Positions 1 to 64,000 of a stretch of DNA of 64,000 nucleotides are shown one piece after another. The position numbers and the translations under genes were made by a program. Under the pieces are notes generated by a model, which saw nothing but the letters and a program-made list of their open reading frames with translations, was not told where the DNA came from and ran no database searches. Origin of the DNA: Sphingomonadales bacterium Ga0077557 (GTDB taxonomy: Bacteria; Pseudomonadota; Alphaproteobacteria; Sphingomonadales; Sphingomonadaceae); contig LNFI01000007.1 of the NCBI GenBank assembly GCA_001464615.1, forward strand, positions 62,001 to 126,000, given 5' to 3'. Each line of letters starts with the position of its first letter. The first letter of the stretch is position 1.

Positions 1-540
1 TTCGCCCGCAACGAGCAGATCAGCGAAAGCTGGGGTCAGCAACACAGCCCGTTCTTGCCGGTCAAAACGCCAGCCCAACGGTTCGGTCGATCCTATTTTG
101 GGGTGCCAATCGCCCGCCATCCGTTCCGCATGCCGGGCGGCAAAGCGCAGGGTTTGAATAAATTCATGCTCGCTATGCGGGCTGGACAGAAAATGAGTGG
201 CGCCAGCATCATATAAAGTGCCGATTTCCCCAACATCGCCGCGCGAGACCAGCACAAGCAACGCCCCACCATTGGCGGCAATCACATCGCCCAGCGCCGC
301 CACGGCCGCCAGCCCATCCCCCAGCGCCCCGCGCGCATCAATCACCGCGACCTGCGCCCCGCTCGCCAGATAGCGCCGTTCCGCGCCATCGGCGCGACGC
401 GCGGCGATCACTTGCCAGCCGCCACGCGTGGCCAGCGCTGCCAATTCGTCACGCTGGCGGAACGACAAGACAAAAAGGGCGGATGCCGCTGCCGGTCGCT
501 GGCAGGTTTCTGGATCATTGGCGGCCACGGGGCTGGTCAT
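1..540 (-). CDS. Probable signalling protein, receiver-like N-terminal domain (partial)
   Basis: The minus-strand reading frame is open from an ATG at 540 to the window edge, giving 180 codons with no stop, so the C-terminal part lies outside. The N-terminal 110 residues look like a degenerate response-regulator receiver fold: alternating hydrophobic strands (ALFVLSF, VAVIDAR, ALLVLVSR) and the phrase YDAGATHFLSSP, which resembles the beta4/alpha4-beta5 part of receivers. After it the chain continues (GWRFDRQERAVLLTPAF) in a PAS-like manner. Sphingomonad proteins of this layout often end in GGDEF/EAL domains, but those are not visible here, so that is inference. It is divergent from moaA, with about 114 bp between them. 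Confidence 0.6.
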   Translation of the reverse strand, partial: MTSPVAANDPETCQRPAAASALFVLSFRQRDELAALATRGGWQVIAARRADGAERRYLASGAQVAVIDARGALGDGLAAVAALGDVIAANGGALLVLVSRGDVGEIGTLYDAGATHFLSSPHSEHEFIQTLRFAARHAERMAGDWHPKIGSTEPLGWRFDRQERAVLLTPAFADLLVAGE

Positions 541-654
541 GCGATCAAGCCTAGCCCGCGCTGGTGACTTCGCCAATCCGCAAACGGCGCGCCGCTGCAC
601 TGCCAACACGGTTGAGGGTTGTTTGCATCGGCGTGAAGGCTTAGCTCGTGACCG

Positions 655-1665
655 ATGTCTTGCGCCTCCCCTCTTGTCGACAGCTTTGGTCGTACGATCA
701 GCTATCTGCGGATATCGGTAACGGATCGCTGCGATCTGCGCTGCCGTTATTGCATGGCAGAGGAAATGACCTTTCTGCCCAAGGCCAAATTGCTGAGTCT
801 GGAAGAAATCGCCATCATCGCCGAGCGATTCATCGCGCGGGGCGTGACCAAGATCAGGCTCAGCGGCGGCGAACCATTGGTGCGGCGCGATGTGGTCGAA
901 TTAACGCGGCGGCTGGGTCGGCATGTCGGTGCGACCACGGGTCCGCGGCTGGACGAGCTGACGATGACCACCAACGGCACCCGGCTGCGCGAGCATGCGG
1001 CCGATCTCGCGGCGGCAGGTATCCGCAGGATCAATGTCAGCCTAGATAGCCGCGATCCCGACATCTTCCGCCACATCACCCGCCATGGCGATGTCGCGCA
1101 GGTGCTGGACGGCATTTCAGCGGCGAAACAAGCCGGGTTGGCAATCAAGATCAACATGGTGGCGCTGAATGGCCTTAATGAGAACGAGATCGCGCCGATG
1201 CTTTCCTGGTGTGGGGCAGAAGGCTTTGATCTGTCGTTGATCGAAACCATGCCACTGGGCGCCATCGACGAAGACCGCGCGGACCGCTTCCTGCCACTGA
1301 CCAAAGTGTTCGACGATCTCTCGACCAAATTTGATCTCACCCGCGACGATCATCGCAGCGGCGGGCCCGCGCGCTATTGGCGGGTCGGCGGCAGCGACGC
1401 GCGCCTTGGCCTGATTTCGCCCTTGACCAATAATTTCTGCGATGGCTGCAACCGCGTGCGGCTGACGACCGAGGGAAAGCTGTACATGTGTCTCGGCCAA
1501 AATGATCAGGTTGACTTGAAGGCTGTGCTTCAGACGGAAGGCGTTGTCGGATTAGATGCAGCTCTTGATGAAGCGATGCGCCTCAAACCAGCGCGGCATG
1601 ATTTTCAGATTGAGCGCGGTGCCGCCCCGGCGGTTGCCCGTCATATGAGCGTGACCGGCGGATGA
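655..1665 (+). CDS. moaA: GTP 3',8-cyclase MoaA
   Basis: This radical-SAM enzyme starts molybdenum cofactor synthesis by converting GTP to 3',8-cyclo-7,8-dihydro-GTP. Both iron-sulfur sites are visible: the SAM cluster motif CxxxCxxC at C26, C30 and C33 (TDRCDLRCRYCMA), and the C-terminal substrate cluster motif CxxC-x13-C (FCDGCNR...YMC). The protein ends in Gly-Gly, the conserved MoaA tail that enters the active site. Length (336 aa) is normal. The ATG at 655 is used; a GTG at 648 is in another frame. The stop overlaps the start of the NAD kinase gene (ATGA), so the two are probably cotranscribed. No other molybdopterin genes are in the window. Confidence 0.95.
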   Translation: MSCASPLVDSFGRTISYLRISVTDRCDLRCRYCMAEEMTFLPKAKLLSLEEIAIIAERFIARGVTKIRLSGGEPLVRRDVVELTRRLGRHVGATTGPRLDELTMTTNGTRLREHAADLAAAGIRRINVSLDSRDPDIFRHITRHGDVAQVLDGISAAKQAGLAIKINMVALNGLNENEIAPMLSWCGAEGFDLSLIETMPLGAIDEDRADRFLPLTKVFDDLSTKFDLTRDDHRSGGPARYWRVGGSDARLGLISPLTNNFCDGCNRVRLTTEGKLYMCLGQNDQVDLKAVLQTEGVVGLDAALDEAMRLKPARHDFQIERGAAPAVARHMSVTGG

Positions 1666-2441
1666 GCCGCTATGAACGGCGGGCGCTGGTCGTCTCGCCA
1701 ACCGCCCAGGCGCAGGCCGCCGCGCATGAGCTTCGCCATAATTATGATTGGGTCCCGATCAATCAGGCCGACATGATCATCGCACTCGGCGGTGATGGCT
1801 TCATGCTCCAGGCGCTGCACAGCCAACTGGAAAGCGCGCGCGACCCGCTCCCCGTATTCGGCATGAATCTGGGCACGATCGGTTTTTTGATGAACGAGTG
1901 GCGGCTGGAGGGGCTCGACGGGCGACTGGACCGCTGCAAGGCGTTCAAAGTGACGCCGCTGCGGATGGTGGCGGAGACGATTGCGGGTGAGCGCCATTCG
2001 GTGCCAGCAATCAACGAAGTGTCGCTGCTGCGTGAAACGCGGGAGACCGCCAAGATTGAAGTGACCGTCAATGATCGCATCGTTATCCCGGAATTGGTCT
2101 GCGACGGCATCCTGGCCGCCACGCCTGCAGGATCGACCGCCTATAACTTCTCCGCGCAAGGGCCGATTCTGCCGCTTGGCTCGGCGCTGACCGCGCTGAC
2201 GCCGATCAGCGCGTTTCGCCCGCGGCGGTGGCGCGGGGCGATTTTGCCCGACAAGGCGCGGATCTCGCTGCGCGTGCTGGAACCTGCCAAGCGCCCGGTC
2301 AGCGCCGTTGCCGACCAGCGAGAAATTCGTGATGTCGCCCGGGTCGATATCGCCATGGACCGCAGCCGCGAACTCACCTTGTTGTTCGATCCCGAACATG
2401 CGCTCGACGATCGCATCACGATGGAGCAATTCATCTCCTGA
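1662..2441 (+). CDS. nadK: NAD kinase
   Basis: Phosphorylates NAD+ to NADP+ in the cytoplasm. The diagnostic GGDG motif is at about residues 43-46 (IIALGGDGFML), followed by the NLGTIGF segment, the NE motif before the strand with SLLRE, and the ATPAGSTAYNFSAQGP loop that is a hallmark of the family. At 259 aa it is a normal length for alphaproteobacterial NAD kinases. The ATG at 1662 overlaps the moaA stop by 4 bp, implying translational coupling. The pairing with moaA is positional only; I see no direct metabolic link. Confidence 0.95.
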   Translation: MSRYERRALVVSPTAQAQAAAHELRHNYDWVPINQADMIIALGGDGFMLQALHSQLESARDPLPVFGMNLGTIGFLMNEWRLEGLDGRLDRCKAFKVTPLRMVAETIAGERHSVPAINEVSLLRETRETAKIEVTVNDRIVIPELVCDGILAATPAGSTAYNFSAQGPILPLGSALTALTPISAFRPRRWRGAILPDKARISLRVLEPAKRPVSAVADQREIRDVARVDIAMDRSRELTLLFDPEHALDDRITMEQFIS

Positions 2442-2550
2442 GTGGCACTCGCCCAGGGCATTGTCTGGGCATTGTCCGAGCAATCGCGCAAAACCCGCGA
2501 AACAGGGGTTGCATCCGCTGCCGACGGGTAATAGAGCCTCGCTTCGCTAT

Positions 2551-2625
2551 TCCCTGATAGCTCAGCGGTAGAGTAGGTGACTGTTAATCACTTGGTCGTT
2601 GGTTCGAATCCAACTCAGGGAGCCA
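2551..2625 (+). tRNA. tRNA-Asn (GTT)
   Basis: The sequence folds as a full cloverleaf: acceptor arms TCCCTGA/TCAGGGA, D-stem GCTC/GAGT, anticodon stem GGTGA/TCACT around loop CTGTTAA (anticodon GTT), T-arm GTTGG/CCAAC with the loop TTCGAAT, discriminator G and an encoded CCA at 2623-2625. It lies alone between nadK and the beta-helix lipoprotein gene. In bacteria with GatCAB, this tRNA may be charged through Asp-tRNA(Asn). Confidence 0.97.
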
Positions 2626-2728
2626 CTTCTTTCCTCCGGACCGATCCGGGCGTTGCCAGCACGCCCATACCCGCCCTAGGGTGACGGTCATGAGCCGATG
2701 CGATAATCGGCCACGGGGAGAAGAAATC

Positions 2729-3955
2729 ATGCGCCACACTGCCGCCCTTTGCACTGCGCCAATATTCGCCGCCTTGCTGCTCGCTGGCTGCTCAACCGGA
2801 CCCAAGACCGATGCACAAGGCTTTGTGGTCGATCCCGATTTCGAAAAAAAGCTGCAGGAGCAATTGCTTGATGCAAAGCCCGGCACGGTCGTGACCATCC
2901 CGGCGGGCAAATATGCCCTGACGCGCAGCCTGAGCGTTGCCGTGCCCGGCGTGACGATCAAGGGCGCGGGGATGGACAAATCGATTCTGTCCTTCGCGCG
3001 CCAGACATCGGGCGCGGAAGGTCTGCTGGTCACCGGGGATGATTTCACGCTGGAAGACGTCGCGCTTGAAGACAGCAAAGGCGACGCGCTCAAAATCAAC
3101 GGCACCAAAAACGCCGTCATGCGCCGCGTCCGGGCGGAATGGACCGGCGGCTCCAAAACCTCGAACGGCGCTTACGGCCTTTATCCGGTCCAGGTTACGA
3201 ACGTGCTGATCGAGGACAGTGTGGTAAAGGGCGCGTCCGATGCCGGGATTTATGTCGGCCAATCGAGCAACATCATCGTCCGCAACAACCGCGCCGAGGG
3301 CAATGTTGCAGGCATCGAGATCGAAAACTCGACCGCTGCGGACGTCTATGGCAATGTCGTCACGGGCAATACCGGCGGCATCTTGGTGTTCAACATGCCC
3401 GATCTGCCCGTGCCCGGCAGCAAGACGCGGCTGTTCAAGAACAAGGTGGTCGCCAACAACCTCGCCAATTTCGCCACCAAAGGCACGGCCGTTGCGTCGG
3501 TGCCGCCAGGATCAGGCGTGATCGTCAATTCAAACGACGATGTTGAGATTTTCGACAATGATCTGAAGGACAACCAGACCGCCAATGTGATCATTTCCAG
3601 CTTTTACTCGCTGGGCTTCGAGGCGACACGCGGGATTGCGGCGGCCTATGATCCCTTTCCGGAAAATGTTTATGTCACAGGCAACCGCATTTCAGGCGGC
3701 GGCACAGAACCGGGCGCGAAATATGCGCCATTAAAAGCGCTGGGCGGCGGCGCGCTGCCCGCGGTCCTTTGGGACGGCTTCGCCAACCCCAAGATCGCAA
3801 AGCCCGGCATTTGCGTGCAAAATGGCGATGCCAAGGTGCTGAATGTCGATGGGCCCAACAAATCCGCCAATCCGCATATCGACACGGGCCTCGATTGCGC
3901 ACCGGCCACGCGGCTGCCCGAAATCACGCTTCCGGCCATGATGACCAAGGGCTGA
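2729..3955 (+). CDS. Parallel beta-helix repeat lipoprotein
   Basis: The product has a lipoprotein signal ending LLLAGC at the N terminus and then a long right-handed parallel beta-helix: successive short strands with asparagine ladders and phrases such as GIYVGQSSNIIVRNN, AGIEIENSTAADVYGN and GGILVFNMPDL. The start chosen is the ATG at 2729, preceded by GGGGAGAAG; an upstream in-frame ATG at 2681 would bury the lipobox. It is followed after 7 bp by a diheme cytochrome lipoprotein. This pair matches the recurring beta-helix (TIGR03805-like) and SO2930/HNE_0200-type cytochrome pair known in many Proteobacteria. The biological role is not established to my knowledge. It is probably anchored in the outer membrane or periplasm. 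Confidence 0.85.
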   Translation: MRHTAALCTAPIFAALLLAGCSTGPKTDAQGFVVDPDFEKKLQEQLLDAKPGTVVTIPAGKYALTRSLSVAVPGVTIKGAGMDKSILSFARQTSGAEGLLVTGDDFTLEDVALEDSKGDALKINGTKNAVMRRVRAEWTGGSKTSNGAYGLYPVQVTNVLIEDSVVKGASDAGIYVGQSSNIIVRNNRAEGNVAGIEIENSTAADVYGNVVTGNTGGILVFNMPDLPVPGSKTRLFKNKVVANNLANFATKGTAVASVPPGSGVIVNSNDDVEIFDNDLKDNQTANVIISSFYSLGFEATRGIAAAYDPFPENVYVTGNRISGGGTEPGAKYAPLKALGGGALPAVLWDGFANPKIAKPGICVQNGDAKVLNVDGPNKSANPHIDTGLDCAPATRLPEITLPAMMTKG

Positions 3956-3962
3956 GCGTTTC

Positions 3963-5102
3963 ATGATCCGTGCCCTGGTTACCCTGATGATCGCGTTAGC
4001 GCTTGGCGCGTGCGCGAGCCATCCGGCGGCGATTACTTTTCATGCCAATGAGAATCCGGAGTCGCTGGCGGACTGGGGCTTATTCGACGTGAAAGACGGC
4101 CACATCGCGCCGCGCGCTGGCCTTGTCAGCTACGAACTCGCAACGCCGTTGTTCAGCGATTACGCCCAAAAATGGCGCGCGGTGTTCGTCCCCAAGGGGA
4201 TGAGCGCGCACTATGATCCGGTGAAGACCTTCGACTTTCCGGTCGGCACGATCATCGCCAAGACTTTCTATTATGCCACTCCGGTTGGCACTGCGCCCGG
4301 CACAAGCGAACATGTGCTGAAGGTCACGCCCGCAGGCTATCAGCCAGGCGACAAGGGGCTCGATCTCAGCCATGCCCGAATGATCGAAACCCGGCTGCTG
4401 GTGAAGCGCGCGGACGGCTGGCAGGCGCTGCCCTATGTCTGGAACGCAGAGCAGACCGAGGCGACGCTCCAGCGCACGGGGGCTGAAATTCCGCTGGTTT
4501 TTGATGATGCTGGCAAATCTACCCGCTTCACCTACACCGTCCCCAATGTGAACCAATGCGCCGGCTGCCACGCCACCGACCGGACCAAGACGCTGATGCC
4601 GATTGGCCCCAAGGCACGCCATCTGAACCGCGATTTTCCAGGCATCGGTGGCGACATCAACCAACTCACACGGCTCACAAAGATCGGCTATCTCTCGGGC
4701 GCGCCCTCACCCGCTACCGCACCCCGCGATGCCCGCTTCACTGATCTAACGGCCAGTATCGACGCCCGCGCCCGCGCCTATCTCGATATCAACTGCGCGC
4801 ATTGCCACAGCGCCACCGGCCCGGCCCGCGTTTCCGGCCTTTGGCTCGATTCACCGACAATCGACATGCGCAAGCTCGGCACGTGCAAACCGCCAATCGC
4901 CGCCGGCACGGGTACGGGCAACCGCGTTTACAGCATTGTCCCCGGCCATCCCGAGCAATCGATCATGGCCTATCGGCTGGAAAGCGATAATCCCGGCGAA
5001 ATGATGCCCGAAAATGGCCGCAGCCTGACGCATGCCGAGGGCGTGGCGCTGATCAAGCAATGGATCGCCGGGTTGAAGGGCGGATGTGAGGCTGGAGCTT
5101 AG
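3963..5102 (+). CDS. SO2930-family diheme c-type cytochrome lipoprotein
   Basis: The protein begins with a lipoprotein signal (ALALGACAS) and carries two c-type heme-binding motifs, CAGCH near residue 200 and CAHCH near residue 280, the second within a typical cytochrome c segment ([11 protein letters not shown]). A C-terminal Met-rich stretch (GEMMPENG) may supply an axial ligand. Its N-terminal half shows no recognisable cofactor site and matches what is known of the HNE_0200/SO2930 family only by layout. It follows the beta-helix lipoprotein by 7 bp and is almost certainly cotranscribed with it, suggesting a periplasmic redox function coupled to a surface or matrix component. Its stop overlaps the convergent gatB stop by 4 bp. 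Confidence 0.85.
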
Positions 5103-6580
5103 GACAGCGCCTTTTTCAGCAGATCATTAACGACCCCCGGATTGGCCTTGCCGCCCATCGCCTTCATCGTCTGGCCGACGAAGAACCCGAATAACTTGTC
5201 CTTGCCGCCGCGATAATCGGCGACCTTGTCGGCATTGGCGGCCATTACCTCGGCAATCACCGCTTCGATTGCGCCGGTGTCGCTGGTCTGCTTGAGCCCG
5301 CGCTCTTCAACGATCACGCCGGCGCCCTGCCCGGTCTCCAGCATGATTTCGAACACCTGCTTGGCCAGGCTGCCCGACAAGGTGCCATCGGCGACCAGCC
5401 CCAGCAACTCTGCGGCCTGTGGCGGGGTTACCGGCGAATTGGCGATATCCTTTCCGAGCCGGTTGAGCGCGCCGAACAGTTCCGATGTCACCCAGTTCGC
5501 GCCCGCCACCGCTGGCGATCCCGCTTCGAGCAGCGCATCGAACCAGCGCGCGGCATCGACATCCGCCGTCAGCACGGCGGCGGCATAAGGCGTAATCCCC
5601 AGTGCCTCATAGCGTTTGCGCTTGGCATCGGGCAGTTCGGGCAGGCTCGCGCGGCACTCGGCGAGGAAATCATCCTCCAGCACCAATGGCAGCAGGTCCG
5701 GATCGGGGAAATAGCGATAATCATGCGCGTCTTCCTTTGACCGCATCGACCGCGTCTCGTTGCGATCGGGATCATAGAGCCGCGTTTCCTGGACGATCCG
5801 CCCGCCGTCTTCGAGCACCGCGATCTGGCGCTTCGCCTCCTGCTCGACCACGGCCATCACGAAGCGGACCGAGTTAACGTTCTTGGTCTCAGTGCGCGTG
5901 CCGAGGTTGGTATCGCCCACCTTGCGCACGCTGACATTCACGTCAGCGCGCATCGATCCCTGATCCATATTGCCGTCGCAAGACCCGACATAGCGCAGGA
6001 TCGACCGCAGCTTCGATAGATACGCCCCCGCTTCCTGCGGGGAGGTCATGTCGGGTTTGGACACGATCTCCATCAGCGCGACGCCCGACCGGTTGAGGTC
6101 GACATAGCTGCGCGTCGGGTGCTGATCATGCATCAACTTACCCGCATCCTGCTCGACATGGATGCGCTCGACCCCGATCCGCTTGGTCGCGGCATCGGGG
6201 TTCTTGTCGTCAAGGCTGATCATGATCGCGCCCTCCCCCACGATCGGGTGATAGAGCTGGCTGATCTGATAGCCCTGCGGCAGATCGGCGTAGAAGTAAT
6301 TTTTCCGGTCGAACCGCGACCATTTGTTGATCTGCGCCTCGATCGCCATGCCGGTGCGCACCGCCTGGCGGATGCACTCGCGGTTGGGCACCGGCAGCAT
6401 GCCAGGCATCGCGGCATCGACGAGGCTCACCTGCGTATTGGGCTCCGCGCCAAACGCGGTGGCGGCGCCAGAGAACAGCTTGGCGTTGGAGGTGACCTGT
6501 GCATGGACCTCGAGGCCGACAACGACCTCCCAATCGCCGGTGGCGCCGGAGAGGGTGTACTGGGGGGATGCGTCAGCCAT
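5099..6580 (-). CDS. gatB: Asp-tRNA(Asn)/Glu-tRNA(Gln) amidotransferase subunit B
   Basis: GatB activates the side-chain carboxylate of misacylated Asp-tRNA(Asn) or Glu-tRNA(Gln) for amidation. The family phrases are clear: VGLEVHAQV near the N terminus, [29 protein letters not shown] and [17 protein letters not shown], then the YqeY-like C-terminal tail domain. The ATG at 6580 ([10 protein letters not shown]) is preferred; a more distal in-frame ATG at 6643 would lie inside vapC and add an atypical leader. The start overlaps the vapC stop by 8 bp, so gatB translation is likely coupled to the toxin gene. It is the last gene of the gatC-gatA-vapB-vapC-gatB series. Confidence 0.95.
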
Positions 6581-6980
6581 GATCAGTCTCGGGTGTGATA
6601 AGGGTGAGTTCGGGAAAATATTGGCGGTAACGACGCGGATCACGGGTGATCAAGGGTCGTTGCTCAGTCACTGCATGCGCACCGATCAGGAAGTCGGCAA
6701 GCAGTTTTTCGCGGGTGCCCCCCGCCCGACGATAAGCCGCTTGCGCCAAGCCGGCGCGTAAGCCCGCCTCAACCGTCAGCGCTTGAGGTTCAATCTCGAA
6801 AACAGCGAGTTGCGTCATGATTTCGGCTTCCCCAGTACCGCGTGCGACCAGTTCACCCAGCACAATTGCACTGGTCGTCAGCCCGTCTGAGACCAACCGA
6901 GCCAATGTGCCAACCGACCACTCGAACCACTCACCATCCTCTTCACGCAGATCGACGATGATATTGGTATCCACCATCAT
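6573..6980 (-). CDS. vapC: PIN-domain ribonuclease toxin (VapC-like)
   Basis: This 135-residue PIN-domain protein has the acidic residues expected of a VapC metal site: VDTNIIVD at the N terminus, a glutamate in [19 protein letters not shown] and a final Asp in ITRDPRRY. VapC toxins of this type cleave specific RNAs, often tRNAs, when the cognate antitoxin is degraded. The ATG overlaps the vapB stop by 4 bp (ATGA), the normal vapBC arrangement. The 3' end runs 8 bp into gatB. The target RNA cannot be read from the sequence. Confidence 0.9.
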
Positions 6981-7255
6981 GGCGGAAACGGATCGTCGCC
7001 GCGAATGTCGCGCATGATCTCATCCGTCGGTCGGCCTTCCCGCAGATGCGCGAACCGTCGCGACACTTCACGAACGCGGGTCTTGTAGGCTTCGATCTCG
7101 GCGGCGCGATCACGCACCGGACGGCGAATCACAGCCTCACCCGCATCATTCCAGTCGAATTCGACAGGTTCCCCGGGTTTCAAGCCAAGCGCGTCACGGA
7201 CATCCTTCGGGATGGTGACCTGCCCCTTCACGGTTAGGTTGCTTTGCTTGCTCAT
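6977..7255 (-). CDS. vapB: AbrB/MazE/SpoVT-type antitoxin (VapB-like)
   Basis: The N-terminal 50 residues form a swapped-hairpin AbrB DNA-binding domain (LTVKGQVTIPKDVRDALGL followed by KPGEPVEF), and the basic, helical C-terminal half is the likely toxin-neutralising tail. At 92 aa it is typical. It is followed by the overlapping PIN toxin gene. A perfect inverted repeat lies 8 bp upstream of its ATG and is the obvious autoregulatory operator. It is located 33 bp after gatA and thus interrupts the gatCAB order. Confidence 0.9.
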   Translation of the reverse strand: MSKQSNLTVKGQVTIPKDVRDALGLKPGEPVEFDWNDAGEAVIRRPVRDRAAEIEAYKTRVREVSRRFAHLREGRPTDEIMRDIRGDDPFPP

Positions 7256-7262
7256 AACTCAA

Positions 7263-7284
7263 GTATTACCATTTCAGGTAATAC
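7263..7284. promoter_or_regulatory. Probable VapB operator (inverted repeat)
   Basis: Perfect inverted repeat GTATTACC-N6-GGTAATAC with AT-rich arms, between the gatA stop and the vapB start. Its position 8 bp upstream of vapB and its symmetry fit an operator bound by the AbrB-type antitoxin or the VapBC complex. If occupied, it could also affect read-through from gatA into gatB. Binding is inferred. Confidence 0.65.
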
Positions 7285-7288
7285 GCGT

Positions 7289-8773
7289 CTACCACCAAGC
7301 CCCCGGTCGCGCCGTAAACCCTGCCCGCTCTTCCAACGCCAGACATGCATTGAGCACGCCCTGCTCGTCCAGCGCACGCCCAATGATCTGCAACCCCAGG
7401 GGCAACCCCGCCTTGTCGAGCCCGCCCGGCACGCTCATCGCGGGGAGGCCCGCGAGCGAGGACGGCACCGTGAAAACGTCGTTCAGATACATCGCGATCG
7501 GATCGGCGCTCTTCTCGCCCAATGCGAAGGCGGCGCTTGGGGCGGTGGGGGTTAGCAGGTAATCGCACGCCTCGAACGCGCGATCGAAATCGCGGGCGAT
7601 CAGCGTGCGGACCTTCGAAGCCTGTGTGAAGTACGCGTCGTAAAACCCAGCTGACAAAACATACGTACCGATCATGATCCGGCGCTTCACTTCATCGCCA
7701 AAGCCCGATGCGCGCGTCGCCGCATACATGTCCTGCAAGTTCGCGCCGTCGGGCAGGTCACGCAGGCCAAAGCGCACGCCGTCATAGCGCGCGAGGTTGG
7801 ACGAGGCCTCCGCAGGCGCAATGATGTAATAGGCGGGCAGCGCATATTTGGTGTGCGGTAGCGACACCTCGACGATCTCGGCCCCCGCATCCTTCAACCA
7901 GTCGATGCCCTGCTGCCACAGTGCATCGATTTCGGGGGGCATATTATCGACGCGGTATTCCTTGGGGATGCCGATCCGCTTGCCCACCATGCTGGCATTA
8001 AGGCCAGCTTCCCATTTGGGCACTGGCAGGTTGAGCGAGGTCGAATCTTTCGGATCGAAGCCCGTCATATTCTCCAGCAGGATCGCGCAATCGCGCACGC
8101 TTCGCGCCATTGGCCCGGCCTGATCGAGCGACGAGGCGAACGCCACCACGCCCCAGCGCGAGCAGCGGCCATAGGTCGGCTTGATGCCCGAAATGCCGAC
8201 AAAGGCGGCAGGCTGGCGGATCGAACCGCCCGTGTCGGTGCCGGTCGCACCCGGGCAGAGCCGCGCCGCGATAGCCGCTGACGAGCCGCCCGACGACCCG
8301 CCGGGCGCGAGCGGGGCATTGCCGCCATCCGCCCGCCGCCAAGGCGAGATTACATTGCCGAACGCGCTGGTCTCGTTCGACGATCCCATCGCGAATTGGT
8401 CCATGTTGAGCTTGCCGAGCATCCCCGCGCCAGCCGCGAACAAATTGCCCGAAACGGTCGATTCATACTGCGGCGTAAAGCCTTCAAGGATCAGGCTGGC
8501 GGCGGTGGTCGGCACGCCTTTGGTGCAGAACAAATCTTTCATGCCGATCGGCACCCCGGCGAGCGGCTTGAGCACCTCGCCAGCGGCGCGCGCGGCATCC
8601 GCCTCTTTGGCGGCGGCAATGGCATGATCGGGCGTTTCGACTAGGAAAGCGTTGAGCGGCTTGGCCTTGCTGACCTTAACGATGAACGCGTCGGCGACTT
8701 CGCGCGCCGAAAAAGTCCCCAGACGCACACCATCGCGGATGGCGGCGATGCCGAGTTCGGTAACATCGGTCAT
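7289..8773 (-). CDS. gatA: Asp-tRNA(Asn)/Glu-tRNA(Gln) amidotransferase subunit A
   Basis: GatA is the glutaminase subunit that releases ammonia from glutamine for the transamidation carried out with GatB. The amidase signature is intact: the catalytic lysine in [12 protein letters not shown], the cis-serine loop [10 protein letters not shown] and the nucleophilic serine in [12 protein letters not shown]. Length is 494 aa, as in the family. Its ATG overlaps the gatC stop by one base (TAATG), so it is coupled to gatC. Downstream, after 33 bp, vapBC begins instead of gatB. Confidence 0.97.
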
Positions 8774-9060
8774 TATTCGATCACCTTGGGCACGGTGAAA
8801 AATCCATGTTCGGCCTGGGGCGCATTGGCGAGCACCGCGTCACGGACATTGCCATCCGACACGACATCATCGCGCAGGCGGAGCGTATTGGCGATCACGG
8901 CGGTCATCGGCTCAACATTGGCGGTATCGACCTCGCCGAGTTGCTCGATCCAGCCCATGATATTGTCGAGCTCGGGCGCGATGCGCGCGGCTTCTTCCTC
9001 GGTGATCGCGATCCGGGCGAGACTCGCGATTTTGCGGACGGTGGGAATGTCTACTGCCAT
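8773..9060 (-). CDS. gatC: Asp-tRNA(Asn)/Glu-tRNA(Gln) amidotransferase subunit C
   Basis: The small GatC subunit wraps between GatA and GatB and stabilises the complex. The N-terminal helix pair ([34 protein letters not shown]) is split here into recognisable phrases such as IASLARIAI and ELDNIMGWI, and the C-terminal strand ([10 protein letters not shown]) is the usual family ending. At 95 aa it is full length. It lies 38 bp after the DUF4153 membrane gene on the same strand, so the promoter may lie upstream of or within that gene. Confidence 0.96.
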
Positions 9061-9098
9061 GCAGGTGCGGCTAGCATCACGGCTCGCTGCAACGCAAC

Positions 9099-10868
9099 CT
9101 ATTCGAACGGTTCGCCCACGGGCACGCCGCCGACAAACACCTGACGGCGCGGCACGGTGCGCACTTCAACCTCGCCATTGGTGAACCCCTTGGCCAGCTT
9201 GGTCCGCAGATCGGCGGGCATTTCGGTTGGACTACCGCGATTGGTTGCCGCCCATACGCCCTTGTCGAGCACCAGACGCGTGACCTGACAATTGGGTGCG
9301 ATCACCATGCCTGCAGTCGTGGCTGCTTGCGGCGGTGCCTCAAAACACTCGGCCTGAATTACCCAAGCTTCGGTCGCGCCGGGAGAATAAAGCAAGGTGC
9401 ACCGCGTTTTGGGGGTCATCCCGCACGCCTGCCACTCGGGCAATTGCGTGAGCAGCGCCGGAGGCACGGGCACTGGTTTGGGCAGGATACGCAACCGATC
9501 AGCAATCCCGGCCTGGGCTTTGGCTGCCTGCGCCAGCTGGTCTGCCTGATAACGATCGGGCGCGGCCATGATCTCCTTCGCCCGCGCAGCGATGGCGGGA
9601 TCGGCGGAGCGCGCCAATCGCTTGAGTGCCGCCTGGCCCGGCACGCCGAAATCAAACCCCAGCGCTTTCCAGTCGAAATTATCGACACTGACCCGGCCCG
9701 AGGTCAATCGCGCGACCTGATCGGCGGTCGACAGGGCATTGAAGCTCAACAGCGGGGTTGCGAGGAACAGCGCCACCGCCGCCACCGCAAAGCCAAGCAC
9801 GATGTTTGCCGATCGGGCAAATGGCGCCCAATCGGTCCGCCCGCGCGCCAGCGACACCAGATAGGCCAACCCATAAGCGGTCGCGAGGATCACGAAGGTC
9901 AGCGCCCAGAGGCGATCGGGCGTGAAGCCATATTGGTTGATCCTTAAGCCTGTTGCGATCGCCGCAATCGCCGCCAGCGGCAGCATCGCCAGCGCCAGCA
10001 TCATCGCGCCATAGCGCAGCACGGGATTGCGCGCCTCGTCATCAATCCCGTTGCCGATCACCGCATTGGCCAGGATCAGCGCACCAACCACGCAGCTCAG
10101 CAGGATCGGCGTGGTCGATCGTGTCGCCTCCCACAGCGCGCTGAGCCCGGTAAAGGGTAGCAGCAAAAGGAACAGGATCAGCCCGATACCCAGCACCGGC
10201 GCGAGGACGCCAAGCACGGCCGTCACCACGCGCTGCAACAGCCGCACGATCCGGTCACGCTCGCGCATCAGCCCGACCGCGCCGCCAAACGCCGCGCCGA
10301 TCAGCAGCGCGATAACCCAGTCCTTCTGCAGCAGCTTTTCGAGGAAATCGATTCTAACCAGATTGAATAATGCCGCGAGCAGCCAGGCCATCGCAAACAC
10401 AACGCCGACGAAAATCCAGCCAGCAAACCACAGAACAACATTGGTCCAGGCATGGCCGTGCAGATCGGCATAGGGGAAGTGCCAGCGGCCCTCGTCGCGT
10501 GCGGTCTGAAAAATCGGGGCGGCGATGGCAATCGCCAGGAACAGGCTGGTCAGCCGCCAGTTCCAAAAATCGGGCGAGCCGCCCGGCGTCCCCTGCCAAT
10601 AAACGATCAGCCCCGCCGCCAGACCAATCACGATTGTGAACGCAATCGCCCAGCCGAGTCGGACCTTTTCAGCGACGAACCCAAAGCCGATCGCCGCCGT
10701 ACCGATGCCGATCGCCACCGCGACCCGATCAACCGGTGGGGCAGAACCCTGGCCAAGCAATTGCTGGATAGCCAGCGCAGCAGCGGCGCCAATGCCCGCC
10801 AGCAATAATGGCCGCACTGGCCATGCGCCACCTGCCGGGCCATCCTGCTCTGTGACAAAGGCATCCAT
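9099..10868 (-). CDS. DUF4153 domain multi-pass membrane protein
   Basis: About ten hydrophobic segments fill the first 400 residues, beginning [15 protein letters not shown], and a soluble C-terminal part of about 190 residues follows. The pattern and sphingomonad context fit the DUF4153 family; function is unknown. The ATG at 10868 is preferred because AAGGAAA lies about 10 bp upstream; an in-frame ATG at 10895 has no such site. The C-terminal segment contains two nearby cysteines ([13 protein letters not shown]) and another two further on, which may form disulfides if periplasmic. It is transcribed toward gatC. Confidence 0.75.
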
Positions 10869-11006
10869 ATCTGCATTTCCTTCTGGCACAGCCATTCACT
10901 TCATAGCCCAAGCCGCGATTGCAGGCGACACATTCGTCGGGCACAGGAAACGCAGTTGCGATCGGCGGGTTTTTGCTGCACCGCACAAACATCCGGAGTA
11001 TCTCGT

Positions 11007-12116
11007 TTGGCGCGCAAGTTTCTCTATCTGATGGCGGTCCTCATCGTCATGGTCATTGCTGGTCTTTTCGCGTTCAGGATGTTCGGCCCGCAGCTGATGC
11101 GGGTCGCCTTCGTGCCGTCGGCGCAGTTCGAACGTCTGCCGGGCGTCAATTCGGGCGTCTATAAGAACGCGAACATGTGGCTGGCGCGCCCCGACAAGCC
11201 CGGCAATCCAGCGCTGTGGACACCGCCGGGCGAAAAGCCGGCCGCCAATCCGCAAGCCGTGATGTTCTTCATTCACCCGACCTCTTATCTTGACCGGACG
11301 AGCTGGAATGCCCCGCTTGGCGACAAAATCGCCAATGACCGTGCGGCGTTGTTCCTGCGCGGCCAGGCAAGCGCATTCAACGCCAGTGCCGCCATCTGGG
11401 CGCCGCGCTATCGCCAGGCGACCTTCGGGGCGTTCTTCACCGGCCAGGCGGAAGCGCAACAGGCGCTTGATCTCGCTTATGGTGATGTCAGCGCGGCATT
11501 CGACGAATTCTTGCGCGAAATCGGCCCCGATCGGCCCATCATTCTCGCGGGCCATAGCCAGGGCGCGCTCCACCTGATCCGGCTGCTGCGCGAACGGGTG
11601 GCGGGCAAGCCGATCGCCCGGCGGATCGTCGCTGCCTATGCCGTGGGCTGGCCAATCTCGCGCAGCACCGATCTGCCCGTGCTCGGACTGCCCGAATGCA
11701 GCGCCGCCGATCAAACCGGCTGCATTCTGTCCTGGCAAAGCTTCGCAGAACCCGCCGATCCCAGCCTGATCCTCGATACGTACGATGCTTCGACCGGGCT
11801 GAACGGCGCGCCGCGCAAGGGCAGCGCGATGATCTGCACCAATCCGATTACCGGCACGCCGGGTGCGAGCGCGCCGGCAACCGCCAATCTCGGCACGTTG
11901 GTGCCATCAACCGACATGAAAACCGCGACGCTTGTCGAAGGCGGCCTGCCAGCGCGCTGCGACGGGCGCGGCTTTCTGCTAATCGGGCCGCCGCCTGCGC
12001 AAATTGGGCAATATGTGCTGCCCGGCAATAATTATCATGTGTTCGATTACAGCCTGTTCTGGGGTAATGTGCGGGCCGATGCCGCGCGGCGGCTGGCCGC
12101 GTTTGGCAAAAAGTGA
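11007..12116 (+). CDS. DUF3089 alpha/beta-hydrolase-like protein
   Basis: The protein starts with one membrane-spanning segment ([16 protein letters not shown]) and continues with a hydrolase-like domain containing the nucleophile elbow GHSQG in the phrase [13 protein letters not shown], characteristic of DUF3089 proteins. It is probably a membrane-anchored periplasmic esterase or lipase; the substrate is unknown. I place the start at TTG 11007 because GGAG lies 8 bp upstream and the product then begins with ARKFLYL as in related proteins; the longer in-frame ATG at 10956 is possible but lacks a ribosome-binding site. The last codon overlaps the ruvX start (GTGA). Confidence 0.8.
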
Positions 12117-12574
12117 TCACCACCGCCGCCGCTGATTTTCGCGCTGTCCTCCCCCATGGCGGGCGACTGATCGGGCTTGATGTCGGCACCAAGACGGTCG
12201 GCACCGCGCTTGCCGATGCCGGGTGGAGCTTCGCCTCACCTGCCCTGCTGATCCGGCGCACCAAATTTACCGCCGACAAGGCTGCGATCGTCGCGCTGAT
12301 CACGCAGCAATCAGTGGTTGGGATCGTCATCGGCCTGCCGCTCAATCTCGACGGCACGGATAGCCCGCGCACCCAATCTACGCGCGCCTTTGCGCGCAAT
12401 ATGGACGATCTGGGCCTGCCGATTTTGCTGTGGGACGAACGTTGGTCAACCCAGGCGGTCGAACGCCAGATGATCGCTGAGGATATCAGCCGCGCCAAAC
12501 GCGCCGAACGAATCGACAAGATCGCCGCCAGCTACATCCTGCAAGGCGCGATCGATGCGCTAATGATGGGCTGA
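12113..12574 (+). CDS. ruvX: Putative pre-16S rRNA nuclease / Holliday junction resolvase (YqgF/RuvX family)
   Basis: A 153-aa RNase H-like protein. The N-terminal strand with the first catalytic Asp is [17 protein letters not shown], and the later motif [13 protein letters not shown] followed by [13 protein letters not shown] is diagnostic of the YqgF family. Members process 16S rRNA 5' ends and were also proposed as Holliday junction resolvases. The start is GTG at 12113, overlapping the preceding stop by 4 bp, which indicates coupled translation. Confidence 0.93.
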
Positions 12575-12576
12575 GA

Positions 12577-13689
12577 TCAGGCCAGTCCGCGTTTGTCGAT
12601 CAAGGTGAGCCGACAGGCCAGATCAGCCTCCCCACTGGCGACCATCCAGGCGTCTCCAGCTTCGACAATCCCGGTCGTGAAGACGATGTTGTCCAGATAC
12701 ATCAGAATCTTGATCGGATCAGTGAGCGTTGGCGCAGGCTCAATCAGCGGCGCATTCCCGCCGGCAATCGTCCGCCAAGGTTCATCGCGATCAAGCAGCG
12801 ACCAATAGGTGCGATAGATACCCACGCCCCCATCCGGCTCCACCCCATGCCACAGGCTCAGCCATCCAGCGGGCGTCAGGATCGGCGGGGCACCACCGCC
12901 GATGCGCACCGCGGTCGGCATCGCGACTGCCGGGCGGATACCGGGCTGCGCATGCGGCTTCCAGTGGCGCGCATCGGGCGAGGTGGCGAGGTTGATCGAT
13001 GGCCCCGCGCACCACGGACTGTCAGGCGGATAGGTGAAATAGCCATCGCCCAGCGGCCGGGTCTGCGCCCAATATTGGCCGCCGATCAGCCCCTGGAAGA
13101 TCAGCATGTCCTTGTTCTGGTGATCAAGCACGATCCCCTCAAGCTGCCAGTCAAGCGCATCGGCTGAGCTATAGAGGATGGTACATTGGCGTTCCGGGCT
13201 GACCGCGCAGGCAGTCATCAAATATTGATCGCCAACCCGAGCAATCCGCGCATCTTCAATGCCATAGCATTGATAGGGCGCGATCGGCGCAATCGCGCGG
13301 TCATAATGCACCGCAACCACGGCATCGCCCTCCGCCGTCAATTCAACGGGTAAAAGCCAGGACAAGGAGGTAAGCCCGAACAATGGCCAGTCCTGGCCAT
13401 AGCGCCTGAAATTGCGCGGATCGCTGGTGTCGACAGCATCAAGCGGCCAGGCATCGAGCCGATAACACTCATCTGCCCAGCGGATCGCATGGACATGGCC
13501 GTTCCAAATCGGCGTCCGGAGTGCCTCCGCCACCCGCACCATCAGCAGCAAATGGCCATTGGCCAGCCGCGCCAGCCCCGGGTTGAACGCGCCCAGCACA
13601 TAGGTTTCGGCATCGACGCGACCCGAAAGCGGCGATCGTGCCAGATCAACGTCATTCGGCGTGAAAACCAGTCTGTCGCGCAAAATCAT
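12577..13689 (-). CDS. Glycoside hydrolase family 130-type protein
   Basis: The product resembles the five-bladed beta-propeller of GH130 mannoside phosphorylases/hydrolases: an opening ARSPLSGRVDAETYVLGAFNPGL split into the phrases AETYVLGAFNPG and LLMVRVAE, the hallmark GIEDARI after a YQCYG strand, and later GGGAPPI and LSLWHGV. The start at ATG 13689 has AAGGAAAA just upstream; in-frame upstream ATGs add a basic leader that does not look like protein. Families include phosphorolysis of beta-mannosides, but the specificity cannot be read here, since no mannose catabolic neighbours are present. It ends 2 bp from the convergent ruvX stop. Confidence 0.82.
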   Translation of the reverse strand: MILRDRLVFTPNDVDLARSPLSGRVDAETYVLGAFNPGLARLANGHLLLMVRVAEALRTPIWNGHVHAIRWADECYRLDAWPLDAVDTSDPRNFRRYGQDWPLFGLTSLSWLLPVELTAEGDAVVAVHYDRAIAPIAPYQCYGIEDARIARVGDQYLMTACAVSPERQCTILYSSADALDWQLEGIVLDHQNKDMLIFQGLIGGQYWAQTRPLGDGYFTYPPDSPWCAGPSINLATSPDARHWKPHAQPGIRPAVAMPTAVRIGGGAPPILTPAGWLSLWHGVEPDGGVGIYRTYWSLLDRDEPWRTIAGGNAPLIEPAPTLTDPIKILMYLDNIVFTTGIVEAGDAWMVASGEADLACRLTLIDKRGLA

Positions 13690-13738
13690 CCGGTTTTCCT
13701 TTGCCGCCGACCCTCTGGCTGGCAAAGAACCAGACGGT

Positions 13739-14629
13739 TCACGCCACGACAGGTTCCCGCGCAACCCCCGCCAGCAGGCGGTCGATTGCCGCCGTCGCTT
13801 CAGGCTCATCCAGCATCGGCGCATGGCCGACATCAGGCACCGTCACCAAGGCAGCATCGCCCAGCACCGCCGCCATCCGTTCCGCGACCGGCGCGGGCAA
13901 GATATCAGACAGGCCACCGCGAACGATCAGCACCGGGATTTCCGACAACCGATTAAGCGCTTGCCACATATCCGGCCCCGCCTCATTCCCCGGCAGCCGG
14001 AACGGTTCGGCGATCTTCATATCATAATCGAGCACAATCCGGCCCGACGCATTGAGTCGATAGAGCCGCTTGGCCATCGCCAGCCAATCGCCAATCTCAT
14101 AATGCGGGTAGGCATCGGCATTGCTCTCAGCCACGGCACGTGCGGCGTGCATCCAGGTGGGCCAGGCGCTGCTCTTGCCAACATAGGAACGGATTCGCGA
14201 CAAACCGATCGGATCAATCTCTGGCCCGACATCATTCAGCACTGCGCCAACGATCGTCTCGCGCGCGGCCCCCGCCAGCAGCATCGTCACAATCCCGCCC
14301 AGCGATGTGCCGATTGCCAAATAGCGCGTACAGCCAAGCTCGCCGAGCAGCTTTTCGACATCCTGCACATAGACAAGCGGCACATAGCTCATCGGATCCT
14401 TGGCATAGCCGCTGTCGCCCCGCCCGCGGAAATCAACGACAACCACGCGCCATTCGGCCGAAAGCCGCTGCGCCAGCGTATCGAAATCGCGCGCGTTGCG
14501 GGTCAGGCCCGGCAGGCAAAGGATGGGTGGTCGCCCTGCAGCGGCGGCGGGATCGCGTGGCGCATAATCGCGCGCGTGCAGCCGGATCCCATCGTTCGAC
14601 CACCAATATCGATTTTCATATGCAGCCAT
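13739..14629 (-). CDS. Alpha/beta hydrolase
   Basis: A 296-aa alpha/beta-hydrolase with oxyanion region PILCLPGLTRNARDFD, the nucleophile elbow AIGTSLGG and the catalytic histidine in VPDVGHAPMLDEPEA; an Asp in the strand before (GGLSDILP) completes the triad. It is cytoplasmic, with no signal peptide. The family includes haloalkane dehalogenase-like and ester hydrolases, so the substrate is open. It lies 49 bp upstream of the GH130 gene on the same strand and may be cotranscribed with it. Upstream it is divergent from selO with only 37 bp between them. Confidence 0.85.
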   Translation of the reverse strand: MAAYENRYWWSNDGIRLHARDYAPRDPAAAAGRPPILCLPGLTRNARDFDTLAQRLSAEWRVVVVDFRGRGDSGYAKDPMSYVPLVYVQDVEKLLGELGCTRYLAIGTSLGGIVTMLLAGAARETIVGAVLNDVGPEIDPIGLSRIRSYVGKSSAWPTWMHAARAVAESNADAYPHYEIGDWLAMAKRLYRLNASGRIVLDYDMKIAEPFRLPGNEAGPDMWQALNRLSEIPVLIVRGGLSDILPAPVAERMAAVLGDAALVTVPDVGHAPMLDEPEATAAIDRLLAGVAREPVVA

Positions 14630-14666
14630 GGTTGCGTCCTTGCGCGCCTAGCCTCCATATCGCCGG

Positions 14667-16046
14667 ATGACCGCCAACCCGCAACCCGCAGCATTCCGCC
14701 CTGCCACCGCGATTCTGTCGCTGGGAGACAGTTTCTATGATTCCGTGACAGCAGCGCCGTTCCCGCAAACGATCCTGCGCTTTCGTAATGATCGGGCGGC
14801 CGCGACCGTCGGGCTCGATTCGCTGAGTGATGCGGCATGGGTCGCGCATTTCGGCCGCTTCGCGCCGCTGCCCGGCAGCCTGACGACGCCGCTGGCGCTG
14901 CGCTATCACGGCCACCAGTTCCGCAATTATAATCCCGAAATCGGCGATGGCCGTGGTTTTCTGTTTGCCCAGATGCGTGATGATCAGGGCCGGCTGATGG
15001 ACCTGGGCACCAAGGGATCGGGGCAGACCCCGTGGAGCCGTTTTGGTGACGGTAGATTGACGCTGAAAGGCGGCGTCCGCGAGATTTTGGCGACCGAGAT
15101 GCTCGAAGCATTGGGCGTTTCGACTTCACGCAGCTTTTCGCTGATCGAGACCGGCGAAGCGCTGGAGCGCAACGATGAACCCTCCCCCACGCGCGGCGCG
15201 GTGCTCGTCCGGCTCAACCACGGCCATATCCGCATCGGCACCTTCCAGCGGCTGGCCTATATGCGCGACGAAGACGGGATGCGGCGACTGACCCATTATG
15301 TGCTCGGCCATTATTTTGACGATTTCAGCGAGGGCGAGGATGCACCGGTCCGCCTGCTTGATCATGTCGTGCGGCGCACAGCGCGGCTAGCGGGGCAGTT
15401 CATGGCGGCGGGCTTCGTCCACGGCGTGCTGAACAGCGACAACATCAATGTAACCGGCGAAAGCTTTGATTACGGGCCGTGGCGTTTCAATCCCAACTGG
15501 GATCCCGATTTCACCGCCGCCTATTTCGATCATGCCGGTCTGTACGCCTTTGGTCGCCAGCCCGAGGCAATTTATTGGGATGTGATGCAATTGGCCGTGT
15601 CGCTGCGGCTGATTTCGCCGGCTGAACCCTTGATCGCGGTGCTCGATAGCTTCGGCGATCATTATCAACCCGCCGTGACAGGCGCCATCCTGTGGCGGCT
15701 GGGCGTGGTGCCGCGGTCCAGTGCCGATGATCGAGCGCTGATTCAGGCGATCGAACCCGCCTTGCGCGCAGCAGAAACGCCGCTTGATCGATTTTTCCAG
15801 GCCAGCTTCGGTGGCCAGATCCCCGACAGCTTCGGTCCCGGCTTTACCGAGGCAAGGGCAATAGCGGCGCATTACACGCCACGAAAACCCCGCGACCACG
15901 GCTATTGGCAAGAACAAGCCCCTTGTTCGATGCTGATCGATGAAGTCGAATCGATTTGGTCCGACATCGCAGAGCGCGATGACTGGACAGCACTGCATGC
16001 CAAGGTCGTGAAAATCCGCGAATTCGGCGCCGCGCTTGCTGACTGA
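14667..16046 (+). CDS. selO: Protein adenylyltransferase SelO (YdiU family)
   Basis: SelO has a pseudokinase fold that binds ATP upside down and transfers AMP to Ser/Thr/Tyr of target proteins, linked to oxidative stress. The diagnostic parts are present: YHGHQF near residue 75, GTKGSGQTPWSR with the nucleotide-contact residues, the LKGGVREIL helix, and NSDNINVTGESFDYGPW containing the metal-binding Asn and Asp. Length is 459 aa, slightly short. Bacterial SelO often ends in a Cys-containing tail; here the C terminus (EFGAALAD) lacks a final cysteine. astD follows after 67 bp on the same strand. Confidence 0.93.
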   Translation: MTANPQPAAFRPATAILSLGDSFYDSVTAAPFPQTILRFRNDRAAATVGLDSLSDAAWVAHFGRFAPLPGSLTTPLALRYHGHQFRNYNPEIGDGRGFLFAQMRDDQGRLMDLGTKGSGQTPWSRFGDGRLTLKGGVREILATEMLEALGVSTSRSFSLIETGEALERNDEPSPTRGAVLVRLNHGHIRIGTFQRLAYMRDEDGMRRLTHYVLGHYFDDFSEGEDAPVRLLDHVVRRTARLAGQFMAAGFVHGVLNSDNINVTGESFDYGPWRFNPNWDPDFTAAYFDHAGLYAFGRQPEAIYWDVMQLAVSLRLISPAEPLIAVLDSFGDHYQPAVTGAILWRLGVVPRSSADDRALIQAIEPALRAAETPLDRFFQASFGGQIPDSFGPGFTEARAIAAHYTPRKPRDHGYWQEQAPCSMLIDEVESIWSDIAERDDWTALHAKVVKIREFGAALAD

Positions 16047-16113
16047 ATGACGCCAGTTGGCATTCTCTATTAAAATCGGGCAAGAGCGCGCATCAATCGA
16101 GAAGAAAGACCCA

Positions 16114-17526
16114 ATGGTTGGACAGGAAATCGTCTCCATCGAACCCGCAACCGGGGCCATTTTGTGGCGCCAGATGCCCGGTGACGCCGATACTGAAATA
16201 GCCATTGCGCGCGCCAGCTGGGCAGGCTGGGCGGCGCAACCGCTCGCCTGCCGGCTTGAAGTGCTGCGCCGCTTTGCCAATGTCGTGCGCGCCAAGGCAG
16301 AACCCTTTGCGGATCTGATCGCGCGCGAAACCGGCAAACCTTTGTGGGAGGCGCGAACCGAGGTCGATTCGGTGATCGCCAAGGTCAATATCTCGGCCAC
16401 CGCCTATGCCGAGCGCAGCGCCCAGCGAAAAATCGAATCGCAAGGCGGCCGGCTCGCGGTTCGCCACAAGCCGCACGGCGTGCTGGCGGTGCTTGGCCCC
16501 TATAATTTCCCGGCCCATCTGCCCAACGGCCATATCATTCCCGCCTTGCTCGCTGGCAATGCCGTGGTGTTCAAGCCGTCGGAAAAAACCCCGGCGACGG
16601 GCGCGTTCCTGGTGGATTGCCTGCATGAAGCGGGCGTCCCCGATGGCTGTATCCGGCTGCTGATCGGCGGCCCTGCAGAGGGCAAGGCATTGGCGGGGCA
16701 CCCCGATATCGACGGGCTGCTATTCACGGGATCGGCCCGCACCGGCATCGCGCTTAACCGCGCCTTTGCCGATAAGCCGGAAAAGATCCTTGCGCTCGAA
16801 ATGGGTGGCAACAACCCGATTCTGGTGTGGGATGCGCCTGATCTTGCCTCGGCAGCCGTGCTCATCGTCCAATCGGCCTTTACCAGCGCTGGCCAGCGCT
16901 GCACCGCCGCGCGGCGCCTGATCGTCGATGAACGGCTCCACCAGCCGCTAATGGCGGAACTGTCGAAACTGCTCGATCGGCTGATTGTTGGAGATCCGCA
17001 TGCTGATCCACAGCCGTTCATGGGGCCGGTGATCGACAATGAAGCGGCCGATCTGCTGACCGAAAGCTTCGTGACGTTGATGTCGCGCGGCGGCCGTCCG
17101 GTGCGGCACATGCAGCGCCCGATCGACGACCGCCCTTTCCTCACCCCCGGCATTATCGACGTCACTGAGATGAACGATCGTCCCGATATCGAATTGTTCG
17201 GCCCGATTCTGCAAGTCGTCCGCACCGCCAGCTTTGAAGACGCCATCGTCGAAGCGAACAATACCCGTTACGGCCTCGCCGCCTCGCTCGTGAGCCAGGA
17301 CCCGGCTCTGTACGATCAGTTCTGGGCCAATGCCCGCGCCGGAATCGTCAACTGGAACAAGCCGACCAATGGGGCGTCGTCGTCCGCGCCCTTCGGAGGC
17401 ATCGGCTGGTCGGGCAACCACCGCCCGAGCGCCTATTATGCCGCCGATTATTGCGCCTATCCGGTCGTGTCCTCCGAAGCAGACCAGGCACGCGCAACGA
17501 TTGGCATCGGGCTTAAGGACGCCTGA
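16114..17526 (+). CDS. astD: N-succinylglutamate 5-semialdehyde dehydrogenase
   Basis: An NAD-dependent aldehyde dehydrogenase of the AstD subfamily, which oxidises succinylglutamate semialdehyde in the arginine succinyltransferase pathway. The catalytic glutamate lies in LEMGGNNP and the nucleophilic cysteine in SAGQRCTAARR; the cofactor-binding phrase is FTGSARTG and the signature GPYNFPAHLPNGH is typical of AstD. I start at ATG 16114 (MVGQEIVSIEP), preceded by GAAGAAAG; the upstream ATG at 16057 has no ribosome-binding site. No other ast genes are in the window, so it may be remote from its pathway partners. Length is 470 aa. Confidence 0.88.
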   Translation: MVGQEIVSIEPATGAILWRQMPGDADTEIAIARASWAGWAAQPLACRLEVLRRFANVVRAKAEPFADLIARETGKPLWEARTEVDSVIAKVNISATAYAERSAQRKIESQGGRLAVRHKPHGVLAVLGPYNFPAHLPNGHIIPALLAGNAVVFKPSEKTPATGAFLVDCLHEAGVPDGCIRLLIGGPAEGKALAGHPDIDGLLFTGSARTGIALNRAFADKPEKILALEMGGNNPILVWDAPDLASAAVLIVQSAFTSAGQRCTAARRLIVDERLHQPLMAELSKLLDRLIVGDPHADPQPFMGPVIDNEAADLLTESFVTLMSRGGRPVRHMQRPIDDRPFLTPGIIDVTEMNDRPDIELFGPILQVVRTASFEDAIVEANNTRYGLAASLVSQDPALYDQFWANARAGIVNWNKPTNGASSSAPFGGIGWSGNHRPSAYYAADYCAYPVVSSEADQARATIGIGLKDA

Positions 17527-17597
17527 AAAGCTAGGCTACGTCGCCCCCAAGCAGCCCTGAGTTGCACCCAACACCCAGGGCGACCATTTGGCCAGTC

Positions 17598-18380
17598 ATG
17601 ATGACCGATTTCTCCTCCTCTATCGGTAGCGTGCTGCTCGTCGGCGCCGGCCCGGGTGACCCAGGCCTGCTGACCGTCGCGGCGCGCGATGCGATCCTCG
17701 CGGCCGACCTGATCGTGCATGACGGGCTGGTTGATCAGCGCATTCTCGACCTCGCGCCTGCCACCTCGCGCGTTTCGGTCGCCAAGAGCCGCAGCCGACA
17801 CACGATGCGCCAGGAAGCGATCAACTACCTGCTCGTTGCCGAGGCAAAGCGCGGCAAGCGCGTGGTGCGGCTGAAGGGCGGCGATCCCTTCATCTTTGGG
17901 CGCGGCGGTGAAGAGGCCGATGCCTGCTTGGCCGCTGGTGTGCCCGTCCATGTCATCCCCGGCATTTCGGCGGCGATGGGGGCGGCCGCCGGTGCGCTGA
18001 TGCCGCTCACGCACCGATCGGTATCAAGCGCGGTCACCTTTGTGGCGGGGCAGTGCCAGGGACTGTCCGAACAGAATTGGGCAGGCCTAGCCGGCAAGGG
18101 CCGCACCCTGGTGATCTATATGGGCGTCGCCACATCCGATCTGATCGCCGACAAGCTGATCGCTGAGGGAGTGGCCCCCGACATGCCTGTCGCCGTGCTC
18201 GAAAATGGCACCCGGCCTAATGCCCGTGCCGTGCGTACGCTCCTTGCCGATCTCGGCGCGATGATCGCGCGCGAAGGCGTCAAGAGCCCGGCAGTGATCG
18301 TCGTCGGCGACGTTGCCGCGCGCGGTTCGGCAATCGACGCGCTCCAATCCCTTGTCATCGCAGCGGAGGCTATTTCGTGA
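17598..18380 (+). CDS. cobA: Uroporphyrinogen-III C-methyltransferase (SUMT)
   Basis: SUMT adds two methyl groups from SAM to uroporphyrinogen III to give precorrin-2, the precursor of siroheme. The family motifs are clear: VLLVGAGPGDPGLLT at the N terminus, VVRLKGGDPFIFGRGGEE, and PVHVIPGISAA. It is a stand-alone methyltransferase without the CysG dehydrogenase domain. Its position at the head of a sulfite-reduction cluster fits siroheme supply to CysI. The start is one of two adjacent ATGs at 17598/17601; a TTG at 17562 is less likely. Its stop overlaps the start of the DUF2849 gene by 4 bp (GTGA). Confidence 0.93.
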   Translation: MMTDFSSSIGSVLLVGAGPGDPGLLTVAARDAILAADLIVHDGLVDQRILDLAPATSRVSVAKSRSRHTMRQEAINYLLVAEAKRGKRVVRLKGGDPFIFGRGGEEADACLAAGVPVHVIPGISAAMGAAAGALMPLTHRSVSSAVTFVAGQCQGLSEQNWAGLAGKGRTLVIYMGVATSDLIADKLIAEGVAPDMPVAVLENGTRPNARAVRTLLADLGAMIAREGVKSPAVIVVGDVAARGSAIDALQSLVIAAEAIS

Positions 18381-18673
18381 AGATCTTGACCGGTAATGAT
18401 CTATCTTCGGGCGATGTCGTCTGGTGGAGCGGCACCGGCTGGTCGCGCCATGTCGAGGACGCGGCCGATGTCGGCGAAGGCGGTGAGAGCATCGCCCGCG
18501 CTGAGGAAGGCGCGCGCCGCGTCAACGTGCCCTATGTGATCGATGCGGAAGCTACCTTCGATGGCCCCCGCCCTGCGCACATCAAGGATCGCGTCCGCGC
18601 GCTTGGCCCCACCGTCCGCCCCGATCTGACGCTAAAGCCCGCCGACCCATTAGCCGGCGAATGGGTGATATGA
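18377..18673 (+). CDS. DUF2849 domain protein
   Basis: A 98-aa protein starting with GTG (MKILTGNDLSSGDVVWWSGTGW) that matches the DUF2849 pattern: a small beta-rich N terminus and a Pro-rich end (RALGPTVRPDLTL). In Alphaproteobacteria this family sits between SUMT and sulfite reductase genes, as here. The start overlaps the cobA stop and the stop overlaps the next ATG (ATGA), so translation is coupled on both sides. Function is unknown; a role with siroheme or sulfite reductase assembly is only suggested by position. Confidence 0.85.
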   Translation: MKILTGNDLSSGDVVWWSGTGWSRHVEDAADVGEGGESIARAEEGARRVNVPYVIDAEATFDGPRPAHIKDRVRALGPTVRPDLTLKPADPLAGEWVI

Positions 18674-19122
18674 TGGTCCCCCGCCTGCTTCTGGCAATTG
18701 CGATGGCGAGCGCGGCGCCAGCGGCGCTGGCTGCCCCCTCTGCCAAACCAACAGCCCAGGCAACCAAAGCCCCGACGTTACACGTCACCCACACTTATCT
18801 ACGCGCCGCGCCCGGCAAGCGCGCTGCGCTGATCGGCTATATCAAGCAGAACTGGTTCGCGATGGACCGCGCCGGGATCGATCAGGGGCTGTTCACGAGC
18901 TATGCGCTGCTGGAGCGGGCCGATGACAGCGACGCCGACTGGGATGTCATCGTCGCGGTCGGCTATCCGACGGCGAAAGGCCATGATGCGCCAGGCGTCG
19001 CTGATGCCTTCAAGGCCATCCGGGCCGCGCACCGTGAAATCAAGGTCGACGGACTCGGCCTGGCTGAACTGGGCACAATCGTCTGCCACTATCCGCTCAC
19101 CCTTGTTGATCAGGGCCGATAA
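18670..19122 (+). CDS. Secreted hypothetical protein in the cys operon
   Basis: The product (150 aa) begins with a Sec signal peptide (LLLAIAMASAAPAALAAP) and is therefore probably periplasmic. The mature part contains HVTHTYLRAAPGKRAALIGYIKQNW in pieces such as HTYLRAAPGKR and a symmetric alpha-beta segment (DWDVIVAVGYPTAKG) resembling a dimeric alpha-beta barrel of the ABM/NIPSNAP kind; that fold call is tentative. The start at 18670 overlaps the DUF2849 stop. It ends 5 bp before cysI, so it is inside the sulfite-reduction operon although it lacks any clear sulfur-related motif. Confidence 0.7.
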   Translation: MMVPRLLLAIAMASAAPAALAAPSAKPTAQATKAPTLHVTHTYLRAAPGKRAALIGYIKQNWFAMDRAGIDQGLFTSYALLERADDSDADWDVIVAVGYPTAKGHDAPGVADAFKAIRAAHREIKVDGLGLAELGTIVCHYPLTLVDQGR

Positions 19123-19127
19123 CCGAC

Positions 19128-20759
19128 ATGTATAAATATGACCATTTCGATCAGGCGATCGTCGATGCCCGCGTCGAGGAATTTCGCGATCAGGTAAGCC
19201 GTCGCCTCTCCGGCGCGATGAGCGAGGATCAGTTCAAGCCGCTGCGGCTCATGAACGGCCTCTACCTCCAGCTGCACGCCTATATGCTGCGCGTCGCCAT
19301 TCCTTATGGCACGCTCGACAGCCGCCAGATGCGGATGCTCGGGCATATCGCGCGCAAATATGATCGCGGCTATGGCCATTTCACCACGCGGCAGAATCTC
19401 CAGTTCAACTGGATCAAGCTCGCCGACACGCCCGATATCCTCGCCGAGCTCGCGACCGTCGAGATGCATGCCATCCAGACCAGCGGCAACTGCATCCGCA
19501 ACATCAGTTCGGACCAATATGCAGGCGCCGCCGCCGATGAAGTCACTGATCCGCGCCCCTGGGCCGAGCTGCTGCGGCAGTGGAGCACTTTCCACCCCGA
19601 ATTCAGCTATCTCCCGCGCAAGTTCAAGATCGCGGTGATCGCAGCGGATGAGGATCGCGCGGCGATGCGGCTGCACGATATCGGCATCCAGCTGCTTGAG
19701 CGTGATGGCGTGCTCGGTGCCAAGATTTTCGTGGGCGGCGGGATGGGCCGCACGCCGATGATCGGCCCGGAAATCAAGGATTTTATCACCGCCGAAGACC
19801 TGCTGAGCTATCTCGAGGCGTGCCTGCGCGTCTACAACCGCTACGGCCGGCGGGACAACATGTACAAGGCCCGGATCAAGATCCTGATCCATGAAATCGG
19901 CGCCGATTCCTATCGCCAGCAGGTCGAGGCGGAATTTGTCCAGGTGAAGGCGCTCGGCATCGATCCGCCCGCTGCTGAGCTTGCGCGGATCACCGCGATG
20001 TTCGCGCCGCCCGCGTTCGAGACCGATGCTGCCGACACCATCGACCGCAGCGATCCCGATTTCGCGGTGTGGCTCGACCAAAATGTGAAGCCGCACAAGG
20101 CACCCGGCTATGCCATCGTCAATATCAGCCTGAAACCGATTGGCGGCATCCCCGGCGATGCCAGTGCCGAACAGATCGACCTGATGGCCGATCTCGCCGA
20201 GCGCTACTCGTTCGATGAACTGCGCGTTACGCACGCCCAGAACATCGTCCTGCCGCATGTCCGCAAGGCCGATCTCTACACTGTGTGGACCGCACTCAAC
20301 GAGGCAGGGCTTGCAAGCGCCAATCTCGATCTGATCAGCGACATCATCGCCTGCCCCGGTCTCGATTATTGCAGCCTCGCCAATGCCCGCTCGATCCCCG
20401 TCGCGCAGAAAATCGCCCAGCGCTTCGGCAATCTCGGTCGCCAGCGCGACCTTGGGGAGTTGAAGCTCAAAATCTCGGGCTGCATCAACGCCTGCGGCCA
20501 CCACCATGCCGGGCATATCGGCATCCTTGGCGTCGACAAAAAGGGCACCGAAAACTACCAGCTCTCGCTCGGTGGATCGGGCGCGGACGATGTCAGCATC
20601 GGCAAGATTACTGGCCCCGGTTTCGACGAGGACGGTGTGGTCGACGCGGTCGAGAAAGTCACCGACGTCTATCTCGCCACCCGCACCGAGGGCGAGCGTT
20701 TCCTCGATACCTATCGCCGCATTGGCATCGAGCCCTTCAAGGAGGCGATCTATGGGTGA
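19128..20759 (+). CDS. cysI: Siroheme-dependent nitrite/sulfite reductase (hemoprotein, CysI-type)
   Basis: A 543-aa siroheme/[4Fe-4S] reductase. The substrate-binding phrase FTTRQNLQFNW is present early, and the cluster cysteines are IACPGLDYCSLA and SGCINACGHHH (C-x5-C and C-x3-C). It probably reduces sulfite to sulfide with six electrons. The neighbourhood with SUMT, DUF934 and CysH-type reductase argues for sulfite rather than nitrite as the substrate. No CysJ flavoprotein is visible, so electrons may come from ferredoxin. It follows the secreted protein by 5 bp, and its stop overlaps the DUF934 start by 8 bp. Confidence 0.92.
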   Translation: MYKYDHFDQAIVDARVEEFRDQVSRRLSGAMSEDQFKPLRLMNGLYLQLHAYMLRVAIPYGTLDSRQMRMLGHIARKYDRGYGHFTTRQNLQFNWIKLADTPDILAELATVEMHAIQTSGNCIRNISSDQYAGAAADEVTDPRPWAELLRQWSTFHPEFSYLPRKFKIAVIAADEDRAAMRLHDIGIQLLERDGVLGAKIFVGGGMGRTPMIGPEIKDFITAEDLLSYLEACLRVYNRYGRRDNMYKARIKILIHEIGADSYRQQVEAEFVQVKALGIDPPAAELARITAMFAPPAFETDAADTIDRSDPDFAVWLDQNVKPHKAPGYAIVNISLKPIGGIPGDASAEQIDLMADLAERYSFDELRVTHAQNIVLPHVRKADLYTVWTALNEAGLASANLDLISDIIACPGLDYCSLANARSIPVAQKIAQRFGNLGRQRDLGELKLKISGCINACGHHHAGHIGILGVDKKGTENYQLSLGGSGADDVSIGKITGPGFDEDGVVDAVEKVTDVYLATRTEGERFLDTYRRIGIEPFKEAIYG

Positions 20760-21210
20760 CACCGTTAGCATGCCGACATCCGTCGGCGGGTTGCTGCGTT
20801 TCCGGGACGATCCGGCGCATGACGAACCCGCGATCACCCTCGACAGCTTTGTCCAGGGCCAATCCAACGCTACCGCCGTCCGCATCGAAGCGGGTGATGA
20901 TGCGCGCGCGCTGATCCCGCATCTCGGTCAGTTGGCGCTGATCGAGGTGAGCTTCCCGGCGTTCCGCGACGGACGGGGTTATTCGGCCGGCCGGGTGCTC
21001 CGCGAGGCGGGCTATACCGGCGAACTCCGCGCGGCGGGCGATGTGCTGGTCGACCAGATTCCGTTGATGCGCCGCTGCGGGTTTGACAGTTTCGCACCCC
21101 AGGCCCCTGTGGACGAAGCGGTGCTGAAGGCGTCACTCGAGCGCTATGACAACGCCTATCAGGCTGCTGCCGACAGCGTCGTGCCGGTGTGGAAGCTGCG
21201 GCATGGCTAA
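20752..21210 (+). CDS. DUF934 protein (sulfate reduction-associated)
   Basis: A 152-aa protein of the DUF934 family, which almost always lies between sulfite reductase and CysH in Proteobacteria. Typical phrases are LGQLALIEVSFPAFRDGRGYS and LREAGYTGELRAAGDVLVDQ in pieces. The ATG at 20752 lies within the last codons of cysI and is preceded by AAGGAGG, a perfect ribosome-binding site. An oxidoreductase or assembly role has been suggested from context only. It overlaps the downstream CysH-type reductase by 8 bp. Confidence 0.88.
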   Translation: MGDTVSMPTSVGGLLRFRDDPAHDEPAITLDSFVQGQSNATAVRIEAGDDARALIPHLGQLALIEVSFPAFRDGRGYSAGRVLREAGYTGELRAAGDVLVDQIPLMRRCGFDSFAPQAPVDEAVLKASLERYDNAYQAAADSVVPVWKLRHG

Positions 21211-21976
21211 GACGCTCGCCCGCGCCGTCGACATGATCGACAGCGCGCCGCGCTTTACGATGGCGGATGTAGCAGCGCTCAATGCGCGCTTCGCTGATGT
21301 CGATGCGCGGGAAATGCTGGCGGCGGTGCTAGCCGAGGGATTGATCGGACGAGCAGCTATCGTCTCTTCATTCGGCGCCGAATCCGCCGTGCTACTCCAT
21401 CTGGTCGCCAGCATCGATCCGTCCGTGCCGGTGCTCTTTCTTGAGACGGGCAAGCATTTCCCCGAAACACTCGCCTATCGCGACCAGCTCGCCAGCCAGC
21501 TCGGAATCACCGATCTGCGCAACTTGACGCCCGATGCCGACGCTATCGTCAAACGCGACGAAAGTGGCCTGCGCTGGTCTTTTGACCCGGATGGCTGTTG
21601 CGAAATCCGCAAGGTCAAGCCGCTCTCCGCCGCCCTTGCGGGGTTCGACACGACAATTACGGGGCGAAAAGGCTTCCAGTCGGCGACCCGCGCCAATCTC
21701 CACCGGTTCGAAATTGATACCAGCGACACGGCCGGACGCCTCAAGATCAATCCGCTCGCCAGCTGGTCAAAAGCCGATCTCGACGCCTATGTCGCCGGGC
21801 ACAATCTCCCGCCGCACCCATTGGTAGACGCAGGCTATCTCTCGATCGGCTGCGCGCCCTGCACCAGCAAGGTCCTACCCGGCGAGGACGCCCGCGCGGG
21901 TCGCTGGCGCGGTTGGGAGAAGGTGGAATGCGGCATCCACGTGCCCGAAAAGCCAGGCGAGGAACCAAGTTTTTAG
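21203..21976 (+). CDS. cysH: Adenylylsulfate (APS-type) reductase, CysH family
   Basis: This 257-aa enzyme reduces adenylylated sulfate to sulfite using thioredoxin. The iron-sulfur cysteine pairs of the APS-using subgroup are present: a CC pair in DGCCEIRKVKPL and CAPC in IGCAPCTSKV, and the catalytic cysteine in the C-terminal ECGIHV. E. coli-type PAPS reductases lack the CC/CxxC pairs. The nucleotide-binding motif SSFGAESAVLLH is also present. The start at 21203 overlaps the DUF934 stop by 8 bp. The last bases are repeated imperfectly at 23378-23397 beyond an AT-rich island. Confidence 0.92.
   Translation: MAKTLARAVDMIDSAPRFTMADVAALNARFADVDAREMLAAVLAEGLIGRAAIVSSFGAESAVLLHLVASIDPSVPVLFLETGKHFPETLAYRDQLASQLGITDLRNLTPDADAIVKRDESGLRWSFDPDGCCEIRKVKPLSAALAGFDTTITGRKGFQSATRANLHRFEIDTSDTAGRLKINPLASWSKADLDAYVAGHNLPPHPLVDAGYLSIGCAPCTSKVLPGEDARAGRWRGWEKVECGIHVPEKPGEEPSF
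21957..21976 (+). repeat. Imperfect direct repeat, left copy (cysH 3' end)
   Basis: GCGAGGAACCAAGTTTTTAG here is matched at 17 of 20 positions by the sequence at 23378-23397. This copy contains the last codons and stop of cysH. The two copies enclose the AT-rich segment, which suggests an insertion or recombination boundary. Confidence 0.5.
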
Positions 21977-22219
21977 GCTGGTTTCCGGTCTAACAGGATT
22001 AGCTCCAAGCGCGCCTTTGTCTTCTGCCGTTCCGTAAGCGCAGAACGTGATGAAACATCGGCAACATTTGTCTCGGCGCCCGTGCGAATTAAGGACGCCG
22101 CTGGATAAGGGCGCTCCCTTGGTAAGGACAGCTTTCTTCGGCCCTTATCTGTTATTCAAAAATTTCATCGAAACACAAGATCCATAAAATACAGCCGGAA
22201 TTATCTGATCTTCATAAAG

Positions 22220-22831
22220 TTAATCACCTTTCGGGCCAGTCAGGGCAGCAGTTTCAGCACACGCGCCACGCCCCTCCTCCTTTTGAATAATCGTTTCGCC
22301 ATTACGGCCCGGCAGTTCAATAACATTTACACGCGAAAATAGATACGATCCTGTTTCTCGATTGATTGACCAAGATAGATCAGTATGCATTTGAACATTT
22401 TTTATTGTACCGAGCGTAATAGTATCCGATTTCTTATCAGTTCTGTTTATATAGGTTGACTCAATCGAGCAGTAACCGGTCTCACATATGTTAGCGCTCC
22501 ATGACCTACCATCATTTTCTAATGTCGAGATATTATTCGGATGCTCTAATCTATATGTCGCAGAAGTAGATCTTTTCACAGACTCGGCAGCATAATCACT
22601 CTTATATGGCCTGTATGTTGTTACCTGGTCAAAGTCACATTTCAGAATTATCAGATTCTTTCCATATGCCGATGACGTAATCATCATAAATATCGCGGCT
22701 ATCAGAACTACAGTCACTACCCCATAGACTGAATCTTTAAGTCGTTTGCCACCATCATTTCTAGAGCTCATCAAATTTAATGGGATGGCCGTCGCCATAA
22801 TGGATGGATCTTGATTTTGATCGTGAGTCAT
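22220..22831 (-). CDS. AT-rich orphan membrane-anchored protein
   Basis: A 203-aa product from an ATG at 22831 with a modest GGTAAAAAG upstream. A longer in-frame start at 22900 exists but adds a leader of mixed residues. One membrane segment follows a short cytoplasmic N terminus (GVVTVVLIAAIFMMITSSAYG); the rest is probably periplasmic, Ser/Thr- and Asn-rich, with four cysteines. Codons are AT-ending far more than in all neighbours, which points to foreign origin. I recognise no family. The coding potential is supported mainly by the uninterrupted length in an AT-rich stretch where long random frames are unlikely. Confidence 0.55.
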   Translation of the reverse strand: MTHDQNQDPSIMATAIPLNLMSSRNDGGKRLKDSVYGVVTVVLIAAIFMMITSSAYGKNLIILKCDFDQVTTYRPYKSDYAAESVKRSTSATYRLEHPNNISTLENDGRSWSANICETGYCSIESTYINRTDKKSDTITLGTIKNVQMHTDLSWSINRETGSYLFSRVNVIELPGRNGETIIQKEEGRGACAETAALTGPKGD

Positions 22832-23377
22832 CTTTTTACCGAAAATGCTTTGCAGATAATATGCATGTTTATTTGTCCACAGCTTATTTTTACAAACCAC
22901 GACTCGAATATTTTATACGATATTTGTATTGTATCATTAATCAGATATCGTGAATAGTAAGCGATCATATTTGTACACTCAAGAATGAGGCGATGCCTTT
23001 TTAGTACAGATGTTATGATTGCTCTGATTTATGAATCTTCCGCCTTCACCCATCTTTGGGTCAGCGCGTAATGCTAATTTGCTGATTCCGCCGGTTGTCG
23101 CGATGCCGCATTCATCAGGCAGTCACGCTCGAGCCTGAACTGAATTGATTGCCCACAGATCGAGAAAGCTACCGCCAGCTATGAGGTGGCGGGCTGACTT
23201 TAAGAGGGATCGCGCGCCATGCCTTTGCAGGCCGAATACTATCCTGGCTTGCGTGCTGAGCATGATTATCGCGCCGAACCGACACGCATTGCCTTGGCCC
23301 GTGATCAGGCGTTTCTAAAAGCCCAGAAGGCCGATTGGGAGCACGGCGGCAGTCATACAGGGGGTCGCAGACGCCGC
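22832..23377. other. AT-rich intergenic region with no confident gene
   Basis: About 550 bp without a gene I can support. The first 170 bp are strongly AT-rich and may hold the promoter of the orphan membrane protein. From about 23150 the composition returns to normal. A short frame from ATG 23219, preceded by AGAGGGA (MPLQAEYYPGLRAEHDY at its start), reads about 55 plausible codons but then runs into the antisense of dnaB without stopping, so it may be the remnant of a truncated gene. A small hairpin, CCGCCA with TGGCGG, occurs near 23172-23192. Confidence 0.5.
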
Positions 23378-23397
23378 GCGAGGAACCGAGTTTCTAA
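23378..23397 (+). repeat. Imperfect direct repeat, right copy
   Basis: GCGAGGAACCGAGTTTCTAA repeats the cysH 3' end (21957-21976) with three differences and even encodes the same EEPSF-stop ending in one frame. It abuts the dnaB stop codon, so removing one copy plus the intervening segment would place the cysH and dnaB ends almost next to each other. Confidence 0.5.
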
Positions 23398-23398
23398 C

Positions 23399-24901
23399 TC
23401 AATAGCTCGGCACCGGCCCCGCATAATCGCTGAACCGGGTAATCTCCGGCTCAAAGCGCAAGGTCACCTTGCCGGTCGCGCCGTGGCGCTGCTTGGCGAT
23501 GATCAGTTCGGACAAGCCCGCCACTTCGGCATATTTCTGCGACCACTTCGCGTGCTTGTCCTCAACGTCAGCCGTGCTGCCCGCGCGGGGCACTTCGGGT
23601 TCGTGCATCGCGATGTAATAATCCTCGCGGTAAACGAACATCACGATATCGGCGTCCTGCTCGATCGATCCCGATTCGCGCAGATCCGATAGCTGCGGGC
23701 GCTTGTCCTCGCGCTGTTCGACCGCACGGCTGAGCTGCGAGAGCGCCATGACCGAGACGTTCAGATCCTTGGCCATCGTTTTGAGCCCACGGCTGATTTC
23801 CGAAATTTCCTGCACGCGATTATCGTTGGAGCCGCGCCCGCTGCCCTGCAGCAGCTGGAGATAATCAACCACCACCAGCCCGATTTGCTCATTCTGCCGC
23901 CGCTGCAGCCGCCGCATCCGCGTGTGCAGCGCACCGATCGACAGGCCGGCGGTGTCATCGATAAACAACGGCAGATGCTGCAATTCCATCGACGCCTGCA
24001 CCAATCGGCTCATCTCGGCATTATTGATCTTGCCCATCCGCAGCCGTTCGGAACTGATCTGCGATTGTTCGGCCAGGATACGCGTTGCCAGCTGATCGGC
24101 CGACATTTCCAGGCTGAAAAACGCCACCTTGGTGCCAACCGAGCGATCGGGCGCAATGCCGTCGGCCATGTCGCGCATCCAGCGTTGCGCGGCGTTGAAG
24201 GCGATATTGGTCGCCAGCGCGGTCTTGCCCATGCCGGGGCGCCCGGCCAGGATCATCAGATCGCTATGGTGCATGCCGCCCATCTTGGCGTTGACCGAAT
24301 CGAGGCCCGTCGTGATGCCCGACAGATTGCCGCCTGCATTCAGCGCGCGCTCTGCCATTTTGACAGCGGCCTTGGCGGCATCACCAAAGCTTTTGACGGT
24401 GCTCTCGGCCCCGCCATCAGCGGCGACCTTGAACAGCTCCTCCTCGGCTTCCTCGATCTGCTTGCGCGGGTTGACCTCTTCCGACGTGTCCAACGCGCGC
24501 TCTACCAGCTGGCGGCCGACCGAAACGAGCGTGCGCAGCATCGCCAGATCATAGATTTGCTTGGCGAACTGGCGCGCGCCGATCAGCCCCGCGCCACTCC
24601 CCGTCAATTGCGCAAGATAGCTTGGCCCGCCCAGCGCACGCATCCCCTCATCCGCCTCAAACATCGGGCGCAGCGTAACCGGCGTCGCCAGGCTCTCGGT
24701 CTTGCGAAGCGTCTTGATCGCGGCAAAGATACGGCCATGGACGGGTTCATAAAAATGTTCGGGCTCAAGCCGGTCGGTTAGATCATCGGCGAGCCGGTTA
24801 TCGATCATCATCGCCCCCAGCATCGCTGCCTCCGCCTCCACATTTTGGGGAAGCGACATGGGGACATTATGCCCGGAAGGAGGGATCATCGCGGTGGCCA
24901 T
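23399..24901 (-). CDS. dnaB: Replicative DNA helicase DnaB
   Basis: Hexameric 5'-3' helicase of the replication fork. The N-terminal DnaB domain (LPQNVEAEAAMLGAMM, HFYEPVHGRIF) and the RecA-like C-terminal domain are both present, with Walker A ILAGRPGMGKTALA, Walker B region LVVVDYLQLL and the arginine-finger segment further on (LSQLSRAVEQR). Length is 500 aa, normal. The ATG at 24901 is the most upstream; a later start at MSLPQN is possible. It is convergent with cysH and the AT-rich island, and divergent from the UPF0262 gene. Confidence 0.97.
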   Translation of the reverse strand: MATAMIPPSGHNVPMSLPQNVEAEAAMLGAMMIDNRLADDLTDRLEPEHFYEPVHGRIFAAIKTLRKTESLATPVTLRPMFEADEGMRALGGPSYLAQLTGSGAGLIGARQFAKQIYDLAMLRTLVSVGRQLVERALDTSEEVNPRKQIEEAEEELFKVAADGGAESTVKSFGDAAKAAVKMAERALNAGGNLSGITTGLDSVNAKMGGMHHSDLMILAGRPGMGKTALATNIAFNAAQRWMRDMADGIAPDRSVGTKVAFFSLEMSADQLATRILAEQSQISSERLRMGKINNAEMSRLVQASMELQHLPLFIDDTAGLSIGALHTRMRRLQRRQNEQIGLVVVDYLQLLQGSGRGSNDNRVQEISEISRGLKTMAKDLNVSVMALSQLSRAVEQREDKRPQLSDLRESGSIEQDADIVMFVYREDYYIAMHEPEVPRAGSTADVEDKHAKWSQKYAEVAGLSELIIAKQRHGATGKVTLRFEPEITRFSDYAGPVPSY

Positions 24902-25038
24902 TGCCCCTCTTCCCAGAGCATTGCCCGGGGCTCAACCCGTCCCGCGCGTAAATAGCGTGGATAAGTCCGCACCCACTGCGAAACACACCGTTGATCTTCC
25001 CCGTTGATTCCCGGCAAGCCAACCCCGATAGCAGTGTC

Positions 25039-25521
25039 ATGGCCGATCCCCGGATCATTGATGTCTCCCTCGACGAGCGCACCATCCTTTGGCGCAGCGC
25101 CGACATCGAGCAGGAAAGACGCATTGCGATCTTCGATCTGATCGAGGGCAATTATTTTGCGCCGGTGCGCGACTATCCGGATGGCTATGCGGGCCCGTTC
25201 AAAATTCAGCTGAGCGTGGAGGAAGGACGGCTGGCAATCTCAATCTCGCGTGAGGATGGATCGCTGCTTGAAACCTATGTCCTTGGGCTGGGTCGCTTTC
25301 GCCGCCCGATCAAGGATTATTTCGCGATTTGCGACAGCTATTATCAGGCAATCCGCGCCGCGACGCCACAACAGATCGAAACGATCGATATGGCGCGGCG
25401 CGGCATTCATAATGAGGCGGCCGAGCTATTGAAGGAGCGGCTGGTGGGCAAGATCGATATTGATTTCGATACCGCACGTCGCCTCTTCACGCTGATCTGC
25501 GTGCTGCATATCAAGGGTTGA
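25039..25521 (+). CDS. UPF0262 family protein
   Basis: A 160-aa protein of the alphaproteobacterial UPF0262 family, with the conserved pieces EQERRIAIFDLIEGN, GPFKIQLSVEEGRLA and DIDFDTARRLFTLICVLH. No catalytic motif is known. The ATG at 25039 gives the family's usual length; an upstream start at 24991 would overlap the dnaB promoter region. It is followed closely by the GH25 lysozyme gene. Confidence 0.88.
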   Translation: MADPRIIDVSLDERTILWRSADIEQERRIAIFDLIEGNYFAPVRDYPDGYAGPFKIQLSVEEGRLAISISREDGSLLETYVLGLGRFRRPIKDYFAICDSYYQAIRAATPQQIETIDMARRGIHNEAAELLKERLVGKIDIDFDTARRLFTLICVLHIKG

Positions 25522-25525
25522 AGGC

Positions 25526-26218
25526 GTGCGCCAACGCCTTGTCCATCGCCGCGCCCGACAGCTTGTGGCGACCGCCATTGGCCTCATCCTGGCGGTGATT
25601 CTTGCCCTGGTGCTTGGCATTGGCTGGTCGCCATCGCCGCAATCCTATCGGTTTCAGGGCGTCGATGTCAGCGCGGCGAATGGCACGATCGAATGGCCGG
25701 TGCTGCGTGGCGGCGGCGTTTCCTTTGCTTATCTAACCGCTACGGTCGGTGCCGACGCGCGCGATCCAATGTTTGAAACAAATTGGCGGGAGGTTTATGC
25801 CGCCGGGCTCAGGCGCGGGCCGCTGCATGTCTATTCGCTGTGTCGGCTCGCGGCCGACCAGGCCAATAACTTCAATACCACGGTGCCAAACACAGCAGAT
25901 TCGCTGCCACCGGCCATTTGGGTGGATTTCGAGGATGGCTGCGCCGCGCGTCCCGACCGGGCCGTCGTCATTGGTGAGCTCGAACGGCTGCTATCGACGA
26001 TCGAATCGCATATGCGCAAACCCGCGTTGATCAAAATATCCCGCCGGTTTGAAAGCGCCTATCGGGTTACCGCCGCGATTCCTCGGCCGATCTGGGCAGT
26101 GCAGGCCTATTTCCCGCCCGACTATACCGCCCGATCCTGGCGGATGTGGCAAGCCAATGCCATGCGCCGAATCGATGGCGCACCCACTCTAGTCCACTGG
26201 AATGTCGTCGCCCCATGA
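25526..26218 (+). CDS. Membrane-anchored GH25-type lysozyme
   Basis: The protein starts with one hydrophobic segment (ATAIGLILAVILALVLGIG), likely a signal anchor, and then a GH25 muramidase-type TIM-barrel domain with the opening acidic motif GVDVSAANG, the AYLTATVG strand and the catalytic-type WVDFED. It would cleave peptidoglycan glycan strands. GTG at 25526 has AAGG upstream and is used as the start, 4 bp after the UPF0262 stop. Its stop overlaps the cytidine deaminase start by 4 bp. Role in growth or division is unknown. Confidence 0.82.
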   Translation: MRQRLVHRRARQLVATAIGLILAVILALVLGIGWSPSPQSYRFQGVDVSAANGTIEWPVLRGGGVSFAYLTATVGADARDPMFETNWREVYAAGLRRGPLHVYSLCRLAADQANNFNTTVPNTADSLPPAIWVDFEDGCAARPDRAVVIGELERLLSTIESHMRKPALIKISRRFESAYRVTAAIPRPIWAVQAYFPPDYTARSWRMWQANAMRRIDGAPTLVHWNVVAP

Positions 26219-26670
26219 CCGATACCGAAACCGGCACCCGATTAATCGCTGCCGCCCGCGTCGCTGCGCGCCACGCCCATGCTCCCTATTCGCGTTTCGG
26301 GGTTGGGGCAGCTGTGCTGCTGACCGATGGGTCAATCGTCACCGCCGCCAATTTTGAAAATGCCAGCTATGGCCTGTCGCTCTGCGCCGAAACGGTTGCC
26401 CTGGCGACGGCGAGCGCAGCGGGGCGGCTGGCGGATGTCATCGCGATTGGCGTGATCGGTGGCGCAATGGATGCGGCGGGAATCGCGCGTGGTGTAGTTC
26501 CGGTGGGGCCCTGTGGTCGCTGTCGCCAGGTGATCAACGAAGCGGCACAGATTGGGAAGCGCGACATCGTCGTGTGGTGCGGTGCTGCAGAGGGCGATGC
26601 CATGACTCGCTATCTTCTGTCAGAACTCCTCCCCCACGCCTTTGGGCCAGCCGATCTGGGTATTGGTTAA
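26215..26670 (+). CDS. cdd: Cytidine deaminase
   Basis: Deaminates cytidine and deoxycytidine to uridine forms in pyrimidine salvage. The zinc site is visible as LCAETVAL (the catalytic CAE motif) and PCGRCRQV (PCxxC), and the substrate-binding NFENASYG precedes it. At 151 aa it is a homotetramer-type enzyme. The ATG at 26215 overlaps the lysozyme gene stop (ATGA). dCTP deaminase follows after about 140 bp. Confidence 0.95.
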   Translation: MTDTETGTRLIAAARVAARHAHAPYSRFGVGAAVLLTDGSIVTAANFENASYGLSLCAETVALATASAAGRLADVIAIGVIGGAMDAAGIARGVVPVGPCGRCRQVINEAAQIGKRDIVVWCGAAEGDAMTRYLLSELLPHAFGPADLGIG

Positions 26671-26809
26671 GCACTTGCCGGCCAGGGTAACCGCTCGGCC
26701 TGCTGCGCGCCCTTTGGCAGCGCCAGTGGTATTGGCTGTGGCTTCCCCCTTGCTCCCGCCGCGCTAAGCCGCGAAAGCTGCGCTCTCATTGAGCCGGGAG
26801 GGTAACCAG

Positions 26810-27364
26810 ATGTCCGTCATGTCCGATCGCTGGATTCGCGAACAATCCCTATCCACCGGCATGATCGAGCCCTTTGTCGAACAGCAGCGGCGCGATGGCT
26901 GCATCTCTTATGGCCTGTCGTCCTATGGCTATGATGCGCGGGTCGCCGATGAGTTCAAGATCTTCACCAATGTCGATTCGGCAATCGTCGACCCGAAGAA
27001 CTTCGACGCCAACAGCTTTGTCGATCGCAAGACCGATTGCTGCGTCATCCCGCCCAACAGCTTCGCGCTAGCGCGGACCGTGGAATATTTCCGCGTGCCC
27101 CGTGACGTGTTGGTGATCTGCCTGGGTAAATCAACCTATGCGCGCTGTGGGATCATCGTGAACGTTACCCCGCTCGAACCAGGCTGGGAGGGGCATGTGA
27201 CGCTGGAGTTTTCGAATACCACCCCACTCCCGGCACGAATCTATGCCAATGAGGGGGCCTGCCAGTTCCTGTTCCTGCAGGGTAATGAGCCCTGCGAAGT
27301 CAGCTATGCTGATCGTGCCGGGAAATATATGGGGCAACGCGGCGTCACCCTGCCCAAGCTCTGA
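26810..27364 (+). CDS. dcd: dCTP deaminase
   Basis: Converts dCTP to dUTP, feeding dTMP synthesis. The 184-aa protein has the family motifs [12 protein letters not shown] near residue 30, the [15 protein letters not shown] stretch, and [11 protein letters not shown] with the catalytic Arg/Glu region ([14 protein letters not shown]). The ATG at 26810 is preceded by GGGAGGG. It complements the neighbouring cytidine deaminase in pyrimidine nucleotide supply. Confidence 0.96.
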
Positions 27365-27495
27365 CTCGATGGGTAATCGCTATAGGTGACCGGCCGCCAG
27401 CAGCTTGATCATCCCTGCAAACAGAAGCGCCGACGCATGGAGCGCCGGCGCCTTGAGCACAGCGGTACCAGCCGCCGGCAAGAGCGATGTGCTGA

Positions 27496-27858
27496 TTAGC
27501 GCACCGAAACCTGGGTAGTGCCCAGCCGCTGCAACCCGCGACGAGCGATGTCGTGCGCCGATGCCGTCCGATTTTGCGCGAGCACCAGGCTCTGGTCGGC
27601 ATGATCGAGCACTTCGTTATAGAGCGAGCGCGCCTGACTAATCCGGCCGGTTTGCGCGTAAATCACCGCGAGGTTCAGCATCAAATCGGCGTCATCGGGG
27701 AATTCATTGCGTTGCTTTTTCACCATCTTCTCAGCTGCAGCAAAGTCCCCATTCATGATCTGGCTGTAGCCGCTATGGTCTTCAATGGTTGTCGTTTGGG
27801 CATAGGCCGGCATGGCCATCAGCCCCGTGACAATCAGCGCGCTGAAAAATATGCGCAT
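27496..27858 (-). CDS. Secreted TPR protein
   Basis: A 120-aa protein with a signal peptide (IFFSALIVTGLMAMPAYA) and tetratricopeptide-like repeats in its middle (DFAAAEKMVKKQR, ADLMLNLAVIYAQTGRISQARSLYNEVL in pieces). A strong AAGGAGAAGGA lies just upstream of the ATG. Small periplasmic TPR proteins of this type often act as scaffolds; the partner is unknown. Between its stop and the dcd stop (27365-27495) I see no other supported feature. Confidence 0.75.
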   Translation of the reverse strand: MRIFFSALIVTGLMAMPAYAQTTTIEDHSGYSQIMNGDFAAAEKMVKKQRNEFPDDADLMLNLAVIYAQTGRISQARSLYNEVLDHADQSLVLAQNRTASAHDIARRGLQRLGTTQVSVR

Positions 27859-28024
27859 CGTTCCTTCTCCTTGCCTTACTCCCCGCCATGGGAAGTTTCA
27901 CTTTTGTGACATTAACGTGTCACTTTAGTGAAATATGTGCAAGAACAATAAATAATCTCATTGTTTCAACATGTTATGCCGCATCAGCGCGCCCACATAT
28001 CGCCAAACGGCCCAGCCCGAAAAC

Positions 28025-28054
28025 AAAAAAGGCGGCCCAAAAAGGCCGCCTTTG
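28025..28054 (-). terminator. Intrinsic terminator of the ton/exb operon
   Basis: Read on the minus strand, GGCGGCC-TTTTT-GGCCGCC forms a tight stem followed directly by six T residues, just after the second exbD stop. It is a textbook rho-independent terminator. Confidence 0.85.
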
Positions 28055-28078
28055 AAGACTCAACGATGCTGAAAAAAA

Positions 28079-28507
28079 TCAGAAATCGTTACGGTATTGC
28101 TCATTGCCGATGAAGCCGAGCTTGGTCACGCCGGACCGCTTGATCACCGCTAACACACGATCGACCGTTTCATAACGAGCAACGGCATCGGGCTGAAAGT
28201 GCAATTCGGGCTCCGGATCAAGCTGCGTGGTTTGATCAAGATATTGACGCAACGTGATATCATCGACGGGTGCACCGTTCCAAGAAACCACGCCGGCTGC
28301 ATCGATCGAAATCTTGTTCTTATCGGGTTCGATCGGTTGTTGCACCGCATTGGGGTCGTTCTGCGGAAGATCGACCTTAACGGCATGCGTTTGGATCGGG
28401 ATGGTGATGATGAACATGATGAGGAGCACGAGCAAGACGTCGATCAACGGCGTCATGTTCATGTCCATCATCGGCTCGCCGTCTTCGGTGCCGCCGCTCA
28501 TTGCCAT
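28079..28507 (-). CDS. exbD: Biopolymer transporter ExbD (second copy)
   Basis: ExbD forms the stator dimer with ExbB that passes protons to energise TonB. One membrane helix follows MTPLIDVLLVLLIMF, containing the conserved Asp of the proton path; the C-terminal periplasmic domain ends in RSGVTKLGFIGNEQY. It is 142 aa and lies 31 bp after the first exbD. It ends at the operon terminator. The pair probably forms a heterodimeric or alternative stator unit. Confidence 0.92.
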   Translation of the reverse strand: MAMSGGTEDGEPMMDMNMTPLIDVLLVLLIMFIITIPIQTHAVKVDLPQNDPNAVQQPIEPDKNKISIDAAGVVSWNGAPVDDITLRQYLDQTTQLDPEPELHFQPDAVARYETVDRVLAVIKRSGVTKLGFIGNEQYRNDF

Positions 28508-28538
28508 GTCGAATTACTCCTGACTTTCCGGGGCGCCA

Positions 28539-29021
28539 TTACTGGCGAACCACGCCGCCGCCCGCAGGCGGCTCTGAAATGAAGCCCACTTTCGCGAAGC
28601 CGGCCTGTTGCATCTGGAAGATCGCGCCGCCGACACATTTATAAGGCGTGTCTACGTCACCGCGGATGTGCGCTTCCGGCAATTCCACGTCGGGGGCGTT
28701 GGGGCCACCCTGACGCGCAATCTCAAGCTTCAGCTTCGCCACTGCCTTATCAAGCAGCTCTTCACTGGTGACCTTAGTCCGGTTCCAATAGATTTCACAG
28801 CCATCGTTGCCATCACCCCGGATCGAGAGCGAGACATTCTCTGGCTTTGTCGTCGTTGGATCGAACCGCACGTCGGGCAGCTTGAGCTTGATATTCTGAA
28901 CCACGACCGGAACCGCGATCAGAAAAATAATCAGCAGCACCAACATCACGTCCACCAAAGGGGTGGTGTTGATATCCGACATGGGTTTGTTGGTGCTATC
29001 GCCACCAATGCTAATCGCCAT
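28539..29021 (-). CDS. exbD: Biopolymer transporter ExbD (first copy)
   Basis: A 160-aa ExbD with the same TTPLVDVMLVLLIIFLI membrane helix carrying the proton-path Asp, and a periplasmic domain longer than the second copy's, with a short insertion containing CEIYWN and a second cysteine (YKCVGG). It lies between exbB and the other exbD. The cysteines may allow a disulfide in the periplasm. Confidence 0.92.
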   Translation of the reverse strand: MAISIGGDSTNKPMSDINTTPLVDVMLVLLIIFLIAVPVVVQNIKLKLPDVRFDPTTTKPENVSLSIRGDGNDGCEIYWNRTKVTSEELLDKAVAKLKLEIARQGGPNAPDVELPEAHIRGDVDTPYKCVGGAIFQMQQAGFAKVGFISEPPAGGGVVRQ

Positions 29022-29050
29022 TGCGAACTATCCTATCTGCAATCGTCTTG

Positions 29051-29111
29051 CCGCACGATCATCTCGTGCGGCGGCGCACCGGGGGCATACAGCTGCGCGC
29101 ATGCCCCCGGT
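29051..29111 (-). other. Two hairpins between exbB and exbD
   Basis: Arms CCGCACGA/TCGTGCGG (29051-29071, loop 5) and ACCGGGGGCAT/ATGCCCCCGGT (29078-29111, loop 12) are both perfect inverted repeats in the exbB-exbD spacer. Without a T tract they are more likely RNA-stability or processing elements than terminators; they could raise ExbB over ExbD output. Confidence 0.6.
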
Positions 29112-29122
29112 CCGTCACATGT

Positions 29123-29863
29123 TCAGGCGGTCTTGGCAGGCGCTGCCTTGGCGTTGGCCATCATCGGGCGAACCGCACCGTTAGACGCCAGGTAACCAAG
29201 CACATCGTTCGAAAAGGCCGACAGGTCTTCTGCGATCGACTTGTTGCGACGCTGCAGCCAGTTATAGGCAAGCACTGCAGGAACCGCGACGACCAGACCA
29301 AGTGCGGTCATGATCAGTGCTTCGCCGACCGGGCCAGCAACGGCGTCGATCGATGCCTGACCCGACGCGCCGATCTTGATGAGCGCGCGATAGATGCCGA
29401 CCACCGTGCCGAACAGACCGACGAACGGCGACACCGAGCCAACCGTCGCGAGGAAGGCGAGACCGCCACCCAGCTTCGAGTTGATCGCAGCTTCCGAACG
29501 TGCGAGCGAGCCGTGCAGCCAGTCATGCGCTTCAACCGGATCGGTCAGCTTGGTGTGCTGATCCTGCGCCATCAGGCCGTCATCGACGATCTGCCTGTAG
29601 GCAGAATTCTTCTCCAACTTCGCCGCCGCTTCCTTCAGGTTGTTGCTGTTCCAGAAGGCCGCGCGAACGCGCTTGGCCTGGCCCATGATCTTCTGCTGTT
29701 CGAACAGCTTGGTGAACATGATGTAAAAGGTGCCAACAGACATGACGACCAGAATGCCGAACACGGTCTGCGCGATGATGCCGCCCTGCTGCAGTGCTTC
29801 CTGCAGACCATAGGGATTGGCGGATGCCGCGGCCGGAGCAGCAGCGAGGATGGTCGTGAGCAT
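29123..29863 (-). CDS. exbB: MotA/TolQ/ExbB proton channel protein
   Basis: ExbB (246 aa) is the channel subunit of the TonB motor. Three membrane segments are seen: VFGILVVMSVGTFYIMF, a second in FLATVGSVSPFVGLFGTVVGIY with the conserved GTVxGI, and a third in LIMTALGLVVAVPAVLAYNWL. The N terminus (MLTTILAAAPAAASA) resembles a signal-like extension common in this group. It lies between tonB and two exbD genes, the standard operon order. Confidence 0.95.
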   Translation of the reverse strand: MLTTILAAAPAAASANPYGLQEALQQGGIIAQTVFGILVVMSVGTFYIMFTKLFEQQKIMGQAKRVRAAFWNSNNLKEAAAKLEKNSAYRQIVDDGLMAQDQHTKLTDPVEAHDWLHGSLARSEAAINSKLGGGLAFLATVGSVSPFVGLFGTVVGIYRALIKIGASGQASIDAVAGPVGEALIMTALGLVVAVPAVLAYNWLQRRNKSIAEDLSAFSNDVLGYLASNGAVRPMMANAKAAPAKTA

Positions 29864-29922
29864 AAAGATATCTTCCTCTAAAATATGTCGGCTGGGGCCC
29901 CAGGCTCCGGCCGGACGGATCG

Positions 29923-30582
29923 TTACTGCGGGATAACCCAGCGCACGCGACGCTGCTTCGTGGTGGAGATCGGATTGCCATCCTGATCTTTCGCGGGCGT
30001 GTAGCGCCCCCGTCGGGTCAGGGCTCGGCAGGCCGCGTCATCGAGATCACTCGATCCGCTTGACTGCACAGTGCGACAATTTTCGATTCGGCCCTGCGTG
30101 TTGATGGTCCACGCGATAACCGAGGTACCTTCCTTCTCCTCGCGGAGTGCAGACGGCGGATAATCGTCCTGCGTCACCCAGCTCGCTTCATCGCCACGGG
30201 CACCGGCCGCCTGGCTAACGCGTGGTGGCGGCGGCGGCGCCGGCGGTGCTGGCGGCGCAGTCGTGTATTGCTGCTGTGGCGGCGCTTCCCGAACGGTCAC
30301 CACCGTTTGCGGCGGCGGGTTCGGATTTTGCACGATCGGCGGCGGAGAAACCACGGGCGGCGGCGTCTGCGGCTGATCTGGTGGTGGCGGCGGCGGCGGT
30401 TCGTCTGGCGGCGGCGGTGGGGGTGGCGCCACGTCAAATGTGTTGAGTTTTTCCGAGACCTTCTTGACGTATTGATACGCAAGGCCGGTCACGAACGCAT
30501 AACCGATTACGGCATGGATAAGGGCGACGATAATGATCGCCACCACTTTGTTGCCGCCATCTTTCCGATCTGCATATGCCAT
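29923..30582 (-). CDS. tonB: Energy transducer TonB
   Basis: TonB (219 aa) has a short cytoplasmic start, one membrane anchor (VAIIIVALIHAVIGYAFV), a long proline-rich spacer (PPPPPPPDEPPPPPPPDQP) and a C-terminal domain with the motif VIAWTINTQGRIENCRTVQSSG. It couples the proton motive force in the inner membrane to outer-membrane TonB-dependent receptors. It is first in the tonB-exbB-exbD-exbD operon, transcribed from the 224-bp spacer (30583-30806), where I see no clear Fur-type palindrome. Confidence 0.94.
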   Translation of the reverse strand: MAYADRKDGGNKVVAIIIVALIHAVIGYAFVTGLAYQYVKKVSEKLNTFDVAPPPPPPPDEPPPPPPPDQPQTPPPVVSPPPIVQNPNPPPQTVVTVREAPPQQQYTTAPPAPPAPPPPPRVSQAAGARGDEASWVTQDDYPPSALREEKEGTSVIAWTINTQGRIENCRTVQSSGSSDLDDAACRALTRRGRYTPAKDQDGNPISTTKQRRVRWVIPQ

Positions 30583-30806
30583 TCAGGTACGAAACTCCAA
30601 TTGCACCGACAGTCTACCCCCGTGGCACCCATCGCGACGGGTTGCCTTAAGGCTGCCGTGAGCCGTTATATCCTTCACCGAGGCAAAAGTCTCTATCGCC
30701 ACCACTGTGACGACGCAAACGCTTTGTCGGGCGCAACAAACGTACAATCTCAGCGTGGCAGAATTATTTCTGTTCGAGCGGACGTCAATCCACTAACGAT
30801 TCGGTC

Positions 30807-31661
30807 ATGAGCAACATTTCGAGAAACATGCCAATTTTGGCAATTGCCTTGATTGTAAGCGGTTCAGGTGCGGCGCTTGCGCAGCGTCGGCCAGCGCCCG
30901 TATCATCGCCGGTTGCCGTCGCTGCGCCGCCTTACGCTGCCGTTGCAGATCTGGTCTTGCGATCGCCGGTGATTGTCGATGCTGCGATCCGCAGCACTGA
31001 AAAACTAAAGGGCCCCGAAGCCGCCGGCGCGCCGCAGGGCTATGTCAGGCTGTATGTGCAGGCCGATGTGCAAGCCTTGGTTCGCGGCACTGATCCCGTG
31101 CCGTCACGCATTGGCTATATTCTTGATGTTCTGCCCGATTCGCGCGGCAAGATTGAAAAACTGAACAAGCGCCGGGTGCTGCTTTATGCGCGCCCAGTGC
31201 CCCGTCTTGGCGGGCAGATTCAGCTCACGGGCCCCGATTCGCAGCGTAACTGGACTCCCGCGCTCGATTCGCTCAGCCGCCAGATCGCCAAAGACGCGCT
31301 TGCCGCCGACGCACCGCCTATCGTCACGGGCATCGGCAATGCCTTCCATGTGCCCGGTTCGCTGCCCGGAGAAGGCGAAACCCAGGTTTTTCTGACAACG
31401 CGCGATGGTCGCCCCGTCTCAATCAGTATCCTGCGCCGCCCCGGCCAGGCACCGCAATGGGCGGTGGCGCTCAGCGAAATCGTCGATGAAGCCGCGGCCC
31501 CACCGGCACGTGATACGTTGCTCTGGTATCGCCTAGCCTGTGCCCTTCCGGCACAATTGCCCACCGGCGCGACAGAAAAAATGACCTCAGGCGACGCTAG
31601 CGCGGCGGTCGAGGATTACCGCTTCGTCCTTAGCTCGCTGGGGCCCTGCAACAGGAACTGA
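30807..31661 (+). CDS. Secreted hypothetical protein
   Basis: A 284-aa protein with a signal peptide (ILAIALIVSGSGAALAQ) and a mature part that is mostly beta strands (GYVRLYVQADVQALVRG, RVLLYARPVPRLGGQIQL in pieces). Two cysteines near the C terminus (RLACALP and GPCNRN) may pair. I recognise no family; similar secreted proteins of sphingomonads have no assigned role. It is divergent from tonB. An alternative ATG is 7 codons downstream. Confidence 0.7.
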   Translation: MSNISRNMPILAIALIVSGSGAALAQRRPAPVSSPVAVAAPPYAAVADLVLRSPVIVDAAIRSTEKLKGPEAAGAPQGYVRLYVQADVQALVRGTDPVPSRIGYILDVLPDSRGKIEKLNKRRVLLYARPVPRLGGQIQLTGPDSQRNWTPALDSLSRQIAKDALAADAPPIVTGIGNAFHVPGSLPGEGETQVFLTTRDGRPVSISILRRPGQAPQWAVALSEIVDEAAAPPARDTLLWYRLACALPAQLPTGATEKMTSGDASAAVEDYRFVLSSLGPCNRN

Positions 31662-31675
31662 GTTGCTCGCGCTCC

Positions 31676-32071
31676 TCAGCCAGCAGCCGGGCGCGGCTCG
31701 ATCGTCAATATCTGTCCGGTAACCGATTGCGCTGACAGCAGATACTTTACTGCAGCCACGGCATCGGCAAGGTCGGCATCAGCCGCAAGCTGCACGGCGC
31801 AGACCCGGGTGGCTGGTGCGCGCGCAACCGCCAGCGGTTTAATCGACGCAAGCAACAAGTGCCGATCGATCGGCGTCCACCCCGCATCGATGATCATGAT
31901 GACAACGCGAGCTAAAGCCTCGCGAACCCTTTCAATTATCGCTGTAACGCTGCCGCCGGCGACAAGAACGAGATGGTCGCCGCTGACATCGGCGCCAGGG
32001 GTTCCCTCCGCCAGTGCAGCCGCAATCGCACGGGCAAGTGCCCCTTGTCCCTCAACGGCGGTTGCGATCAT
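31676..32071 (-). CDS. Degenerate short-chain dehydrogenase-like Rossmann protein
   Basis: A 131-aa protein whose C-terminal stretch (AVKYLLSAQSVTGQILTIEP) matches the ending of short-chain dehydrogenases, and whose N-terminal half keeps hydrophobic strands (VVIMIIDAGW) but lacks the glycine-rich cofactor loop and the Tyr-x3-Lys catalytic pair. It overlaps the folB stop by 4 bp, so the two are coupled. In related bacteria, an SDR-type FolM-like dihydrofolate or dihydromonapterin reductase may accompany FolB; this copy seems to be catalytically dead, perhaps kept for binding or assembly. That role is inference. Confidence 0.65.
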   Translation of the reverse strand: MIATAVEGQGALARAIAAALAEGTPGADVSGDHLVLVAGGSVTAIIERVREALARVVIMIIDAGWTPIDRHLLLASIKPLAVARAPATRVCAVQLAADADLADAVAAVKYLLSAQSVTGQILTIEPRPAAG

Positions 32072-32439
32072 CGACGATGGCGCGTCAGGGTCATGCCGAT
32101 GGCTTCGCCCTGCTCCGAAATCGCGAGTTTGACGATTTTGACCCGCACCGCTTGCACGCGCGAATCTTCGCGCAGCAATGTCGTCGCGATGTGATCGGCA
32201 ACGCCTTCAATCAGCGTAAAATGAACACCTTGCGGCAAGGCGCTGGTCGCCGCCTGTTTGAGATCGAGGTAATTTTTCGACGCGGACAAGGGTGTATCAG
32301 GCGCAAAAAAGGTCGGGCATTCAAGATCGACCGTCATCGATATCAGCAGCGGCTGGGGCAGATGCGTTTCCTCCGAATAAATGCCCGTCAAAACGGACAC
32401 TTCGAAATCATGCACTTCCAGCTGTAGTCGATCGTTCAA
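32068..32439 (-). CDS. folB: Dihydroneopterin aldolase
   Basis: FolB splits dihydroneopterin to 6-hydroxymethyl-dihydropterin and glycolaldehyde in folate synthesis. The 123-aa protein has the short family pattern: a DFEVSVLTGIYSEE start with the substrate-binding region, a central YLDLKQAATSAL helix, and the VKIVKLAI strand with the conserved lysine near the C terminus. It overlaps the downstream Rossmann-like gene by 4 bp. Confidence 0.85.
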   Translation of the reverse strand: MNDRLQLEVHDFEVSVLTGIYSEETHLPQPLLISMTVDLECPTFFAPDTPLSASKNYLDLKQAATSALPQGVHFTLIEGVADHIATTLLREDSRVQAVRVKIVKLAISEQGEAIGMTLTRHRR

Positions 32440-32511
32440 GCCAATGGCCCTTTGCGTGATGAGTGGCGCGCCATAGCAGGTTGCCGCTTGGTGGGAAGCG
32501 GCTCGCCCGCC

Positions 32512-33144
32512 TCAGGCTGCAGCACTGGGCCGGGCAGACATCATATCATGCCAGTTTTTCAATGCCTTATGGCCATCTGAAACCGTCAAACCGGAACGCG
32601 CGGCAAAATCGATCGTGACCAGCGCCGTGATATCGGCAAAGCTGAAAGCATCCCCGGCGATCCATCGAGAATCTCCAAGCCGCGTCTCGAGCGCGTTAAT
32701 GAACGCGCGCCACATAATCGCCGCGCGCTCAACCAGATCAGGGATAATCGACGTCGGCGGCAATTTTCCTGGAAGCGCCCTCCCCTCCATTTGCGGCTTG
32801 CTGTTGCGAAACGCATAAACCGCCGCCGCATAGCCATCCGATTCAATCTGGCGGGTCCATGCCTCGATCCGCGCGATGCTGAGCGGATCTGTCCCAAAAA
32901 GGGGCGGTTCGGGGTGAAGCGCTTCGAAATATCGGCAAATCGCCGTCGATTCGCAAATCACCTCTCCGTCGTCGAGCACAAGGGCCGGCACGACACCACG
33001 CGGATTGATTGCCAGATAGGCGGGGTCCAATTGCTCATTCTGGCGCAAATCGATGCTAACATATTCAACTGAAATATTTTTCTCTGCCAGATATATCCGC
33101 ACCCGCCGCGGACTTGGGGCCCAGGCCGAATCATAGAGTTTCAT
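32512..33144 (-). CDS. Glutathione S-transferase family protein
   Basis: A 210-aa GST with a thioredoxin-like N-terminal domain (MKLYDSAWAPSPRRVRIYLAEKNI in pieces, with the cis-proline motif GVVPALVLDDGEVICEST) and an all-helical C-terminal domain (GDSRWIAGDAFSFADI). The probable active-site residue is a Ser in the SPRR loop. It likely conjugates or reduces electrophiles with glutathione; the substrate is unknown. Confidence 0.9.
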   Translation of the reverse strand: MKLYDSAWAPSPRRVRIYLAEKNISVEYVSIDLRQNEQLDPAYLAINPRGVVPALVLDDGEVICESTAICRYFEALHPEPPLFGTDPLSIARIEAWTRQIESDGYAAAVYAFRNSKPQMEGRALPGKLPPTSIIPDLVERAAIMWRAFINALETRLGDSRWIAGDAFSFADITALVTIDFAARSGLTVSDGHKALKNWHDMMSARPSAAA

Positions 33145-33241
33145 TCCAGAATCCTCGTTCCGCTTGTGTTCAGCACGGCGGAGGCTAAAGCGCGCGACCC
33201 TGGGCGTCCATTGCCCACCCCCATTTTAAGGGCCTGTGTCG

Positions 33242-33754
33242 GTGATCAACCTTGTGCCCCTCATCGAAATTGCAGCGGGCGATATCGAATCGCTGCTCGA
33301 TTCGGCGTTCGGCGCTGATCGACACAATCGTACCGCTTATCGGATTCGTCTTGGCGTGACCTTCCTGTCCGCGCTGAGCTTTGCTGCGATCGAATCGGGG
33401 CAATTGGTGGGTGCCATCCAGTGTTGGCCGGTCGCCCTCGTCCTTGACGATGGCGATTCGGTGCCGCTGGTGATGGTGGGGCCGGTCGCTGTGCGCCCCG
33501 ATCGTCAACGCGACGGCATCGGGCGGCAATTGATGACGCATATGCTTGGGCACGCCGAAGCAACCGGTGACGCCCAGGCGCTGATGCTGATTGGCGACCC
33601 CGAATATTATGGTCGTCTGTTCGGCTTTACCGCCGATCAAACCGCGCTGTGGCGAGCACCGGGCCCGGTTGAGCAGCGTCGGCTGCTCGCACGGGGTGAT
33701 CAGGTGCCGACCGCAGCCGGTATGCTGGGACCCGGCGTGACGATCGCTGCCTGA
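33242..33754 (+). CDS. GNAT family N-acetyltransferase
   Basis: A GNAT fold enzyme of about 170 aa. The acetyl-CoA binding motif is VRPDRQRDGIGRQLM, preceded by VMVGPVAV. A C-terminal piece with DPEYYGRLFGF is typical of the YhbS-like subgroup. A GTG at 33242 is chosen because AAGG lies 9 bp upstream; GTG 33236 is the alternative. Substrate is not indicated. Confidence 0.88.
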   Translation: MINLVPLIEIAAGDIESLLDSAFGADRHNRTAYRIRLGVTFLSALSFAAIESGQLVGAIQCWPVALVLDDGDSVPLVMVGPVAVRPDRQRDGIGRQLMTHMLGHAEATGDAQALMLIGDPEYYGRLFGFTADQTALWRAPGPVEQRRLLARGDQVPTAAGMLGPGVTIAA

Positions 33755-33792
33755 CGCTTTACGCCGTCCACCGGCTGGCCTACCCAATTTCC

Positions 33793-34359
33793 ATGCCGAT
33801 GGAGCCGCCCCCTGATCTTGCCGCGCTGTCGCTCGCCGATATTGCGCAGCTGGCACGGGACAAAAAGCTACCGCCGGTCGAACGCTGGAACCCCAGCCAT
33901 TGCGGCGATAGCGAGATGCGCATTGCCCGGGACGGCACCTGGTTTCATCAAGGATCGCCGATTGGCCGGGCTGCTATGGTGCAGCTGTTTTCAACGATTT
34001 TGCGGCGGGAACCGGAAGGCGGCTATGTCCTTGTTACCCCCGCCGAAAAACTTGACATCGCTGTTGAAGATGCGCCGTTCGTTGCCGTCGAAATGAAGGT
34101 CGAAGGATCAGGCCGCAGCCGAAAGCTCGCTTTCCGGCTGAATACCGGCGAGTTGGTTAGCGCCGACGCCGATCATGGCCTTCGCTTTGCCGATGGCGAG
34201 TCCGGCCCACGCCCCTATCTCCATGTCCGCGCCGGACTGGAAGCATTGGTGGTGCGATCGGTTTATTATGAAATCGCGACGCTGGCGCTGGAAGGGGATG
34301 ACGAACCGGTCGGCCTGTGGAGCAACGGCAGCTTTTTTCCGATTGAACCCGCCGCATGA
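33793..34359 (+). CDS. DUF1285 domain protein
   Basis: A 188-aa protein that fits DUF1285: a start with SLADIAQLARDKKLPPVERW and a conserved stretch RIARDGTWFHQGSPIGR that continues to LFSTILRREPEGGYVLVTP, then PFVAVEM. Function is unknown. It overlaps the downstream NUDIX gene by 4 bp (ATGA), which in turn overlaps the CCA transferase, so the three form one coupled transcript. Confidence 0.88.
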   Translation: MPMEPPPDLAALSLADIAQLARDKKLPPVERWNPSHCGDSEMRIARDGTWFHQGSPIGRAAMVQLFSTILRREPEGGYVLVTPAEKLDIAVEDAPFVAVEMKVEGSGRSRKLAFRLNTGELVSADADHGLRFADGESGPRPYLHVRAGLEALVVRSVYYEIATLALEGDDEPVGLWSNGSFFPIEPAA

Positions 34360-34958
34360 CGTTGGCTGAACGGTTGCGTCGTGCACTGGAAGCCGGGCCA
34401 GCCCATGACACTGTCTTGTTGACCGGCGATCATCATGACCTTGATCTCGCCGCGACGGAGACTTTGCTCGCCGCGGCCGTGCTTGTGCCCATCACCGACC
34501 GGCCACAGCCCGGCGTGATCCTTACCCAGCGCACCAATACATTGCGCCGTCACCCCGGCCAGGTCGCTTTTCCCGGCGGGCGAATCGATCCGGGCGACGA
34601 CGGGCCAATCGCCGCCGCGCTGCGTGAGGCGGAGGAAGAAATCGCTTTGCCGCCCAATCAGGTCACGATCATTGGCCAGGCCGACCAATACCGCACCGTT
34701 ACCGGATATGATGTAACGCCGGTCATTGGCGTCGTGCCCCCTGATCTGGTGCTGGTGGCAAGCGAGGCAGAAGTTGCCCATGTCTTTGAAGTGCCCTTGG
34801 CCTTCATCCTTGACCCCGCAAACCACCTCCAGGCAAGCATCGACTGGCAGGGCCGTCAGCGCCATTACTACGAAATCCTCTGGGCAGATCGCCGGATTTG
34901 GGGCGCAACCGCCGCAATGATCGTCAATCTTTCGCGGCGGCTGCAATGGAACGGCTGA
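34356..34958 (+). CDS. CoA pyrophosphatase-type NUDIX hydrolase
   Basis: The NUDIX box is complete: GGRIDPGDDGPIAAALREAEEEIAL in pieces (GGRID, REAEEEIAL), preceded by LTQRTNTLRRHPGQVAFP, the UPF0035 signature of coenzyme A pyrophosphatases. Such enzymes hydrolyse CoA to phosphopantetheine and 3',5'-ADP and may act on oxidised CoA. The 200-aa gene overlaps the DUF1285 stop and the CCA transferase start. Confidence 0.9.
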   Translation: MTLAERLRRALEAGPAHDTVLLTGDHHDLDLAATETLLAAAVLVPITDRPQPGVILTQRTNTLRRHPGQVAFPGGRIDPGDDGPIAAALREAEEEIALPPNQVTIIGQADQYRTVTGYDVTPVIGVVPPDLVLVASEAEVAHVFEVPLAFILDPANHLQASIDWQGRQRHYYEILWADRRIWGATAAMIVNLSRRLQWNG

Positions 34959-36157
34959 TCCTGCCCCAGACCGCCTGGCGCGACCGGGCCGGCTTGGCCG
35001 CGTTGTGCGACGCTCTTGGCGCAGCGCAGGGCGATGCGCGATTTGTCGGCGGTGCCGTGCGCGACACGTTGCTGGAGTTGCCCGTTCAGGATATCGATAT
35101 CGCGACCAGATTAACGCCTGAAACCGTCCTCCAGCGGCTGAAAGACGCTGATATCCGCGCCGTCCCAACGGGTCTGGCGCATGGCACAATAACCGCAGTG
35201 CTGCCCGATGGTCCAGTCGAAGTGACGACACTGCGCCGCGATATCGCCACCGATGGCCGCCATGCCACGATCGCCTTTACTGATGACTGGAAAGACGACG
35301 CGGCGCGGCGCGATTTTACGATCAATGCGCTTTATGCCGATCCGTTAACCGGGGCCTTATTTGATTATTTTGGTGGCCTTGATGACTTGGCGGCGCGCCA
35401 GGTCCGATTCATCGGCGATCCATTGCAGCGTATTGCCGAAGATCATCTGCGCATCCTGCGATTTTTCCGTTTTCTGGCACGGTTTGGGGATGTTGCCGAC
35501 CCCGCTGGCATCGCCGCCTGCACCGCCCGCGCCAATGATCTGATGGCGCTGTCGCGCGAACGGATTGCGGACGAACTGCTCAAGCTGCTGCGCGTGCCGG
35601 GCGCGGCGACGATTGTGCCGATGATGATCGACAATGGGATCTTAGCGCCGGTACTGCCTGAAATTACCAGCGCCAACCGGCTGATTCGTCTCATTTCGTT
35701 GGAAAAGGAAGCTGGAATAGCGGGCGATCCGATCCGGCGGCTTGCAGCGTTGCTCGCCAATCGACCCGCGCTGGGCGAAGCAATCGGCGCGCGCTTGAAG
35801 CTTTCGATCGCCAACCGCAAACGCCTGATGCTGGCATTGGATTCGACACCCCCGGCGAACCCGCGCGCGCTGGCCTATCGCATTGGCGTTGAAGGCGCGA
35901 TCGATCGGCTGTTGCTGCATGGCGCGGCTGAAAACGCAATCGAACAGCTCGGGCTTCTATCGAATTGGGCCCCGCCCCGGCTCCCAATATCAGGCGGCGT
36001 GCTGGTAGAACGCGGGATTGATCGCGGCCCCGACGTTGCGCGCACGCTGCGGCAAATTGAGGACCAATGGGTCGCCGAAAATTTCCCGGACGATGCTCGA
36101 CTAACATCGATCATTGACGCTGCGGTCGATCAGGCGTTGCGCGCCACCAGAAATTGA
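34946..36157 (+). CDS. cca: CCA tRNA nucleotidyltransferase
   Basis: Class II nucleotidyltransferase that repairs or adds the 3' CCA of tRNAs. The head domain has FVGGAVRDTLLELPVQDIDIAT with the two catalytic aspartates, the basic RRDFTINALY motif, and ALYADPLTG; the neck region includes RILRFFRFLARFG. It starts at ATG 34946, overlapping the NUDIX stop by 13 bp. The C-terminal body is shorter than in the E. coli enzyme and there is no HD domain. Its 3' end overlaps the convergent GGDEF-EAL gene by 28 bp. Confidence 0.94.
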   Translation: MERLILPQTAWRDRAGLAALCDALGAAQGDARFVGGAVRDTLLELPVQDIDIATRLTPETVLQRLKDADIRAVPTGLAHGTITAVLPDGPVEVTTLRRDIATDGRHATIAFTDDWKDDAARRDFTINALYADPLTGALFDYFGGLDDLAARQVRFIGDPLQRIAEDHLRILRFFRFLARFGDVADPAGIAACTARANDLMALSRERIADELLKLLRVPGAATIVPMMIDNGILAPVLPEITSANRLIRLISLEKEAGIAGDPIRRLAALLANRPALGEAIGARLKLSIANRKRLMLALDSTPPANPRALAYRIGVEGAIDRLLLHGAAENAIEQLGLLSNWAPPRLPISGGVLVERGIDRGPDVARTLRQIEDQWVAENFPDDARLTSIIDAAVDQALRATRN

Positions 36158-37854
36158 TAGGCATCATCTGCCTCAAGCGGCCGAGCGTAGAAAAAGCCCT
36201 GGCCATAAGTGCAGCCCAACGCGGCCAATGTTTGCGCCAGCTCGTGTGATTCGATGCCCTCGGCGGTGGTCTGCATGCCAAGCGCCTGGGCAAGGGACAA
36301 TATGGCGCGCACAATCGATATCTTGTCGCGGTCAGCAAGCATGCCAGTGACGAAACTGCGATCCATCTTCAGCACGTCAATTGGCAGTTTCTGGAGATAG
36401 GCCAGGTTTGAATAGCCGGTGCCGAAATCATCCATCGCAACCGTTGTGCCGAGTGCCTTCAGCGCCTGCATTGTTTGGGCGACCAGATCGGGATCGGAAA
36501 TCAGGGCGCTTTCAGTAAGTTCAAGCGTGAAGCGCGCGCCGGGGAGGCCAGAGGCGGCAAGCGCGTTTTCGACAAGATGCGGAATATTGTCGCGCTGCAG
36601 CTGAATCGCAGAAAGATTGACGGCAAGTTTGGTACCGCAATTGCCGCCAAAGCGCCTATCCCAGCTTGCTAGCGTCGTGGCGGCCGTACTGATCGCCCAA
36701 CGGCCAAGGGGCACAATCAACCCAGATTCCTCGGCAACAGGAATAAAGTCGGTCGGCGATATTTCCCGTCCGTCTTCCATCTGCCATCGGGCAAGCGCTT
36801 CGAACGAAACCACCCGCCCGGTCGCGAGATCGCAAATCGGTTGATAGGTTAGCCGCAGCAGATCGGCATCAATCGCCCGACGCAGGCTGGTTTCCATACC
36901 GAACTGTTCGCGAACGACGTGGAAAGCCTGGGTTTGGTACGATTCGACGCAGCCGCTGGCCTTTGACCGTTTCACTGCAAACTGGGCGTGGCGAATCAGA
37001 TCTTCCGAATCATCAAACCCGTCCGATCCAAAGGCGATGCCAATCGAACAGGAAACGCGAATCTCGAAATCCGAAAGCCGGAATGGTGTCGCAAGCGCGC
37101 CCTGTATTCGCTTGGCGACATGATCGGCATCACTGCGGCCTTCATCAAGGCTCATCAAAATGCCGAACTCATCGCCGCCGGTCCGCGCCAAAACATCACG
37201 CCCGCGCAAGGCGCCCTTCAGGCGCCGCGCCACGGTGATCAGCAACTCATCGCCGGTCATTGAGCCCATACAGGCATTGACCCGGCTGAATCGATCAAGA
37301 TTGACGATCAGCACAGCAAAGCGTTCGCGCTGATCGGTGCGGTCACCGATCGCTTCCTCCAGCAATTCGCTAAAGCCCGCGCGATTAGGCAGGCCGCTCA
37401 GGCTGTCTGTCATCATTTCGCGCCGCAGATTTTGCTCGGTGCGCAATTCGGATGTGTGATCGATCAGCGTTAAAAGGCAGCGATAGGCATCGGGGCCAGA
37501 GGCCCGCGCCAGATGAATCCGGTAATGGCGGCAATCGACGACATCACCGAATTGCCAGTCAAATGCCTCCGATGTCGCCGCTGATTCCAGAAATGCAGCG
37601 ATCCGCCCCCCCAAAATTGCCACTAATGGCGAACGATCAGCGCTTCGCCCGAAGCTGGCAGAAAACGCATTGGTCACCGCTTCGAAAGCGAATTGGCCAT
37701 CGACCATCGACAGCATGGCGGCAGGAATGGGCAGCAATTCAACCGCTTGGCTGATACAGGCCGGGAGACGCTCAGCAATAGCAGGCTGCTCGCTCGCAAC
37801 GGCCTTCGCCGTGCGATCACTTGTCTTGCTAAATCGGGCCTGGCCAAACACCAT
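36130..37854 (-). CDS. Bifunctional diguanylate cyclase/phosphodiesterase (GGDEF-EAL)
   Basis: A 574-aa c-di-GMP protein. An N-terminal PAS-like segment (about 40-140) precedes a GGDEF domain with an intact GGDEF at 226-230 and a full EAL domain starting FEALARWQ at about 351, with the metal and catalytic signature residues ELTES, DDFGTGYSNL and EGIES all present. Both halves look active, so the net direction cannot be predicted. No transmembrane segment is seen, so it is cytoplasmic and the PAS-like domain would sense an internal signal. It is convergent with cca. Confidence 0.93.
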   Translation of the reverse strand: MVFGQARFSKTSDRTAKAVASEQPAIAERLPACISQAVELLPIPAAMLSMVDGQFAFEAVTNAFSASFGRSADRSPLVAILGGRIAAFLESAATSEAFDWQFGDVVDCRHYRIHLARASGPDAYRCLLTLIDHTSELRTEQNLRREMMTDSLSGLPNRAGFSELLEEAIGDRTDQRERFAVLIVNLDRFSRVNACMGSMTGDELLITVARRLKGALRGRDVLARTGGDEFGILMSLDEGRSDADHVAKRIQGALATPFRLSDFEIRVSCSIGIAFGSDGFDDSEDLIRHAQFAVKRSKASGCVESYQTQAFHVVREQFGMETSLRRAIDADLLRLTYQPICDLATGRVVSFEALARWQMEDGREISPTDFIPVAEESGLIVPLGRWAISTAATTLASWDRRFGGNCGTKLAVNLSAIQLQRDNIPHLVENALAASGLPGARFTLELTESALISDPDLVAQTMQALKALGTTVAMDDFGTGYSNLAYLQKLPIDVLKMDRSFVTGMLADRDKISIVRAILSLAQALGMQTTAEGIESHELAQTLAALGCTYGQGFFYARPLEADDAYQFLVARNA

Positions 37855-37939
37855 ATCTTCATTGCGGTAACCGCAATTGGTTAAAGCCTGTTGAACTCGT
37901 TAGCGACGACGTAGGCCAATCCCAACCCCGCCCAGAACG

Positions 37940-40228
37940 TTAGAAAAGATTGTCGCGCGGAAATCCGTTGGGCGGCATCCGTCCTGCTGCGCCCCGCGCC
38001 GCTCGCCACGGGCCCATATCGGATTCACTCCGGGTACGGCCACTTTCCCCACCCATTGCCCAGCTTAGCCCTTGGGCAAAGGCAAAGGTCGTCACATCCG
38101 CCAGTCCGCCATCGCGGTAACGCTGCAACTGCACCCCCTGCCCGCGTGCCATTTCCGGTAATTCCGTGATCGGGAACACCAGCAGCCGCCGATTATCGCC
38201 AATGACCCCGACATAATCGGCCTGCGGATCAACTGACTTCACGCGGGAAAGTCGCGCGCCCAAACGCGGCGTTACAACCGTCTTGCCCTTGCGGGTTTCG
38301 GCGATCAGATCGGCGGTCTTGACGACGAAACCCCGTCCGTCAGTGGCGGCAACCAGATGGCGTTCGCTGCGGCTCGCCGGGAAAAGGTCGACGATTCCCG
38401 ACTCTCCCTCAAGGTCGATCATCAGCCGTACCGGCTCGCCAAAGCCGCGCCCGCCGGGCAGCTTGTCGGCGGCGAGCGTATAGAAACGCCCGGTGTCGGC
38501 CGCGAGCAATATCTTGTCAGTGGTCTGCGCGTGGAAGGCGAAGGCGGGGCCGTCGCCTTCCTTGAACTTTAGCGCCTCGGTCCCTGCCCCATTTTTCGAA
38601 GCGAGGTCGATATGGCCCTTCATCGCCCTGATCCAGCCGCGCTGGGAGAGGATGACCGTGATCGGCTCGCGATCGATCATTGCTTCCAGGGGGATCTCAC
38701 GCGCCGGCGCTGCCTCGGCGACCGTGGTGCGGCGCTTGCCGAGCACCGTGTCCTCGCCGTAACGGACCAGCAGCTTGCCGAGGTCCTTCTTCATCCGCGT
38801 CCGCTGGCGCGCATCGCTGCCTAGTAACGCCTCAAGCCCGGCTAGCTCCTCGAGCAGCTTGTCGCGCTCTTTGCGCAGCTCCATTTCCTCAAGGCGGCGC
38901 AGCGACCGCAGCCGCATGTTGAGCACCGCCTCGGCCTGCCGATCGGTTAGCTCGAACTCGGCCATCATGACGGGCTTTGGCTCGTCCTCGGTACGGATGA
39001 TCTCGATCACGCGATCAAGATTGAGGAAGGTGATAATATAGCCGTCGAGCAATTCGACCCGGTCGCTGATCTTGTCGAGCCGGTGCTGCGACTTGCGCTG
39101 CAGCACGATGAACTGGTGATCGAGCCACGCCGACAGCGCCTCGCGCAAACTCATCACCCGCGGCGTCCGGCGTGCGTCGAGCACATTGAGGTTGAGCGGC
39201 ACGCGCACCTCAAGATCGCTCAAGCGGAACAGGCTTTCCATCAGCATGTCGGCGTCAACGGTGCGGCTGCGCGGTTCGATGACGATCCGGATCTCGCTGT
39301 CCGATTCATCGCGGACATCGACAAAAATCGGCAGCTTCTTGTCGTTGACGATCGCCGCCAGCGCCTCGATCAGCTTGCCCTTCTGGATACCGTAAGGAAT
39401 CTCGGTGACGATCGCATTCCAGGTGCCACGCCCCAGATCCTCGATATGCCAGCGCGCGCGCACGCGAAAACCGCCGCGCCCGGTCGCATAGGTCTCGGCA
39501 ATGCTGGCCGCACTATCGACGACGAGGCCGCCGGTTGGGAAATCGGGGCCCGACACTTTGGACATGATCGCCGCGTCATCGGCCTTGGGATCATCGATCA
39601 GCAGCAGCGCCGCCTCGATCAGCTCGGCGGCATTATGCGGCGGGATGCTCGTCGCCATGCCGACCGCGATGCCGCTTGCGCCATTCGCCAGCAAATTGGG
39701 GAAAAGGCCCGGAAAAAGCTCGGGCTCTTCCTCCTCGCCATTATAGGTCGGCTTCAGATCGGTGGCGTTCTCGTCGAGCCCGTCCATGAGGTCGACCGCG
39801 ACCTGGGTCAGCCGCGCCTCGGTATAGCGATAGGCAGCGGCGTTATCGCCATCGATATTGCCGAAATTGCCCTGCCCGTCGACCAGCGGATAACGCAGCG
39901 CGAAATCCTGCGCGAGGCGGACCATGGCGTCATAGACCGACTGATCGCCATGCGGGTGATACTTACCAATCACATCGCCGACGACGCGCGCGCACTTTTT
40001 ATAGCCCTGCGCCGGGTCAAGCTTGAGCAGCCGCATCGCCCAGAGCAGGCGGCGGTGCACCGGCTTTAGCCCGTCGCGCACATCGGGCAGCGAGCGCGCA
40101 GTGATCGTCGACATCGCATAAACGAGGTAGCGTTCCGACAGCGCACTATCGAACGGCGCGTCGGTCTGGCCGGGGATCGGGTCGGGCTGCGGCGCGGGCG
40201 CGTCGGGGTCAATCAGGTCGGTGGTCAT
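37940..40228 (-). CDS. parC: DNA topoisomerase IV subunit A
   Basis: ParC cuts and rejoins DNA to decatenate chromosomes, with ParE. The catalytic tyrosine is in [10 protein letters not shown], with [15 protein letters not shown] upstream. The C-terminal half holds the beta-pinwheel repeats ([18 protein letters not shown]). An ATG at 40228 is preferred, preceded by GGGAC; 40276 gives an extra 16-residue leader. In the quinolone-determining loop the residue after HPHGD is Gln where E. coli ParC has Ser80, and Asp where it has Glu84. About 760 aa, normal. Confidence 0.96.
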
Positions 40229-40354
40229 CGTCCCGAGGTCGATAGCGAGGTGACGCCCGCAAGACCAGTCGCCCAATTTTGTTCAAAATGTGGCAAAGCC
40301 CTTTATCACAGTAATGTTATAGGGTATCTATCGCGCGCCACGGAAGAGGGAGCG

Positions 40355-41233
40355 ATGAGCATGCGGTACAGGATGATTGTCGTTACAGCGTTGATCTTGG
40401 TCGGTTGTTCACCAAAATCGGAGAGCGGTTCACAACGAACCCGTAACGCCACAGCGGAGATGGCCTATGATGTTGAGGCCCCTGCGTCCGGCCCCGGCAT
40501 CGCCGTCACCGCCGCACCCGGAGTTGCATTCAACTATGATTATCTCTTCCGGCTCCCCGGCCAGGGCATCGCTCGCGCGCAGGAGAGCCATGCCCAGGCC
40601 TGCGAAAAGCTCGGCATCGCGCGCTGCCGCATTACCGGCATGCACTATGCCGTCGGCGAGGACCCCGCCGACGTCACCGCCACGCTCGACCTGAAGCTCG
40701 ATCCGACCATCGCGCGCAAATTCGGCACCGAGGGCATAGACGCGATCGTCAAGGCCGGCGGCAAGCTCGGCGGTGCCGACATCACCGGCAGCGACGCGGG
40801 CGGCGCGATCAAGGCAATCGATCGTCGGGTCGCTGTCGGTCGCGGGGAGCTGGAGGAAATCGAGCAGAAACTAGCCAAGCTTCCGCCCAAGGCGCCCGAG
40901 CGTTTCGCTCTCATCCAGCGCGCCGCCGAACTGCGTCAGCAATTCGCCGAAGCGACCTCCAGCCGCAGCCAACAGGTCGACAGCCTGGCCACCACGCCGA
41001 TGAGCTTCCGCTACACCGCCTCAAGCGCCATTCCTGGCTTCGATTCGGGCGCACCGCTTTATACCGGCTACCTAATCGGCAAGCAGTCGCTGCTCTTCGC
41101 GCTGACGGTGCTGATCGTCGTCATCGGCGTCGGCGCGCCCTGGATGGCCTTCGCGCTGCTGTTCGGCTGGCTCTACCGCATCAGCGGATTGCGCGCGCTG
41201 CGCCGTCGCTGGAAGGACGCGGCCCAGGCCTGA
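40355..41233 (+). CDS. DUF4349-type lipoprotein A
   Basis: A 292-aa lipoprotein (signal ending LILVGCSP) with an N-terminal beta-alpha domain (YDYLFRLPGQGIARAQESHAQACEKLG in pieces), a central coiled-coil-like helix with many Glu/Lys/Gln (ELEEIEQKLAKLPPKAPERF), and a C-terminal membrane helix pair (LFALTVLIVVIGVGAPWMAFALLFGWLY). This layout fits DUF4349. A clear paralogue lies at 43459. The start at 40355 has GAGGGAG upstream. Function is unknown; it could be an envelope mechanical or sensing protein. Confidence 0.75.
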   Translation: MSMRYRMIVVTALILVGCSPKSESGSQRTRNATAEMAYDVEAPASGPGIAVTAAPGVAFNYDYLFRLPGQGIARAQESHAQACEKLGIARCRITGMHYAVGEDPADVTATLDLKLDPTIARKFGTEGIDAIVKAGGKLGGADITGSDAGGAIKAIDRRVAVGRGELEEIEQKLAKLPPKAPERFALIQRAAELRQQFAEATSSRSQQVDSLATTPMSFRYTASSAIPGFDSGAPLYTGYLIGKQSLLFALTVLIVVIGVGAPWMAFALLFGWLYRISGLRALRRRWKDAAQA

Positions 41234-41240
41234 TTATCAT

Positions 41241-41270
41241 CACCGGCGGACTCGCCTGCGTCCGCCGGTG
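41241..41270 (+). terminator. Hairpin after DUF4349-type lipoprotein A
   Basis: CACCGGCGGAC and GTCCGCCGGTG form a perfect 11-bp stem with an 8-base loop, 7 bp after the lipoprotein stop. There is no T tract, so it may act as a weak or factor-assisted terminator or as mRNA 3' protection. Confidence 0.5.
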
Positions 41271-41286
41271 GGGCTAGTTGAGGGGC

Positions 41287-42186
41287 ATGAAGCTGAAACA
41301 TCTTGCGCTGTTGGCCCCCTTGCTGCTGGGGCTGGCAGCAATGAGCGAAACGCCGTCCCTGCTTACCTGGCCCGATCTGACCAGCCGCGCCCGCCCGACG
41401 GCCGACGAAACTATCAGCTATGGCCGCGATCCCTATCAAAAGGTCGATGTCTGGCTCCCTAAAACGCCGGGCGAGCATCCAGTCGTGCTGATGGTCCATG
41501 GCGGCTGCTGGACAACCAGCATCGCCGATCGGACACTGATGAACTGGATCGCCAGCGATTTGCGCGGGCGCGGTATTGCGGTGTGGAACATCGATTACCG
41601 CGGCGTTGATCGGCCGGGCGGCGGCTATCCAGGCACGTTCAGCGATGCAGCGCAGGCAGCGGATGCGCTCGCCGCCAACGCCGCTCGCTATGACCTCGAC
41701 CTGCGCCATGTCGTTGCCGTCGGGCACTCGGCAGGCGGACATCTCGCGCTCTGGCTGGCGGCGCGCCCCAAATTGCCCTCGGGCAGCGCGCTTCACGCCG
41801 ACCATCCACTGAAGATCGGCCATGTTATCAGCCTGGGCGGCCTGCCCGATCTGAAGGCGACGGCGGCAAGCCCCGACAATGGGTGCGGCACCGAGGTGGT
41901 AGCCGCGCTGACTGGTCCCGCCACCCCCGCACACCCTGATGTGTACGCCGACACCTCTGTCACGCGCCTGCTGCCGCTCGGCGTGCCCGTGGACCTGATC
42001 AATGGCGAGAATGATCGGATCATCCCGATGCGTCTCGGCACCGGCTATATCGACCAGGCAACCAAAGCGGGCGACGCCGCCGTTCTCCACCGCATCGACA
42101 AGACCGGTCATGTCGAGCTGATCGCCCCCGAAAGCGCCGCCTGGTCAAGAGCGGTGGAGCGCATCGAAGCGGCCCTCAAAAGATGA
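41287..42186 (+). CDS. Secreted alpha/beta hydrolase, probable kynurenine formamidase-like
   Basis: A 299-aa hydrolase with a signal peptide (LALLAPLLLGLAAMSE), the HGG-x-W oxyanion motif in MVHGGCWTT, the nucleophile elbow VAVGHSAGGHLALW, and catalytic Asp/His in NGENDRIIP and KTGHVELI. HGGxW plus GHSAGGH is shared by arylformamidases and related esterases. It ends overlapping the kynureninase start by 4 bp, so an N-formylkynurenine-hydrolysing role is plausible, but the signal peptide would place it outside the cytoplasm, where kynureninase acts. The start at 41287 has GAGGGG upstream. Confidence 0.75.
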   Translation: MKLKHLALLAPLLLGLAAMSETPSLLTWPDLTSRARPTADETISYGRDPYQKVDVWLPKTPGEHPVVLMVHGGCWTTSIADRTLMNWIASDLRGRGIAVWNIDYRGVDRPGGGYPGTFSDAAQAADALAANAARYDLDLRHVVAVGHSAGGHLALWLAARPKLPSGSALHADHPLKIGHVISLGGLPDLKATAASPDNGCGTEVVAALTGPATPAHPDVYADTSVTRLLPLGVPVDLINGENDRIIPMRLGTGYIDQATKAGDAAVLHRIDKTGHVELIAPESAAWSRAVERIEAALKR

Positions 42187-43397
42187 CCCGCGACGAAGCA
42201 CGTGCGCTCGACGCCGCCGATCCGCTTCGCCATTTTCGCGGCAAATTCGCGTTGCCCGAGGGCGTGGTCTATCTCGACGGCAATTCGCTCGGTCCCCTGC
42301 CCCGCGAAACCGCGCCAACGCTCGGCGATATGGTTGATCGCCAATGGGGTGAGCGACTCATCCGCAGCTGGAATGAAGGGTGGATTGAGGCTCCGCAGCG
42401 CATCGGCGGGAAAATCGCGCGGCTAATCGGTGCCCAGCCTGATGAGGTGATCGTCACTGATTCGACGTCGGTTAATCTCTTCAAGCTGATCGTCGCCGCA
42501 CTCCGGCTTGATCCGTCGCGCACCACCATTGTTACCGAAGCCGGTAATTTCCCCACCGACCTGCATGTTGCAGAAGGCGCTGTCGGCTGTGTGCCTGGCG
42601 CGACGCTGAAACTTGTCTCCCGTGACCAGATCGCAGAAGCAATTGACGAGACCACTGCCCTGCTGTTGCTCACCCACGTCCATTACAAGTCCGCCGAACG
42701 CTTCGACATGGCGGCCTGGACGGCCCGCGCGCATGCACGTGGCGCGCTGGTGCTGTGGGACCTTAGTCATAGCGCTGGCGCTGTGCCGATCGACCTCAAC
42801 GGCGCGGCGGCCGATCTGGCGGTTGGATGCGGTTATAAATATCTGAATGGCGGCCCCGGCGCGCCAGCCTATCTCTATGTCGCTGCACGGCTCCAGGAAC
42901 GGCTCGCCAACCCCGTGTCGGGCTGGATGGGCCATGCCGCCCCCTTTGCTTTTGCTGATGCCTATACGCCGGCCCCCGGCATGGCGCGCTGGCTGGCAGG
43001 CACACCGCCGATGCTTGCCATGGCGGCGCTTGAAAGCGGGGTCGATCTGATGCTTGAGGCCAACCCGGTCGCCATCGCCACCAAAAGCGCCGTGCTATTC
43101 GATCTGATGCGCTCGATCGGCGATACGCTTGGCCTCGATTGCATCAGCCCCGGCGATCCTATGATGCGCGGTAGCCATATCAGCTTCCGCCACCCCCACG
43201 CCTATGCGCTCTGCCAGGCGCTGATCGCCGAGGGCGTGATCGGCGATTTTCGCGATCCCGATATCCTGCGATTCGGGCTGACGCCGCTCTATCTTGGCTA
43301 TGAAGATGTCGTGATCGCTGGCGAAAAACTGGCCGCCATCCTTGCCGGTCAGCGCCACCTCGCACCGACATTCTCAAAGCGGTACGCGGTCACCTGA
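42183..43397 (+). CDS. kynU: Kynureninase
   Basis: PLP enzyme that splits kynurenine to anthranilate and alanine in tryptophan catabolism. The 404-aa protein has VVYLDGNSLGPLPRE near the N terminus, the SVNLFKLIVAAL helix, WDLSHSAGA and the PLP-lysine motif CGYKYLNGGPG. It is full length and overlaps the upstream hydrolase by 4 bp. No tryptophan 2,3-dioxygenase gene is in the window. Confidence 0.96.
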   Translation: MTRDEARALDAADPLRHFRGKFALPEGVVYLDGNSLGPLPRETAPTLGDMVDRQWGERLIRSWNEGWIEAPQRIGGKIARLIGAQPDEVIVTDSTSVNLFKLIVAALRLDPSRTTIVTEAGNFPTDLHVAEGAVGCVPGATLKLVSRDQIAEAIDETTALLLLTHVHYKSAERFDMAAWTARAHARGALVLWDLSHSAGAVPIDLNGAAADLAVGCGYKYLNGGPGAPAYLYVAARLQERLANPVSGWMGHAAPFAFADAYTPAPGMARWLAGTPPMLAMAALESGVDLMLEANPVAIATKSAVLFDLMRSIGDTLGLDCISPGDPMMRGSHISFRHPHAYALCQALIAEGVIGDFRDPDILRFGLTPLYLGYEDVVIAGEKLAAILAGQRHLAPTFSKRYAVT

Positions 43398-43458
43398 TCT
43401 TCGATTGGTCCTAAAGCCCGTCTGCGATATGGTTAACGCTGGGTTGAAGGAGACGGTA

Positions 43459-44385
43459 ATGCGATTCGCCATCACTGTTGGGGGCAAGATTGCGGGGCTG
43501 TTGCTGCTGCTGGCGGGGTGCGCCCCGATCGGCGTTGATCCTTCTGGTGGGGCCAATGGCGGCGGATCGGTTGGCATTAATCGCAGCGAAGGCACCGCGA
43601 TCGGTGATGATTTCGATTATCGCTATGCCTTCCGCTTGCCGGCCGCCCGGATAGCCGAAGTGCAGGACAGCCATGTCCGCGCCTGCGATCAACTGGGTCG
43701 GCAGCGTTGCCGCGTGCTGACGAATCGCTACCATGTCAACGATCAGGACAACAGCGTTTCGGCGGTGCTGGCCTTCCAAATCGATCCCATGATCGCACGG
43801 ACTTTCGGCCGGTCTGCAGGCGCTACGGTCAAATCGGCAGCGGGTCTCGTCATGGATTCGCGGATGATCGGCACAAATGAAGCGATGCGTGCAGGCGGTG
43901 TAATCGCGCGGATTCGCGAAGAGATCACCAAGATCGACATGCAGCTCAAGGGCTCGCTCAGCGATGCGCAGCGTGCCGAGGCCACTGAAAAACGGGCCAG
44001 GCTGCGCGCCGCCGTTGCGACCATTAGCGATCTGGATCAGGCCTCTGCACAGGGGGTAGCGACGACGCCGATGCTGTTCACCTATCAATCCGGCTTGGTG
44101 ATCCCTGCATTGGGCGGGTCCAGCACCGCGACATTCGACAATGCCGGACAAGCCTTCATCCAATCAGCCGCCGCCATGGCGCAGGTGCTTGCCGGGGTCG
44201 GCCCCTGGCTGCTGGTCCTGCTGGGTGTCGCGCTGATCCTGCGTCAATTCGTCCAGCCCGAGGAGCCAGAGCCTGCCCGCACGGTCGGCGTTCCCCTGCC
44301 TGCCAAGGAGGAAAGCCGTAACGTCGTCCGGCGCTGGTTCGGTCGCGACGCTGAACCTGCGGAGGAAACTGAACCGGTCAGCTGA
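43459..44385 (+). CDS. DUF4349-type lipoprotein B (paralogue of A)
   Basis: A 308-aa lipoprotein (LLLLAGCAP) sharing the same arrangement as protein A: DYRYAFRLPAARIAEVQDSHVRACDQLG at the N terminus aligns with A's start phrase by phrase, then IARTFGR matching IARKFGT, a coiled-coil helix rich in Arg/Glu, and a C-terminal membrane segment (GPWLLVLLGVALIL) with a charged tail. The start at 43459 has AAGGAG upstream. It follows kynU by 61 bp. The two copies flank the hydrolase-kynU pair, suggesting duplication of a genomic unit. Confidence 0.75.
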   Translation: MRFAITVGGKIAGLLLLLAGCAPIGVDPSGGANGGGSVGINRSEGTAIGDDFDYRYAFRLPAARIAEVQDSHVRACDQLGRQRCRVLTNRYHVNDQDNSVSAVLAFQIDPMIARTFGRSAGATVKSAAGLVMDSRMIGTNEAMRAGGVIARIREEITKIDMQLKGSLSDAQRAEATEKRARLRAAVATISDLDQASAQGVATTPMLFTYQSGLVIPALGGSSTATFDNAGQAFIQSAAAMAQVLAGVGPWLLVLLGVALILRQFVQPEEPEPARTVGVPLPAKEESRNVVRRWFGRDAEPAEETEPVS

Positions 44386-44398
44386 GCCATTGCCGCGA

Positions 44399-44427
44399 TT
44401 GCGCGGCCCCGGTGCTTTCTATATAGG
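44399..44427 (+). promoter_or_regulatory. Putative purC promoter
   Basis: TTGCGC (44399-44404), a 17-bp spacer and TATAGG (44422-44427) make a plausible sigma-70-type promoter just ahead of the hairpin leader. The only other upstream gene ends at 44385. Confidence 0.45.
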
Positions 44428-44437
44428 GGTACCTCTT

Positions 44438-44490
44438 GCCCCGGCCCGCGCGACCTTGTTGACCGCGTGGCCGGGGCCGATCTTTTTTAT
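44438..44490 (+). terminator. Terminator-like leader hairpin of purC (attenuator candidate)
   Basis: GCCCCGGCCCGCGCG and CGCGTGGCCGGGGC form a long GC-rich stem with an 11-base loop, followed by a run of six T residues. Stem and T run end only 15 bp before the purC start, and the T run runs into its AAGG. Placed after a likely promoter, it may act as an attenuator, or terminate the preceding lipoprotein transcript. Confidence 0.6.
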
Positions 44491-44504
44491 AAGGTATCGC
44501 CGCC

Positions 44505-45284
44505 ATGGCACGCCGCCGCCAAATCTATGAAGGCAAGGCCAAAATCCTGTACGAGGGCCCGGAACCCGGCACCCTCATTCAATATTTCAAGGATGATGCG
44601 ACCGCCTTCAACGCCCAGAAAAAGGGCACGATCAGCGGCAAGGGCGTGCTGAACAACCGGATTTCCGAGCATATCTTCACCCTGCTCGCAACAATCGGCG
44701 TGCCGACGCATTTCATCCGGCGGCTCAACATGCGCGAACAGCTCATTCGCCAGGTGGAGATCGTGCCGATTGAGGTCGTCGTCCGCAACGTTGCGGCGGG
44801 ATCGCTCAGCAAGCGGCTCGGCATTGAAGAGGGCACCCAGTTGCCCCGAACGATCATCGAATATTTCTACAAGGATGATGCGCTGGGTGATCCGATGATC
44901 ACCGACGAACACATCTCTTGCTTCGGTTGGGCAAGCCAGGAGGAAATGCACGACATCGCCGATCTGGCGATTCGCGTGAATGATTTCCTGTGCGGCCTGT
45001 TCGCCGGCATCGGCATCCGTTTAGTCGACTTCAAACTCGAATTCGGGCGGATCTGGGACAATGACTATGCCCGGATCATTCTTGCCGACGAAATCAGCCC
45101 CGATGGCTGCCGGTTGTGGGACATGGCGAGCGGCGAAAAGCTCGACAAGGATCGCTTCCGCCGCGATCTTGGCGGCGAGGTTGAGGCCTATCAGGAAGTG
45201 GCGCGCCGTCTTGGCCTGCTCCCCGAAGGGGCAGACAGCGCTGTGCTCGATCTGGAAGAACATCGGCTGAAACGCGGCAAGTGA
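44505..45284 (+). CDS. purC: Phosphoribosylaminoimidazole-succinocarboxamide synthase
   Basis: SAICAR synthetase joins aspartate to CAIR in purine synthesis. The N-terminal substrate phrase is [14 protein letters not shown], followed by [13 protein letters not shown] and the central [16 protein letters not shown] with ribose-phosphate contacts; later [11 protein letters not shown] and [14 protein letters not shown] are typical. Length is 259 aa. purS follows after 65 bp. Confidence 0.96.
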
Positions 45285-45349
45285 CGGTTGCAGCCTTGCG
45301 CTGCCCTCGGCATAGGACCCTGCCATCAGCCATTATGTGAGCCTGTCCG

Positions 45350-45640
45350 ATGAAGTTGCGCATTTTTGTGACCCTGAAGCCAGGCGTGCTCGATCCCCAG
45401 GGTCGAGCGATCCATAAGGCGCTAGATGGGCTGGGCTTTAAGGGCATCAATGATGTCCGCGCCGGTAAGCTGATCGAACTCGATGTTGCCGATGACACGA
45501 CCGACACCCAGATCGACGAGATGTGCCGCAAACTGCTCGCCAACACGGTGATCGAGAATTACCGCGTGGAAGCAGCATCGCCAGAAAAAGTGGGAACCGG
45601 TTTTTCGTCCGCCGATGCGCCCAACGAGAAAACGGCATGA
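45350..45640 (+). CDS. purS: Phosphoribosylformylglycinamidine synthase subunit PurS with C-terminal tail
   Basis: PurS binds PurQ and PurL in the multisubunit FGAM synthase and passes ammonia between them. The family core ends around YRVEAASP (about residue 75), but this protein continues with a tail of about 20 residues ([17 protein letters not shown]). The tail is encoded by a palindromic segment (45585-45605) identical in style to a repeat found across Alphaproteobacteria. The start is ATG at 45350. Its stop overlaps the purQ start (ATGA). Confidence 0.9.
45585..45605 (+). repeat. Palindromic repeat inside purS 3' end
   Basis: AAAAAGTGGGAACCGGTTTTT is a near-palindrome of a type (AAGTGGGAACCGGTTTT) known as an abundant intergenic repeat in several Alphaproteobacteria. 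Here it lies in frame within purS. Copies elsewhere would settle the assignment; none is found in this window. Confidence 0.5.
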
Positions 45641-46305
45641 AAACTGCTGTTATCGTCTTCCCTGGCTCCAATTGTGACCGCGACATCGCTGTCGCGCTGG
45701 AAGCGGTGACGGGGGTTAAACCGGCGATGGTTTGGCATGGCGATACCGCCCTGCCCGATGGCGTTGGCGTCATCGCGCTGCCGGGCGGCTTTTCCTATGG
45801 CGATTATCTGCGCTGCGGCGCGATTGCCGCGCGGTCTGCGATCATCCCGGCGGTGGTCGCGGCGGCGAACCGCGGCGTGCCGGTGATCGGCATCTGCAAC
45901 GGCTTTCAAGTGCTGACCGAAATCGGCCTGCTGCCCGGCGCGCTGATGCGCAATGAAGGGCTGGATTTCGTTTGCCGCGATATCGCATTGACCGTCGACA
46001 ACGCCCAAAGCGCCTTCACCAGTCGCTATGCACGCGGCGAGCGCGTTATCTTCCCCGTCGCGCATCATGACGGCAATTACTTTGCCGATGCGGACACGCT
46101 CGACCGGCTCGAAGGCGATGGCCGGGTCGCGTTCCGCTATGCCGAAAGCGTCAATGGCTCGGCGCGGCAGATTGCTGGCGTGCTCAACGCAGGCGGCAAC
46201 GTGCTTGGCATGATGCCGCACCCCGAACGTCGTATCGAAGCCGCGCATGGCGGCGATGATGGCCGTCGGCTATTCGAAGGGCTGCTGGAAACCGTTAGCG
46301 CCTGA
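45637..46305 (+). CDS. purQ: Phosphoribosylformylglycinamidine synthase subunit PurQ
   Basis: Class I glutamine amidotransferase subunit that gives ammonia to PurL. The nucleophilic cysteine is in [16 protein letters not shown] and the His/Glu pair is in MMPHPERR. The N terminus [16 protein letters not shown] is typical. Start at ATG 45637, overlapping the purS stop by 4 bp. purL, usually nearby, is not found here; the next gene is on the other strand and overlaps the purQ end by 36 bp. Confidence 0.96.
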
Positions 46306-46623
46306 CGGCACGAACAAGGGTGTCGTTCGGGCCAGCATCAGGATCACGCTCGGCCAGAACAGGGTGTTCCAGATATCGTGAACATTGCCGGCAAGATCGA
46401 GCGGCACCGCCGTCAGCCTAAAATCGGCAATGTCCCAAGCCTCGCCCAGCAGCGCTGCCGCCAGCACAACCAGCCAGGGCCGCCAGCTGGTCAGCGGCCA
46501 CCTGAACAGCAATGCCGACCCAAAGAACAAGGTGAGCGCGACATAAATGTGCAACGCATCCTTCGCCAGGCCGGTCAGCCCCATCAGCCAGAGCTTCGCA
46601 TCCTGAAGCGGACTCACAATCAC
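46270..46623 (-). CDS. Small multi-pass membrane protein
   Basis: A 117-aa protein with three hydrophobic segments ([45 protein letters not shown]). I do not recognise the family. It starts with GTG overlapping the stop of the queuosine-precursor transporter gene (GTGA) and is therefore probably cotranscribed with it. Its end overlaps the convergent purQ by 36 bp. Confidence 0.6.
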
Positions 46624-47351
46624 AGCGCGGCTTTGAACGGCGTGAAATCGGTATCCTCGTCAAACACATCGACCCCCTCACGCCGCTTCAGGAAGTTGAC
46701 GACGAGATAGGTGACGGGCGTCAGGATCACTTCCCAGCTGACCTTCAGCACCCATTGCGTAACGAGCACTTTGATGACGAGATCGTTGGTCCAGCCTTCC
46801 GCGCCCCAAAAGGCGAGCGGGTAGAAGATCAGGCTGTCAACGGCTTGCCCCGCAAAGGTGGATCCGATCGTGCGGGTCCACAGCATCTTGCCCCCGGTCC
46901 ACAATTTCATCCGCGCGAGCACATAGGAATTGACGAATTCGCCAGCCCAAAAGGCGCAAACCGACGCAAAGACAATGCGCGGCACCTGGCCGAAAATCAC
47001 CTCATAAGCGGCTTGGTTCTTCCAGTCGGGCGCGGGCGGCAGCGCGACGACGACGAACGACATAAAGGCCATGAACAGCACCGCCACGGTGCCCGCCCAG
47101 ATGACGCGTCGTGCGCGCGCATAGCCATAAACCTCGGTCAGCACGTCGCCGATGACGTAGGAGATGGGGAAGAACAAAATCCCGGCGCCAAACGGCCAGT
47201 AACCCACCCCCGGCAGCCAGATTTGGGCGACCTTGCCCGCCCCAATGACGTTCGACAGCAGGATGATCGCAACGAACGCCGCCATCACAAAATCAAAATA
47301 GCGGAACTGCCCGCCCACCAGCTCACGCGCCGAAACTGCCTTCAAACTCAT
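46620..47351 (-). CDS. Queuosine precursor transporter (YhhQ/VUT family)
   Basis: A 243-aa integral membrane protein of the YhhQ family, which imports queuine precursors such as preQ0/preQ1. Family phrases are present: the first segment with FDFVMAAFVAIILLSNV, FFPISYVIGDVLTEVYGYARARRVIW, the WKNQAAYEVIFGQVPRIVFASV stretch in pieces, and a C-terminal VLVTQWVLKVSWEVILTPVTY. It sits directly beside tRNA-Arg; this is only positional. I see no preQ1-type riboswitch fold in the 78 bp upstream. Confidence 0.9.
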   Translation of the reverse strand: MSLKAVSARELVGGQFRYFDFVMAAFVAIILLSNVIGAGKVAQIWLPGVGYWPFGAGILFFPISYVIGDVLTEVYGYARARRVIWAGTVAVLFMAFMSFVVVALPPAPDWKNQAAYEVIFGQVPRIVFASVCAFWAGEFVNSYVLARMKLWTGGKMLWTRTIGSTFAGQAVDSLIFYPLAFWGAEGWTNDLVIKVLVTQWVLKVSWEVILTPVTYLVVNFLKRREGVDVFDEDTDFTPFKAAL

Positions 47352-47430
47352 TGATTACCCCCAACGATGAGGATGCGGTTATGATGCCGGTTTCGCGCCC
47401 GCGCAATCCGCGCTAACGGACGTACCGCGC

Positions 47431-47507
47431 GCGCCCGTAGCTCAGTTGGATAGAGCACGAGACTTCTAATCTTGAGGCCGCAGGTTCGACTCCTGCCGGG
47501 CGCGCCA
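47431..47507 (+). tRNA. tRNA-Arg (TCT)
   Basis: Cloverleaf: acceptor GCGCCCG/CGGGCGC, D-stem GCTC/GAGC with an AGTTGGATA loop, anticodon stem CGAGA/TCTTG and loop CTTCTAA (anticodon TCT), T-arm GCAGG/CCTGC with loop TTCGACT, discriminator G, encoded CCA at 47505-47507. Confidence 0.97.
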
Positions 47508-47650
47508 AGTGGCTTTCGAACGCATCGACATCCCGATTGCTGCCCCATCAGATACCACTGGCCACTTCCCTATCATCGCCCTAGAAATTGCGCATCGCCG
47601 GGGATGACCATCGCCAGCGTCGCCCGTGAACTGCTGCTGCGAGAGACACC

Positions 47651-49411
47651 ATGCGCCGATTAATCCTTGCTGCATTGATTACCGTAGCGATCCTGCCTGC
47701 CGCGCCCGCCACCGCAGCATCGGCTGAAGAGCTGAAAAGCGTGATTACGGATCATTGGGCCTGGTATCTGAAATCGAACCCGATCTTCGCGACGGCGCTC
47801 GGCGTGCATGATTATGATGATCAGATTGGCGATTTCTCGCTGGCCGAATCTGATCGCCAGGCGAGCCAAGCCGCTGCCTTCATCAAGCGGCTCGATGCCA
47901 TCCCGGCGGCGGCATTGACCCCGGACGATAGGACTAACCAGGCGATCTTGCGCCGGATGCTGTCCGAACAGATCGAAGCGAACGGCTTTGGCGAACGCAC
48001 AATGAATGTCTCGACGCTGGGCAGCTGGTTCCAGTTCTTTGCCGGGTTCGCTGATGCCGTGCCGCTGCGCAGCAAGGCTGATATTGAAAGCTACCTGACC
48101 CGCCTCGCGCTGTTTCCCAAGGCCAACGCGCAGGCGCTCGACATCACCCGCGCGGCGGTGGCCGGTGGGTTTGTGCAACCCTGCGTCACGCTGTCGGGCT
48201 TCATGCAGACGATTACTGGCGTGATCACCGACCGGCCCGAAGACTCGCGATTCTATGCACCGTTCAAGGGGCCGAAACCCTCTGCGATCAGCGATGCTGA
48301 CTGGTCGGCGATGCAGGCGCGGGCCAAGTCGCTGATTACGGGCACGCTCAACCCCGAATATCGCAAGATTGAGGCCTATTTCAGCGCCAGCTATTTACCG
48401 AAATGCCGCAAGGATGTCGCCGCGACCAGCCTGCCCGACGGCCAGCGCTATTACGCCTTTCTGGTCCGCCAGCAGACCACGACCGATCTAACCCCGGCGC
48501 AAATCCACCAGATCGGCCTTGACGAGGTCACCCGCATTCGCGCGGAAATGGATTCAGTGGCGGCAAAGACCGGTCAACCCAGCCGCGCTGCATTCATCCA
48601 GGCGCTGCGCACCGATCCCAAATATTATGCGAAAACGGCCGAGGAGCTGATGGCTGCCGCTGCCCTGCAGGCCAAGATCAATGACGGCAAAATGCCCGGC
48701 CTTTTCGTCAAGCTGCCCCGCCTTCCCTATGGCGTGCGTGCCATTCCAGCGGAGACGGCGGGCGGCACCACCACCGCATATTACAACCCCGGATCGCCGC
48801 CTGCTGGCCTTGCCGGCACCTATTATGTCAACACTTCGAAGCTTGACCAGCGGCCGCTCTATGAACTCGCCGCACTGACCAGCCATGAAGCGGTTCCCGG
48901 CCATCACCACCAGATCGCGCTGCAACAGGAAATGGACCTGCCCAATTTCCGCAAATATCAGGCGTTCTTCAACGCCTTTGTCGAAGGTTGGGGGCTGTAT
49001 TCAGAGCATCTCGGCATCGAAATGGGCATCTATGACACCCCTGAAAAGGATATGGGCCGTCTATCCTATGAAATGTGGCGCGCATGCCGACTGGTAGTCG
49101 ATACCGGGCTTCATGCGCAGGGCTGGACCAAGGATCGCGCGGTCGCCTTCATGAAGGACAATACCGCGCTCACCGATGCCAATATCGATGCCGAGGTGAA
49201 CCGCTATATCAGCAGCCCCGGCCAGGCGCTCGGCTACAAGCTCGGCGAGCTCAAGATCAAGGCGCTGCGGAAGAAGGCCGAAACCGCGCTCGGGCCGAAG
49301 TTTGACGTCCGCCGTTTCCACAATGCCGTGCTTGGCCAGGGGGCGCTGCCGCTCGACGTGCTCGAGGTGCAGATCGACGGCTGGATCGCGGCGGAACAGA
49401 AGCGCGGGTGA
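47651..49411 (+). CDS. DUF885 protein (secreted putative metallopeptidase-like)
   Basis: A 586-aa secreted protein (signal LILAALITVAILPAAPATA) with the DUF885 core SHEAVPGHHHQIALQ, a HExxxxHH zinc-type motif. Neighbouring phrases such as NAFVEGWGLYSEHLGIEMG are typical of the family. Function is not established; it may be a periplasmic peptidase. It precedes the CoA-transferase by 75 bp. Confidence 0.85.
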   Translation: MRRLILAALITVAILPAAPATAASAEELKSVITDHWAWYLKSNPIFATALGVHDYDDQIGDFSLAESDRQASQAAAFIKRLDAIPAAALTPDDRTNQAILRRMLSEQIEANGFGERTMNVSTLGSWFQFFAGFADAVPLRSKADIESYLTRLALFPKANAQALDITRAAVAGGFVQPCVTLSGFMQTITGVITDRPEDSRFYAPFKGPKPSAISDADWSAMQARAKSLITGTLNPEYRKIEAYFSASYLPKCRKDVAATSLPDGQRYYAFLVRQQTTTDLTPAQIHQIGLDEVTRIRAEMDSVAAKTGQPSRAAFIQALRTDPKYYAKTAEELMAAAALQAKINDGKMPGLFVKLPRLPYGVRAIPAETAGGTTTAYYNPGSPPAGLAGTYYVNTSKLDQRPLYELAALTSHEAVPGHHHQIALQQEMDLPNFRKYQAFFNAFVEGWGLYSEHLGIEMGIYDTPEKDMGRLSYEMWRACRLVVDTGLHAQGWTKDRAVAFMKDNTALTDANIDAEVNRYISSPGQALGYKLGELKIKALRKKAETALGPKFDVRRFHNAVLGQGALPLDVLEVQIDGWIAAEQKRG

Positions 49412-49486
49412 TCCGCCTCTATACGGCATTGATCCCGCCGCCGATCGCGGCCATTCCCGCGCGATAATCATTGGGGAAGAGCAATT

Positions 49487-50572
49487 ATGCCGGGCGCGCT
49501 TTCAGGCATTCGCATCATCGAATTTGCCGGCATTGGGCCCGGCCCGTTTTGCGGGATGATGCTGGGGGATCATGGCGCTGAGGTGATCCGCATCGATCGA
49601 CCCGGTGCCGGGCTCGATCCGCGTGACGCATTGTCGCGCAATCGCAAATCGGTGCTGCTCGATATCAAGACGCCCGAGGGTCTTTCCGCCGCCAAGGCAT
49701 TGTGTGCGACCGCGGACGGGCTGATCGAGGGGTTTCGCCCCGGTGTAATGGAGCGGCTTGGGCTTGGCCCCGATGTGCTGATCGCCGCCAACCCCAACCT
49801 CGTTTACGGGCGGATGACGGGCTGGGGACAGACTGGCCCCTATGCGCAGGCGGCAGGGCACGACATCAACTATATCGCCCTGTCAGGTGTTCTCCATACG
49901 ATCGGCGTGGCGGGCGGCAAGCCGGTGCCGCCGGTGAACTATGTCGGCGATTTCGGCGGCGGGGCGATGTTTTTGGCGTTCGGGATGGTCGCAGGGTTGC
50001 TGGCGGTAAAGAACGGCGCGCCCGGTCAGGTGATTGATGCGGCAATGACGGACGGCTCCGCGCTGCTGGCGGGGATGAGCTTTGCGATGCTGGCCCAAGG
50101 CACCACCAGCGACGTGCCCGGCACCAACCTGCTCGACGGCGGCGCCCCCTTTTACGACAGCTATATCTGCGCCGACGGCAAATGGGTCTCGATCGGCTCG
50201 ATCGAGCCGCAATTCTATGCGCTGCTGCGGGATAAGCTTGGTTTGGCCGATGATCCTGATTTCGCCGCGCAATTTGATCGCGCCGCATGGCCCGCGCGCA
50301 AGCAACGCCTCGCCGCCATTTTCGCAACCAAAACCCGCGACGAATGGTGCGCGCTGATGGAGATGACGGACGTCTGCTTTGCCCCGATCCTGTCGATGAC
50401 CGAGGCTCCAGCCCACCCGCACAATATGGCCCGCGAAACCTTTATCCAGCTGGGCGGCGCCACCCAGCCAGCGCCTGCCCCGCGCTTTTCGGCGACGCCT
50501 GCACCGGTGCCGTGCGCAGCCCCCAAGGCGGGCACCGACAACGCGGTGCTGGACGACCTGGTAAATCGCTGA
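49487..50572 (+). CDS. Class III CoA-transferase (CaiB/BaiF family)
   Basis: A 361-aa enzyme of the family that includes alpha-methylacyl-CoA racemase. Phrases: RIIEFAGIGPGPFCGMML, ILDPRD-like LDPRDALSRNRKSVLLDIKT, and the catalytic Asp region GQTGPYAQAAGHDINYIAL. The substrate is unclear; the context (DUF885, an acylase and later the rut genes) does not resolve it. It probably acts on 2-methyl-branched or hydroxylated acyl-CoA. Confidence 0.88.
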   Translation: MPGALSGIRIIEFAGIGPGPFCGMMLGDHGAEVIRIDRPGAGLDPRDALSRNRKSVLLDIKTPEGLSAAKALCATADGLIEGFRPGVMERLGLGPDVLIAANPNLVYGRMTGWGQTGPYAQAAGHDINYIALSGVLHTIGVAGGKPVPPVNYVGDFGGGAMFLAFGMVAGLLAVKNGAPGQVIDAAMTDGSALLAGMSFAMLAQGTTSDVPGTNLLDGGAPFYDSYICADGKWVSIGSIEPQFYALLRDKLGLADDPDFAAQFDRAAWPARKQRLAAIFATKTRDEWCALMEMTDVCFAPILSMTEAPAHPHNMARETFIQLGGATQPAPAPRFSATPAPVPCAAPKAGTDNAVLDDLVNR

Positions 50573-50617
50573 TCGGCCACGCTTGCCGATGGTCAGCAGG
50601 CCCGATACGCTGACGAC

Positions 50618-52804
50618 ATGATGAAGAAATTCTTTGCCGCCGGGGCGTTGCTATCGACCTGTTTGAGCGGCCCCATTTCCGCCGCACCGATCGGCGACGC
50701 GACCCAGCGCCGCGCCCAAGCGCACGACGTGCGCATTACCCGCGACGATTGGGGCATCGCCCATGTTCAGGGTAAAACCGATGCCGATGCCGTGTTCGGG
50801 ATGATGTACGCCCAGGCAGAAGACGACTTCAACCGGATCGAGACCAACTATCTCGTGTCGCTTGGGCGGCTGGCCGAAGCGGAAGGGGAAAAGGCGCTTT
50901 GGCAGGATCTGCGCCAACGCCTCTATATCGATCCCAATGATCTGCGCCGCCACTATGCCGCATCGCCTGCCTGGCTGAAGGCGCTGATGATCGCCTGGGC
51001 TGACGGTCTCAACCATTATCTCGACACCCACCCCAATGTGCACCCGCGGGTCATCCGCCGCTTCGAACCCTGGATGGCGCTGAGTTTTTCGGAAGGCAGC
51101 ATCGGCGGCGATATTGAGCGCGTTGCGCTGAAACCGCTTGAGGGGTTTTATGGGCCAAAGCGGCTGGCGCTCACCGATTCCACTAATCCCCGCGCCTTTA
51201 AAGAGCCCTCAGGCTCAAACGGCTTTGCGATTGCCCCTGCGAATACCAGGGACGGCCACGCGCTGCTGCTGATCAACCCGCATACCAGCTTCTTCTTCCG
51301 CAGCGAGTTGCAAGTCACCAGCGATCAGGGCCTGAACGCCTATGGTGCCGCCACCTGGGGGCAATTTTTCATCTATCAAGGGTTCAACCAGCATGTTGGC
51401 TGGATGCACACATCGAGCGGTGTCGATTCAGTTGATGAGTTTCTGGAAACAATTGTCGAGCAGAACGGCCGCCTTTTCTATCGTTACGGCAAGGCGCTGC
51501 GCCCGGTGACGACGAAGAAGATTACCCTCGCCTATCGCCAGCCCGATGGCTCGATGACCGAGCGTAGTTTCACGGGTTACGCCACGCATCACGGCCCCAT
51601 CGTGCGCGCTGAGGGCGACAAATGGGTCGCGATGGCGCTGATGAACACGCCGGTGCCCGCGCTCGAACAGAGTTTCCTGCGCACCAAGGCGAGCGATTTT
51701 GCGTCTTACATGAAGGTGATGGCGCTGAAGGCGAATTCGTCGAACAACACCATCTTTGCTGACGACAAGGGCGAGATTGCCTATCTCCACCCGCAATTCG
51801 TCCCCAAGCGTGATGATCGGTTCGACTATACCAAGCCAGTCGATGGCAGCGATCCCGCGACCGACTGGCAGGGGCTGCACGCGCTGTCCGACTTGCCGCA
51901 ACTGGTCACACCCGCCAATGGCTGGATCGCCAATACCAACAACGCGCCTTGGTCGGCAGCGGCCAGCGAAAGCCCGAAACAAGCCAGTTATCCGCGCTAC
52001 ATGGATACCGCAGGCGAAAACCCGCGTGGCCTGCACGCGACTCGGGTATTGAGAGATCGCAAGGATTTCACGCTAGATGGCCTTCGCGATGCCGCCTATG
52101 ATCCCTATCTCACTGCCTTCGCGCCTTTGATCCCGGCGCTAGTTGCCGCCTGGGATGGGCTGGCCGCCGATGATCCGCTAAAGGTCAAGCTCGCTGATCA
52201 AATCGCCGCCCTGCGCAGCTGGGACTTTACCTGGAGTGCTGATTCTATCCCCACTTCCCTTGCGGTGTTCTGGGGCGAGGCTCTGTGGGGCGATACGGTC
52301 AATGATCTCGATCTCGAAACGGCGGGCCTAGGGCGTTATCAGCACCTGCTGGCAGTCGATCCAGCGCGCAAACTGGCCGCTCTCGTCAAGGCATCCGACC
52401 GGCTGACCGCCGATTTCGGTAGTTGGCGGACGCCCTGGGGCGAGATCAACCGCTTCCAGCGTAACGACGGCGCCATCACCCAGCAGTTTGACGATGCCAA
52501 ACCGAGTATAGCGGTGCCCTTTGCCTCAGCCCAATGGGGCTCGCTCGCCTCGTTCGGGGCGCGGCGCTATCCAGGGACAAAGCGCTATTACGGCACAAGC
52601 GGGAACAGCTTCGTTGCTATCGTCGAGTTCGGCGATCGCGTGAAAGCGCGCGCCGTGACGGCGGGCGGCGAAAGCGGTGACCCCGCCTCAAGGCATTTCA
52701 GCGATCAGGCAGCACGTTATGCCAGCGGGGCCCTTCGCCCCGTCTATTTCTACCCTGACGACCTGGCGGGGCATATCGCGCGCAGCTATCACCCGGGGCA
52801 ATGA
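50618..52804 (+). CDS. Penicillin-acylase-family amidohydrolase
   Basis: A 728-aa Ntn-hydrolase with a signal peptide ([22 protein letters not shown] in part). The self-cleavage site and nucleophile are at the G-S-N in [12 protein letters not shown], as in acyl-homoserine-lactone acylases and penicillin acylases; the conserved segments ARDTRDG and NPHTSFFF follow. It is autoprocessed into alpha and beta subunits in the periplasm. Substrate is unknown, but quorum-signal amides are a common activity. Its stop is 4 bp from the rutB start. Confidence 0.88.
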
Positions 52805-52808
52805 CGCC

Positions 52809-53534
52809 ATGACAGTCGACAGCAACCCCGGCACCGCCGGCCCCAAGGTCACCCTCCCCGCCCGACCCGAAGCGGTTCGGATGTCGGCAAACGATACGGC
52901 GGTCGTCGTGATCGACATGCAGAATGCCTATGCGAGCGAAGGCGGCTATGTCGATCTCGCTGGGTTCGACATTGCGGGCGCGGCGGGGACGATCGGCAAG
53001 ATCGCCACCGTGCTCGATACCGCGCGCCAGGCCGGCGTACAGGTGATCTATCTGCAAAATGGCTGGGACCCCGATTATGTCGAGGCAGGCGGGCCGGGAT
53101 CGCCCAATTGGCATAAATCAAACGCGCTGAAGACGATGCGCGCCCGGCCTGAACTGTCGGGGCAATTGCTGGCGCGCGGCGGCTGGGATTATGACCTCGT
53201 CGATGCGCTCAAGCCGCAGCCGGGTGACATCTCGCTCCACAAGACGCGCTATTCCGCCTTCTTCAATTCACAGCTCGATAGCGTGCTGCGGGCGCGCGGC
53301 ATCCGGCATATCGTGTTCGTGGGCATCGCGACCAATGTGTGCGTCGAAAGCACGCTGCGCGACGGGTTCCACCTCGAATATTTCGGGGTGATGCTGGAGG
53401 ACGCAACGCATCATCTGGGCCCGCCCGCGATGCAGGAAGCGACGGTCTTCAATGTCGAGAAATTCTTCGGCTGGGTGTCGACGGTCGCCGATTTCTGCGG
53501 CACCTTTAGCCAAATGCCCGAACAACAAGGATAA
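52809..53534 (+). CDS. rutB: Peroxyureidoacrylate/ureidoacrylate amidohydrolase RutB
   Basis: RutB hydrolyses the ring-opened ureidoacrylate product of RutA, releasing carbamate. The isochorismatase-type fold is clear: [16 protein letters not shown] with the catalytic Asp, [15 protein letters not shown], and the cysteine nucleophile in [16 protein letters not shown]. The start at ATG 52809 lies 4 bp after the acylase stop. It is the first of the rutB-rutC-rutD-rutA set. Confidence 0.94.
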
Positions 53535-53539
53535 ACGCC

Positions 53540-53923
53540 ATGCCCTTCGAAGCGATCAACCCGCCGCAATTCCCAACCCCCATCGCGCCGTTTTCAGCCG
53601 GGACCAAGGCCGGGAACACGGTCTATGTCTCGGGCACGCTCGCGCTCGGTGAAGGCGGCGTCGTGCTCCATCCGGGCGACGCGACCGCGCAGACCCGGCA
53701 TGTGCTTGAGGTGATCAAGACGACGCTGGAGGCTGCTGGCGCGACGTTGGCCGATGTCGCCTTCAACCACATCTTCCTGAAGGACTGGGCAGATTATGCC
53801 GCGATGAACGCGGTTTATGCCGAGTATTTTCCGACTGCCAAGCCTGCGCGCTATTGCATTGTGTGCGGGCTGGTGAAGCCGGATTGTCTTGTCGAGATCG
53901 CGAGTGTTGCGCACATTGGCTGA
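53540..53923 (+). CDS. rutC: RutC (RidA-type 3-aminoacrylate deaminase)
   Basis: A 127-aa YjgF/RidA family protein. [22 protein letters not shown] and [20 protein letters not shown] in pieces fit RutC, which speeds 3-aminoacrylate hydrolysis. It follows rutB by 5 bp. The following 139 bp to rutD are a palindromic repeat rather than a gene. Confidence 0.92.
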
Positions 53924-53934
53924 GTCCTCACATT

Positions 53935-54056
53935 CCTCCCCGGTACGGGGAGGTGGCGGCCGCAGGCCGACGGAGGGGGTGCGCCACGCAATGCAGCCTT
54001 TGCGGCTCGCCCCCTCCACCATGCTGCGCATGGTCCCCCTCCCCGTGCCGGGAAGG
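53935..54056. repeat. Palindromic intergenic repeat inside the rut operon
   Basis: Nested inverted repeats: CCTCCCCG-GTA-CGGGGAGG at 53935-53953, GGAGGGGG with CCCCCTCC (about 53973/54011), CCATGC-TGC-GCATGG at 54019-54033 and CCTCCCCG-TGC-CGGGAAGG at 54038-54056. The whole can fold into a large cruciform; the style is that of sphingomonad REP-like elements. Confidence 0.6.
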
Positions 54057-54062
54057 ATTTGA

Positions 54063-54848
54063 GTGCCGCACGCTTCCGGCCTTTACTACGAAACGCACGG
54101 TGCCGAAGACGCGCCGCCGCTGATTCTGTCCTCGGGCCTCGGCGGATCGGCGAGCTACTGGACCCCCAATATCCTGGCGCTCGCCGAGCATTACCGCGTC
54201 ATCGCCTATGATCATCGCGGCACCGGGCGCAGCGACCGCGCGCTGCCTAACGTGGTGACAGTCGACGATTTCTCCGACGACATCCTTGCGCTGATGGATG
54301 CGCTTGCCATCGAGCGCGCGCATATCGTCGGTCATGCGGCAGGCGGGGTCGCGGGGCTGGCGCTCGCACTGAAGGCACCGCAGCGGCTCAACAAGCTGGT
54401 CGTCGTCAACGGCTGGGTCGCACCCGATCCGCATTTCGCGCGCTGTTTCGATGTGCGGCTTGCCCTGCTGCGCCACGCCGGCCCCGCCGCTTATGTCCGC
54501 GCGCAACCGATTTTCTTGTTTCCAGCGCAATGGATTTCCCGGCACAGCGATCGTCTTGATGCGGAGGAACCCCTGCATCTCGCGCACTTCCCGCCGTCCG
54601 AGAATATCGAGCGACGTGTCGCCGCGCTCAAGGCCTTTGACATCGCCAATCGCCTGGGCGCGATCGACACCCCGATATTGGCACTGGTGTCCGCAGACGA
54701 CATGCTGGTGCCCGCTTATTGCTCTGACCCGATCGAGGAGCAAATTACGAGGGCACGGCGCGTAACGATGCCGTGGGGCGGCCACGCCTGCAACGTCACC
54801 GACCCCGATACCTTCAACCACATCGTCATCGAATTTCTGGGAGCATAA
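54063..54848 (+). CDS. rutD: RutD, aminoacrylate-hydrolase-type alpha/beta hydrolase
   Basis: A 261-aa alpha/beta-hydrolase-fold protein. The family phrases are [25 protein letters not shown] and [16 protein letters not shown] at the C terminus. The usual nucleophile serine is replaced: the elbow reads VGHAAGG, which matches the Ala at this position in known RutD proteins. RutD aids removal of toxic 3-aminoacrylate. GTG at 54063 has AAGGA upstream. Confidence 0.93.
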
Positions 54849-54853
54849 CCACC

Positions 54854-55912
54854 ATGCAAGTCGGCGTTTTCGTGCCCATCAACAATAATGGCTGGCTGAT
54901 TTCGGAGAATGCGCCGCAATATATGCCAAGCTTCGATCTCAACAAGGAGATCGCCCAGCGCGCCGAAAAATACGGGCTCGATTTCCTGCTCTCGATGATC
55001 AAGCTGCGCGGCTTTGGCGGCAAGACCGAGTTCTGGGAATATGGACTTGAAAGCTTCACGCTGATGGCCGGCCTCGCCGCGGTGACCGAAAAGATCAAGA
55101 TCTACGCGACCTGCCCCACCCTCATCATCCCGCCGGCCTTTGCCGCGCGGATGTGCAACACGATCGATTCGATCAGCCATGGCCGCTTTGGGCTGAACCT
55201 CATCACCGGCTGGCAGAAGCCCGAATATTCGCAGATGGGGCTGTGGCCCGGCGAGGACCATTTCCGCAATCGCTACAAGATGTTGGATGAATACGCCCAT
55301 ATCCTGCGTGAATTGTGGGAGACGGGGCGGAGCGACTTCAAGGGCGATTATTACCAGATGGACGATTGCCTCGTCCGCCCCAAACCGACCGGCGACATGA
55401 AGATCATTTGCGCAGGCTCCTCGGACGATGGCCTCGCCTTCTCGGCGCAATGGGCGGATTATGCCTTTTGCCTCGGCAAGGGGGTCAACACGCCGACCGC
55501 CTTTGCCTTCAACAACGAACGCCTCGCCGCCGCCACCGCGAAGACAGGCCGCAATGTGTCCGTGTTCGTGCTCGTCATGGTCATCGCCGCCGAGACCGAC
55601 GAAGAAGCCATGGCCAAGTGGAAATCCTATAATGACGGCGTCGATCACGCCGCCATCGCCTGGCTCGCCGATCAGGGCGCAGCCGACAAGGTCAACGCGA
55701 CGACCAATGTTCGCCAGCTTGCCGCCCCCGAAGGCGCCGTCAACATCAACATGGGGACGCTGGTCGGATCGTATGCGAGCATCGCGCGGATGCTCGACGA
55801 GATGGCCGAAGTGCCGAATACTGGCGGTGTGTTGCTGACTTTCGACGATTTCATCGAAGGGGTGGAGGCATTTGGCCAGCATATCCAGCCGCTGATGAAG
55901 AGCCGGGGGTAA
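54854..55912 (+). CDS. rutA: Pyrimidine monooxygenase RutA
   Basis: RutA is an FMN- and flavin-reductase-dependent monooxygenase that opens the uracil ring between N3 and C4. The 352-aa protein has the luciferase-like fold and family phrases [21 protein letters not shown] in pieces, [21 protein letters not shown], and [12 protein letters not shown]. It starts at ATG 54854, 5 bp after rutD. No rutF flavin reductase, rutE or rutG transporter is visible in the window. Confidence 0.96.
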
Positions 55913-55925
55913 TCCCCTCCCCTCT

Positions 55926-56019
55926 GTCACCCCGGACTTGTCCCGGGGCCTACCGCGCCGCAAACACAACAGCCGAGGTGCACGAACCACGATGGGCCCC
56001 GGAACAAGTCCGGGGTGAC
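55926..56019. repeat. Large inverted repeat between rutA and nadE
   Basis: Arms GTCACCCCGGACTTGTCCCGGGGCC (55926-55950) and its complement (55995-56019) agree at 24 of 25 positions around a 44-bp loop. The CCCCGGACTTG-type palindrome is a widespread sphingomonad intergenic element. It may double as a terminator for the rut operon. Confidence 0.7.
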
Positions 56020-56103
56020 GCTGGGAGCCTTTGGGAAGTCGCGGACGCTCTTTGACATTGCCCGTGATGGCATTTGTCTTCGCGGACGTTTAGGACCCCC
56101 CTC

Positions 56104-58161
56104 ATGGCTATCCTGAAATCGCACCGTTTCTATTCCATCCACGCGCAGGAAATGGTGCGCGTCGCCGCGACCACACCGCGCGCGACGGTGGGCGATCCCG
56201 CGACCAATGCGGTTGCGGCGATCGATCTGGTCAAGAAATCGGCGGCGAATGCGGTCGACTTGATCGTCTTCCCCGAACTCAACATGTCGTCCTACGCGAT
56301 CGACGACCTCCACATGCAGCCCGCCCAGCACAGCGCAACCGAAGCGGCCATCGCGAAGCTTGCCAAGGCGACCGCCAAGCTGCCGACTGTGATGCTCGTC
56401 GGCGCGGCGATCCCGCGCAACGGGCGGCTCTATAATTGCGCCATCGCCATCGCGCGCGGCAAAATCCTGGGCGTCGTCCCCAAGACCTTCCTCCCCAATT
56501 ACCGCGAATTCTACGAAAAGCGCTGGTTCGCCAGCGGCGCGGGGTTGACGGGCATGGAGATCGACCTGGCCGGCCAGCGCGTGCCGTTTGGCACCGACCT
56601 GATTTTCGCCGCGAGCGACCTGCCGCATTTCGTCTTCCATGCCGAAATCTGCGAGGATTTCTGGTCGCCGACCCCGCCCTCCACCACCGGTGCGCTGGCG
56701 GGTGCCTATATCTGCTGCAACCTCTCCGCCTCCCCCATTCTGATCGGCAAGGCGCGCGACCGCGCGATGCTTGCCTCGGCACAATCCTCGCGCGCGATCT
56801 GCGCCTATGTCTTCTCCGCCTCCGGACCGGGCGAAAGCACCACCGACCTCGCCTGGGATGGGCAAAGTTTGATCTACGAAAATGGCGACCTGCTGAAGGA
56901 ATCGCAGCGTTTCCGGTGCGAGGCCGACACGATCGTCGCCGATATCGACGTGGCGCGCCTCAGGATCGAGCGGATGCGCAACGGCACGTTCAACGATGCC
57001 GCACGGCTGGCGGGCGACCCGGAATATGAGTTCCGCCGCGTCACGTTCGAGCACAAACCCGATTTCGCCGATGTCGGCCTGCAGCGCGACCTGCGCCGCT
57101 TCCCCTTCGTGCCCAACACGCCCGAGCGGCTCGATGCCGATTGCTACGAAGCCTTCAATATCCAGGTCGAAGGGCTGATGAAGCGGATCGAGGCATCGCA
57201 CGCCAAGCGGCTTGTCCTCGGGATTTCGGGCGGGCTCGATTCAACCCATGCGTTGATCGTTGCGGTCAAGGCGGTTGATCGGATGAAGATCCCGCGCGAC
57301 CATATCCTGGCCTATACAATGCCGGGCTTTGCAACGAGCGACGGCACCAAGGCCAATGCCTGGGCGCTGATGCGCGCGCTGGGCGTTGCGGGCGACGAGA
57401 TCGACATTCGGCCCGCCGCCAACCAGATGCTCGCCGATATGCACCACCCGCATGCACTGGGCGTGAAGCAATATGACGTGACCTTCGAAAATGTTCAGGC
57501 GGGGCTGCGCACCGATTATCTCTTCCGCCTCGCCAACCAGCATGATGGATTGGTCGTCGGCACAGGCGACTTATCCGAGCTCGCGCTTGGCTGGTGCACG
57601 TATGGCGTCGGCGATCACATGAGCCATTACGGCGTGAACGCGGGGGTGCCCAAGACGCTGATCCAGTATCTGATCCGCTGGACGATCGCGACCGACTTCT
57701 GGGACGCGGAAACCGAGCGGGTATTAGAGGCGATTCTCGCCACCGAAATCTCACCCGAGCTGGTGCCTGCAGGCGACGACGGCCTGATCCAGAGCACCGA
57801 AGCGCGGATCGGGCCCTATGAGCTCCACGATTTCTTCCTGCACTACACGATCCGCCAAGGCCTGCCCCCGTCCAAGATTGCGTTTCTGGCACACCACGCC
57901 TGGAAGGACGTCAACAAGGGTCGCTGGCCCCGCGGTTTCCCGGCCGGCGGGCGGCACAGCTATGATTTGCCGGTCATCAAGAAATGGCTCGAGGAATTTC
58001 TGTACCGCTTTTTCCAGACCAGCCAGTTCAAGCGCTCGGCGCTGCCCAATGGCCCCAAAGTATCCGGCGGCGGCGCGCTCTCCCCACGCGGCGACTGGCG
58101 CGCCCCCTCTGACGGCGTCGCAACGGTGTGGCTGGAGGAACTTCGCGCGAACTGCCCCTAA
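56104..58161 (+). CDS. nadE: Glutamine-dependent NAD(+) synthetase
   Basis: A 685-aa two-domain enzyme converting deamido-NAD to NAD with glutamine as nitrogen donor. The N-terminal nitrilase-type amidase domain has the catalytic Glu in [13 protein letters not shown], Lys in [19 protein letters not shown] and Cys-proximal [11 protein letters not shown]. The C-terminal synthetase domain has the P-loop [14 protein letters not shown] and [12 protein letters not shown]. Start at ATG 56104. It lies after the inverted repeat. Confidence 0.95.
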
Positions 58162-58264
58162 TCGCTGCTACGTCGGCAAATTTGTAAAAGGTTGCGGTCA
58201 AGTGCCGCTGCGTGCCGTCCGGGGATTGCCCGACACCCCGTTATTGGGCGAGACTAGCGCATCG

Positions 58265-58299
58265 TTGCCCTGGATTGGGCAAAGGCGTGGCGGTATACT
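58265..58299 (+). promoter_or_regulatory. Putative promoter/operator of the first AraC gene
   Basis: TTGCCC-TGGATT-GGGCAA is a perfect 6-bp inverted repeat (58265-58282) that overlaps the -35 area of a TATACT -10 box at 58294-58299. A second, looser copy, TTGCCC...TTGGGCGA, occurs at 58226-58251. This suits an autoregulated AraC promoter. Confidence 0.45.
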
Positions 58300-58337
58300 C
58301 TGAAGCGGAGTCTTCTAGGGCCGCCGAGAGGATGGTG

Positions 58338-59252
58338 ATGGTTCAACAAACTACCACAAGCTATCGATCGCAAACGGGCTATGCCCCGATTGATGCCGTC
58401 CGCTATGGTCAGGCCGCGCTGGTGGAGCCCCATCACCACAGCGAAACCGATATCTTGATGTATCGCATGTCGGGTGCGGCGGGCGCCACTGGGATGACCG
58501 AGGCTGTCCGCATCGGTGACGAGCCCGATCTTTTGTTCTTATCTCGCGGCACCGGTATGGCGGCTGAGGGCAAAGTCGCTGGTACCCGATTTACCCTGCA
58601 AGCAAATCGCGATCTGCGCGCAACCTTCGTTCCACGCGGGGTTGACACATCCGTCACCTTCGCCGCTTCTGCCTATTCAAGCAACCTGATGTTCCCCAGG
58701 AATTATTTGACCTCACTGCTGGAAGGCCGGAACCGAGACGGATTTCGGCCGATTACGTTCACCGACGAAAAGTGCATCATTCAGCTCTACCAGTTGCTCG
58801 AAGCAGAAATCATGGAGCCGGGGTTTGCCTCCCGCCTGGTCGTGGAAGGGCTAAGCCGCGCGATTGCAGCAAAGCTGATTGGCATTGATCCGACAGCCCT
58901 GCATCTTGAAGCCGATCGCATCCATCTACCGCCGTGGAAATTGCACCGTTTGCTCGAATTCATTGAAGGCAACCTGGACCGAGAAATTCATTTGAAGGAA
59001 TTGGCTGACGTCGCGGGTCTGTCTGTGTTTCACTTCTCCCGTGTGTTCAAACACTCGACGGGCGCGTCGCCCTATCGCTACGTCTGTGAAAAGCGTTTGG
59101 AACGTGGCCGATCACTGTTGGCAAAAACCGAGCTGGGCATCGCTGAGCTCGCGTTAAGCTGTGGCTTTTCCAGCCAATCCCACTTTACGGCCGCGTTTAC
59201 AAAAGCAATGGGCGTATCGCCGGGCCGTTTCCGCCGCGAACGCCGCCTTTAG
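58338..59252 (+). CDS. AraC-family transcriptional regulator 1
   Basis: A 304-aa regulator with a divergent N-terminal ligand domain and a C-terminal double helix-turn-helix: HLKELADVAGLSVFHFSRVFKH and GIAELALSCGFSSQSHFTAAFTKAMGVSPGRFRR in pieces. ATG 58338 is preferred, with GAGAGGA 7 bp upstream. It shares the arrangement and several phrases of the next gene. Confidence 0.88.
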   Translation: MVQQTTTSYRSQTGYAPIDAVRYGQAALVEPHHHSETDILMYRMSGAAGATGMTEAVRIGDEPDLLFLSRGTGMAAEGKVAGTRFTLQANRDLRATFVPRGVDTSVTFAASAYSSNLMFPRNYLTSLLEGRNRDGFRPITFTDEKCIIQLYQLLEAEIMEPGFASRLVVEGLSRAIAAKLIGIDPTALHLEADRIHLPPWKLHRLLEFIEGNLDREIHLKELADVAGLSVFHFSRVFKHSTGASPYRYVCEKRLERGRSLLAKTELGIAELALSCGFSSQSHFTAAFTKAMGVSPGRFRRERRL

Positions 59253-59469
59253 CAATGCCGGGCCTGTGGCGTTCACGCGCATTTTCGGCCTATACTGAGT
59301 TTCCCTTTTTTTGTCGAACATTGCGGTTTCAGTGAATCGCTCCACCTATCCGGGTTGATCGACCAAGCCGACAAGCCGACAATTACAGCGTTGGTTGGGG
59401 TGGATGGGCCTATTCGGAAGCATAATCCCACCAACATGGTCAGCGAGCGATTTGGAGGCGGGAGCTTCA

Positions 59470-60384
59470 ATGGTCGAGCAAAATGGCAAGAAAAGCGGTG
59501 CCAGCGTCATGCCGCCGCCGGGCCGGGGGCAACCATATGTCCATACCCCAAGCCCAACCTTCCTAAATAGCGAGACAGGCATCACGCTGTTTCGCCTCCC
59601 TTGTGCCAATCAATCAAGCGAAAGGCAGATAGCCGAGCGGACCGAATCCAGCCCCGATATGCTGTTAATTTCCCGCGGATCGGGCACATCGGCGTTCGGA
59701 AAGATGGCCGGATCACCGTTCAGCGTTCCGGCAACCACTGCCGTCCGCGCAACCTTCACCCCACGAGGGACGGATAGCCACATTATCTACAGTCCCACGG
59801 CGCAAACCTTCGGGCTGTATTTTCCCGGCGATTATTTAAAGAATCTGATGACGGACGCTCAACAGCATTGCGCCTTTAACCCCCTCCTATTCCGAGAAGA
59901 TGCGCAGCTTTGTCATCTGGCCCAGATCATCGAATCAGAAATAGCAGGGCCTGGCTTTGCTTCGCCAATGGTGATCGAAGGAGTCAGTCGCGCCATCGCC
60001 GTGGTCCTGCTGCGCTTTGATCAAAGGCCAATTCTGGCAGAGGCTGAACGGATTAAATTGCCGCCATGGCGATTGCGACGCGTGCTCGATTACATCGATT
60101 GCCACCTGGAGGACGACGTCCGCCTGTGTAATCTGGCCGCAGTTGCCGGACTATCGACCTTTCATTTTGCCCGCGTGTTCAAGCAAGAAACCGGGGTAAC
60201 CCCCTATAATTATGTCCGCGACCGCCGGATTGAGCGGAGCCGGGCCCTGCTGATCGAGGACAAGCTTGGTATCAGCGAGCTGGCGCTGGCGTGCGGCTTT
60301 GCAAGCCAGTCACACTTCACCGCAGCGTTCAGCAAGGCGGTTGGGACGTCACCAGGCCGATTCCGGCGCGAAAATCGGACTTAA
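59470..60384 (+). CDS. AraC-family transcriptional regulator 2 (paralogue)
   Basis: A 304-aa paralogue of the preceding regulator; helix-turn-helix segments LCNLAAVAGLSTFHFARVFKQ and SELALACGFASQSHFTAAFSKAVGTSPGRFRR match phrase by phrase. The N-terminal domains share LLFLSRGTG/LLISRGSGT and FPRNYLTSL/FPGDYLKNL. Start at ATG 59470 with GGGAG upstream. A TATACT box lies at 59291-59296. It converges on the LLM gene. Confidence 0.88.
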   Translation: MVEQNGKKSGASVMPPPGRGQPYVHTPSPTFLNSETGITLFRLPCANQSSERQIAERTESSPDMLLISRGSGTSAFGKMAGSPFSVPATTAVRATFTPRGTDSHIIYSPTAQTFGLYFPGDYLKNLMTDAQQHCAFNPLLFREDAQLCHLAQIIESEIAGPGFASPMVIEGVSRAIAVVLLRFDQRPILAEAERIKLPPWRLRRVLDYIDCHLEDDVRLCNLAAVAGLSTFHFARVFKQETGVTPYNYVRDRRIERSRALLIEDKLGISELALACGFASQSHFTAAFSKAVGTSPGRFRRENRT

Positions 60385-60459
60385 CGGCACGCAACGCCCC
60401 CCAGCCAACGCTCATTTATCGAAATCTTGCTATTTTTTGTCAGCGATACGTTGGCCGAT

Positions 60460-61488
60460 TCAGGCAGCGACCAACTTCTTGCGCATAACCTGATCGGCAA
60501 AGCGCTCCATCTCTTCCGCTTGCGGGCTCATCTGAAGCAGCAGCAAGTCCAGCCCTGCCGCTTCATATTCCTCGATCCGTTCCCGCAGTTGCTCGGGCGT
60601 GCCGATCAGGTTGGGGCGCAGGCCTCGGTTCGACACCGAATATTCCTGGATCTTCATCTCGCGCTCCAATTGGGTGCCCGATAGCCATTGATCGAAATTG
60701 TCATAGCCAGCCGGCAAATCATTTACCTCGGTGATCCGCTTGAGTTCGCGCTGCGCTTCCGCTTCGCTGTCACGGACGATGGCATAGGCAGCCATGCCAT
60801 AGTGCATTGGCGGCTTGCCGACCGCCGCACGGCGTTCCGCCATATTCGCAATCTTGGGCGCGATATTCTCCACAGGGTCGCCGTGCATGACATAGGCGTC
60901 GCACTGATTGACGATCAGTGTTTTGGCTGCCTCGCTCTCGCCACCGGCATAGGTAACGGGTTTACGCACCGGCTTGGGGCTGCAGATCGCTTTGTCGGTC
61001 GAATAGAATTTACCCGAAAAATCAAATTCCTCTTCGGACCACAGCCCTTCGACGACATTCAGCCATTCGCTGGTCCGCGCATAGCGATCGTCATGTTGGT
61101 CAAACTGGAGGCCGTAGCGTTTTGCCTCGTCGGCCCACCAGGACGAAACCACATTGAGCGCGAGGCGGCCGCCTGCAATCTGATCGATATTGGCAGCGGC
61201 CTTGGCAAAGAGCGCGGGCTGGTGGAAATTGGGGCGGACGGCGACCATTAGCTCGAGCGTCTCGGTGACGGCGGCCACTGCGGCGGCGGTCGACCAGGCA
61301 TCAAGCGTGGGGGCGCCGACTCCCTTGATGTCGTTCATGTTCAGCTCGGCGATGAGCGAGAGGTCATAACCCCATTGCTCGGACTTGATCGCGAGGTTCT
61401 TGGTATAGGCCCAGCTCGCGTCCATCTGCTCGTCGGCAACATTGCGCAGCCATCCACCGAAAACTGGCATCCAGTACCCGTATCTCAT
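60460..61488 (-). CDS. LLM-class flavin-dependent monooxygenase
   Basis: A 342-aa bacterial-luciferase-like oxidoreductase related to alkanesulfonate/dimethylsulfone monooxygenases (SsuD/SfnG type): MRYGYWMPVFGGWLRNV, the active-site phrase FHQPALFAKAAANIDQIAGGRLALNVVSSWW in pieces, and GESEAAKTLI. It needs reduced FMN from a reductase not seen here. Its ATG overlaps the ATP-grasp stop (ATGA), so both act in one transcript. Confidence 0.88.
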   Translation of the reverse strand: MRYGYWMPVFGGWLRNVADEQMDASWAYTKNLAIKSEQWGYDLSLIAELNMNDIKGVGAPTLDAWSTAAAVAAVTETLELMVAVRPNFHQPALFAKAAANIDQIAGGRLALNVVSSWWADEAKRYGLQFDQHDDRYARTSEWLNVVEGLWSEEEFDFSGKFYSTDKAICSPKPVRKPVTYAGGESEAAKTLIVNQCDAYVMHGDPVENIAPKIANMAERRAAVGKPPMHYGMAAYAIVRDSEAEAQRELKRITEVNDLPAGYDNFDQWLSGTQLEREMKIQEYSVSNRGLRPNLIGTPEQLRERIEEYEAAGLDLLLLQMSPQAEEMERFADQVMRKKLVAA

Positions 61489-62441
61489 GCCCTTGCCTTT
61501 TCGATTGCGCGTTCCAGATAGTCGATCAGATTTTCGTGCGGATCCCAGCCGAGGACGTCGAGCGGTTTAGCCACGAAGTTCGATAACGCATTGATATCAT
61601 AGAAGCGTGGTACGCCATCACGGTCATCAATCATCACTTCGATTCCGCCGACATCAAGCCCCGCCGCGGCGGCGATCCGCTCCGCTGCCTCGATGATGGC
61701 GGGTGCCGGGTCAGCCTTGGTCATCACGATCGGCTTGCCATCGGCGACGCAAGCGTCCGCGGGGCAAAGATCAAATTGTCCGCCACCGTCGATATCGAGT
61801 GCATAGAGATATTTGCGGTCAAGCGTCTCAATCCGCGTGATCCGGCCATCGCGCGCAGGCACATATTCCTGCACCATCAGCACGCCGTCGATGCTGGTCG
61901 GCAGGAACTTGTCGGCAACCGCCAACGCCAGGTCTTCAGGCGTTTCATAGCGCATGATGCCCGCGCCCGATCCGCCGATATTGGCCTTCACCACGATCGG
62001 GAAGCGAAGCGCCGTTGCGGCCTTGGGGATATCGATCGCGCGGTGGACCACGCGCGTCGCTGGCACTGCGTAACCGAGTGCCGAAATTACCGCCAATTGC
62101 CGCGCCTTGTTGGCATCGACCGCCAGCACATCGGCCCCATTGATGATCCGGGCGCCTTGCCCCGCCCAATGCGCGTAGAGCGCGGGGGTGTAGAAGATCG
62201 CATGATCGGCGCTGCGCAGAAAGCTCGACATGGCGAGGCGGCTCAGCACGACCCGCGCGGGCGGTGGCGATCCGGCGGGGTCAAAGCTATGCCCCTCAAT
62301 CCCCAATTTCACATAGTCGATCCCGCGCCGGTCTAGCGCGGCGAATAGGGGCTCGAACCATAAAGGATGTTCATAGAAGACGGCGAGATCGTGCATGGCT
62401 TCCATTCGCTGAGACCGGCCAAGTGTTACACTCTGGTCCAT
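61485..62441 (-). CDS. ATP-grasp (RimK-like) ligase
   Basis: A 318-aa ATP-grasp enzyme: the glycine-rich lid is FPIVVKANIGGSGAGIMRY, the metal-ligand region is GGIEVMIDDRDGVPRFYDINALSNF and the N-terminal strand starts MHDLAVFYEHP. RimK-like ligases join an amino group to a carboxylate; no carrier or substrate is indicated. The start is uncertain: ATG 62441 has a weak AGAG upstream, with alternatives at 62405 and 62396. It is coupled to the downstream LLM gene by a 4-bp overlap. Confidence 0.85.
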   Translation of the reverse strand: MDQSVTLGRSQRMEAMHDLAVFYEHPLWFEPLFAALDRRGIDYVKLGIEGHSFDPAGSPPPARVVLSRLAMSSFLRSADHAIFYTPALYAHWAGQGARIINGADVLAVDANKARQLAVISALGYAVPATRVVHRAIDIPKAATALRFPIVVKANIGGSGAGIMRYETPEDLALAVADKFLPTSIDGVLMVQEYVPARDGRITRIETLDRKYLYALDIDGGGQFDLCPADACVADGKPIVMTKADPAPAIIEAAERIAAAAGLDVGGIEVMIDDRDGVPRFYDINALSNFVAKPLDVLGWDPHENLIDYLERAIEKARA

Positions 62442-62592
62442 TGTTTGCTCTACAATAGATTGTCACGCCCGCCAGTCCCCGCCCGATGATGAGACGCGGC
62501 GGCGACGCCATCGCACATGCCGGATCGTGATCTTTCCAAGCGACGCAACCAAACCAATGGCTTAATGTCACGGGCAGTAAGGGGAGGAAATA

Positions 62593-63831
62593 CTGGAATC
62601 GCGATCAACAGCCCCGCTGCAGCGCGCTTCATCGCTTGATCCGGCGCGCGGGTTACGCGCTCTGTCGGCAGAAGAACAGCTTGTGCTGGCCTGTTGCCGG
62701 CCCGTCGCTAGGCCCAATCGGCTGCCCGCAATCCAGGCGGCAGCGCGGGCGACGATTGATGCAGAGGTCTTACTGCGGCTTGCCACGACGCACCGCATCG
62801 AAGGGCTGGTCGAACTTGGACTGCGGGATGCCGGCGTGGTGTTACCGCCCGCAGCACAAATGACGCTTACCAAACGGGCCGACCGACGCAGAAAACAGCT
62901 GATGGCGCTTGCTGGCGAAGAAACGCGCTTGGCCAGCGCCTTTGCCGCCGCCGGGCTTGATTGCCTGTTCCTGAAGGGCGCAACGCTGGCGCTGCGAGCC
63001 CATGGCAGCTTGGCATGCAAATCGTCCAAAGACATTGATCTGCTGATCAATCCCGGTGCCATTGATGCTGCCGCGCAGCTGCTCCGCAGCCATGGCTATC
63101 GCCTCGCCCAGTTCGGTGGCACGCTGGATGACCGGGCGGCGAAACGCTGGATGGCGGCGACCAAGGAAACATCCTGGATCCACGACGCGCGCCAGATTGA
63201 GCTGGAACTGCACATTACCCTTGCCGATGGCCCGAATTTGATGCCCGACATCGGCCTGCGCGCACCGCGCCAGCCGATCGAATTCGTGCCTGGCAAGCCA
63301 GTCGAAACGCTGGCTGATGCGGAACTGTTCACCTATCTTTGCGTGCACGGCACCGGCCATGGCTGGGAACGATTGAAATGGCTGGCCGATCTCGCCGCAC
63401 TGATCGAAGCCGTGCCGATCCCGATCGAGCAGTTGCATCACCGGGCCATCGCCATGGGTGCCGGGCATTGTTCGGGGGTTGCGCTCTATCTGGCCGCAAC
63501 CTTGCTGGGCACCAAGGTGCCGCCAGCGGTGATCAATGCCGTGTGCCGTGAGCCGTCAGGTCGGCGGCTCATCCGGATGGCGTTGGTCCTGATCCGCGCG
63601 GGCGCCGTTCGCCATGAAGAAAAGCGCCGGCCGATCAACACCACTGGCGCCCTGCTCTTCGCCAAATACTGGTTTTTGCCCGGCAATCGCTACCGGACCG
63701 CCATGTTGTGGCACGATCTGACCTATCCGCATTCACGCGGCCACCTCGCCCTGCCGAAATGGGCACTGCCCGCCTATACTTTGGCCTGGGCTCCGGCGAG
63801 GATCTTGTCACGCCCATGGCGGCGGCCTTAG
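62593..63831 (+). CDS. Nucleotidyltransferase family protein (NTP_transf_5 type)
   Basis: A 412-aa protein resembling PF14907 nucleotidyltransferases: a helical N terminus, then DCLFLKGATLALRAHGSLACKSSKDIDLLI, with the aspartate pair of the catalytic site, and LHITLAD and YLCVHGTGHGWERLKWLADLA further on. Reading frame is open from 62581 with GGGGAGGA at 62581-62588. There is no ATG/GTG/TTG until GTG 62683, which would cut off the conserved-looking LRALSAEEQLVLA. I place the start at CTG 62593, five bases after GGAGG. Such proteins occur in exopolysaccharide loci, matching the sugar epimerase that follows. Confidence 0.75.
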   Translation: MESRSTAPLQRASSLDPARGLRALSAEEQLVLACCRPVARPNRLPAIQAAARATIDAEVLLRLATTHRIEGLVELGLRDAGVVLPPAAQMTLTKRADRRRKQLMALAGEETRLASAFAAAGLDCLFLKGATLALRAHGSLACKSSKDIDLLINPGAIDAAAQLLRSHGYRLAQFGGTLDDRAAKRWMAATKETSWIHDARQIELELHITLADGPNLMPDIGLRAPRQPIEFVPGKPVETLADAELFTYLCVHGTGHGWERLKWLADLAALIEAVPIPIEQLHHRAIAMGAGHCSGVALYLAATLLGTKVPPAVINAVCREPSGRRLIRMALVLIRAGAVRHEEKRRPINTTGALLFAKYWFLPGNRYRTAMLWHDLTYPHSRGHLALPKWALPAYTLAWAPARILSRPWRRP

Positions 63832-63883
63832 CCTTCTGGCAACCTGCACCGCCTAGAGAGCCTGGAAGAGCAAAGGGCATTCA

Positions 63884-64000
63884 ATGGCGACGACGGACAA
63901 GAAGATACTCGTAACCGGTTCGGCCGGATTCGTGGGCATGCATGTCGCCAAGGCATTGCTTGACCAGGGCCATCAAGTGCTCGGCATCGACAATTTCTCC
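63884..64000 (+). CDS. NAD-dependent epimerase, UDP-sugar type (partial)
   Basis: ATG at 63884 (after AAAGGG) opens 39 codons up to the window end. KILVTGSAGFVGMHVAKALLDQGHQVLGIDNFS in pieces shows the GxxGxxG dinucleotide-binding loop and the acidic end of the second strand typical of UDP-glucuronate/UDP-glucose epimerases. The catalytic part is outside the window. Confidence 0.85.
   Translation, partial: MATTDKKILVTGSAGFVGMHVAKALLDQGHQVLGIDNFS

Follow-up and report, generated by a model that had tools for sequence, protein, structure and literature searches.

An overlapping ATP-grasp ligase and luciferase-like monooxygenase gene pair of Sphingomonas and distant bacteria: a possible organosulfur-scavenging module

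An ATP-grasp ligase gene and the gene of a luciferase-like flavin monooxygenase (LLM) overlap in Sphingomonadales bacterium Ga0077557 and are kept together in bacteria of several phyla. The pair may be a two-gene organosulfur-scavenging module, in which ligation is followed by C-S cleavage; this is the reading that we favour, tentatively and at somewhat less than an even chance. It was examined in a stretch of 64,000 nucleotides of contig LNFI01000007.1 (the window), and the coordinates of its features are collected in Table 1.

Table 1. Features of the gene pair and of the facing regulators in the window
Feature	Position	Strand	Remarks
ATP-grasp ligase	61485..62441	-	318 aa as called; AlphaFold model, profile scores
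Luciferase-like flavin monooxygenase (LLM)	60460..61488	-	342 aa; PF00296
ATGA shared by the end of the ligase and the start of the LLM	61485..61488	-	translational coupling inferred
LCPADAC motif of ligase (residues 225-231, two invariant Cys)	61749..61769	-	family signature
SNRGLRP loop of LLM (residues 286-292)	60613..60633	-	position of the sulfonate-binding RGG loop of MsuD
AraC-family regulator 2	59470..60384	+	start by inspection; longest ORF 59395-60384
AraC-family regulator 1	58338..59252	+	start by inspection; longest ORF 58212-59252

The sequence-only reading of this DNA had described an ATP-grasp/LLM pair that overlaps by 4 bp and faces two paralogous AraC genes, and each element of that description is confirmed. 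The overlap is an ATGA common to the end of the ligase and the start of the LLM, the AraC genes face the pair tail-to-tail (the second ends at 60384 on the forward strand and the LLM stop lies at 60460), and the two AraC proteins are 48% identical over 271 residues. Because most ligase orthologues, when aligned, begin at residue 16 or 17 of the ligase as called, translation of the ligase probably begins with the ATG at 62396 and not at 62441, which would give a protein of about 303 residues.

The neighbours of the pair in the window are the two AraC genes, NadE and a nucleotidyltransferase. The last of these is an uncharacterised gene (PF14907) upstream of the pair. Past the AraC genes lie NadE and RutB, RutC, RutD and RutA, each over its curated cut-off; RutA (54773-55912; 643.8 bits, TIGR03612) is a second, separate LLM of the window. 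The AraC genes were considered as general regulators of the pair and rejected, as no AraC relative was found at E 1e-10 in L031-L053 or L099. AraC relatives of 45-65% identity do stand beside the pair in four loci (L140, L154, L167 and L169) of the best 80 of at least 578 in the named-genome scan described below, and G680 has a weak 33% match, at a looser setting only. A promoter scan found no site, against 1.1 expected.

Conservation of the pair was first assessed within the genus, in a search of 100 genomes that included the window's own and of which 61 belong to Sphingomonas. The ligase is present at 62% identity or more in 24 genomes (the window's own and 23 relatives), all within the genus; the remaining matches are at most 41% identical and mostly short. 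In all 23 relatives the next gene downstream of the ligase is the LLM, and in 22 the two coding sequences share 1 or 4 bases; the pairing is therefore beyond chance. In the 23rd relative (L052), a 12-base gap separates the genes and the match is limited to the first 169 LLM residues, so this LLM copy is cut short or misassembled.

The pairing extends well outside Sphingomonas. A scan of named genomes used the LLM as its sole seed, that of D. deserti first, and the best 80 of at least 578 relatives were kept; these loci come from several phyla, and many are from metagenome-assembled genomes. Among these best 80 of at least 578, a ligase of this family lies upstream on the same strand in 75, and a further contig (L114) begins inside a ligase that is 76% identical over 66 residues to that of L112, which brings the count to 76. 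Three Frankiales-type loci (L110, L111 and L119) have a different ATP-grasp gene within 4.5 kb, which ends 1.7-3.3 kb upstream of the LLM with other genes between, and the last (L157) has no ligase within 6 kb of the LLM. In three of the 75, over 200 bases separate the end of the ligase from the LLM. Within the same selection, 70 pairs have a ligase of at least 280 residues; 50 of these overlap and 63 are at most 20 bases apart. The ligase and LLM protein trees of these 70 pairs and the window's own correlate at 0.92, a value that none of 2000 permutations reached and that is partly due to common species history. The ligase gene precedes that of the LLM both in the 23 genus relatives and in the 75 scored loci.

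In contrast to the pair itself, the surroundings are not constant. A survey of about 6 kb around 82 loci (the best 80 of at least 578 and two Deinococcus plasmids), based on our own ORF calling, found no gene family besides the LLM and the ligase in more than seven. Since the other neighbours vary between phyla in this way, the pair is a module of two genes, which has shifted from one neighbourhood to another. The suggestion that ligase and LLM form a unit, to which rarity of the pair would have been fatal, thus stands.

The coupling is strong but not absolute, because LLMs without the ligase and ligases without this LLM both occur. Two close LLMs are without the ligase: that of L157, within the 6 kb mentioned above, and that of G453, which is 68% identical and whose genome has no ligase at E 1e-15. 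A DoxX identity, assigned by eye to neighbours of the ligase-less LLMs, was dropped, as there was no Pfam match. Conversely, about 26 alphaproteobacterial genomes of the class sample have LLM-less ligase relatives (about 30% identity), and the ligase family therefore has further uses. In wider Pseudomonadota the LLM is patchy: at E 1e-80 the phylum sample of 398 genomes gave two with the LLM, both from the genus, and the class sample of 385 gave two as well (the window's own and G453). This distribution makes horizontal transfer likely. A Spirosoma plasmid (L107) also carries a 42% identical ligase, two permeases and an LLM; the latter was rejected as a member of the same clade, being 25% identical to the D. 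deserti LLM.

By profile, the LLM belongs to PF00296 (194.9 bits against a gathering cut-off of 27.9). Its closest solved structures are 3RAO (419 bits) and 8VW6 (350 bits), both matched over the whole length and both in the same LLM clade by sequence; a full-text literature search found one passing comparison for 3RAO, with nothing further, and no paper for 8VW6. When residues were matched to those of MsuD by hand on a phmmer alignment, which also underlies the correspondence of the SNRGLRP and RGG loops (Table 1), the LLM was found to keep the MsuD flavin-binding residues (R85, H132, R135, Y136 and S185) and oxygen-pocket residues (A83, N112 and V114), which are present at 97% or more in 71 LLMs. 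The LLM thus shares its fold and these two sets of residues with SsuD/MsuD. It differs in its low score against the SsuD/MsuD model (TIGR03565; 161.5 bits against a cut-off of 518.2) and in the sulfonate-binding residues W195 and R225 of MsuD, which are replaced by H202 and A233. Both are essential in MsuD, according to the excerpts of PMC8234197. An assignment as an SsuD/MsuD sulfonate monooxygenase is ruled out by the score and these two residues, and the His and Ala in place of W195 and R225 make a sulfonate substrate appear unlikely. The cut-offs of three other curated families were likewise missed: SfnG (TIGR04021; 228.6 against 382.95 bits), RutA (TIGR03612; 90.3 against 498.3 bits) and the NtaA/DmoA branch (TIGR03860; 109.9 against 279.7 bits). 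The best curated match is SfnG, a dimethylsulfone monooxygenase of the same fold family (8T0U), with which the LLM could share the logic of flavin-dependent C-S chemistry set out in the excerpts of PMC8234197; however, the LLM is far under the SfnG cut-off, and those excerpts describe no ligase partner for SfnG. Origin of the LLM from a sulfonate operon, named in the sequence-only reading as an argument against its own proposal, is therefore half supported: by score and residues the protein is not SsuD/MsuD, but the informative partners of its relatives are sulfur genes.

The ligase is harder to place by sequence. Its assignment to RimK (PF08443) is marginal, with 21.4 bits against a gathering cut-off of 21, and it falls below the cut-offs of the RimK family of alpha-L-glutamate ligases (TIGR00768, rimK_fam; 41.9 against 143.4 bits) and of LysX_arch (TIGR02144; 29.9 against 275.6 bits). 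An AlphaFold model (pLDDT 89.1, pTM 0.88) is more informative. Its best fold matches are ArgX (Z 27.5, rmsd 2.4, 275 residues aligned), LysX (Z 27.1) and RimK (Z 26.0), with differences in Z of less than 1 counted as ties; PsnB and the D-cycloserine synthetase DcsG lie lower. This predicted fold, of the amide or peptide ligase type, confirms the protein as an ATP-grasp ligase. E268, D282 and N284 align to D, E and N of RimK, and we take them to be metal ligands. Although ArgX/LysX and RimK are the closest folds (Z 26-27 over 274-277 residues), identity to them is only 14-21%, and the LCPADxC signature is peculiar to the ligase's own family. It was found in 29 of the 32 LLM-less relatives examined, and the other three are misread or truncated frames.

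The formation of an amide-linked product, as in small-molecule or peptide modification, had been proposed for the pair. Amide- or peptide-type ligation agrees with the ArgX, LysX and RimK folds, but the peptide substrate is not supported. A comparison of 1525 small ORFs from the 700 bases surrounding the ligase start found none in more than six of 70 loci (from the best 80 of at least 578), and in those six it was the end of a tRNA methyltransferase gene (PF01746). A RiPP-type or other peptide substrate was thus rejected, there being no conserved small precursor gene around the ligase start in these loci. In two planctomycete loci (L149 and L187) an ORF of 71-72 residues lies between ligase and LLM; it was not seen more widely.

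If the immediate neighbours of the pair vary, those that are functionally informative may still point to its role, and where they are informative they appear to concern sulfur or amino acids. For instance, MetNIQ-type ABC genes (MetN, MetI and MetQ) lie directly downstream of the pair in 13 of the 23 genus relatives. In a representative locus (L036), MetI passes its curated cut-off (220 against 212) and MetN and MetQ are under theirs (312.9 against 499.7 and 217.7 against 374), although MetQ is over the cut-off of the broader PF03180. Of the 61 genus genomes, 18 have MetQ (one copy is a fragment), and 14 of these also have the pair (Fisher p 0.00012, a value that ignores kinship). It adjoins the pair in 13 of those 14 and is on a separate contig in G017. 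The association is incomplete in both directions, as 10 of the 24 pair genomes have no MetQ and 4 of the 37 pairless genus genomes have it. Among loci with MetQ and no pair, L191 has a TauE/SafE sulfite-exporter gene beside MetN, and L195 has a serine O-acetyltransferase, a C26 hydrolase and a TauE-MetQ fusion fragment. Similarly, in Sphingomonas sp. TDK1 a serine O-acetyltransferase gene overlaps the ligase start by 4 bases (over the EpsC cut-off, 166.1 against 150, and under that of CysE, 166.5 against 210.65), and such a gene lies a few kb from the pair in L040, L042 and L046.

Outside the genus, D. deserti has genes of a cysteate sulfo-lyase and racemase, CuyA (535.2 against a cut-off of 450) and CuyB (270.8 against 190), followed by a different ATP-grasp gene and then this LLM. 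D. peraridilitoris has the same other ATP-grasp gene and the LLM without CuyA/CuyB, and no CuyA/CuyB relatives were found in the other loci checked. Six of the 16 loci titled Gemmatimonad- (best 80 of at least 578) have an SsuE-like FMN reductase gene just upstream of the ligase, in one case as a partial match; the one scored, that of L168, is slightly under the SsuE cut-off (148.6 against 164.05). Candidate importers recur as well: two of the 23 genus relatives have an SDF symporter gene 3' of the LLM, L089 and a Pediococcus plasmid have one 5' of a ligase relative, and in Hymenobacter an amino-acid permease gene lies 3' of the LLM (BcaP model, 560 against 690, under the cut-off).

Taken together, these genes suggest a route in which the ligase would spend ATP on coupling a sulfur-containing amino acid, or something closely similar, to another small molecule; the simplest such link would be an amide on the amino group of the sulfur amino acid. 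A separate flavin reductase would feed FMNH2 to the LLM, which with O2 would then break the C-S bond of the conjugate, and the sulfur would become assimilable. Flavin reductase genes are present elsewhere in the window's own genome (one of PF01613 and six matches of PF03358). The substrate class, the ligated group or tag, the placing of ligation before oxidation and C-S cleavage as the reaction are what we infer here; the scheme would account for the close coupling of the two genes and for the sulfur partners, importers and reductase found near them. Against it, the sulfur link rests on relatives and not on the window's own genome. No sulfur genes adjoin the pair in the window, MetQ and CuyA have no match in its genome and the C26 hydrolase has none there at E 1e-30. 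Additionally, most non-Sphingomonas loci (best 80 of at least 578) have no sulfur gene nearby, and D. deserti is a single case.

Conjugation before oxidation has precedents. The Puu putrescine pathway proceeds by gamma-glutamylation, oxidation and hydrolysis by PuuD, and resembles the proposed route in that an amine is conjugated before it is oxidised; its ligase and oxidase are from other families than the window's pair. Two of the 23 genus relatives have a gene of Peptidase_C26, the family of PuuD, close to the pair; in other genomes there is no such linkage. Across the genus 28 of 61 genomes carry this gene, and 16 of these are among the 24 pair genomes (Fisher p 0.017). A gamma-glutamyl tag removed by this hydrolase was considered and is a hint only, given its presence near the pair in those two relatives and the lack of a match in the window's genome. 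YtnJ (1YW1, 1TVL), presumably the same protein as CmoJ, matches the LLM only locally, with 53 bits. A closer chemical parallel is the salvage of S-alkylcysteine by CmoO/CmoJ of Bacillus subtilis, with an amine-tagged sulfur amino acid, a flavin oxygenase and C-S cleavage (excerpts of PMC10863075). There, however, the tag is N-acetyl and is added by an acetyltransferase rather than by an ATP-grasp enzyme, and CmoJ is a homologue of YxeK and DszA, in a different LLM branch from the window's protein (same excerpts).

Other functions would account for part of this evidence. The pair could instead build a small amide, dipeptide or cofactor-like metabolite, with the LLM hydroxylating or N-oxidising the ligase product and no role for sulfur. 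The proximity of the ligase model to ArgX, LysX and RimK, with PsnB and DcsG lower, would suit such a function, as would the scarcity of sulfur genes in most non-Sphingomonas neighbourhoods (best 80 of at least 578). Yet a recurrent exporter, carrier or precursor is missing from the same selection, in which no family exceeds 7 of 82 loci and no small ORF 6 of 70, and sulfur partners arise separately in Sphingomonas, Gemmatimonadetes and D. deserti, so that we regard it as unlikely. Since the informative partners of the relatives are sulfur genes, organosulfur scavenging appears to fit better than natural-product modification.

The order of the two steps could also be reversed: the LLM would act first on a free organosulfur compound, and the ligase would conjugate the reactive product (an aldehyde, a sulfinate or the leftover amino acid) as a clean-up or trapping step. 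The genomic sulfur evidence suits either order, and the two close LLMs without a ligase are compatible with an LLM that works by itself. On the other hand, the consistent ligase-to-LLM gene order (23 relatives and 75 scored loci; best 80 of at least 578) is a hint, not proof, of ligation first, and in the Cmo pathway the related tagging step comes before oxidation (excerpts of PMC10863075); we consider LLM-first action quite unlikely. The chance is smaller still that the substrate is an amino acid or amine without sulfur, which the pair would modify or detoxify, with the sulfur genes as chance or secondary partners. The SDF and amino-acid permeases point to an amino-acid-like substrate without naming sulfur, and the window's genome is without MetQ and CuyA, but among the 14 genus genomes that possess both MetQ and the pair, MetNIQ adjoins the pair in 13, and the nearest curated family of the LLM, though its cut-off is missed, is the sulfur enzyme SfnG.

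Overall, ligation followed by C-S cleavage would be of interest because flavin enzymes that cleave C-S bonds determine which organic sulfur bacteria can use, and an ATP-dependent priming step would here be added to flavin C-S chemistry. No paper on the ATP-grasp/LLM pairing was found in open-licence full texts, a search outside which most subscription papers lie; PMC7794033 contains both enzyme terms but, as excerpted, deals with other enzymes. The broader proposition, that ATP-grasp priming of an organosulfur amino acid and C-S cleavage by a new LLM clade form an undescribed route widespread in soil bacteria, is doubtful at present. The pair is nevertheless kept in many uncultured soil phyla, among them Acidobacteria, Gemmatimonadetes, Planctomycetes and Verrucomicrobia. 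Two different ATP-grasp clades accompany the same LLM clade, and if the proposition is true, the priming step would have been recruited more than once. It would also provide a testable function for an LLM clade that has structures (3RAO and 8VW6) but no assigned reaction in the literature searched, and the pair is small enough for reconstitution in one tube.

In the closest relative, L031, as in the window, RutA and NAD synthetase (NadE) genes are found near the pair. RutA is itself a second luciferase-like monooxygenase (LLM), and lies near the pair. AraC paralogues are likewise found beside the pair in relatives: in four Sphingomonas contigs (L140, L154, L167, and L169), two or three of them adjoin the pair downstream of the LLM, and these share 45-65% identity with the AraC proteins of the window. 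No such paralogues adjoin the pair in L031, which holds the closest relative of the ligase, and none of the 23 genus loci has a match to the divergent nucleotidyltransferase of the window.

Coordinates of features in the window and in related loci
Feature	Locus	Position	Strand	Remark
RutB, RutC, RutD, RutA, and NAD synthetase (glutamine-dependent-type)	window	52677-58161	+	each exceeds the curated cut-off
Uncharacterised nucleotidyltransferase, PF14907	window	62683-63831	+	151 bits; divergent from the pair
LLM copy	L052	4619-5410		match to the LLM of the window stops after 169 residues
Ligase-less LLM of the pair's clade, adjacent YHS-domain gene	L104 (G453)	7185-8880		
Ligase-less LLM of the pair's clade, adjacent YHS-domain gene	L157	5400-7011		
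Symporter gene (dicarboxylate/amino-acid), then LLM-less ligase relative	L089 (G312)	5805-7960		
Symporter gene (dicarboxylate/amino-acid), then LLM-less ligase relative	L108 (Pediococcus plasmid)	4074-6912		
Sulfur-gene island, pair absent	L195 (G054)	973-9462		
Amidase-like ORF	L110	3994-5178	+	PRK08310 at 234 bits, below the cut-off of 391

Beside the ligase-less LLMs, the YHS-domain gene scores 35.1 bits in L104, above the cut-off of 30.3, and 28.1 bits in L157, under it. On the Pediococcus plasmid, a thioredoxin-fold gene precedes the symporter and ligase relative. The LLM copy of L052 is truncated or misassembled where the short contig that carries it ends.

The pair-less island of L195 comprises genes for a TonB receptor, an NMT1-type binding protein, a serine O-acetyltransferase, and a Peptidase_C26 protein, together with a single ORF that is TauE in part and MetQ in part, as if a deletion had removed the intervening DNA. 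In the Frankiales contig L110, the amidase-like ORF follows a Deinococcus-type ATP-grasp gene, and its product could in principle remove the proposed amide tag.
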